Shown here: piece by piece, positions 1-34,709 of the stretch
How positions within the stretch are numbered: the first letter of the stretch is position 1
Layout of the letters: each line of letters starts with the position of its first letter
Origin: Brasilonema angustatum HA4187-MV1
GTDB taxonomy: Bacteria > Cyanobacteriota > Cyanobacteriia > Cyanobacteriales > Nostocaceae
Assembly: GCA_019359695.1 (NCBI GenBank)
Contig: JAHHGV010000066.1
Span: forward strand, 1 to 34,709
Direction of reading: 5' to 3'
DNA: 34,709 bases
Translations under genes and position numbers: made by a program
Notes under the pieces: generated by a model
Told to the model about the DNA's origin: nothing
The model's database searches: none
Seen by the model: the letters and a program-made list of their open reading frames with translations, nothing else

Positions 1-10
1 AATATTTAAG

Positions 11-49
11 GAGGAGAAAGCGGTTGCCGATGGCAACCGCTTTCTCCTC
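11..49. terminator. Perfect 18-bp hairpin with GAT loop
   Basis: Arms 11-28 and 32-49 are exactly complementary around the loop GAT. The + strand has no T-run after the stem and the minus strand only a mixed A/T tail, so it may be a bidirectional terminator of a gene to the left, or a repeat-type hairpin. Its core (GGAGAA, then GCC-GAT-GGC, then TTCTCC) resembles the hairpin at the other end of the window. Confidence 0.6.
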
Positions 50-56
50 ACCTCAA

Positions 57-69
57 AATGATTATCATT
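57..69. promoter_or_regulatory. Candidate Fur/Zur-family operator
   Basis: AATGAT-T-ATCATT is a perfect 6-1-6 palindrome, the geometry of Fur-family boxes. It lies about 730 bases before the first gene, so it could equally serve a gene left of the window. AT-rich DNA gives such palindromes by chance; confidence is low. Confidence 0.25.
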
Positions 70-190
70 ATTGTAAAAACCTGGCTTCTTTGTTTTTATT
101 GATTAATTTATTCTTTGGAAGTCCCTAGCTGCAAATAAGTAATAGTTTGTAACTATTCTTGATTCATTGATTTCATTATTTTTTTCTTAT

Positions 191-272
191 TTTAAATATT
201 TGCTTAACTGTCTTAAATGTCTTAACTGTCCATTTAAATATCTGCTTAACTGTCTTAAATGTCTTAACTGTC
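191..272. repeat. Two 42-bp tandem units made of 9-mers
   Basis: Bases 191-230 recur at 233-272 with one mismatch (period 42). Each unit ends in three contiguous 9-mers of form TTAA(C/A)TGTC: 204-212, 213-221, 222-230, then 246-254, 255-263, 264-272. A decayed seventh copy (TTAAGTACA) follows at 273-281. It could be a multi-site operator or a cyanobacterial short tandem repeat; no regulator is recognisable. Confidence 0.85.
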
Positions 273-445
273 TTAAGTACAGTTGCATTTTTTTTGTGAA
301 GCTAAGATGATTTATACGCTAAAATTCAAAAGGTGCTTTTACAGTGGGGGGGGAGTTGTAATAAAGGTTACAATACTAATTGCTGAAATTTGGAAAATAG
401 CAGCTAGTAGTCTGCCAAAGTTACTTTATAGGGTGAACCATCTCT

Positions 446-460
446 GAGAAACCGGGTTTC
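446..460. repeat. Short palindrome AGAAACC-G-GGTTTCT
   Basis: A perfect 7-1-7 inverted repeat in the leader. From general knowledge, this AGAAACC/GGTTTCT type recurs widely in cyanobacterial genomes. No T-run follows it, so I do not call it a terminator. Confidence 0.5.
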
Positions 461-801
461 TTTACCCAGCGAAGTTCTTGTGGTGAAACACTAAGATCAA
501 CGATATTAATAGAAAAAGTTTATGCGTATGCGTAGCGTGCGTTTTGCGCTTAGGGTAATGGTTTCGTTCTATATGAATCATATTTTATTTTTGAAAAACA
601 CTATGAGATAATACGGGGGTTTTTTTGTCTAAACAAAGAACAATAATAAATCAGCATTTACGAGCCGCAATCTACAGCAAAGTAGCAGCGCTGAATCCCA
701 AGGGGACATGCTAAGGATATAAAGAATTCCTACGGTTCTGTAGGTTTTCCTTTGAAAAATATTGACATTAAAATTATCTGTAACAAATTTAAAGAAATCT
801 A

Positions 802-3800
802 ATGGACAAAATTGTACAAAAAAGTTATCCACTCTCCTCTGGACAAGAAGCAATGTGGTTTATCCAGCAAATTTCTCCAGAGAGTGTTGCTTATAATATG
901 TTTATTACTACAATAATTAATTCTTGTTTAAATATTGCTATTGTTGAGCGTATATGGAAAAAAATTATTGAAAATCATCCTATTCTCAGAACCACATATA
1001 CTAGTCACAGAGGCAAACCCGTTCAGCAAGTTAATCAGCAATATAAATTTAATCTTGAGGTAATAGATGCCATCAGTTGGAGCGAAGACTACTTAAAAGA
1101 GAAGATCTTTGCTATTACTGACCGCCCTTTTAACTTAGAAAAAGATTTAGTTTTGAGGGTGAGTTTATTTACTCGTTCACCAGAGGAACACATTCTCTTG
1201 CTAACAATGCACCACATTGCAGGTGATCTGTGGTCTTTTGATCTACTGCTAAGTGAATTTCAAACTTTGTATGCTAGAGAAATTGAGCAAGTTAGTCAAA
1301 AGCAAACCCAGGTAGTAGCAAATGATTCGACTAATAACAAATCTTATCTAGATTTTGTCCACTGGCAGTCCGAAATGCTTTCCAGCGTTAAGGGAGAAAA
1401 ACTTTGGCAATACTGGCAACAAAAATTAGCTGGTGAATTGCCAATTTTGAATTTACTTGCAGATAAACCCCGTCCCCCAGTACGGACTTATCAAGAAGCA
1501 GCACATATCTTAAAGCTAGATGAACAGTTAGTTCAAAAACTAAAGAATCTAGCTCTAACTTCTGGAACAAGCCTTTATCAGATTCTGCTAGCAGCATTTT
1601 ACGTGCTACTTTACCGCTACACCAATCAAACAGACATTCTGATAGCAAGTGCAATGAGGGGTCGGTGGGGTAGAGATTTTCAAGAGATTGTCGGCTACTT
1701 TGTTAACCTGATCGTTTTACGAACTTCTGTACAGGAAAACGCTACATTCACAGAATTTCTTGCTCAAGTCAGCAAGATAGTTAGAGAAGCCCAAAAACAT
1801 CAACATTATCCTTTTGCTCTCTTGACAGAACAACTCCAGCCAGAGCGAGATGCCAGTCATTCTCCTATATGTCAAGTTAGTTTTACTTGGCAACGACAAC
1901 GTTGGTGCGAACCAACACAAAATTCATCGCACATTCAAGAACAAGTGCTTCAGATGGAACCATACCTGCTCGGACATCAACGCGGTGCAGACTTGGATCT
2001 AAATTTAATGGTGATGGAAGCTCAGGGAGTATTACAGCTATGCTGGCAATACAATACTGACTTATTTGAAGCGACTACAATCACGGGCATGGAACAGCAT
2101 TTTGTCAACTTGCTTGAAGGTATTGTTGTTAACTCACAGCAGCAAATTTGGCAATTACCTCTGCTAACAGAAGTTGAGCAGCAGTTATTAGCACAATGGA
2201 ATAATACTCAAGCAGATTATCCACTAGATAAGTGTATCCATCAGTTGTTTGAGGAGCAGGTTCAGCGCACCCCGGATGCTGTGGCAGTGGTGTTTGAAAA
2301 CCAACAACTGACTTACCAACAGTTGAATTGTCGCGCAAATAAATTGGCATATTACTTACGCTCTTTGGGTGTAAAACCAGATGTACTGGTAGGGTTGTGC
2401 GTAGAGCGTAGTCCCTTAATGATCATCGGACTATTGGCAATACTCAAAGCCGGTGGTGCATACGTACCCCTTGACCCTGAGTATCCCACCGAGCGTCTGA
2501 GCTTTATGCTAGAAGACACTCAATTGGGAGTACTGCTCGCCCAACAGCACTTAGTTGATAAATTACCCCTAAATCAAGCAAAACTGGTTTTTATAGATCA
2601 AATACAGTCACAACTTGAGTATAACAATCAAGATAATCCTGTTATTGAAGTCACAGCATCTCATCTAGCGAATGTGATTTACACTTCGGGCTCTACGGGT
2701 AAACCTAAAGGTGTGATGGTCGAGCATAAAGGACTAGTTAACTTAGCTCAAGCTCAAATTCAAACTTTTAGTGTGCAATCTCATAATCGCGTTCTCCAGT
2801 TTGCCTCCCTCAGTTTTGATGCTTCTATCTCAGAAATAATCATGGTTTTGGGATCTGGGGCAACACTTTACTTAGGAACAAAAGACTCACTCATGCCGGG
2901 TATGCCCTTAATTGAGCGATTACGCGACTATGGCATTACCCATATCACCCTACCACCATCGGCATTACCAGTCCTACCAGATGAAGAACTCCCATCACTG
3001 CAAACAATCATTGTCGCTGGCGAAGCAAGTTCAGTTGAACTAATCAAAAAATGGTCTGTAGGTAGAAACTTCTTTAACGCTTATGGACCGACAGAAGCAA
3101 GCGTCTGCGCCACAATAGCTAAATGCACTCCAGAGGACAACAAAGTTACCATTGGTAATCCTATTGCTAACACGCAAGTCTATATTTTAGATTCACGATT
3201 ACAACCAGTACCAATTGGTGTGCCAGGAGAGTTGCACATTGGTGGTGCAGGATTGGCAAGGGGTTATCTCAACCGAAATAAGTTAACACAAGAGAAATTC
3301 ATTGCCAATCCCTTCCAAAGAAGCAGAGGAGCAGGGGAGCAGGGGAGCAGGGGGAAAATAGAAGACCAATCCGCTAATTCCGAGCGTTTGTATAAAACTG
3401 GGGATTTGGCGCGTTATTTACCAGATGGCAATATCGAATATCTGGGACGTATTGATAATCAAGTAAAAATACGGGGCTTTCGCATTGAGTTAGGAGAAAT
3501 TGAAGCTGTGCTAACTCAGCTACCAGAAGTTCAAGAAGCAGTAGTCATCGTCAGGGAAGACCAAGACGAAAAACTCGAATCACCACAGAAACTAGAAATA
3601 TCAACCGGCAAAATAGAACTTTGGCCATCCGTAGCCGAATACTATGTCTATGACGACTTACTGTATTACGCTATGACCAACGACCACCGACGCAACAATA
3701 GTTATCAAGTGGCAATTAATCAATTGGTCAAAGATAAAATAGTCGTTGAAATCGGCACAGGTAAAGATGCAATCTTATCCAGATTTTGTGTTGAAGGAGG

Positions 3801-6393
3801 TGCTAAGAAAATTTATGCAATTGAAAGAAGTGAGGAAATCTGCCGCCAAGCCAGAGCTTGTGTTGAAAAGTTAGGCTTAACAGACAAAATCACAATCATT
3901 CATGGCGATGCAACGAAAGTTGATATTCCAAAACTTGCTGATGTTTGCGTCTCGGAAATTGTTGGCACAATTGGTGGCTCGGAAGGAGCAGCAGTAATTA
4001 TTAATAACGCTAGAAGGTTTCTCAAGCCTGATGGTTTGATGCTTCCTGAAAGAAGTGTGACTAAGATGGCTGCTGTCACTCTCCCAGATGAAATATTACA
4101 CAACCCCAAATTTGCTGAAACTCCCGCACATTACACCAGAAAAATCTTTGAGCAAGTCGGCTATCCATTTGACTTGAGGGTATGTATTAAGAAATTCCCG
4201 CAAGCAAATGTTCTGTCCACTGTAGATGTGTTGGAAGACTTAAAGTTTAATGAATTTGTTAGCCCAGAACTTGACCACAAAGTGGAGTTTAAAATTCAAA
4301 AAACTGGGCGAATGGATGGCTTTTTAGTTTGGTTGAATTTGCATACGATTGCTGGTGAAGAAATAGATATTCTCGAACATGAACATTCCTGGGTGCCTGT
4401 TTATTTTCCGGTATTTGAACCAGGAATTGAGGTGGAATACGGTGATGTCATCCAAGCAGTTTGTTCTAGAAAACTTTGCGAAAATAATCTTAACCCAGAT
4501 TATGCAATTAAAGGTCGTTTGCTGAAAAAGAATAGAGAAATTATTAATTTTGAATACGTCTCTTATCATTATAAGAATAATTTTCGACAAACACCTTTCT
4601 ATCAACGATTATTTGCTGATGATGACATCGTTTCCAAGGTTGACACCTCTGCTGAGAAACGTCTGGTAGCTTACTTAGTCCCCGCTCTTGACCATCAAGT
4701 ATTACCCCAGCAAGTTGCTCAATGGCAGAGTGAGTACGTCAGTAACTGGCAAATGCTCTATGAGCAAGCATACGGACAACCGCAAGCATCCATAGATGAC
4801 CCCACATTCAATATCAGTGGTTGGAACAGTTCATACAGCAAACAAGCCATCCCAGATTGGGAAATGCGGGAGTGGGTTGAAAATACAGTCACCCGCATCC
4901 TGTCTCTATCACCACAGCAAGTGTTAGAAATTGGTTGTGGAACGGGGTTACTGCTGTCTCGCGTTGCCAAGAATTGCCTTGAATATTGGGGATGTGATTA
5001 TTCCAGCGCAGCCTTAGCGCACGTTGAGCAGGTATGTAAAACGGTGCTAGGTCTAGATAATGTGCGGCTATTGCACAGAATGGCGGATAATTTTGCAGAC
5101 ATCCCCAAAGGTAAATTCGATACTGTAGTTATCAACTCGGTACTGCAATACTTCCCCAGCGTAGAATATTTGTTGCAGGTTATTGAAGGCGCGATCGCGG
5201 CAATTGGTCAACAGGGTACATTATTCGTGGGGGATGTCCGCAGCTTACCTCTGTTGGGATCATTCCATGCCGCAGTGCAGTTGTCCCAAGCAACTGAGGA
5301 CAGAACTATTGAGCAATGGCAGCGAATGGTACACTCTAGTGTGGCTGCTGAAGAAGAATTGGTGATTGATCCGAGGTTTTTCATTGTCCTCAAACAACGT
5401 TTTCCCCAGATTACTTGGGTAGAGATTCAGCCCAAACGCGGTAACAGTCAAAATGAGTTAACCCAATTCCGTTATGATGTTATTCTGCATATCGGTACTG
5501 ATGTTCAAACAGTGGTAGTTCCTTGGTTAAATTGGCAACTAGATAACCTCTCGTTGACACAGATACAAAATCAACTGCACTCACAACAACCAGAACTTTT
5601 AGGAATCAGGCGTGTACCTAATCAACGAGTGCAGCAAGCACTACAGATTTGCCAATGGTTGGAAAATCCTCCTAGTGTCGAAACAGTGGGGCAACTGCGC
5701 CAACTGCTAACACAACAGCCAACAGTTGGGATCAATCCTGAAGAGTTTTACCAGTTGGGGCAGCATCTCGGTTACACTGTCCACCTAAGTTGGTGGGAAA
5801 GTAGCCAAGATGGTTCATTCGATGTGGTGTTCTATCGCAATCAAGTACATAAGACTGCTTTTTGGGATAGTTCGACAATCACACGCCTTCCTTGGACTGA
5901 CTACACTAACAATCCTCTATACGGTAAGCTAGTCCAGAAGCTCGTGCCCTTAGTGCGGGAATCTCTGCAACAGAAGCTACCCGATTACATGGTGCCGCAA
6001 GCTTTTGTCGTCCTCAACGCCCTGCCCTTAACACCCAATGGTAAGGTGGATCGTCGCGCTTTGCCAACACCTGATACAGCAACTAGAAATCTTTCTACTG
6101 GCTTTGTTTTGCCGCGCACGCCCATTGAAGCTCAACTTGCTCAAATCTGGAGTGAAGTCTTAGGAGTTGAACGCATTGGCGTTAAGGATAACTTCTTTGA
6201 ACTAGGGGGACATTCCCTACTCGCTACCCAAGTTCTGTCAGAAATCAACTCAGCTTTTGGACTCGATCTATCTATACAGATGATGTTCGAGTCTCCCACA
6301 GTAGCAGGGATAGCAGCGTACATAGAAGTAGTGGATTTGGTAACACAAAATTTATCAGTTAAAGAAGTCGGTAGTGAGGTAGTGGAGTTTTGA
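802..6393 (+). CDS. NRPS module 1: C-A-(O-MT)-(N-MT)-T, predicted N,O-dimethyl-Tyr
   Basis: A 1863-residue one-module nonribosomal peptide synthetase. The condensation domain (about 10-455) has active motif HHIAGDLWS at 137-145, which departs from the usual HHxxxDGWS and resembles C domains that take acyl chains. The adenylation domain starts near 473, with YTSGSTG at 627 and NAYGPTE at 759. Specificity residues read DASTIAAVC(K), a Tyr-type code. After core A8 (about 882-900) two methyltransferases interrupt the domain. The first (about 935-1270, SAM motif VVEIGTG at 981) looks like a PRMT-type O-methyltransferase. The second (about 1305-1680, VLEIGCGTG at 1374) is a typical NRPS N-methyltransferase. 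Core A10 (NGKVDRRAL) is at 1746 and the carrier serine at 1805. The likely residue is N,O-dimethyltyrosine. A dispersed purine repeat lies in frame at 3320-3355. No upstream gene supplies an acyl starter. The ATG start lacks a clear ribosome-binding site. Domains are certain; the substrate is inferred. Confidence 0.95.
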   Translation: MDKIVQKSYPLSSGQEAMWFIQQISPESVAYNMFITTIINSCLNIAIVERIWKKIIENHPILRTTYTSHRGKPVQQVNQQYKFNLEVIDAISWSEDYLKEKIFAITDRPFNLEKDLVLRVSLFTRSPEEHILLLTMHHIAGDLWSFDLLLSEFQTLYAREIEQVSQKQTQVVANDSTNNKSYLDFVHWQSEMLSSVKGEKLWQYWQQKLAGELPILNLLADKPRPPVRTYQEAAHILKLDEQLVQKLKNLALTSGTSLYQILLAAFYVLLYRYTNQTDILIASAMRGRWGRDFQEIVGYFVNLIVLRTSVQENATFTEFLAQVSKIVREAQKHQHYPFALLTEQLQPERDASHSPICQVSFTWQRQRWCEPTQNSSHIQEQVLQMEPYLLGHQRGADLDLNLMVMEAQGVLQLCWQYNTDLFEATTITGMEQHFVNLLEGIVVNSQQQIWQLPLLTEVEQQLLAQWNNTQADYPLDKCIHQLFEEQVQRTPDAVAVVFENQQLTYQQLNCRANKLAYYLRSLGVKPDVLVGLCVERSPLMIIGLLAILKAGGAYVPLDPEYPTERLSFMLEDTQLGVLLAQQHLVDKLPLNQAKLVFIDQIQSQLEYNNQDNPVIEVTASHLANVIYTSGSTGKPKGVMVEHKGLVNLAQAQIQTFSVQSHNRVLQFASLSFDASISEIIMVLGSGATLYLGTKDSLMPGMPLIERLRDYGITHITLPPSALPVLPDEELPSLQTIIVAGEASSVELIKKWSVGRNFFNAYGPTEASVCATIAKCTPEDNKVTIGNPIANTQVYILDSRLQPVPIGVPGELHIGGAGLARGYLNRNKLTQEKFIANPFQRSRGAGEQGSRGKIEDQSANSERLYKTGDLARYLPDGNIEYLGRIDNQVKIRGFRIELGEIEAVLTQLPEVQEAVVIVREDQDEKLESPQKLEISTGKIELWPSVAEYYVYDDLLYYAMTNDHRRNNSYQVAINQLVKDKIVVEIGTGKDAILSRFCVEGGAKKIYAIERSEEICRQARACVEKLGLTDKITIIHGDATKVDIPKLADVCVSEIVGTIGGSEGAAVIINNARRFLKPDGLMLPERSVTKMAAVTLPDEILHNPKFAETPAHYTRKIFEQVGYPFDLRVCIKKFPQANVLSTVDVLEDLKFNEFVSPELDHKVEFKIQKTGRMDGFLVWLNLHTIAGEEIDILEHEHSWVPVYFPVFEPGIEVEYGDVIQAVCSRKLCENNLNPDYAIKGRLLKKNREIINFEYVSYHYKNNFRQTPFYQRLFADDDIVSKVDTSAEKRLVAYLVPALDHQVLPQQVAQWQSEYVSNWQMLYEQAYGQPQASIDDPTFNISGWNSSYSKQAIPDWEMREWVENTVTRILSLSPQQVLEIGCGTGLLLSRVAKNCLEYWGCDYSSAALAHVEQVCKTVLGLDNVRLLHRMADNFADIPKGKFDTVVINSVLQYFPSVEYLLQVIEGAIAAIGQQGTLFVGDVRSLPLLGSFHAAVQLSQATEDRTIEQWQRMVHSSVAAEEELVIDPRFFIVLKQRFPQITWVEIQPKRGNSQNELTQFRYDVILHIGTDVQTVVVPWLNWQLDNLSLTQIQNQLHSQQPELLGIRRVPNQRVQQALQICQWLENPPSVETVGQLRQLLTQQPTVGINPEEFYQLGQHLGYTVHLSWWESSQDGSFDVVFYRNQVHKTAFWDSSTITRLPWTDYTNNPLYGKLVQKLVPLVRESLQQKLPDYMVPQAFVVLNALPLTPNGKVDRRALPTPDTATRNLSTGFVLPRTPIEAQLAQIWSEVLGVERIGVKDNFFELGGHSLLATQVLSEINSAFGLDLSIQMMFESPTVAGIAAYIEVVDLVTQNLSVKEVGSEVVEF
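3320..3355. repeat. In-frame purine-rich repeat in A domain 1
   Basis: Short tandem units of GGAGCAGG type encode a Ser/Arg/Gly/Gln-rich linker (RSRGAGEQGSRG) just before the A-domain YKTGD motif. The same kind of sequence sits at the same place in module 3 (12420-12460), while modules 2, 4 and 5 lack it. GGGGAGCAG-type runs are common dispersed repeats in Nostoc genomes. Confidence 0.8.
6384..6387 (+). promoter_or_regulatory. Ribosome-binding site that fixes the NRPS 2 start
   Basis: GGAG lies eight bases before ATG 6396, inside the last codons of the first gene. It supports ATG 6396 over the in-frame TTG at 6390 and suggests translational coupling, since the upstream stop is at 6391-6393. 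Confidence 0.6.
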
Positions 6394-6395
6394 GC

Positions 6396-9300
6396 ATGAC
6401 TAACAGCATTGTTGAATTCATTCGTCACCTGACAAACTTAAGTATTGAACTAGAGGTCGATGGCGTTAGCGGAGCGGCTCCGGAGGAGCTTCGCTTACGT
6501 TGTCATGCACCTGAAGGGGTGTTAACTTCAACACTACGTCAGGAAATAGCTGGGCGGAAAACAGAAATTATGCTGTTTTTACAGCAAGCAAAGCAGGTTA
6601 AAGCTGCTCATCAGTTGTCAATTCAACCAGTGCCACGGGACGGTGAACTACCGCTATCTTTTGCACAGCAGCGGCTCTGGTTTTTGCACCAGCTTTCACC
6701 CGATAGTCGTTCTTATAATATGCTATTGATTCTGCGGCTAGAGGGGTCGCTGAATATAGTTGCACTAGAGCAAAGCTTGGGTGAACTTGTTTGCCGCCAC
6801 GAGATTTTAAGAACAACTTTTCCCACAGTAGACGGAAAACCTGTTCAGCGAATTGCCCCTTTTACTGCCTTAACTTTACCAGTCTATGATTTGCAGGGGT
6901 TGTCAGTTCAGGAACAAACCGACCGGATTCGGGAAATGGCCAATTCTCAGGCATCTCAGTCCTTCGATCTAGCTGTTGGGCCATTAGTGCAATTCACTTT
7001 ACTCCAACTGAGTAACCACGAGTATGTACTGCTGTTGAAGATGCACCACATTATCTATGATGGCTGGTCTTTGAACATCTTCTTTGGTGAGTTATCAATA
7101 GCTTATGCAGCTTTCACTCAAGGATTGCCCAATCCACTAGCCCAACTGCCCATCCAATACGCTGATTTTGCAGTTTGGCAACGCCAGTGGCTGACAGGCG
7201 AAGTCCTAGAACGCCAACTGAATTACTGGCAGCAACAGTTAGCGGGTGTCTCTAGCGTACTAGAACTGCCAACTCATAAACCACGTCCCCCAGTTCAGAC
7301 CTACATAGGTGGAGTTGAGCGTTTTCAACTGGATCGTCACCTCACACAAAGCCTCAAGCAGCTGAGTCAAGAGTCAGACGCAACGTTGTTTATGACTCTA
7401 CTGGCAGCTTTTTTGGTGTTAATTTCTCGTTATAGTGGTCAGTTAGATATTGTTGTTGGCTCGCCGATCGCTAACCGCAACAACAAGAGCGTCGAGCAGC
7501 TAATGGGTTTTTTTGCTAATACCCTAGCATTAAGGGGTGATCTCTCTGGCAACCCCAGCTTTGCTGACTTCTTAGCGCGAGTGCGGCAAACAACCTTGTC
7601 AGCATACGCCCATCAGGACTTGCCCTTTGAGATGTTGGTTGAAAAGCTACAGCCTGAGCGAGATTTGAGTCGTAATCCCCTGGTACAAGTGATGTTTGCC
7701 CTTCAGAACGCTTCACTGTCTTTTGGGGATTTGCCAGGTTTAACCATCCAGAACATGTCCGCGCCAATTGATGAAATGGTCAGGTTTGACTTGGAAGTGA
7801 ACTACTGGGAAGCTTCAGGAGGTTTGGAGGGTGTTTGGAGTTACAGTGCTGATTTATTTGATGCAACGACAATTACTCGCATCGCCCAAAATTTTCAAAC
7901 TTTACTACAAGCAATTGTTGCCAATTCTAAAGAGCGAATTGCAGAATTACCACTGTTGACGACCGCAGAACGTCATCAATTGTTGGTGGAGTGGAACAAC
8001 ACTCAAGTAGACTATTCTGGTGATAAGTGCATCCATCAGTTATTTGAGGAGCAAGTAGAGCGTACCCCGGATGCTGTAGCAGTTGTATTTGTAGACGCGC
8101 AGAGCGCGGCTTCTCGAAGAGTAAATCAACAATTGACTTATCGACAATTGAATTGTCGCGCTAACCAGTTAGCACATTACTTGCAGTCTTTGGGTGTGGG
8201 AGCAGATGTGCTGGTAGGGTTATGTGTAGAACGCTCACTGGAAATGCTTGTGGGAGTACTGGGTATTCTCAAAGCGGGTGGGGCTTATGTACCGCTTGAC
8301 CCTGATTATCCAACTGAGCGTTTGAGCTTTATGCTAGAAGATGCTCAAGTTAAAGTATTGGTAACACAACAGCGATTAGTAGACACTATTCCTCAACATC
8401 AAGCGCATGTCATCTGCTTAGACACCGATTGGGAAAAAATTGCTCAAGAATGCTCCTCAAACCCGGAAAATACCGCAGCACTCGATAATTTAGCTTATGT
8501 CATCTATACTTCTGGTTCTACAGGGAAGCCCAAAGGTGTTTTAGTCAACCACTCAAATGTAGTGCGTCTGTTTGCAGCGACAAACTCTTGGTATCACTTT
8601 AACTCTCAAGATGTCTGGACATTATTCCACTCTTATGCATTTGATTTTTCCGTATGGGAAATTTGGGGTGCTTTGCTTTATGGTGCACGACTGGTAGTAG
8701 TGCCATACCTGGTGACGCGATCGCCTGAATCTTTCTATCAATTATTATGTCAAGAAAAAGTTACTATTCTTAATCAAACTCCTTCAGCCTTTCGCCAGTT
8801 AATTCAAGCTGAACAATCTATGACGGCTACTGGCGACTTAAACTTACGCCTAGTAATTTTCGGTGGGGAAGCCTTAGAAATCAACAGTTTACAACCTTGG
8901 TTTGAACGCCACGGCGATCAGTCGCCTTTGTTAGTGAATATGTATGGAATTACGGAAACCACTGTACATGTAACTTATCGTCCATTAAGCAAAGCTGATT
9001 TGAATGGTACGCCAAGTGTAATTGGTCGTCCGATTCCCGACTTACAGGTGTATGTGCTGGATAAATATAAAAAACCAGTACCAATTGGTGTTGCTGGCGA
9101 AATGTACGTTGGTGGAAAAGGGGTAGCGCGTGGTTATCTAAATCGTCTTGAACTGACACAACAACGGTTTATCTCTAATCCTTTTAGCAAGAACCCCCAA
9201 GCGCGACTATATAAAACAGGAGATAAGGCGCGTTATTTGCCTTCGGGCGAGTTAGAGTATTTAGGGCGCATCGACAATCAAGTAAAAATTCGCGGCTTCC

Positions 9301-12300
9301 GCATAGAGTTGGGAGAAATTGAGGCATTACTAGCTTCTCACCCAGCCGTGTGGGAAAACGTGGTGATGCTACGAGAGGATGAACCGGGCGACAAACGTTT
9401 AGTAGCTTATGTAGTGCCGCAGATTGAACAATCTCCCACAGTCACAGAACTGCGTCACTTTCTGAAAGCAAAGCTACCAGAGTACATGGTGCCAAGTGCT
9501 TTTGTGCTGCTGGAGTCTTTACCCCTGACTCCCAACGGCAAAGTAGATCGCCGTGCCCTACCAAAACCAGAGTTAGACAGCACACTGCTAGAAAAATTTG
9601 TCGCCCCGCGCACACCCATTGAGGAAATGCTGGCACAAATTTGGGCGCAAGTTTTAAAAGTAGAACAAATTGGCATTCATAATAACTTCTTTGAACTGGG
9701 TGGACATTCCCTATTAGCAACGCAACTAGTTTCACGCATCCGCAACATTTTCAAAGTAGAACTACCATTGCGTAGCTTGTTTGCCGCAGCCACAGTTGCC
9801 CAATTGGCACAAAAGATTGAGCAGTTACAGCAACAAGACTTAGAACTAACTGCCCTACCCATTTTACCAAGGGCAAGAGATGCAGAATTGCCACTATCAT
9901 TTGCCCAAGCACGGCTGTGGTTTTTAGACCAGTTCGAGCCGAGCAGTGCTTTCTACAACATACCCTTTGCTTTGCATATAGTCGGAACTCTGAGCGTGAC
10001 TGCCTTAGAACAAAGCTTACAAGAAATAATTCATCGCCACGAAGCCTTACACACCAACTTCATCACAGTTGATGGACAACCAACGCAAATTATTCAAAAA
10101 CAGACGAATTGGACAGTATCAGTTGTTGAGTTGCCACATTTGCCAAGCAGTGAACAAGAAATCGTCACACAGCAATTAGCAAAACAACAAGCTATTCAGC
10201 CGTTTGACCTGGCAAACCAAGCATTAGTCAGGGCAACATTAGTAGTGCTGTCCGAGACAGAACACGTTTTATTACTGTGTATGCACCATATTGTCTCAGA
10301 CGGCTGGTCAATGGGTGTGTTTATCCAAGAACTAGCGGCACTGTACAAAGCTTATTCTCAAGGTCAGCCCTCACCGTTAGCACCACTACCTGTGCAATAT
10401 GCAGATTTCGCCATTTGGCAAAGACAGTGGTTGCAAGGAGATGTACTACAAAGTCAATTGAATTACTGGCAACAAAAACTGGCAGACGCACCAGCTTTAT
10501 TGTCGCTACCCACAGACCGACCCAGACCTGCTGTGCAGACTGACAACGGAGCATATCAAGAGTTTGCACTTTCACAGAAGCTAACTGGTGAACTGACACA
10601 ACTGAGTCAGCAACAAGGAGTCACCTTGTTCATGACGCTGTTGGCAGCATTTGATACGCTACTTTATCGTTACACAAGACAAGAAGATATTTTGGTAGGT
10701 TCGCCAATTGCTAATCGCGATCGCTGTGAAATAGAAGGGTTAATTGGCTTTTTTGTCAACACTTTGGTCATGCGTTCTAACTTGGCAGGCAACCCCAGTT
10801 TTTTGCACCTGTTGGGTCGTGTTCGTTCCATGGCAATGGAGGCATACTCTCATCAGCATTTGCCATTTGAAATGCTGGTGGAAGCATTGCAGCCAGAACG
10901 GAATCTGAGCCATACACCACTGTTCCAGGTAATGTTTGTCCTCCAGAATGCGCCCACATCAGGAGTAGAACTGACTGGGCTAAGTGTCAGTCCATTCCCA
11001 ATCAAAGGCGCAAATGCAAGGTTTGATTTAACTTTAATCATGCATAACACTGCCTCTGGGTTGGTAGGAATTTGGGAGTACAACACTGACTTGTTTGATG
11101 CTAGTACCATAGAGCGAATGACGGGTCATTTTGTTACCTTGCTTGAAGGTATTATTGCTAACCCAGAACAGCAAATCTCCCAATTGCCCCTACTGACACA
11201 ACAGGAACAACAAAAGTTACTTGTCGAGTGGAACGATACAGGGGTGAGTTATCCACTCGATAAGTGCATTCATCAGTTGTTTGAGGAGCAGGTGGAGCAT
11301 ACACCCAATGCAGTGGCAGTAGAGTTTGTAGACGCGCAGAGCGCGGCTTCTCGAAGAGTAAATCAACAACTTACTTACTATGAATTAAACTACCGCGCTA
11401 ACCAGTTGGCGCACTACTTGCGCTCATTGGGTGTAAAACCAGATGTCTTAGTCGGTCTGTGTGTAGAGCGTTCTTTAGAGATGGTCATAGGACTACTAGG
11501 GATTCTCAAAGCAGGTGGTGCATACTTGCCACTTGATCCTGAGTATCCGCCTGAGCGTTTGAGCTTTGTTTTAGAAGATGCTCAAGTTTCAGTTTTGCTA
11601 ACCCAGCAGTCACTCGTTGACAGACTACCTGAGCATCAAGCAAAGCTTGTTTGTTTAGATACTGACGCTGAACTGATTTCCCAGTTCAGTCAAGATAATC
11701 TTATCTCTGGCGTACAAGCCAATAATTTAGCTTATATAATTTATACTTCTGGTTCTACAGGTCAACCTAAGGGTATAGCCATGAATCAGCTTGCCCTTTG
11801 CAATTTGATTATGTGGCATAGGGACAATCTGAAAATTGCTCGTGGAGCAAAAACCCTGCAATTTGCTTCGATTAACTTTGATGTCTCCTTCCAAGAAATA
11901 TTCACCACCTGGTGTTCTGGAGGCACACTGTTCCTAACTGGGGAGGAATTACGCCGAGATGCCTCAGCTTTGTTAGGTTTTCTTCAACAAAAAGCTGTTG
12001 AAAGACTATTTGTTCCCTTTGTTGCCTTACAGCAACTAGCTGAAATTGCTGTTGGTAGCGAATTAGTTAATACTCATTTGAGAGAAATCATTACCGCTGG
12101 GGAACAGTTGCAGATTACTCCCGCTATTTCTCAATGGTTTAGCAAACTAAGTGATTGTACATTGCACAATCATTATGGACCGTCAGAGAGCCATTTAGCT
12201 ACCAGTTTTACTCTGAATAATTCAGTAGAGACTTGGCCGCTACTTCCTCCGATTGGGCGACCTATTGCCAATACACAAATCTACATACTAGATAAATATT

Positions 12301-15300
12301 TACAGCCTGTACCCGTTGGTGTACCAGGAGAATTGTATATTGCTGGTGTCCTTTTAGCGCAAGGCTACTTCAACCGAAGCGAGTTAACAAAAGAGAAATT
12401 TATCCCTAACCCCTTTAAAAGAAGCAGGGGAGCAGAGGAGCAGGGTAGCAGAGGGGAAACTTTTAATTCTTCTGAGTGCCTTTACAAAACAGGAGACTTA
12501 GCACGCTATTTACCTGATGGTAACATCGAATCCTTAGGACGCATTGACAATCAAGTTAAAATTCGAGGTTTCCGTATTGAGTTGGGTGAAATTGAAGCAG
12601 TACTGAGCCAACATAGTCATGTGCAGGCATCTTGTGCGATCGCCCGCGAAGACATTCCTGGGAACAAACGCCTAGTCGCTTACATTGTGCCTCAAAAAGA
12701 GCAGACACTCACAGTTAGCGAACTGCGTGGCTATCTGAAGGAAAAGTTACCAGAATATATGGTGCCAAGTGCAATAGTTATCTTAGAAGCTCTACCGCTT
12801 ACCCCCAACGGTAAACTAGACCGTCGCGCTTTGCCAGCACCAGATTTACACAGCCAATTATTGGACAAATATGTTGCCCCACGTAACCCAATCGAAGAAA
12901 TTCTGTCACTAATTTGGGCGCAAGTGCTAAAAGTAGAGCAAGTGGGTATTTATGATAACTTCTTTGAACTTGGAGGACACTCGTTACTAGCAACGCAACT
13001 AGTTTCACGCGTGCGTACCAGCTTGAAAGTAGAACTACCATTACGTAGTTTATTTGCTGCACCAACAGTTGCAGAATTGGCGCAACCGATTGGGCAATTG
13101 CAGCAACAAGATTTAAAACTCACAGCATTACCCATCGTACCAAGAGCTGAGAATGCAGAATTACCACTGTCGTTTGCCCAAACACGGCTATGGTTTTTAG
13201 ACAAGTTAAACCCAAGCAGCGGCTTCTACAATATACCCTTAGCTTTGCGTCTAGTCGGAACTCTTGAAGTTGCAACTTTAGAACAAAGCTTACAAGAAAT
13301 TATTCATCGTCACGAAGCTTTACGCACCAACTTCATCACAGTTGATGGACAACCAACGCAAATTATTAGGGAGCACTTCGACAAGCTCAGTGCATCGCAG
13401 GGAGCAGGGAACACTTCGACAAGCTCAGTGCATCGCAGGGAGCAAGGGACTGTATCAATTATTGACTGGCAACATCTGCCAACACTTGTACTGAGCGAAG
13501 TCGAAGTGAGTGAACAAGAAATTGCTTTGCAGCAATTGGCGCAAGAAGAAGCGCAACGACCTTTTGACCTGGCAACTGAAGCATTAATCAGGGCAAAATT
13601 AGTAGTGCTGTCCGAGACAGAACACGCCTTATTAATGTGTATGCATCACATTGTTTTTGATGGTTGGTCAATGGGTGTGTTTGTTCAAGAACTAACAGCG
13701 CTGTACAATGCTTATTCTCAAGGTCAACCGTCACCGTTAGCACCACTGTCTGTGCAGTACGCAGATTTCGCCATTTGGCAAAGAGACTGGTTGCAAGGAG
13801 ATGTATTACAAAGTCAGCTGAATTACTGGCAACAACAACTAAAAGATGCACCAGCTTTGTTGTCGTTACCCACAGACCGACCAAGACCTGCTGTGCAGAC
13901 TTTCGCTGGAACATATCAACAGTTTACACTTTCAGTTGAGTTAACTGATAGATTAGTAAAACTGAGCCAGGAGCAAGGTTGTACCCTCTTTATGACGCTG
14001 TTGGCAGCTTATGATACGCTGCTTTACCGCTACACAGGACAAGAGGACATTTTGGTGGGTTCGCCAATTGCTAATCGCGATCGCAGTGATATAGAAGGGT
14101 TAATTGGCTTTTTTGTCAACACCTTAGTCATGCGTTCTAACTTGGCAGGTAATCCAAGTTTTAGCGAATTATTAAGTCGTGTTCGAGAAGTAGCTTTAGG
14201 AGCGTATGCTCATCAAAACTTACCTTTTGAAATGCTGGTAGAAGCATTGCAGCCAGAACGGGATCTCAGCTATACACCACTATTCCAGGTGATGTTTGCT
14301 CTCCAGAATGTGTCCACATCTCAAATAGAGTTGACTGGGTTGACTGTTACTCCATTGATAGCAGAAGGCGCAACGGCAAAGTTTGATTTAAGTTTATTAA
14401 TGCAAAACACCGCTACTGGCCTGGTGGGTTTTTGGGAATACAACACTGACTTGTTTGATGCTAGTACCATTGAGCTACTGACTGATCATTTTGTGACCTT
14501 GCTTGAAGGTATTATTGTTAACCCACAGCAGCAAATCTCACAATTGCCACTGTTGACAGCAGCTGAACAACAGCAGTTATTAGTGGAATGGAATGATACT
14601 CAAGCAGATTATCCTTCTGATAAGTGTATTCATCAGTTGTTTGAGGAGCAAGTTCAGCGCACACCCAATGCTGTAGCAGTCGTTTTTGTAGACGCGCAGA
14701 GCGCGGCTTCTCGAAGAGTAGATCGACAACTAACCTATGAGCAGTTGAACAGTCGTGCTAACCAGTTGGCTCATCACTTACGCTCATTGGGTGTAAAACC
14801 AGATGTGCTGGTGGGTATTTGCGTAGAACGTTCTTTAGATATGGTGGTAGGACTGTTGGGGATTCTTAAGGCAGGGGGAGCTTATGTACCACTTGACCCA
14901 GAGTATCCTACTGAACGCTTGAGCTTTATGCTAGAAGATGCTCAAGTACCAGTGTTGCTGACTCAACAGCGACTTATTGACAGACTTCCTGAGCATCAAG
15001 CAAAACTTGTCTGTTTAGATGAAACTTGGGAACAAATTGCCCAAAACAGTCAAGATAACCCAACCAGTGGAGTCAAAGCTTTTCATCTAGCGAATGTGAT
15101 TTACACTTCAGGATCTACAGGTAGACCTAAAGGTGTCATGGTTGAGCATAAGGGATTATGCAACTTAGCTCAAGCTCAGATTCAAACTTTTGGTGTAGAC
15201 TCTGATAGTCGCGTTCTCCAATTTGCTTCTTTGAGTTTTGATGCTTCTATTTGGGAAGTCATGATGGCTCTAGGTTCAGGTGGAACGCTTTACCTGGGAA

Positions 15301-16520
15301 CAAAAGACTCTCTACTGCCAGGAAAACCGTTGATTGAGCAATTAGGCAATCATTCCATTACTCATATCACGCTACCACCATCAGCGTTAGCAGTTATGCC
15401 TGTGGAGGAACTTCCAGCACTGCAAACAATAATTGTAGCAGGAGAAGCTTGTGCTACTGAATTAATTAGGCAATGGTCTGCTGGCAGAAACTTCTTCAAT
15501 GCCTACGGACCGACAGAAGCTACTGTCTGTGCCACGGTCGCAAAATGCAATGACGATGAGAAAATATCTATTGGTAAGGCGATCGCCAACACACAAGTCT
15601 ACATCTTAGACGAAAATTTACAACCAGTGCCTGTGGGTGTGTCAGGAGAGTTGCATATCGGTGGTGTTGGGTTGGCAAGAGGCTACCTCAACCGTCCAGA
15701 GTTGACACAAGAGAAATTCATCTCCAATCCATTTGAGGAGAAAGGAGAGAGTAAATTATATAAAACCGGAGACTTAGCACGTTATTTACCAGATGGCAAT
15801 ATTGAATACCTGGGACGCATTGACAATCAGGTAAAAATTCGGGGCTTCCGCATTGAATTGGCAGAAATAAAAACACTACTGGGGCAACATGGGGATGTGC
15901 AAAACTGTTGTATCATTGCTCATGAAGGAACTCCGAGTAATACTTGTACTGAGCGAAGTCGAAGTAAGCGCTTAGTCGCCTATGTAGTGCCACAAAAAGA
16001 TGTGACACCCACAACGGATGAACTGCGTCAATTCCTTTCCAATAAACTGCCTGGGTATATGGTGCCAACTGCTTTTGTGATGTTGGAGTCCTTACCCCTG
16101 ACACCTAATGGTAAAGTAGACCGTCGCGCTCTGCCTAACCCAGATTTACATCAGGAACTGTCAGATTATGTCATGCCAAATACAGAAGCAGAAAAAATCA
16201 TTGCTGGCATTTGGCAAAAAGCATTAGCAGTAGAAAAGGTAGGAATTTACAATAATTTCTTCGAGCTAGGAGGTCATTCGTTACTCCTAGTAAAAATTAA
16301 TCAGCGATTGCAAGAAGAATTTGGTTTTGAACTATCCATCGTTGATATGTTTAATTACCCAACGATACATAGTTTAAGCCAATACTTAAGTGCTAAAATA
16401 AAAAAAGAAGATATAATAAATGAAAAAAAATATCGTAGTCAATCTCATAGTGAAAGTAAAACTTTAAGAAACCAACAATTACAATCGCGGCAACAATATC
16501 GCTCTCAGAGAAAAAGGTAA
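6396..16520 (+). CDS. NRPS modules 2-4: Thr, Pro/4-MePro, Phe (predicted)
   Basis: A three-module synthetase of 3374 residues, two bases after the preceding stop. A TubC_N-type docking domain (1-60) should mate with NRPS 1. Order: C (HHIIYDGWS, first His 217)-A-T (carrier Ser 1105); C (HHIVSDGWS, 1297)-A-T (Ser 2196); C (HHIVFDGWS, 2417)-A-T (Ser 3295). Specificity residues read DFWNIGMVH(K), a standard Thr code; DVQFIAHLA(K), Pro-type, which fits 4-methylproline made by the downstream genes; and DAWTIAAVC(K), Phe as in GrsA except for one residue. I see no epimerase or methyltransferase domain. A basic, Gln/Arg/Ser-rich tail (about 3340-3374) probably docks with the PKS. Several dispersed repeats are inserted in frame: in TubC_N, near the start of all three A domains, in the third C domain and late in the third A domain. 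The frame stays open throughout. Confidence 0.95.
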   Translation: MTNSIVEFIRHLTNLSIELEVDGVSGAAPEELRLRCHAPEGVLTSTLRQEIAGRKTEIMLFLQQAKQVKAAHQLSIQPVPRDGELPLSFAQQRLWFLHQLSPDSRSYNMLLILRLEGSLNIVALEQSLGELVCRHEILRTTFPTVDGKPVQRIAPFTALTLPVYDLQGLSVQEQTDRIREMANSQASQSFDLAVGPLVQFTLLQLSNHEYVLLLKMHHIIYDGWSLNIFFGELSIAYAAFTQGLPNPLAQLPIQYADFAVWQRQWLTGEVLERQLNYWQQQLAGVSSVLELPTHKPRPPVQTYIGGVERFQLDRHLTQSLKQLSQESDATLFMTLLAAFLVLISRYSGQLDIVVGSPIANRNNKSVEQLMGFFANTLALRGDLSGNPSFADFLARVRQTTLSAYAHQDLPFEMLVEKLQPERDLSRNPLVQVMFALQNASLSFGDLPGLTIQNMSAPIDEMVRFDLEVNYWEASGGLEGVWSYSADLFDATTITRIAQNFQTLLQAIVANSKERIAELPLLTTAERHQLLVEWNNTQVDYSGDKCIHQLFEEQVERTPDAVAVVFVDAQSAASRRVNQQLTYRQLNCRANQLAHYLQSLGVGADVLVGLCVERSLEMLVGVLGILKAGGAYVPLDPDYPTERLSFMLEDAQVKVLVTQQRLVDTIPQHQAHVICLDTDWEKIAQECSSNPENTAALDNLAYVIYTSGSTGKPKGVLVNHSNVVRLFAATNSWYHFNSQDVWTLFHSYAFDFSVWEIWGALLYGARLVVVPYLVTRSPESFYQLLCQEKVTILNQTPSAFRQLIQAEQSMTATGDLNLRLVIFGGEALEINSLQPWFERHGDQSPLLVNMYGITETTVHVTYRPLSKADLNGTPSVIGRPIPDLQVYVLDKYKKPVPIGVAGEMYVGGKGVARGYLNRLELTQQRFISNPFSKNPQARLYKTGDKARYLPSGELEYLGRIDNQVKIRGFRIELGEIEALLASHPAVWENVVMLREDEPGDKRLVAYVVPQIEQSPTVTELRHFLKAKLPEYMVPSAFVLLESLPLTPNGKVDRRALPKPELDSTLLEKFVAPRTPIEEMLAQIWAQVLKVEQIGIHNNFFELGGHSLLATQLVSRIRNIFKVELPLRSLFAAATVAQLAQKIEQLQQQDLELTALPILPRARDAELPLSFAQARLWFLDQFEPSSAFYNIPFALHIVGTLSVTALEQSLQEIIHRHEALHTNFITVDGQPTQIIQKQTNWTVSVVELPHLPSSEQEIVTQQLAKQQAIQPFDLANQALVRATLVVLSETEHVLLLCMHHIVSDGWSMGVFIQELAALYKAYSQGQPSPLAPLPVQYADFAIWQRQWLQGDVLQSQLNYWQQKLADAPALLSLPTDRPRPAVQTDNGAYQEFALSQKLTGELTQLSQQQGVTLFMTLLAAFDTLLYRYTRQEDILVGSPIANRDRCEIEGLIGFFVNTLVMRSNLAGNPSFLHLLGRVRSMAMEAYSHQHLPFEMLVEALQPERNLSHTPLFQVMFVLQNAPTSGVELTGLSVSPFPIKGANARFDLTLIMHNTASGLVGIWEYNTDLFDASTIERMTGHFVTLLEGIIANPEQQISQLPLLTQQEQQKLLVEWNDTGVSYPLDKCIHQLFEEQVEHTPNAVAVEFVDAQSAASRRVNQQLTYYELNYRANQLAHYLRSLGVKPDVLVGLCVERSLEMVIGLLGILKAGGAYLPLDPEYPPERLSFVLEDAQVSVLLTQQSLVDRLPEHQAKLVCLDTDAELISQFSQDNLISGVQANNLAYIIYTSGSTGQPKGIAMNQLALCNLIMWHRDNLKIARGAKTLQFASINFDVSFQEIFTTWCSGGTLFLTGEELRRDASALLGFLQQKAVERLFVPFVALQQLAEIAVGSELVNTHLREIITAGEQLQITPAISQWFSKLSDCTLHNHYGPSESHLATSFTLNNSVETWPLLPPIGRPIANTQIYILDKYLQPVPVGVPGELYIAGVLLAQGYFNRSELTKEKFIPNPFKRSRGAEEQGSRGETFNSSECLYKTGDLARYLPDGNIESLGRIDNQVKIRGFRIELGEIEAVLSQHSHVQASCAIAREDIPGNKRLVAYIVPQKEQTLTVSELRGYLKEKLPEYMVPSAIVILEALPLTPNGKLDRRALPAPDLHSQLLDKYVAPRNPIEEILSLIWAQVLKVEQVGIYDNFFELGGHSLLATQLVSRVRTSLKVELPLRSLFAAPTVAELAQPIGQLQQQDLKLTALPIVPRAENAELPLSFAQTRLWFLDKLNPSSGFYNIPLALRLVGTLEVATLEQSLQEIIHRHEALRTNFITVDGQPTQIIREHFDKLSASQGAGNTSTSSVHRREQGTVSIIDWQHLPTLVLSEVEVSEQEIALQQLAQEEAQRPFDLATEALIRAKLVVLSETEHALLMCMHHIVFDGWSMGVFVQELTALYNAYSQGQPSPLAPLSVQYADFAIWQRDWLQGDVLQSQLNYWQQQLKDAPALLSLPTDRPRPAVQTFAGTYQQFTLSVELTDRLVKLSQEQGCTLFMTLLAAYDTLLYRYTGQEDILVGSPIANRDRSDIEGLIGFFVNTLVMRSNLAGNPSFSELLSRVREVALGAYAHQNLPFEMLVEALQPERDLSYTPLFQVMFALQNVSTSQIELTGLTVTPLIAEGATAKFDLSLLMQNTATGLVGFWEYNTDLFDASTIELLTDHFVTLLEGIIVNPQQQISQLPLLTAAEQQQLLVEWNDTQADYPSDKCIHQLFEEQVQRTPNAVAVVFVDAQSAASRRVDRQLTYEQLNSRANQLAHHLRSLGVKPDVLVGICVERSLDMVVGLLGILKAGGAYVPLDPEYPTERLSFMLEDAQVPVLLTQQRLIDRLPEHQAKLVCLDETWEQIAQNSQDNPTSGVKAFHLANVIYTSGSTGRPKGVMVEHKGLCNLAQAQIQTFGVDSDSRVLQFASLSFDASIWEVMMALGSGGTLYLGTKDSLLPGKPLIEQLGNHSITHITLPPSALAVMPVEELPALQTIIVAGEACATELIRQWSAGRNFFNAYGPTEATVCATVAKCNDDEKISIGKAIANTQVYILDENLQPVPVGVSGELHIGGVGLARGYLNRPELTQEKFISNPFEEKGESKLYKTGDLARYLPDGNIEYLGRIDNQVKIRGFRIELAEIKTLLGQHGDVQNCCIIAHEGTPSNTCTERSRSKRLVAYVVPQKDVTPTTDELRQFLSNKLPGYMVPTAFVMLESLPLTPNGKVDRRALPNPDLHQELSDYVMPNTEAEKIIAGIWQKALAVEKVGIYNNFFELGGHSLLLVKINQRLQEEFGFELSIVDMFNYPTIHSLSQYLSAKIKKEDIINEKKYRSQSHSESKTLRNQQLQSRQQYRSQRKR
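6463..6497. repeat. Dispersed repeat inserted in the TubC_N docking domain
   Basis: A GC-rich, partly palindromic sequence (GGAGCGGCTCCGG core) encodes about ten extra residues, VSGAAPEELR. They break the pattern shared with the TubC_N domain of NRPS 3, where the matching stretch runs directly from VEGNRL to APEGVLT. A related repeat lies at 25576-25615. Confidence 0.75.
8091..8123. repeat. 33-bp in-frame repeat, copy 1 (module 2 A domain)
   Basis: Encodes VDAQSAASRRV between the VVF strand and the QQLTY motif near the A-domain start. Modules 1 and 5 have only EN at this spot. The copies at 11328 and 14688 are identical in all 33 bases. Confidence 0.9.
11328..11360. repeat. 33-bp in-frame repeat, copy 2 (module 3 A domain)
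   Basis: Identical to 8091-8123 and inserted at the same codon position of the second A domain in this gene. The identity suggests recent copying or gene conversion between modules. Confidence 0.9.
12420..12460. repeat. In-frame purine-rich repeat in module 3 A domain
   Basis: GGAGCAG-type units encode RSRGAEEQGSRGE before the YKTGD motif, at the same site as in module 1 (3320-3355) but with different base substitutions. Confidence 0.75.
13374..13444. repeat. Two 33-bp direct repeats in module 4 C domain
   Basis: Bases 13374-13406 recur at 13412-13444 (period 38). The core CACTTCGACAAGCTCAGTG is a dispersed-repeat motif. Because 38 is not a multiple of three, the two copies are read in different frames, giving DKLSASQGAG and then TSSVHRREQG. 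Together they add roughly 20 residues absent from the matching loop of the module 3 C domain. Confidence 0.9.
13483..13509. repeat. Dispersed repeat in module 4 C domain, inverted orientation
   Basis: ACTGAGCGAAGTCGAAGTG is a variant, in the opposite orientation, of the repeat at 13374-13444. It encodes about eight extra residues (LVLSEVEV) between HLPT and SEQE; the module 3 C domain has HLPSSEQE without it. A near-identical copy is at 15942-15968. Confidence 0.85.
14688..14720. repeat. 33-bp in-frame repeat, copy 3 (module 4 A domain)
   Basis: Identical to 8091-8123 and 11328-11360, at the same place in the third A domain of the gene. Confidence 0.9.
15942..15968. repeat. Dispersed repeat near the end of module 4 A domain
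   Basis: Shares a 24-base identical run with 13483-13506. It encodes an extra TCTERSRS stretch just before KRLVAYVVP, where the other A domains have only a few residues. Confidence 0.85.
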
Positions 16521-16522
16521 AA

Positions 16523-19500
16523 ATGACAATAAATCCAGTAGATAATAATGAATTTAACAATTATGAAATAGCAATAATTGCTGTTGCGGGTAAATTTCCG
16601 GGCGCAAAAGATGTTGAATCATTTTGGCAGAATTTACGAGAGGGTGTAGAATCTATCTCCTGGCTAACAGATGAAGAATTGATCAATTCTGGCGTTTCTC
16701 TAGATTTGCTGAATAACCCTAATTATGTAAAAGCTAATGCTGTTCTATCAGACATTGAATTGTTTGATGCAAATTTCTTTGCTTACAGTGCTAAAGAAGC
16801 TGAGTTAATAGATCCACAACAACGTCTTTTTTTAGAATTGGCTTGGGAAGCCGTAGAAAAAGCTGGTTATGATCCACAAACTTATAATGGTTTAATCGGG
16901 GTTTATGGTGGTGTAGGTATGAGTAGGTATTTGCTCAATAACCTCTACCCTAATCATCAATTATTAGAAACGATTGACCCGATCCAATTAGCATGTTCTA
17001 ACGATAAAGATTTTTTACCTACACGAGTTGCATATAAGCTTAACTTGACAGGTCCCGCAGTAAATGTGCAAACAGCCTGTTCTACTTCTTTGGTTGCTGT
17101 TCATTTAGCTTGCCAAGGTCTCTTAAATGGTGAATGTGACATAGCTTTAGCTGGTGGAGTTACTCTCAGCATTCCCCAAAAAATAGGTTATTTACATCAA
17201 GAGGGAATGATTCTTTCTCCTGATGGACACTGCCGTGCTTTTGATGCTAAAGCAGAAGGAACAATTGCTGGTAGCGGTGCTGGTATTGTGGTATTGAAAA
17301 GATTAAAGGATGCGATCGCCGATCGCGACTACATCCATGCCATTATTAAAGGTTCAGCGATTAATAACGATGGTGCAATGAAAGTGGGCTTCACTGCTCC
17401 TAGTGGTAGCGGTCAAGCAGCAGTCATTGGCGAGGCTCAAGCTATAGCGGGTGTAGATGCTGAAACAATTTCCTACATCGAAGCTCATGGTACTGCTACA
17501 CCTATAGGAGATCCGATTGAAATTGCTGCTTTAACTCAAGCTTTTAGGCAAACTACTGATAAAAAAGGTTTCTGCGCTATTGGTTCGCTAAAAACCAACT
17601 TGGGACATTTAGATACAGCAGCAGGTGTCGCAGGTTTGATTAAAACTGTATTAGCACTGCAACATAAAATGCTGCCTCCTAGTTTGCACTTCGAGACACC
17701 ATCACCCAAAATTGATTTTGCCAACAGTCCTTTTTATGTCAATACAACTTTGACTGAATGGCAAACAAACAACAACACCCCTCGCCGCGCTGGAGTTAGT
17801 TCTTTTGGGATGGGTGGTACGAATGCTCATGTCATTTTAGAAGAAGCAATACCAGTCAACACTCAACAGTCAACAGTTAACAGTAAATACGTTCTGTTGT
17901 GTCTGTCGGCTAAGACTGCGAGTGCGCTGGAGAAGGCGACAGCTAATTTAGTTACGCATTTAAAGGGACATCCTGAGCTTAACTTGGGTGATGTAGCTTA
18001 TACCCTCAATAGTGGTCGCCGGGGTTTTAATTACCGACGGATGCTAGTTTGTCAAGACTTAGAAGATGCTGTCAAAACTCTCAGTAGTTTAGAGTCAAAA
18101 CAAGTTTTTACTAATTATACAGAGATTACAGAACGGTCTGTTGTTTTTATGTTTCCTGGTCAAGGTTCTCAGTATGTGAACATGGCACGGGAAATTTATC
18201 AAACCGAGACAGTATTTCAAGAACAAGTTGATTATTGCTCAGAAATTCTTAAACCCCTACTAGGGCTAGATTTACGTCATATTCTTTACCCCAGTGACGA
18301 AAATATTGATGAGGTATCAAAGCAACTTCAACAAACAGGAATTGCCCAAAGCGCTATTTTTGTAATTGAATACGCTCTAGCTAAATTATGGCAGTCATGG
18401 GGAGTGGAACCACAAGCTGCGATCGGTCATAGTATTGGCGAGTATGTAGCAGCAACTCTAGCAGAAGTTTTTTCCCTAGAAGATGCGTTATCTCTGGTAG
18501 CAGCACGCGGACAGATGATGCAGCAACTTCCCACTGGAGCAATGCTTTCTGTTCCTCTGCCTGTAGATAAGATAAAATTCTTATTAGGGCAAGAACTTTC
18601 TATTGCAGCGATTAATCAACCATCGCAGTGCATAGTATCCGGTTCAACAGCAGCCATAGATGTGCTACAAAATCAGCTTGCTGCTCAAGGTATTGAATGT
18701 CGCCGCCTGCATACTTCCCATGCTTTCCATTCGCACATGATGGAACCAATCTTAGAGGCATTTGCAGAGCGAGTCAAAAAGGTTACTTTAAATCCTCCAA
18801 AACTTCCTTATATTTCCAACCTTACTGGCACTTGGATAACAGTCACCCAAGCAACAAATCCTGACTACTACGCTCAACATCTGCGTTTCACAGTGCTGTT
18901 TGCCCAAGGTGTAGAGAAATTACTAGCAATACCTGAGCAAATATTACTAGAAATAGGACCAGGACACACACTAACTACATTAGTCAAAAGACATCCAGAC
19001 AAAGCATCTGCACAAACAGTCTTAACTTCGGTACGTCATCCTCAAGAAAAGCAATCCGATAGTCATGTTTTATTCAACACATTAGGTCAACTCTGGTTGA
19101 CTGGGGTCAAAGTAGATTGGTTTGGATTCTATAGTCATCAAGAATACTATCGTCTTCCTTTACCGACTTATCCCTTTGAACGCGAACTATATTGGATTGA
19201 TCCCCCAGAAAAAACAGCTTGGGGACAGTTGCAAACTTTACCCACAACATCACAATTGTGGACATCGCTTACACAAGCAGGTCAAAAGCAAGCAAGTGTT
19301 AGAAATGCTGAACTCAACGAGTTAACATATCAAGAAAACAGACAGTGCTTAGATCGTTTATGCACAGCCTACATAAACTCTGCATTCCAGCAATTAGGAG
19401 CTTTTAGCAATCCTGAAGAAAAGTATTCTTTAGAGAATTTATTGGCGCAAGGTCAGATCACTCCCCGCTATCAGCAGTTGTTTTCTAGATGGTTACAAAT

Positions 19501-20806
19501 ATTGGTGGAACAAGGACAACTACAGCAGCAGGAGGGATTATTTACTCGGTTCGTGCCATGTTCACAACATATTAATGAACATTTAGAAGAAGTCCAAGCG
19601 AGGTTCGCTTCTACATCTTTAGTAGATTTAGATTTAGTGCAACGCTGTGGTGAAAATTTAGCTGCTATTGTTCTTGGTGAACAAGAACCATTAGAGATTT
19701 TCAATGAACTGGTTTACCAAAAACAAAACAAAGGTTCATATTTAGAAGGAGAAAACAACGGTTCACATCCAGAATCTTCCTTAATTACTTACTACAACTC
19801 TATCTTGCGCTCAAGCTTGGAACAGGTGGTCAAGTCATTACCATCATCTGTTCACCTGAGAGTTCTAGAAATTGGTGCAGGTACTGGTGTGTCTACACAA
19901 GCATTATTACCTGTGTTACCACCCAAACAAACCGATTATACTTTTACTGATATTGGTAGCGCCTTCCTGACTCAAGCTCAACAGAAGTTTAAAGACTATC
20001 CATTTGTCGAATATCGATTACTAGACATAGACAAATCTCCAACTGAGCAAGGGTTTGAAAAGTATAGCTTTGATGTAGTCATAGCTTCTAATGTGTTGCA
20101 CGCAACTCGGAATATAGATCAAACACTCCACCATGTACGCTCTTTATTAGCTCCTGGCGGCTTCCTCTTATTATGGGAAATAACTCAGCCGAAAATAGAG
20201 TTTGATATCACTTGGGGTTTACTGTTGAAACCTTTAGACGATAAAAGACGTAACCTAGGTCAGCCTTTTATCATAAAAGACCAGTGGTTTGAAGCACTAT
20301 ACGCTCAAGATTTTGTTCAATTTGCCGCTTTTCCTGAAACTGATGCGTTGGAACATCAAATTATTATGGCTGTTGCTTCTGCATCAGCCGCATTTAGTAC
20401 AAAATCTCGGCAAAAAGAGACTGACGAAAAATCAGAGATTTCATTACAAAGAAAGCCGGATGTTTTTCAATCAGAAAAATTATCTACACTCCACTCAAGA
20501 CCCGATTTGCCCAATTATTATATAGCTCCCCGTGATGACAAAGAGCAAACAATTGCCGACATTTGGCAAGAATTATTAGGAATTAAACAGGTAGGAATTC
20601 ATGACAACTTTTTTGAATTAGGAGGAGATTCTTTAATAGCCGTTCAGGTTATATCCCGATTACGAAATGATTTCTCTACTAAATTATCTGTAGCAAGTTT
20701 TTTTGAATCGCCCACAATAGCTGATTTAGCACAAAAACTAGAAGAAAAACAAGTGAGAAAAAATAGAAAGGCAGGTGCAATTGGTAGAGAGAAGATAGAA
20801 ATATGA
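16523..20806 (+). CDS. Type I PKS module: KS-AT-cMT-ACP, no ketoreductase
   Basis: A 1427-residue polyketide synthase module that should extend the Phe-ending peptide by one two-carbon unit. The ketosynthase (about 10-430) has Cys186 in TACSTS, His322 in EAHGTATP and His362 in NLGHLD. The acyltransferase (about 545-850) has Ser637 in GHSIGEY and HAFH ending at 736, the malonyl-CoA signature. A long linker leads to a C-methyltransferase (about 1000-1290, SAM motif VLEIGAGTG at 1114; later FDVVIASNVLHAT). The carrier domain has Ser1370 in LGGDSL. No ketoreductase, dehydratase or enoylreductase is visible, so the beta-ketone should persist next to a methylated carbon. The ATG is two bases after the preceding stop. 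The first downstream C domain, in the next gene, accepts the product. Confidence 0.95.
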   Translation: MTINPVDNNEFNNYEIAIIAVAGKFPGAKDVESFWQNLREGVESISWLTDEELINSGVSLDLLNNPNYVKANAVLSDIELFDANFFAYSAKEAELIDPQQRLFLELAWEAVEKAGYDPQTYNGLIGVYGGVGMSRYLLNNLYPNHQLLETIDPIQLACSNDKDFLPTRVAYKLNLTGPAVNVQTACSTSLVAVHLACQGLLNGECDIALAGGVTLSIPQKIGYLHQEGMILSPDGHCRAFDAKAEGTIAGSGAGIVVLKRLKDAIADRDYIHAIIKGSAINNDGAMKVGFTAPSGSGQAAVIGEAQAIAGVDAETISYIEAHGTATPIGDPIEIAALTQAFRQTTDKKGFCAIGSLKTNLGHLDTAAGVAGLIKTVLALQHKMLPPSLHFETPSPKIDFANSPFYVNTTLTEWQTNNNTPRRAGVSSFGMGGTNAHVILEEAIPVNTQQSTVNSKYVLLCLSAKTASALEKATANLVTHLKGHPELNLGDVAYTLNSGRRGFNYRRMLVCQDLEDAVKTLSSLESKQVFTNYTEITERSVVFMFPGQGSQYVNMAREIYQTETVFQEQVDYCSEILKPLLGLDLRHILYPSDENIDEVSKQLQQTGIAQSAIFVIEYALAKLWQSWGVEPQAAIGHSIGEYVAATLAEVFSLEDALSLVAARGQMMQQLPTGAMLSVPLPVDKIKFLLGQELSIAAINQPSQCIVSGSTAAIDVLQNQLAAQGIECRRLHTSHAFHSHMMEPILEAFAERVKKVTLNPPKLPYISNLTGTWITVTQATNPDYYAQHLRFTVLFAQGVEKLLAIPEQILLEIGPGHTLTTLVKRHPDKASAQTVLTSVRHPQEKQSDSHVLFNTLGQLWLTGVKVDWFGFYSHQEYYRLPLPTYPFERELYWIDPPEKTAWGQLQTLPTTSQLWTSLTQAGQKQASVRNAELNELTYQENRQCLDRLCTAYINSAFQQLGAFSNPEEKYSLENLLAQGQITPRYQQLFSRWLQILVEQGQLQQQEGLFTRFVPCSQHINEHLEEVQARFASTSLVDLDLVQRCGENLAAIVLGEQEPLEIFNELVYQKQNKGSYLEGENNGSHPESSLITYYNSILRSSLEQVVKSLPSSVHLRVLEIGAGTGVSTQALLPVLPPKQTDYTFTDIGSAFLTQAQQKFKDYPFVEYRLLDIDKSPTEQGFEKYSFDVVIASNVLHATRNIDQTLHHVRSLLAPGGFLLLWEITQPKIEFDITWGLLLKPLDDKRRNLGQPFIIKDQWFEALYAQDFVQFAAFPETDALEHQIIMAVASASAAFSTKSRQKETDEKSEISLQRKPDVFQSEKLSTLHSRPDLPNYYIAPRDDKEQTIADIWQELLGIKQVGIHDNFFELGGDSLIAVQVISRLRNDFSTKLSVASFFESPTIADLAQKLEEKQVRKNRKAGAIGREKIEI

Positions 20807-20910
20807 GCAAAATGAAAAAGTTTTGATACCAAGAACGAACGTTACAAGATAAGTTGTGATTAGCTTACACATTCTGCTGAACTCGTTGACAAGATAAAGG
20901 ACATGATTCT
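20807..20910 (+). other. Gap between PKS and NRPS 3
   Basis: 104 bases without a gene, the largest gap among the four synthases. It ends with AAAGG (20896-20900), a plausible ribosome-binding site ten bases before the next ATG. I see no convincing terminator or promoter. Confidence 0.5.
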
Positions 20911-23900
20911 ATGAATCTCAAGCAATTTGTAGTAGAACTCTCTCATCAGGATGTGGAGTTGTGGGTTGAAGGCAATCGCTTGTGCGTTGATGCTCCAGAG
21001 GGAGTATTGACACCACAAACTCGTGACTTATTAGCTAAGTATAAAACAGAACTTATCTTGTTGCTGGACGAGAAAAATACGGATACCGCTACAGATTTAC
21101 CTTTGATTAAAGCCGAGCGTCCTCAGAACATACCTCTGTCTTTTGCTCAAGAACAACTCTGGTTATTAAACCAGTTGGAACCAGATAACCCCTTCTACAA
21201 CGAATACGTAGCTCTAAAACTTCACGGTCATTTGAACGTCGTAGCGCTAGAGCAAAGCCTCAACAAAATCATCTCTCGCCACGAAGTTTTACGTACCAAC
21301 TTCCAGACCTTCAGCGAGCAGCCAGTCCAAGTCATTGCTGACAGCTTAACTTTAAGTGTGCCAGTAGTAGACCTTACAAAACTACCTGAAAGTGAAAGAG
21401 AAATCGCTTACCAACAATTAGCCACAGCAGAAACTGCTCGACCCTTTGACCTTACTAGTTCTCCTTTAATCCGAGTTTCTGTAGCTAAACTTACAGAGGT
21501 AGAATACGCTTTGGTACTAACAATACACCACATTGTCTTTGATAGTTGGTCAATGGGCGTATTGATGGGCGAGTTAACAACCATTTACTCAGCTCTGTGC
21601 AATAACTCGTCCCCAGAACTGCCTGAGTTACCAATTCAGTATGCCGACTTTGCTATTTGGCAACGGGAATGGTTGCAAACAGAAGTACTCCAAACGCAGC
21701 TTGATTACTGGAAGCAACTACTCAAAAATGCTCCTACCTTATTAGAACTACCCACAGACAAACCAAGACCAGCGATTCAAACTTACCGGGGTGCAACTCA
21801 ATATATAAAATCTTCAAATGAACTGAGCAAAGCCCTTGCTAATTTTAGTAGGCAAGAGGGAGCCACCTTATTCATGACGCTGTTCGCAGCTTATGTCACC
21901 TTGCTTTATCGCTATACAGGCTCCGATGACATTGTAGTGGGTACGCCCCTTGCTAACCGCGATCGCTTGGAATTTGAAGGGTTAATTGGCTTTTTTGTCA
22001 ACACTTTAGTGCTACGTACCGATTTGTCAGGCAACCCCAGTTTTCAGCAGTTGCTAAGTCGAGTGCGGCAGGTAACGCTGCAAGCTTACACTCATCCAGA
22101 TCTGCCCTTTGAGGAGTTGGTCAAAGCATTGCAGCCACAACGAAACCTCAGCCATACACCACTGTTTCAGGTGTTGTTTGTCCTCCAGAATGTTCCCATA
22201 TCTGAAGTAGATTTGGCTGGCTTAACTCTCAGTTCTTTGCCAGTAGAAGGTGCAACTGCCAAGTTTGATTTAAGTTTATCAATGCAAAACACTGCAACCG
22301 GACTGGTGAGTGTGTGGCAGTACAATGCTGACTTGTTTGATGCCAGCACAATCGAGCGAATGGGAGGTCATTTTGTGACCTTGCTCAAAAGCATTGTTAA
22401 CAACCCACAGCAGCAAATTTCCCAATTACCACTGCTGACAGAAGTTGAGCAACAGCAGTTATTAGTTGAGTGGAACAATACCCAGTCCCACTATCCCCAG
22501 GATAAATGTATTCATCAATTGTTTGAGGAGCAGTGTTTGAGTACACCCGATGCTGTGGCAGTTGTATTTGAAAATCAACATCTGACATACCGTCAATTAA
22601 ACTGCCATGCTAACTCTTTAGCGCACTACGTCAAATCTTTGGGTGTGAAACCAGATACGCTGGTCAGTATTTGTGTCGAGCGTTCTTTAGATATGGTGGT
22701 GGGAGTGCTGGGCATTCTCAAAGCGGGTGGGGCATATCTGCCACTTGACCCAGATTATCCGCCCGAACGTTTAAACTTCATGTTAGAAGATACTCAAGTT
22801 CAAGTATTGCTGACTCAACGGCGACTTGTTGACAAACTTCCCGAGCATCAAGCAAAACTTATTTGTTTAGATGAAGTCTGGGAACAAATCGCCCAAAACA
22901 ATCAAGATAACCCAACCAGTGGAGTCAAAGCTTTTCATTTAGCTAATGTAATTTACACCTCTGGCTCAACAGGTAGACCTAAAGGTGTCATGGTTGAGCA
23001 TAAAGGACTATGCAACTTAGCTCAAGCTCAGATTCAGACTTTTGGCGTCAACTCTGATAGTCGCGTTCTCCAGTTTGCCTCTTTTAGTTTTGACGCTTCT
23101 ATCTCAGAAATTTTAATGACTCTGGGATCGGGGGCAACGCTGTATTTGGGAACAAAAGACTCTTTGTTACCAGGGCAGCCATTAATTGAGCGATTACGGG
23201 ATTATTGCATTACCCATATCACCCTACCACCATCGGCACTGGCAGTTATGTCACAAGAAGAACTGCCAGCACTGCAAACAATAATTGTAGCTGGAGAAGC
23301 TTGTTCTGCTGAGTTAATCAAGCAATGGTCTGTTGGCAAAAACTTCTTCAATGCCTACGGACCAACAGAAGCTAGTGTCTGTGCCACGATTGCAAAACAC
23401 ACTGATGACAAGAAAATATCTATTGGTAAGGCGATCGCCAATACACAAGTGTACATCTTAGACCAAAATTTGCAACCAGTGCCCGTGGGTGTACCAGGAG
23501 AGCTACATATTGCTGGTGTTGGGTTAGCAAGAGGCTACCTCAATCGTTCCGAGTTGACACAAGAGAAATTTATCTTCAACCCCTTTGGTTCTGGTCGCCT
23601 CTATAAAACCGGAGATAAGGCACGTTATTTACCAGATGGTAACATCGAGTATATTGGACGAATTGACAACCAAGTAAAAATACGCGGCTTCCGGATCGAA
23701 TTGGGAGAAATCGAAACAGTCCTGGGACAACATAGTGATGTGCGGGTATCTTGTGTCATCGCCCGTGAGGATAACAAGAGTGATAAACGCTTAGTTGCCT
23801 ATGTGGTAGCACATCAACAGTGTACACCTACAATTAGTGAACTACGGCAATTCCTGAAAGCAAAGTTACCAGACTACATGATGCCTCAGGCTTTTGTGAT

Positions 23901-26900
23901 ATTGGAGTCCCTACCACTAACACCAAACGGCAAGGTAAACCGTCGCGCTTTGCCCACACCAGATTTACACAGTGAGCGAATAGACAAATATGTTGCCCCA
24001 CGTAACCCAATTGAAGAAATGCTGGCACAAATTTGGGCGCAAGTACTGACAGTAGAACTTGTAGGCATACGTGATAATTTCTTTGAACTTGGGGGACACT
24101 CATTACTAGCAACACAACTGGTTTCACGTATCCGCAACATTTTCAAAGTGGAACTACCATTGCGTGAGTTGTTTGCAAAAGCAACAGTTGCCGAATTAGC
24201 GCAATCGATTGGGCAATTGCAGCAACAAAACTTAGAACTAACTTCTCCACCCATCTTAAGGCGGGCAGAGAATGCACAATTACCACTGTCATTTGCTCAA
24301 CAGCGTTTGTGGTTTTTAGACCAGTTACAGCCTCTGGGTAGCTTATATAACATACCCCTAACTTTACGTCTATTCGGAACTCTCAATCAACCTGCCTTAG
24401 AACAAAGCTTACAAGAAATTATTCATCGCCATGAGGCGTTACGTACCAATTTCATTACAGTTGATGGAAAACCTTCTCAAATTATTCAAACACAAACGAA
24501 TTGGTCACTATCAATTATTGACTGCGAAGATCTCCCAACAAGCGAAAAAGAAATTGTTACACAGCAATTAGTACAAAAACAAGCACAACAACCTTTTAAC
24601 CTGGCAGATGAACCATTAGTCAGAGCAACGTTAGTCGTGCTGTCTGATACAGAACATGCTTTGTTGGTGTATATACATCACATTGTCTCTGATGGTTGGT
24701 CAATGGGTGTGTTTATCCAAGAGCTAGCATCGCTGTATAATGCTTATTCTCAAGGTCTGTCGTCACCGTTAGCGCCACTGCCGATTCAGTACGCAGATTT
24801 CGCAATTTGGCAGCGAAACTGGTTGCAAGGGGATGTACTCCAAAGCCAACTCTCTTACTGGCAACAACAACTAGCTGACGCACCAACTTTATTGTCGCTA
24901 CCCACCGATCGACCCAGAGGGGCTGTGCAAACTTACCACGGCGCATATCAAGAGTTGGTACTCTCAAAAGAACTAAGTGTTGCGCTCAAACAATTGAGTC
25001 AAAAAGAAAGTTGTACCCTCTTCATGACGCTGTTAGCAACATTCCAAATCTTGCTATGGCGCTATAGTGGGCAGGATAATATTTGCATAGGTACGCCGAT
25101 CGCCAACCGCAACCGTGCAGAAGTTGAAGGGCTAATTGGCTTTTTTATCAATACCCTTGTGTTGCGTACCCGCTTAGATGGTAATCCCAGTTTTAGGCAG
25201 CTACTATCACGGGTGCAAGAAGTAGCTTTGGGAGCATACGCTCATCAAGATTTGCCTTTTGAAATGTTGGTGGAAGCATTGCAACCAGAACGAAATCTCA
25301 GCCATAACCCAATTTTTCAGGTGTGGTTTAATTTACAGAATTTGGCACAAACCCAAGTAGAACTTTTTGGGCTGTCTTTAGAACCTATATTGATGTCAGA
25401 AGCAGCTTCCAAGTTTGACTTAAGCTTGTATGTTGCAGAACACGAACAAGGAATAACTCTGCAACTACTTTATAATGCTGACCTATTTACTTCAGAACGA
25501 ATGGTGGAAATGGTGCAACAATACCATCATTTGCTGAATCAAATTGTTGTCGATCCTGATAGTGCGTTAGCGAAACTTACCGTTCGCGGAGCGTCTCCGA
25601 TAGGAGAAGGTATCGCCTCTTATTCTCTTGTCACACCACAAGCCCGACTTTTGTTGCCAGATCCCACAACAGCTATACCAGAACCAGAATACGAATTAGT
25701 CACAACAACGTTTACCTCTTGGGTAAATAGCACCCCAGAACGGTCAGCTGTGTGTCAAGCATCTCGCACTTGGAATTATGGAGAATTAGGCAAAAGCGCT
25801 CAAGCTTTAGCAAGGGTGATGCTGAGTCACGGAATCAAACGGGGAGATGTCGTAGTTTTGTATGGGACATCAAGTTTTGGATTGATTGCCAGTGCGATCG
25901 CTGTTCTCTTGAGTGGAGGAGTGCTACTAACCATCGATCCGCAACTTCCCAGCCAACGCCACCGACTGATGCTTCAGGAAGCTAAAGCTAAACTCATATT
26001 GTACGTCGAAAGTCAACCCTCTAAAGATTTGGAAATATGGCAGTCTTTAACTATCATCTACGTAAATCCAGACACAGTAGCGGCTATAAATTCTTTAGAA
26101 AGCAGTCATACAATACCCCTACCGGAAATATCTGGTGATGATGCAGCCTATATTTTCTTTACTTCTGGTACTACTGGCGTTCCTAAAGGAGTGTTGGGGT
26201 GTCACAAAGGAATGGCGCATTTTCTCAACTGGCAAAGACAAACTTTTGGAATTGGGCAACAAGACCGCATTGCCCAATTAACAGGATTTTCCTTTGATGT
26301 CGTCCTTAGAGATATTTTCTTACCTTTGACCAGTGGTGCAACCTTGTGTCTGCCAGCACAAGGAGATAAGTTAGAACCGACGAAAATTTTGCGCTACTTA
26401 GAACGCGAGCAGATTTCTGTTCTCCACACAGTTCCTTCCTTGGCGCAATCATGGTTAGCTAATGTCCCCTCGGAATCTCTGCATAACTTACGCTGGTTAT
26501 TCTTAGCTGGAGAACCTTTGAAGAAGACACTCGTACTACAGTGGCGAGATGCTTTCCCCCAAGCAGGTGAAATCGTTAATCTGTATGGACCAACAGAGAC
26601 AACTTTAGCGAAATGTTATTACCAAGTACCTAGCGAACCGAGAGAAGGGGTACAGCCAGTAGGACAAACACTTCCTGAAACTCAAGCACTAGTTTTGGGT
26701 GCAAATCACCAACTGTGTGGCATTGGGGAACCGGGCGAGATTGTTTTGCGGACACCATTCCGCAGTTTGGGCTATATTAACGCCCCTGAAGAAATGCGCT
26801 CTCGGTTTGTCAAAAACCATTTTCGCAATGATGAAGGAGACTTGCTGTATTATACAGGCGATCACGGTCGCTATCTTCCAGATGGCTCTCTAGAAATTCT

Positions 26901-28350
26901 TGGTCGCCAAGATCGTCAAGTTAAGATTCGCGGCATACGTATTGAACTTGGAGAAATTGAGACAGTATTAGGACAACACCCATCTGTGCATCAGACTGTA
27001 GTAATTGCCCATGAAGAACGCTTAGTGGCTTACATTATCACCATTCAGGATTCAACACCTACCATTAGTGAAATTCGACGCTTTCTTTCCACTAAGCTGC
27101 CACAGTACATGCTACCTTCTAGTTTTGTCTTCCTAAATAGCTTACCACTGACACCCAACGGCAAGATAGACCACCGCGCTTTACCTACACCTTCTAACAT
27201 TAATAACTTAGACACATTTGTCGAACCCCGTAACCAATTAGAACTGCAACTGGTGCAAATTTGGTCAAAGATTCTCAAAGTTGACAAAGTGGGAGTACAA
27301 GATAACTTTTTTGACCTTGGTGGTCATTCGCTTTTAGCTCCTTACTTAATGACTCAAATCAAGCAGCTGTTTGGTAAAGATTTACCTTTAGCAAGCCTCT
27401 TCCAAAACCCAACTATTGAACAGTTGGCAACAATTTTACAAATAAACTCGGATTACTCAAATTCGTCATGTCTAGTACCAATTCAGCCAAACGGTTCAAA
27501 GTTACCTTTCTTCTGCATTCCCGGCGCTGGTGGCGAGCCTTTCTACTTGTATCACTTAGGGCGTTATTTAGGAGTTGACCAACCTTTATACAGTTTTCAA
27601 GCAAACAATCTAGATGAATTAGAATCAGCCACCCGAATTAAGGATATGGCTAGTCATTATATTCAAGCAATGCAAGCCGTTCAGCCACAAGGCCCATACT
27701 TTTTAGGAGGGCATTCTTTAGGAAGTATAGTAGCTTTTGAAATGGCGGCTCAGTTACTTCATCAAAGACATGAGGTTGCTCTAGTCGTCATGATTGATAT
27801 GTCAGCACCAACCTCTAAAGACAAAAAAGCACGTATTGAGCGTCTTGATTGGGATCATGCTAGGTGGTTGATTGAGTTGGTCAAAGCAGTAGAAGTTTCT
27901 CTATCAACGAACGAAGTTTCTCTATCAACGAACATCGATATTTCTTACGATACCCTGCGATCGTTGCCTGTGAAGGAGCAACTAAAATACGTTTTACAGC
28001 ATTTAAAAATGGTGAATATGCTCCCTCCTAACGCTGAAACTACGCAGTTGAAAAACATGGTGCAAGCTTTAAAAGCTAACTCTCTATCTCTAATTAATTA
28101 TGTACCACAACAAATTTATCCTGGTCGAATTACCCTTCTATGTGCCAGCGAGACTCCTCCGGAACGGTTGGCTAGCAAGTTTTCTGAGATTTCCCAGGAT
28201 TCTACCTGTGGCTGGAGTGAGTTTTCTTGCGAACCAGTAGATATCCATTTTGTTCCGGGCAACCATATCACGATGATGGCTGAACCCCACGTCCAGGTCT
28301 TAGCCGAACGGTTGAAAGCTTGTATCCAGAAAGCACAAGCAAACATCTAA
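20911..28350 (+). CDS. NRPS modules 5-6 with terminal thioesterase: Tyr, then unassigned
   Basis: A 2479-residue terminal synthetase. TubC_N (1-55) docks with the PKS. The first C domain has HHIVFDSWS (first His 206), with Ser in place of the usual Gly. A domain 5 (YTSGSTG at 682) reads DASTIAAVC(K), Tyr-type, with no methyltransferase. Its carrier serine is 1064. The second C domain has HHIVSDGWS (1256). A domain 6 is unlike the others: FTSGTTGVPKG at 1751, VVLRD after the first specificity Asp (1796), and code DVRHFALLA(K), which I cannot assign. Its carrier serine is 2140. The type I thioesterase (about 2180-2479) has Ser2269 in GHSLG and a probable catalytic His2452 in GNHITMM. It should release the chain by hydrolysis or macrocyclisation; Thr of module 2 or a Tyr hydroxyl are possible ring-closing nucleophiles. 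A dispersed repeat lies between C and A of module 6 and a 21-bp duplication in the thioesterase. Confidence 0.95.
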   Translation: MNLKQFVVELSHQDVELWVEGNRLCVDAPEGVLTPQTRDLLAKYKTELILLLDEKNTDTATDLPLIKAERPQNIPLSFAQEQLWLLNQLEPDNPFYNEYVALKLHGHLNVVALEQSLNKIISRHEVLRTNFQTFSEQPVQVIADSLTLSVPVVDLTKLPESEREIAYQQLATAETARPFDLTSSPLIRVSVAKLTEVEYALVLTIHHIVFDSWSMGVLMGELTTIYSALCNNSSPELPELPIQYADFAIWQREWLQTEVLQTQLDYWKQLLKNAPTLLELPTDKPRPAIQTYRGATQYIKSSNELSKALANFSRQEGATLFMTLFAAYVTLLYRYTGSDDIVVGTPLANRDRLEFEGLIGFFVNTLVLRTDLSGNPSFQQLLSRVRQVTLQAYTHPDLPFEELVKALQPQRNLSHTPLFQVLFVLQNVPISEVDLAGLTLSSLPVEGATAKFDLSLSMQNTATGLVSVWQYNADLFDASTIERMGGHFVTLLKSIVNNPQQQISQLPLLTEVEQQQLLVEWNNTQSHYPQDKCIHQLFEEQCLSTPDAVAVVFENQHLTYRQLNCHANSLAHYVKSLGVKPDTLVSICVERSLDMVVGVLGILKAGGAYLPLDPDYPPERLNFMLEDTQVQVLLTQRRLVDKLPEHQAKLICLDEVWEQIAQNNQDNPTSGVKAFHLANVIYTSGSTGRPKGVMVEHKGLCNLAQAQIQTFGVNSDSRVLQFASFSFDASISEILMTLGSGATLYLGTKDSLLPGQPLIERLRDYCITHITLPPSALAVMSQEELPALQTIIVAGEACSAELIKQWSVGKNFFNAYGPTEASVCATIAKHTDDKKISIGKAIANTQVYILDQNLQPVPVGVPGELHIAGVGLARGYLNRSELTQEKFIFNPFGSGRLYKTGDKARYLPDGNIEYIGRIDNQVKIRGFRIELGEIETVLGQHSDVRVSCVIAREDNKSDKRLVAYVVAHQQCTPTISELRQFLKAKLPDYMMPQAFVILESLPLTPNGKVNRRALPTPDLHSERIDKYVAPRNPIEEMLAQIWAQVLTVELVGIRDNFFELGGHSLLATQLVSRIRNIFKVELPLRELFAKATVAELAQSIGQLQQQNLELTSPPILRRAENAQLPLSFAQQRLWFLDQLQPLGSLYNIPLTLRLFGTLNQPALEQSLQEIIHRHEALRTNFITVDGKPSQIIQTQTNWSLSIIDCEDLPTSEKEIVTQQLVQKQAQQPFNLADEPLVRATLVVLSDTEHALLVYIHHIVSDGWSMGVFIQELASLYNAYSQGLSSPLAPLPIQYADFAIWQRNWLQGDVLQSQLSYWQQQLADAPTLLSLPTDRPRGAVQTYHGAYQELVLSKELSVALKQLSQKESCTLFMTLLATFQILLWRYSGQDNICIGTPIANRNRAEVEGLIGFFINTLVLRTRLDGNPSFRQLLSRVQEVALGAYAHQDLPFEMLVEALQPERNLSHNPIFQVWFNLQNLAQTQVELFGLSLEPILMSEAASKFDLSLYVAEHEQGITLQLLYNADLFTSERMVEMVQQYHHLLNQIVVDPDSALAKLTVRGASPIGEGIASYSLVTPQARLLLPDPTTAIPEPEYELVTTTFTSWVNSTPERSAVCQASRTWNYGELGKSAQALARVMLSHGIKRGDVVVLYGTSSFGLIASAIAVLLSGGVLLTIDPQLPSQRHRLMLQEAKAKLILYVESQPSKDLEIWQSLTIIYVNPDTVAAINSLESSHTIPLPEISGDDAAYIFFTSGTTGVPKGVLGCHKGMAHFLNWQRQTFGIGQQDRIAQLTGFSFDVVLRDIFLPLTSGATLCLPAQGDKLEPTKILRYLEREQISVLHTVPSLAQSWLANVPSESLHNLRWLFLAGEPLKKTLVLQWRDAFPQAGEIVNLYGPTETTLAKCYYQVPSEPREGVQPVGQTLPETQALVLGANHQLCGIGEPGEIVLRTPFRSLGYINAPEEMRSRFVKNHFRNDEGDLLYYTGDHGRYLPDGSLEILGRQDRQVKIRGIRIELGEIETVLGQHPSVHQTVVIAHEERLVAYIITIQDSTPTISEIRRFLSTKLPQYMLPSSFVFLNSLPLTPNGKIDHRALPTPSNINNLDTFVEPRNQLELQLVQIWSKILKVDKVGVQDNFFDLGGHSLLAPYLMTQIKQLFGKDLPLASLFQNPTIEQLATILQINSDYSNSSCLVPIQPNGSKLPFFCIPGAGGEPFYLYHLGRYLGVDQPLYSFQANNLDELESATRIKDMASHYIQAMQAVQPQGPYFLGGHSLGSIVAFEMAAQLLHQRHEVALVVMIDMSAPTSKDKKARIERLDWDHARWLIELVKAVEVSLSTNEVSLSTNIDISYDTLRSLPVKEQLKYVLQHLKMVNMLPPNAETTQLKNMVQALKANSLSLINYVPQQIYPGRITLLCASETPPERLASKFSEISQDSTCGWSEFSCEPVDIHFVPGNHITMMAEPHVQVLAERLKACIQKAQANI
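25576..25615. repeat. Dispersed repeat in the module 6 C-A linker
   Basis: A GC-rich, partly palindromic sequence (CGCGGAGCGTCTCCG) encodes VRGASPIGEGI in frame between the C and A domains. It resembles the element at 6463-6497 and the dispersed repeats of Nostoc genomes. Confidence 0.75.
27892..27933. repeat. 21-bp perfect tandem duplication in the thioesterase
   Basis: Bases 27892-27912 are repeated exactly at 27913-27933, giving EVSLSTN twice. It falls in the lid-like middle of the thioesterase, between the catalytic serine and histidine. Confidence 0.95.
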
Positions 28351-28409
28351 ACCTTTCAATTAGTCTCCTTTAGTATTATTGGGAAGGGTTTAGTTAAGTT
28401 TAAATTAAA

Positions 28410-29222
28410 ATGTCAGAGAACTGCATTATGACTACTTTTCATCAGATGAAATCCAAGGTGTGGGAAAAAAAGCAAGAGTATCCCTTAACTACAGAGTCTT
28501 TAAGAATGCTCTTGAATAACCGAACTCCTTTAATTCGATTAAAAGAATTTGCTACACCACAAGAGTGTGAGAGTTTAGTAGCTCAAGCTCAATTGTTCAA
28601 CTTTGACTGCTATCAAGATGTGCATCCCAAGATTGAGCGAATTGGTATCACAGTATTTGAATATAATCACATTAGTAAAACAGCTTATTTTCAAGCAGTA
28701 GAACGCACAACTAAATTAAGAGACTGCATTATGGCAGCGTCTTTCAATCCATTAGAACGCTTAATGGTAAAAATTCGACAGTGTACAGGCGCGACTGTGC
28801 GAATTGCTTCAGAACCCTTCTATGGTAATTATTATGCAGGGCTGATTAGAAAAATAGAGCAAGGTACTCAACTTCATATTGATTATGCCCCGTTAGAACA
28901 ATCCCAATGGGAAGTTGGTACAGTTATTTCTCAACTTTCCTGGAATTTGTATTTAAAATTTTCTCCTAATAATCATGGCAAAACACGTATTTACGGTCGC
29001 CAGTGGCAACCAGGAGATGACCAATATAAACTCGATTCCTACGGCTATAGTGATACAGTAATTGCAGATGCAGATATGATCGCTTTCCAACCTTATGTAG
29101 GAGATGTATTCATTTTCAATACACGCAATTTTCACACTGTTGAGCCGATGAATGGACGACGTGTGACTTTCACTTCCGCGATTGGATTACTACCTAACGG
29201 TGAAATTATTTTGTGGTCTTGA
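28410..29222 (+). CDS. Fe(II)/2-oxoglutarate oxygenase, probable leucine 5-hydroxylase
   Basis: A 270-residue non-haem iron dioxygenase. The metal triad is His156 and Asp158 (QLHIDYA) with His242 (NFHTVEP), followed by an Arg in GRRVTF that would bind 2-oxoglutarate. It comes directly before the nosE-type gene. In cyanobacterial and griselimycin pathways, 4-methylproline starts with hydroxylation of the delta carbon of Leu by such an enzyme (LdoA of Nostoc punctiforme, GriE). I therefore infer that it makes 5-hydroxyleucine. The alternative is a tailoring hydroxylase of the peptide. No strong ribosome-binding site precedes ATG 28410; an in-frame ATG at 28428 would drop six residues. The 59-base gap before it holds only an imperfect inverted repeat around 28349-28391. 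Confidence 0.85.
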   Translation: MSENCIMTTFHQMKSKVWEKKQEYPLTTESLRMLLNNRTPLIRLKEFATPQECESLVAQAQLFNFDCYQDVHPKIERIGITVFEYNHISKTAYFQAVERTTKLRDCIMAASFNPLERLMVKIRQCTGATVRIASEPFYGNYYAGLIRKIEQGTQLHIDYAPLEQSQWEVGTVISQLSWNLYLKFSPNNHGKTRIYGRQWQPGDDQYKLDSYGYSDTVIADADMIAFQPYVGDVFIFNTRNFHTVEPMNGRRVTFTSAIGLLPNGEIILWS

Positions 29223-29278
29223 AGCTGATCAGTAGGAGGTAGGAAGCAATTTAGTAAACATAGTGAGGAAGTGATTCT

Positions 29279-30382
29279 ATGCCTTTAGCAGCTGTGATGA
29301 CTGCTCCTAATCACCCAATTGAAGTCCAACAATTACCAGATCCAATTCTGGAAAAAGGTGGAATCATTATTGAAACCTTATATAGTGAAGTTTGTGGAAC
29401 TGATGTACATTTACTACGTGGGCACCTGCAGGGAGTACCGTATCCAATTATCCCTGGGCATTTCTCAGTTGGTCGTGTGGTAGAAACAGGTGGACTCCTT
29501 TGTGATGTCAATGGTAAGTTAATTCAACCTGGAGACTTCGCCACTTTCTTGGATGTCCACGAAACCTGTTACAACTGCTGGTATTGTCTAGTAGCCAAAG
29601 CATCCACTCGCTGTCCACAACGCAAGGTTTATGGTGTTACCTACTCAGCGAAAGATGGGTTATTGGGTGGTTGGTCTGAACTAATTTACCTCAAACCAGG
29701 GGTTAAAGTTCTAACTTTACCCGAAGAAGTCTCACCAAAGCAATTTATTGCTGGGGGGTGTGCGTTACCAACTGCACTACATGCAATTGATCGAGCGCAG
29801 ATTCAAATTGGCGATGTTGTTGTAGTGCAGGGTTGCGGACCTGTGGGTTTGAATGTAGCAATTTTAGCTTTGCTATCAGGTGCGGGCAAAGTGATTGTCA
29901 TTGATAAATTTGAGAGCCGATTATTAGTTGCCAAATCCTTCGGTGTAGATGAAACCCTTGTAATTAACGCTAATGAGCCACGACAACATATTGAGCGGGT
30001 TTTGGAATTGACGCACGGACACGGTGCTGATGTCACTATTGAAGCCACAGGCATTCCCATTGCTGTCAAAGAGGGTTTGAACATGACGAGAAATGGAGGT
30101 CGTTATGTTATTGTCGGGCATTACACAAATACGGGTGAAATTCTCATCAATCCACACTTGGAAATTAATCTAAAACATATTGATATTCGCGGAACTTGGG
30201 GAATTGATTTCAGCCATTTTTACAGAATGATTGAATTACTAAAACGTCATAGTGCTCCCGGCAAAAATATTGCTTGGTCAAGCATAATTAGTCGTTCATA
30301 TACTTTAGAAGAAATTAATCAAGCGCTGGCAGATGTAGAACAAGGGTGTGTATTAAAAGCTGTGATTCAACCTAATCTTTAA
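29279..30382 (+). CDS. nosE: NosE-type zinc-dependent dehydrogenase (4-methylproline pathway)
   Basis: A 367-residue medium-chain dehydrogenase. Cys39 (CGTD) and His61 fit the catalytic zinc site. Cys97, Cys100, Cys103 and Cys112 form the structural zinc lobe. GCGPVG (about 181-186) begins the Rossmann fold, and the acidic VID after the next strand suggests NAD(H). In the nostopeptolide pathway NosE oxidises 5-hydroxyleucine to the aldehyde, which closes to a methylpyrroline carboxylate. An oddity is GHF (60-62) where most relatives have GHE. GAGGAA (29265-29270) lies eight bases before the ATG. The gene sits between the putative Leu hydroxylase and the cupin gene, and the reductase follows next but one. 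The family is certain; the substrate is inferred from context. Confidence 0.9.
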   Translation: MPLAAVMTAPNHPIEVQQLPDPILEKGGIIIETLYSEVCGTDVHLLRGHLQGVPYPIIPGHFSVGRVVETGGLLCDVNGKLIQPGDFATFLDVHETCYNCWYCLVAKASTRCPQRKVYGVTYSAKDGLLGGWSELIYLKPGVKVLTLPEEVSPKQFIAGGCALPTALHAIDRAQIQIGDVVVVQGCGPVGLNVAILALLSGAGKVIVIDKFESRLLVAKSFGVDETLVINANEPRQHIERVLELTHGHGADVTIEATGIPIAVKEGLNMTRNGGRYVIVGHYTNTGEILINPHLEINLKHIDIRGTWGIDFSHFYRMIELLKRHSAPGKNIAWSSIISRSYTLEEINQALADVEQGCVLKAVIQPNL

Positions 30383-30416
30383 ATATTTTGATTACCAATA
30401 AACCTGAGGATTATCT

Positions 30417-31301
30417 ATGAATATCACTGTCGAAAATAATTTTAATCAAACTTCAGTAGGTGAAATTGAACGTATTCATAAACCTACGCCAGAGGACTTT
30501 AAACGCATAGTCCTCTCTTATAAACATCCTGTGATTTTTACTGGGATGTTAGATGAATGGAAAGCATATTCTTTATGGTCATTAGATTATTTGAATACTG
30601 TTTTAGGTGATAAAGAAATTACTGTTCGCGTTTCTGAAAATCAAAAATTTACCTACACTCCAAATAGTGACAAAAAGTACCAGACAACAAAAATGAAATT
30701 TACTGAATTCACAGATTGGATTGTGAATAAAAAAAATGACAACCAATACTATTACCTTCAGGGATATCCATTTGATACTACCTTTCCGGAATTATTTTCA
30801 GATATAAAAATTCCAGATATTATCGATAAAAACCTATGCCTCGATACTGCTCACTGGATGGGTATTTCAGAGATGGAGATTCCAGATTTTCTTGATAAAA
30901 CCTCATCACTGGCTACTATTTTTTGGATGAGTACCAATAGCAATATTACGCAACTACATCACGATTTCGTAGAAAGTGTGTTATGTCAAGTGCGTGGTCG
31001 AAAGCGAATTTTACTGTTTGAACCAAAACAAAGTCCCTTTCTATATCCTTTCCCTAAAAATTCAAAAATACCATTCCTGAGTCAATTAAATATTGACCAA
31101 CCTGACCTGGATAAATTTCCTCAATTTAAAAATGCAAAATATACAGAGTGTATCCTAAAATCAGGTGAAATACTATTTTTTCCCTCCTTTTGGTGGCATC
31201 AAGTCTACTCTCTCGATGAGCTAAATATTTCTGTTAGTTTTGTTTGGTATACAAAACTTAAAAAGTTTTTTAGACGCAAGATTTTCCAGGAAAACAAATA
31301 G
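30417..31301 (+). CDS. JmjC/cupin_8-type oxygenase, probable tailoring hydroxylase
   Basis: A 294-residue protein of the cupin_8 (JmjC-like) Fe(II)/2-oxoglutarate family. His181 and Asp183 (QLHHD) with His261 (FWWHQVY) fit the iron-binding triad. Typical family features are the early PVIFTGMLDEW stretch and IFWMS before the HxD motif. A 23-residue segment just upstream of the active site is tandemly duplicated (IPDIIDK... then IPDFLDK...). It is not needed for known 4-methylproline synthesis, so it may hydroxylate a residue of the peptide or a free amino acid; I cannot name the substrate. GAGGA (30406-30410) precedes the ATG by six bases. The gene sits between the nosE and nosF homologues, which implies shared expression. 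Confidence 0.85.
   Translation: MNITVENNFNQTSVGEIERIHKPTPEDFKRIVLSYKHPVIFTGMLDEWKAYSLWSLDYLNTVLGDKEITVRVSENQKFTYTPNSDKKYQTTKMKFTEFTDWIVNKKNDNQYYYLQGYPFDTTFPELFSDIKIPDIIDKNLCLDTAHWMGISEMEIPDFLDKTSSLATIFWMSTNSNITQLHHDFVESVLCQVRGRKRILLFEPKQSPFLYPFPKNSKIPFLSQLNIDQPDLDKFPQFKNAKYTECILKSGEILFFPSFWWHQVYSLDELNISVSFVWYTKLKKFFRRKIFQENK
30810..30947. repeat. 69-bp diverged tandem duplication in the cupin gene
   Basis: Bases 30810-30878 and 30879-30947 encode two 23-residue units, both starting IPD, with DK at positions 6-7 and WM at 16-17. The DNA is still alignable but diverged, so the event is not recent. The second unit leads straight into the iron-binding motif. Confidence 0.75.
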
Positions 31302-31559
31302 CGGGACTTAGACAAAAAACACCAAAAAAAAGCCTCAAATCTTTATACAGAAAGACTTTTACATCGTTTTGTCTGGTTTTTTGATACATCTGGGTTTGCG
31401 CTATTTTTGAGCATTTGGTGTATTTCCCTTAGTCTGTATGGGTTTGAGGCTTATTTTTCACTCAATTTTATTTAAGTCTCAATAGGGTCAAAAAACTTAG
31501 TTTCAATCGATGATAAAAATATCAGAGACTACTATTGGCTGGAATAACAGGGAGAAGAT
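31302..31559. other. Intergenic gap with an imperfect inverted repeat
   Basis: No gene is seen in these 258 bases. Arms 31324-31351 and 31433-31458 are imperfect inverted repeats: GCCTCAAA (31332) pairs with TTTGAGGC (31443) and ATACAGA (31345) with TCTGTAT (31433), enclosing about 80 bases. The left flank GGGACTTAGAC resembles ends of small cyanobacterial insertion elements. It could be a MITE-like remnant or a large transcript hairpin, since TTATTTTT follows the right arm. GGAGA at 31551-31555 serves the next gene. Confidence 0.6.
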
Positions 31560-32381
31560 ATGCTAAAAAACTTACGAATTGCCTTTATCGGCGGTGGCAC
31601 GATGGGCGAAATGATAATTAGTAGATTGTTATCAACAAAAACTGTTCAAAAACCTGAACTAATTATAGTCAGCGATCCACTTTCTACTCGATGCCTTGAT
31701 TTAGAAAAGGAATATGGACTAAGTACTACAAAGAGCAACATAGAAGCTGTGCAAGGTGCATCGATTGTAATCTTGGCGGTGAAACCGCAGGTTTTGGCAG
31801 AGGTTATGGCTATGCTGAAGGATAAAATTCCACCTGATACTTTAGTAATTAGTATTGTAAGTGGAGTGAGTATTCCATCTCTGTGCCAAGGGTTAAATCA
31901 TGCTGCTGTTGTTCGTACAATGCCGAATATTGCAGTACAAGTTGGTCATGGAACTACGGTGTGGAGTGCATCATCAAGTGTGACAGAAATACAGCGATCG
32001 CATACCCAAGTCATTTTACAAGCATTAGGCAAAGAATTTGCGACTCAAAATGAACATTACCTTGATATGGCAACGGCGCTGAGTAGTGCGGGGACTGGAT
32101 TTGTATTTCTCTACATTGAAGCGATGATTGATGCTGGGGTGAGGATGGGTTTAACTCGGACACAAGCCCAAGAACTAACATTGCATACGATTGCTGGTAG
32201 TGTAGAACTTATGTTTCACACGAGTGAACATCCAGCAGTCTTACGCAACAAGGTAACTAGTCCTGGGGGAGTGACTGCTGCTGGTCTTTACGAGTTAGAA
32301 AAAGGTGGTATGCGAACTGTCATCTCTAATGCGGTGCTTGCTGCTTTGAGCCGCACTCAAGAATTAGGTAATATGAGTTGA
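31560..32381 (+). CDS. nosF: NosF-type pyrroline-5-carboxylate reductase (4-methylproline)
   Basis: A 273-residue reductase of the ProC family. The N-terminal Rossmann motif is GGGTMG (11-16). The conserved C-terminal part has SSAGTGFVFLYIEAM and the family signature SPGGVTAAGLYELE. Length and motifs match P5C reductase throughout. In the nostopeptolide and spumigin pathways NosF reduces the methylpyrroline carboxylate formed after NosE to 4-methylproline. Placement with a NosE homologue, and the Pro-type module 3 A domain, support that role over housekeeping proline synthesis. GGAGA ends four bases before the ATG. The 258-base gap upstream may give it its own expression level. Confidence 0.92.
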   Translation: MLKNLRIAFIGGGTMGEMIISRLLSTKTVQKPELIIVSDPLSTRCLDLEKEYGLSTTKSNIEAVQGASIVILAVKPQVLAEVMAMLKDKIPPDTLVISIVSGVSIPSLCQGLNHAAVVRTMPNIAVQVGHGTTVWSASSSVTEIQRSHTQVILQALGKEFATQNEHYLDMATALSSAGTGFVFLYIEAMIDAGVRMGLTRTQAQELTLHTIAGSVELMFHTSEHPAVLRNKVTSPGGVTAAGLYELEKGGMRTVISNAVLAALSRTQELGNMS

Positions 32382-32432
32382 AATTTTAGTCTTCCGTGGA
32401 TTTTTTTATTTGGTAATTATGACTGATTATTG

Positions 32433-32448
32433 AATACTAAAAAGTATT
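32433..32448. other. Small inverted repeat before the exporter gene
   Basis: AATACT-AAAA-AGTATT forms a short perfect hairpin in the 105-base AT-rich gap between the reductase and exporter genes. It is too weak to be called a terminator; it may be an operator or chance. Confidence 0.3.
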
Positions 32449-32486
32449 AAATTCCATTTTTAAAAATTGCAGTTGATTTGTCAAAT

Positions 32487-34514
32487 ATGCCAACCCAAGT
32501 TATTCAAGCTCAACGGTCAACAAATGCTTTTTCAGGTTTTATCCAATTCTGGAAAGATGTAGCAGCGATCGCTGGTCCTTACTGGTATCCCAGCAAGCCA
32601 GGGGAAAGAGCCTTTTCAGATGTAATTCGTGCTTGGGGAATGCTTATTCTCCTAATATTGTTAATAATCACTCTTGTAGGTATAACTACATTTAATAGTT
32701 TTATTCATCGCTATTTAATCGATGTTATCATTCAAGAAAAAGATTATTCTAAATTTACTTATACTATATCCTTCTATGCTGTTGGACTTGTATTGATTAC
32801 GCTTTTAGTAGGATTTACGAAATTTGTTAGAAAACAAATTTCTCTTGATTGGTATAGATGGCTCAACAATCACATTTTAAATAAATATTTGACCAATCGT
32901 GCTTATTATAAAATTAATTTTAAAGCGGACCTTGATAACCCAGATCAACGTTTATCTCAAGAAATTGAGCCAATTACCAGTAGTGCCCTCGGTTTTTCAG
33001 CTACTTTCCTAGAAAAAGCACTGGAAATGATAACTTTTTTAATAGTTGTCTGGACAATTTCACAACAAATAGCTATTGCTCTAATTATCTATACAATAGT
33101 AGGCAACTTTATTGCTATTTATTTAAATCAAGAATTAATTAAAATTAATCAGGCAGAACTTGAGGCGAAAGCTGATTATAGTTATTGTCTAACTCATGTT
33201 CGCAATCACGCTGAATCAATAGCTTTTTTTCGAGGAGAAGAACAGGAACTAAATATAATTCAACGCCGATTTCGTATTTTGATAAAAGATATTAAACAAA
33301 AGATTGATTGGGAGAGAAATAAGGAAATTTTTAACAGAGGATACCGGGCTGTTATCGAACTGATCGCACTCATAGTACTCGCACCTTTATATATTAAAGG
33401 TGAAATTGATTTTGGACAAGTTGGACAAGCTACTACAGCTTGCTATATGTTTGCTGGTGCTTTGGAAGAATTAATACGTGAATTTGGCACTTCTGGAAGA
33501 TTTTCCAGTTATGTTGAGCGTTTATCTGAATTTTCAAGTGCGTTAGAAGCAGTCACTAAACAACCAGATAATGTAAGTACTATTAAATCAATAGAAGAGA
33601 ATCATTTCGCTTTTGAGCATGTCACCTTACAAACGCCAAACTATGAACAGGTTATAGTCGAAGATTTGTCACTCGTTGTTCAACCAGGAGAAGGTTTATT
33701 GATTGTTGGACCGAGTGGTCGAGGTAAAAGTTCTCTGTTGAGGGCGATTGCTGGTTTGTGGAACGCAGGAACTGGTCGGCTGGTGCGACCTCCTCTAGAA
33801 GAAGTTTTATTTTTGCCCCAACGTCCTTATATAATTTTGGGAACTTTACGCGAGCAATTACTTTATCCTAATACAAATCGTCAAATGAGCGATGCAGAAC
33901 TCAAAGAAGTTTTGCAACAAGTCAATCTGCAAAACTTGCTAAGTAGAATCGAAGGCTTTGATACAGAAGTTCCTTGGGAGAACATATTATCGCTGGGAGA
34001 ACAACAACGCCTTGCATTTGCACGATTGCTAGTTACTCATCCTAGATTCACTATATTAGATGAAGCAACGAGTGCTTTAGATTTGAAGAATGAAGGACAT
34101 TTATATCAACAGTTACAAGAGACAAAAACAACTTTTATCAGTGTTGGACATCGAGAAAGTCTATTTGATTATCATCAATGGGTTTTGGAACTTTCACAAG
34201 ATTCCAGTTGGCAACTAGTAACCGTGCAGGATTATCGGACTCAAAAAGCAAAAGAAATTGTCACTAATCCTCCTGAAAATACTCAAATCAAAATAGATGA
34301 TTTTTCCAATAATGAATCCCAAATCCAGCCAGAAGTAACGGCAGAAATAGGCATAATCGAAGGACTTTCTCATAAAGAAATACAGATATTAACAAACTAT
34401 TCCCTTGGCACCGTTAGAAGAAAGGCAAGCCAAGGTAAGTCCATTAAAGGCAAGGATGGCTCTACCTACCGCTACAACAAAGACCCCAAGGTTTTGAAAT
34501 GGGTGAAAGTTTAG
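32487..34514 (+). CDS. SbmA/YddA-type ABC exporter (fused permease and ATPase)
   Basis: A 675-residue half-transporter. The N-terminal part (about 45-330) has hydrophobic segments and the sequence style of the ABC_membrane_2 (SbmA/BacA, YddA) family, including the LDNPDQRLSQEI region. The ATPase domain has Walker A GPSGRGKS (408-415), signature LSLGEQQ (501-507), Walker B ending in Asp525-Glu526 and an H-loop His in SVGHRES. It probably acts as a dimer in the inner membrane to export the peptide; similar exporters stand near nosE/nosF in Nostoc clusters. About 60 residues at the C terminus (615-675) are extra: GLSHKEIQILTNYSLGTVRR reads like a small helix-turn-helix, followed by a basic, Tyr- and Lys-rich end. 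I chose ATG 32487 over the in-frame TTG 32478; neither has a clear ribosome-binding site. Confidence 0.9.
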   Translation: MPTQVIQAQRSTNAFSGFIQFWKDVAAIAGPYWYPSKPGERAFSDVIRAWGMLILLILLIITLVGITTFNSFIHRYLIDVIIQEKDYSKFTYTISFYAVGLVLITLLVGFTKFVRKQISLDWYRWLNNHILNKYLTNRAYYKINFKADLDNPDQRLSQEIEPITSSALGFSATFLEKALEMITFLIVVWTISQQIAIALIIYTIVGNFIAIYLNQELIKINQAELEAKADYSYCLTHVRNHAESIAFFRGEEQELNIIQRRFRILIKDIKQKIDWERNKEIFNRGYRAVIELIALIVLAPLYIKGEIDFGQVGQATTACYMFAGALEELIREFGTSGRFSSYVERLSEFSSALEAVTKQPDNVSTIKSIEENHFAFEHVTLQTPNYEQVIVEDLSLVVQPGEGLLIVGPSGRGKSSLLRAIAGLWNAGTGRLVRPPLEEVLFLPQRPYIILGTLREQLLYPNTNRQMSDAELKEVLQQVNLQNLLSRIEGFDTEVPWENILSLGEQQRLAFARLLVTHPRFTILDEATSALDLKNEGHLYQQLQETKTTFISVGHRESLFDYHQWVLELSQDSSWQLVTVQDYRTQKAKEIVTNPPENTQIKIDDFSNNESQIQPEVTAEIGIIEGLSHKEIQILTNYSLGTVRRKASQGKSIKGKDGSTYRYNKDPKVLKWVKV

Positions 34515-34640
34515 TAGTTACTCATACTTTTTAGGTAAAACTTTACATTAACTTAATTCCTGGTCACCTCTGCTCATAACGCTAAGGGACTTCCAAGCAA
34601 TAAAATCACCCAAAGCAAGAATAATAATCATTTGGAGTCA

Positions 34641-34682
34641 GGAAGGAGAAGCAGCCGATGGCTGCTTCTCCTTCCCCTTTTT
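34641..34682 (+). terminator. Intrinsic terminator at the end of the cluster
   Basis: Arms 34641-34656 and 34660-34675 are perfectly complementary (16 bp) around the loop GAT, followed by CC and a T5 run (34678-34682). It lies about 125 bases after the exporter stop. The stretch between is otherwise empty. Confidence 0.88.
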
Positions 34683-34709
34683 GTAGTAAATTTAATTGGC
34701 ACTTTAATT

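What the first reader, a model, noticed from the sequence alone, without database searches (positions are those of the whole stretch)
3615..5850. One A domain carries both an O- and an N-methyltransferase
Two distinct SAM-binding domains (motifs VVEIGTG at residue 981 and VLEIGCGTG at 1374) sit in tandem between cores A8 and A10, with a short A-domain remnant (KRLVAYLVP, about 1287) between them. The first is PRMT-like and fits side-chain O-methylation; the second is a classic NRPS N-methyltransferase. With the Tyr-type code this predicts N,O-dimethyltyrosine made on one carrier. Doubly interrupted A domains are known but rare.
Basis: partly seen in the sequence, partly recalled or inferred. 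Interest (0 to 1): 0.8.

Follow-up and report, generated by a model that had tools for sequence, protein, structure and literature searches.

The report
Two methyltransferases inside one A domain
A cyanobacterial peptide-making enzyme carries two methyl-adding domains inside its amino-acid-selecting domain, very probably to make doubly methylated tyrosine; that combination is known, but here the two sit in two different loops instead of back to back.

Summary
Confirmed. ORF1 (802-6393, 1863 aa) is C-A-T; its A domain is interrupted twice between A8 and A9: a PRMT-type methyltransferase (about 938-1271) and a TioS-type backbone N-methyltransferase (about 1301-1700). Both keep nearly all family-conserved residues, and the code is Tyr-type. 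N,O-dimethyl-Tyr on one carrier is the best reading. The kind is known: LynB3/LynB5 and HcaA are described as Tyr modules with both domains; ColG does the same on Ser.

Here, in Nostoc sp. UCD121 and in a Tistrella mobilis plasmid module, it stands between the two. Aligned to the solved TioS structure, the O-methyltransferase falls in the preceding hairpin loop. So this is a "two-loop" variant; I found no description of it, but the main classification papers were not held.

Trees place both Nostoc O-MTs among single-insert O-MTs, and the window's N-MT beside a single-insert N-MT: a mosaic. The rest of the cluster resembles minutumamide/nostopeptolide pathways. No activity could be tested.

The parts
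802..6393 (+). ORF1, NRPS module C-A(O-MT, N-MT)-T, 1863 aa
814..2190 (+). Condensation domain (HHxxxD present as HHIAGD, residue 137 on)
   Evidence: Pfam PF00668 E 7e-100; among the loci held, nearest outside Nostoc UCD121 are the C domains of L059 (46%) and of L091 and L025 (43%)
2248..3270 (+). A-domain core; code read by eye as D-A-S-T-I-A-A-V-C (Tyr type)
   Evidence: Pfam PF00501 E 8e-87; residues read against relatives
3445..3501 (+). A8 core motif GRIDNQVKIRGFRIELGEI
3538..3564 (+). A-subdomain strand AVVIVREDQ, last A-domain element before the O-MT
   Evidence: aligns to 5wmm up to chain residue 472
3613..4614 (+). O-methyltransferase domain, PRMT type (SAM motif 3742; Glu at residues 1052 and 1061 sit like the PRMT double-E pair, a motif recalled, not tested)
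4657..4683 (+). KRLVAYLVP, the only copy of this A-subdomain strand, between the two methyltransferases
4702..5901 (+). N-methyltransferase domain, TioS/5wmm type (SAM motif 4921)
5977..6054 (+). End of the A domain: A9 (LPDYMVP) to A10 (NGKVDR)
6133..6324 (+). Carrier (T) domain
   Evidence: Pfam PF00550 E 5e-18
6390..16520 (+). ORF2: TubC_N docking domain, then three C-A-T modules, codes read by eye as Thr, Pro type and Phe type
   Evidence: Pfam gives 3 A, 3 T and 4 Condensation stretches, which I read as three C domains, one split
16523..20806 (+). ORF3: PKS module KS-AT-MT-ACP
20911..28350 (+). ORF4: TubC_N, C-A-T (Tyr-type code), C-A-T (code not assigned), TE
28410..31301 (+). Tailoring genes: WelO5-family oxygenase (28410-29222), zinc alcohol dehydrogenase (29279-30382), cupin/JmjC oxygenase (30417-31301)
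31560..34514 (+). Pyrroline-5-carboxylate reductase-like gene and ABC transporter

Best explanation
ORF1 loads L-Tyr onto its own carrier, and two methyltransferase domains held on two successive loops of the A domain's small C-terminal subdomain act on it: the PRMT-type domain methylates the phenol oxygen, the TioS-type domain the alpha nitrogen. The C domain then joins the resulting N,O-dimethyl-Tyr to an acyl starter, and the chain passes to ORF2. The small subdomain stays whole because its strand KRLVAYLVP is kept once, between the two inserts. Shown here: domain content, insertion points, conserved residues, intact frame. Inferred: both activities, substrate, order of reactions, acyl starter, role of the strand.
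For: O-MT: CARM1 and other PRMTs by sequence, PRMT entries behind 5wmm by Foldseek. It is 64.8% identical to the single-insert O-MT of a Nostoc sp. ATCC 53789 plasmid module whose neighbours (PKS, P450, dioxygenase, panD, FAD oxidoreductase) fit the cryptophycin cluster (cluster name and its O-methyl-Tyr unit recalled). N-MT: 5wmm E 5e-53. Columns at 95% or more conservation: O-MT 98 of 101 kept against 22 relatives, N-MT 49 of 49 against 80. Tyr-type code; all but one of the same pocket letters occur in the Moorena bouillonii single O-MT module L026 and in the Tistrella tandem (read by eye). In print: LynB3 and LynB5 (PMC10127204) and HcaA (PMC10949194) are Tyr modules with both MTs; ColG is reported to N,O-dimethylate Ser (PMC10127204 passage and Table 2 of PMC11355689). 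Two-loop placement: the solved TioS structure aligns in two pieces, query residues up to 921 on chain 372-472 and from 1277 on chain 467-924, so the 355-residue O-MT block falls in a hairpin loop that is uninterrupted in 5wmm.
Against: No activity, substrate or product was tested. The AlphaFold model is weak where the two strands lie (block means 54-70) and gave no coordinates, so strand pairing was not measured. Foldseek TM-scores are under 0.5 throughout (5wmm 0.45, rmsd 22; PRMTs mostly 0.33-0.42 by target, rmsd 12-15), so the O-MT's barrel half and the domain arrangement are not established by the model. The O-MT departs from its family at 3 of 101 conserved columns (E1044K, I1081L, L1198V). 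HcaA, also a first module beginning with a C domain, is reported to give N,N-dimethyl-O-methyl-Tyr, so the degree of N-methylation is open.
Confidence: 0.8

Rival explanations
1. The module makes N,N,O-trimethyl-Tyr as a free N-terminal cap, the C domain being idle.
For: HcaA, a C-A-OMT-NMT-PCP first module, is reported to do this (PMC10949194, passages). In Nostoc UCD121 the gene upstream of the homologue is an ABC transporter, not a PKS.
Against: The window's C domain keeps HHxxxD. Among loci held, its nearest C domains outside UCD121 include those of L059 and L091, modules that by recalled identity (CrpC, ColG) take polyketide or fatty acyl donors.
Confidence: 0.13
2. Only one of the two methyltransferases is active, so Tyr is singly methylated.
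For: In engineered A domains, two M domains put between a8 and a9 gave no detectable methylation (PMC11355689, passage).
Against: Conserved columns are kept in both, but for 3 of 101 in the O-MT, and the frame is intact; natural tandems are reported with doubly methylated residues.
Confidence: 0.08
3. The apparent tandem is an assembly or annotation artefact.
For: The window starts at base 1 of contig C23; NRPS repeats can be misassembled.
Against: Nostoc sp. UCD121, a separate assembly, has the same tandem with the same junction lengths (42 and 28 residues) at 84% identity.
Confidence: 0.02

Closest known systems
LynB3 and LynB5, lyngbyapeptin B (Moorena bouillonii; PMC10127204)
   Same: Tyr module with an arginine-methyltransferase-like O-MT followed by an N-MT inside the A domain; N,O-dimethyl-Tyr proposed
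   Different: Sequence not held, so the strand position was not tested
HcaA, hectoramide B, and VatN, vatiamide (PMC10949194)
   Same: Modules with both an O-MT for Tyr and an N-MT; HcaA is a first module with a C domain
   Different: HcaA is said to give N,N-dimethyl-O-methyl-Tyr; sequences not held, strand position not tested
ColG, columbamide (A-Ms-Mb-A, a8-a9; Table 2 of PMC11355689)
   Same: Two methyltransferases in one A domain, reported to N,O-dimethylate
   Different: Acts on Ser. In the Moorena bouillonii PNG locus L091, which I take for ColG by recall, MT1 is of FkbM type (PF05050 E 8e-20) and the strand precedes both inserts
Tyr-type module of Tistrella mobilis KA081020-065 plasmid pTM3 (L060/L062), taken as the didemnin synthetase
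   Same: Same O-MT and N-MT types, Tyr-type code, and the same order O-MT, strand, N-MT
   Different: 36-40% identical; alphaproteobacterium. That this locus is the didemnin cluster is recalled; a paper names this strain as the one in which didA-didJ was worked out, but I did not match the genes
TioS A4-M4-A4, thiocoraline (PDB 5wmm)
   Same: N-MT type and insertion point after the strand
   Different: A single insert

Membership tests
Dual-interrupted A domain (ColG/LynB3 kind) | Two methyltransferase domains between A8 and A9 of one A domain in one open frame | tested here: met
Dual-interrupted A domain (ColG/LynB3 kind) | First MT of side-chain type, second of backbone N-MT type | tested here: met
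   by homology only; O-MT tree, N-MT tree
Dual-interrupted A domain (ColG/LynB3 kind) | Adenylation plus two methylations in vitro | not testable with these tools
   needs protein
Back-to-back (one-loop) form of the tandem, as in L010, L025, L093/L115, L114, L091 | Both MTs follow the KRLVAYxVP strand with no strand between them | tested here: not met
   The strand lies between the MTs in the window, L007/L064 and L062
Protein arginine methyltransferase family (O-MT) | Homology to PRMTs over the SAM-binding half | tested here: met
   (CARM1, query residues 21-186 of 349); Pfam PRMT5 above its cut-off
Protein arginine methyltransferase family (O-MT) | Whole fold including the beta-barrel half | tested here: inconclusive
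   Some sequence matches run on (1g6q, query 19-289), but most stop earlier; Foldseek E about 1e-15 over 320-360 columns, yet TM under 0.5
NRPS N-methyltransferase, TioS type | Homology to 5wmm over the whole domain with conserved motifs | tested here: met
Tyr-activating A domain | Tyr-type specificity code | tested here: met
   read by eye as DASTIAAVC; that this is a Tyr code is recalled; Phe is the nearest alternative

The most novel reading that the evidence does not exclude
Doubly interrupted A domains come in two architectures: back to back in one loop, and 'two-loop', in which the methyltransferases occupy successive loops of the A subdomain with its strand kept between them. The two-loop form arose at least twice (Nostoc and Tistrella), each time keeping exactly one strand copy, which would make a second, independent insertion site inside a8-a9 available to evolution and to engineers.
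Probability: 0.5. Interest if true: 0.55.

Novelty: new variant of a known kind. Interest (0 to 1): 0.42.

Why it matters
Engineered A domains with two M domains between a8 and a9 are reported to show no methylation (PMC11355689, passage). A natural arrangement that gives each methyltransferase its own loop, and that occurs in two distant lineages, offers a testable alternative for building trifunctional A domains. It also tells genome miners to expect N,O-dimethyl-Tyr in a minutumamide/nostopeptolide-like Nostoc peptide.

Tried and rejected
Rejected: KRLVAYLVP as a leftover of a duplicated A domain: one copy only, and the copy expected before the O-MT is missing in the window and in L007. Rejected: chance motif hits (E-values). 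Considered: descent of the tandem as a unit from one ancestor with Tistrella. The N-MT data reject one clade of window, L007 and Tistrella (AU p 0.001), but the O-MT data do not (p 0.075); L062 is a very long branch and the N-MTs recombine, so independence is favoured, not shown. The O-MT data also do not reject window and L007 as sisters (p 0.31), while the N-MT data do (p 0.0019): the window's N-MT is nearest to an N-MT-only module of an uncultured Scytonema (L008; 94% over residues 1501-1700). I read this as recombination, although loss of the O-MT in L008 is also possible. The groups for these tests were named after first trees had been seen, and rows were dropped for them: O-MT 21 rows (L023, L116, L117 left out), N-MT 27 chosen rows of the 82.

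Weak or failed: the AlphaFold models are poor around the strand, and no coordinates were available. The second model (an Okeania tandem, strand first, pLDDT 68.4) adds only that the two strands follow each other there (47-52 and 62-66). The upstream A core is about equally like O-MT-only and N-MT-only modules, so its origin stays open. Alignments A1 and A2 mis-set single-insert rows (seen for A2) and were not used for a model. In one search the N-MT and O-MT of two tandems (L010, L025) were listed apart because of de-duplication; I counted them as tandems. L023 is cut by its contig end inside the O-MT, so whether it is a single insert is unknown and it is not in the recount.

Literature: searches listed no paper on the strand placement as far as titles, abstracts and the passages read show. 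The two interrupted-A-domain papers (PMC8341866, PMC9056781) and the ColG paper were not held, so earlier notice of the two-loop form cannot be excluded. Seen: passages of PMC11355689, PMC10127204, PMC10949194, PMC5577590, PMC8097286, PMC9964501, PMC10811503; passages and the first two of six parts of PMC12184294. The others were seen in search listings only.

Full report
What is there. ORF1 (802-6393) encodes C-A-T. Five of the window's six A domains span 91-104 residues from A8 to A10; this one spans 870. Two domains fill the difference. The first (about 938-1271) matches arginine methyltransferases (CARM1 E 7e-19); the second (about 1301-1700) matches the N-methyltransferase of the solved interrupted A domain 5wmm (E 5e-53). 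An AlphaFold model of residues 866-1765 (35 aligned rows, mean pLDDT 72.7) is matched by Foldseek to 5wmm over 860 columns and to PRMTs over mostly 320-360 columns, with low E-values but TM-scores under 0.5. Both domains keep their family-conserved residues: 98 of 101 columns against 22 relatives for the O-MT and 49 of 49 against 80 for the N-MT.

What it most likely does. The pocket residues read D-A-S-T-I-A-A-V-C, which I recall as a Tyr-type code. The O-MT family occurs alone in modules whose products, by recall, carry O-methyl-Tyr: L059 (Nostoc sp. ATCC 53789; neighbours fit the cryptophycin cluster) and L026 (Moorena bouillonii PNG; apratoxin). Published Tyr modules with both domains are LynB3 and LynB5 (PMC10127204) and HcaA (PMC10949194). 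So N,O-dimethyl-Tyr on one carrier is the best reading; N,N,O-trimethyl-Tyr, reported for HcaA, is the main rival. Nothing here tests activity.

The unusual part. In the window's ordinary A domains the strand KRLVAYxVP follows the AVVIVRED-type strand after a short turn. A recount over all 159 loci held found 121 distinct A domains with an insert of any type between A8 and A9; a strand motif lies within 75 residues after A8 in 118 of them, and the three exceptions are the window, Nostoc sp. UCD121 (L064, the same place as L007) and the Tistrella mobilis plasmid module (L062). The set is sequence-distinct but holds close relatives, and 13 further A8 sites with no A9 in reach were left out. All 114 domains with a shorter (single) insert have the strand first. 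An earlier count by domain type agrees: 72 of 72 N-MT domains (61 by pattern, 11 by eye) and, by pattern or eye, all 16 placed O-MT domains outside tandems, one of which (L023) is cut by its contig end; L117 was read by eye with the same result; four N-MT domains without a recognised A8 were not counted. Among eight tandems the strand stands before both inserts in five (L010/L070, L025/L065, L093/L115, L114, L091) and between them in three. The solved TioS structure shows where this puts the O-MT: query residues up to 921 align to chain 372-472, and those from 1277 on to chain 467-924, so the O-MT block sits in the turn before the strand and the N-MT after it. The text just before the strand in the window (VDTSAEKRLVAY) resembles the corresponding turn of N-MT-only modules (for example VDNTGDKQLVAY in L008).

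Where it came from. In the O-MT tree the window and L007 lie inside a clade of eight whose other six are single inserts (support 100/99). In the N-MT tree the window is sister to the N-MT-only L008 (100/100), and the AU test rejects the window and L007 N-MTs as sisters (p 0.0019); the O-MT data do not (p 0.31). Third-position G+C is 32.0% in the window's O-MT and 43.8% in its N-MT. In relatives, O-MT cassettes are at 24.6-33.5%; N-MT-only segments vary widely (26.5-55.7%), those of the Nostoc lineage nearest the window being at about 43-48%. I infer that the two parts had separate histories. Whether the Tistrella module is an independent case is favoured by the N-MT test (p 0.001) but not settled by the O-MT test (p 0.075).

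How rare. Matches spanning both domains were found in 2 of 217 genomes of the family and, in an evenly drawn phylum sample, in 1 of 386, the window's own. In the order sample (388 genomes) the window's own genome and two others gave a spanning row; two more tandems known from other calls appear there only as O-MT rows. Only the best two to four candidates of each genome were scored in these three searches, so these are lower bounds.

Setting. ORF2-ORF4 read Thr, Pro type, Phe type, PKS(MT), Tyr type, one unassigned residue, TE (codes by eye), followed by dehydrogenase and P5C-reductase genes, two oxygenases and an ABC transporter. Minutumamides contain Thr, 4-methyl-3-hydroxyproline and a Phe-derived, C-methylated keto acid, and nosE/nosF make methylproline (PMC12184294). 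The window looks like a relative whose side chain begins with doubly methylated Tyr; this is inference from order and codes, and no direct sequence comparison with those clusters was made. The region upstream is off the contig.

Verdict. The observation and the main interpretation hold; the kind is known; the placement of the strand is a variant that none of the papers I could read describes in the passages seen, with the caution that the classification papers were not available.

Noticed in passing
L158:4696-6015 (-) and L159:3793-5085 (+): Stand-alone genes of 439 and 430 aa with a TubC_N docking domain and the same PRMT-type O-MT; L158 sits between a Thr-type NRPS gene and an NRPS gene followed by a PKS gene like ORF3. 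L158 keeps a degenerate strand (SDKRLVTDVVPQ) before the O-MT. Four genomes have O-MT matches in frames of 437-460 aa; two were looked at. Looks like an O-MT split out of an A domain to act in trans.
   Followed up: partly
L012, L013, L016, L017 (e.g. L012:14869-15741): A third insert type: about 305 aa alone after KRLVAYIVP, an FkbM-type methyltransferase in the one tested (L012, PF05050 E 8e-18), the same family as MT1 of the ColG-like L091.
   Followed up: partly
window 26158-26600 (ORF4, last A domain): Specificity letters read by eye as D-V-L-H-F-A-L-L-A fit no code I recall.
   Followed up: no
window 28410-29222 and 30417-31301: Two different oxygenases (WelO5 family; cupin/JmjC) beside the methylproline-type genes; they may hydroxylate Leu or methylproline.
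   Followed up: no
window 1-801: A/T-rich stretch at the start of contig C23 without an ORF of 100 aa, with near-repeated TTAACTGTCTTAAATG units around 200-280; the starter genes, if any, are not on this contig upstream of ORF1.
   Followed up: no
L007:7259-12799, residues about 137-143: The C domain of the UCD121 homologue has NHIAGD in place of HHIAGD.
   Followed up: no
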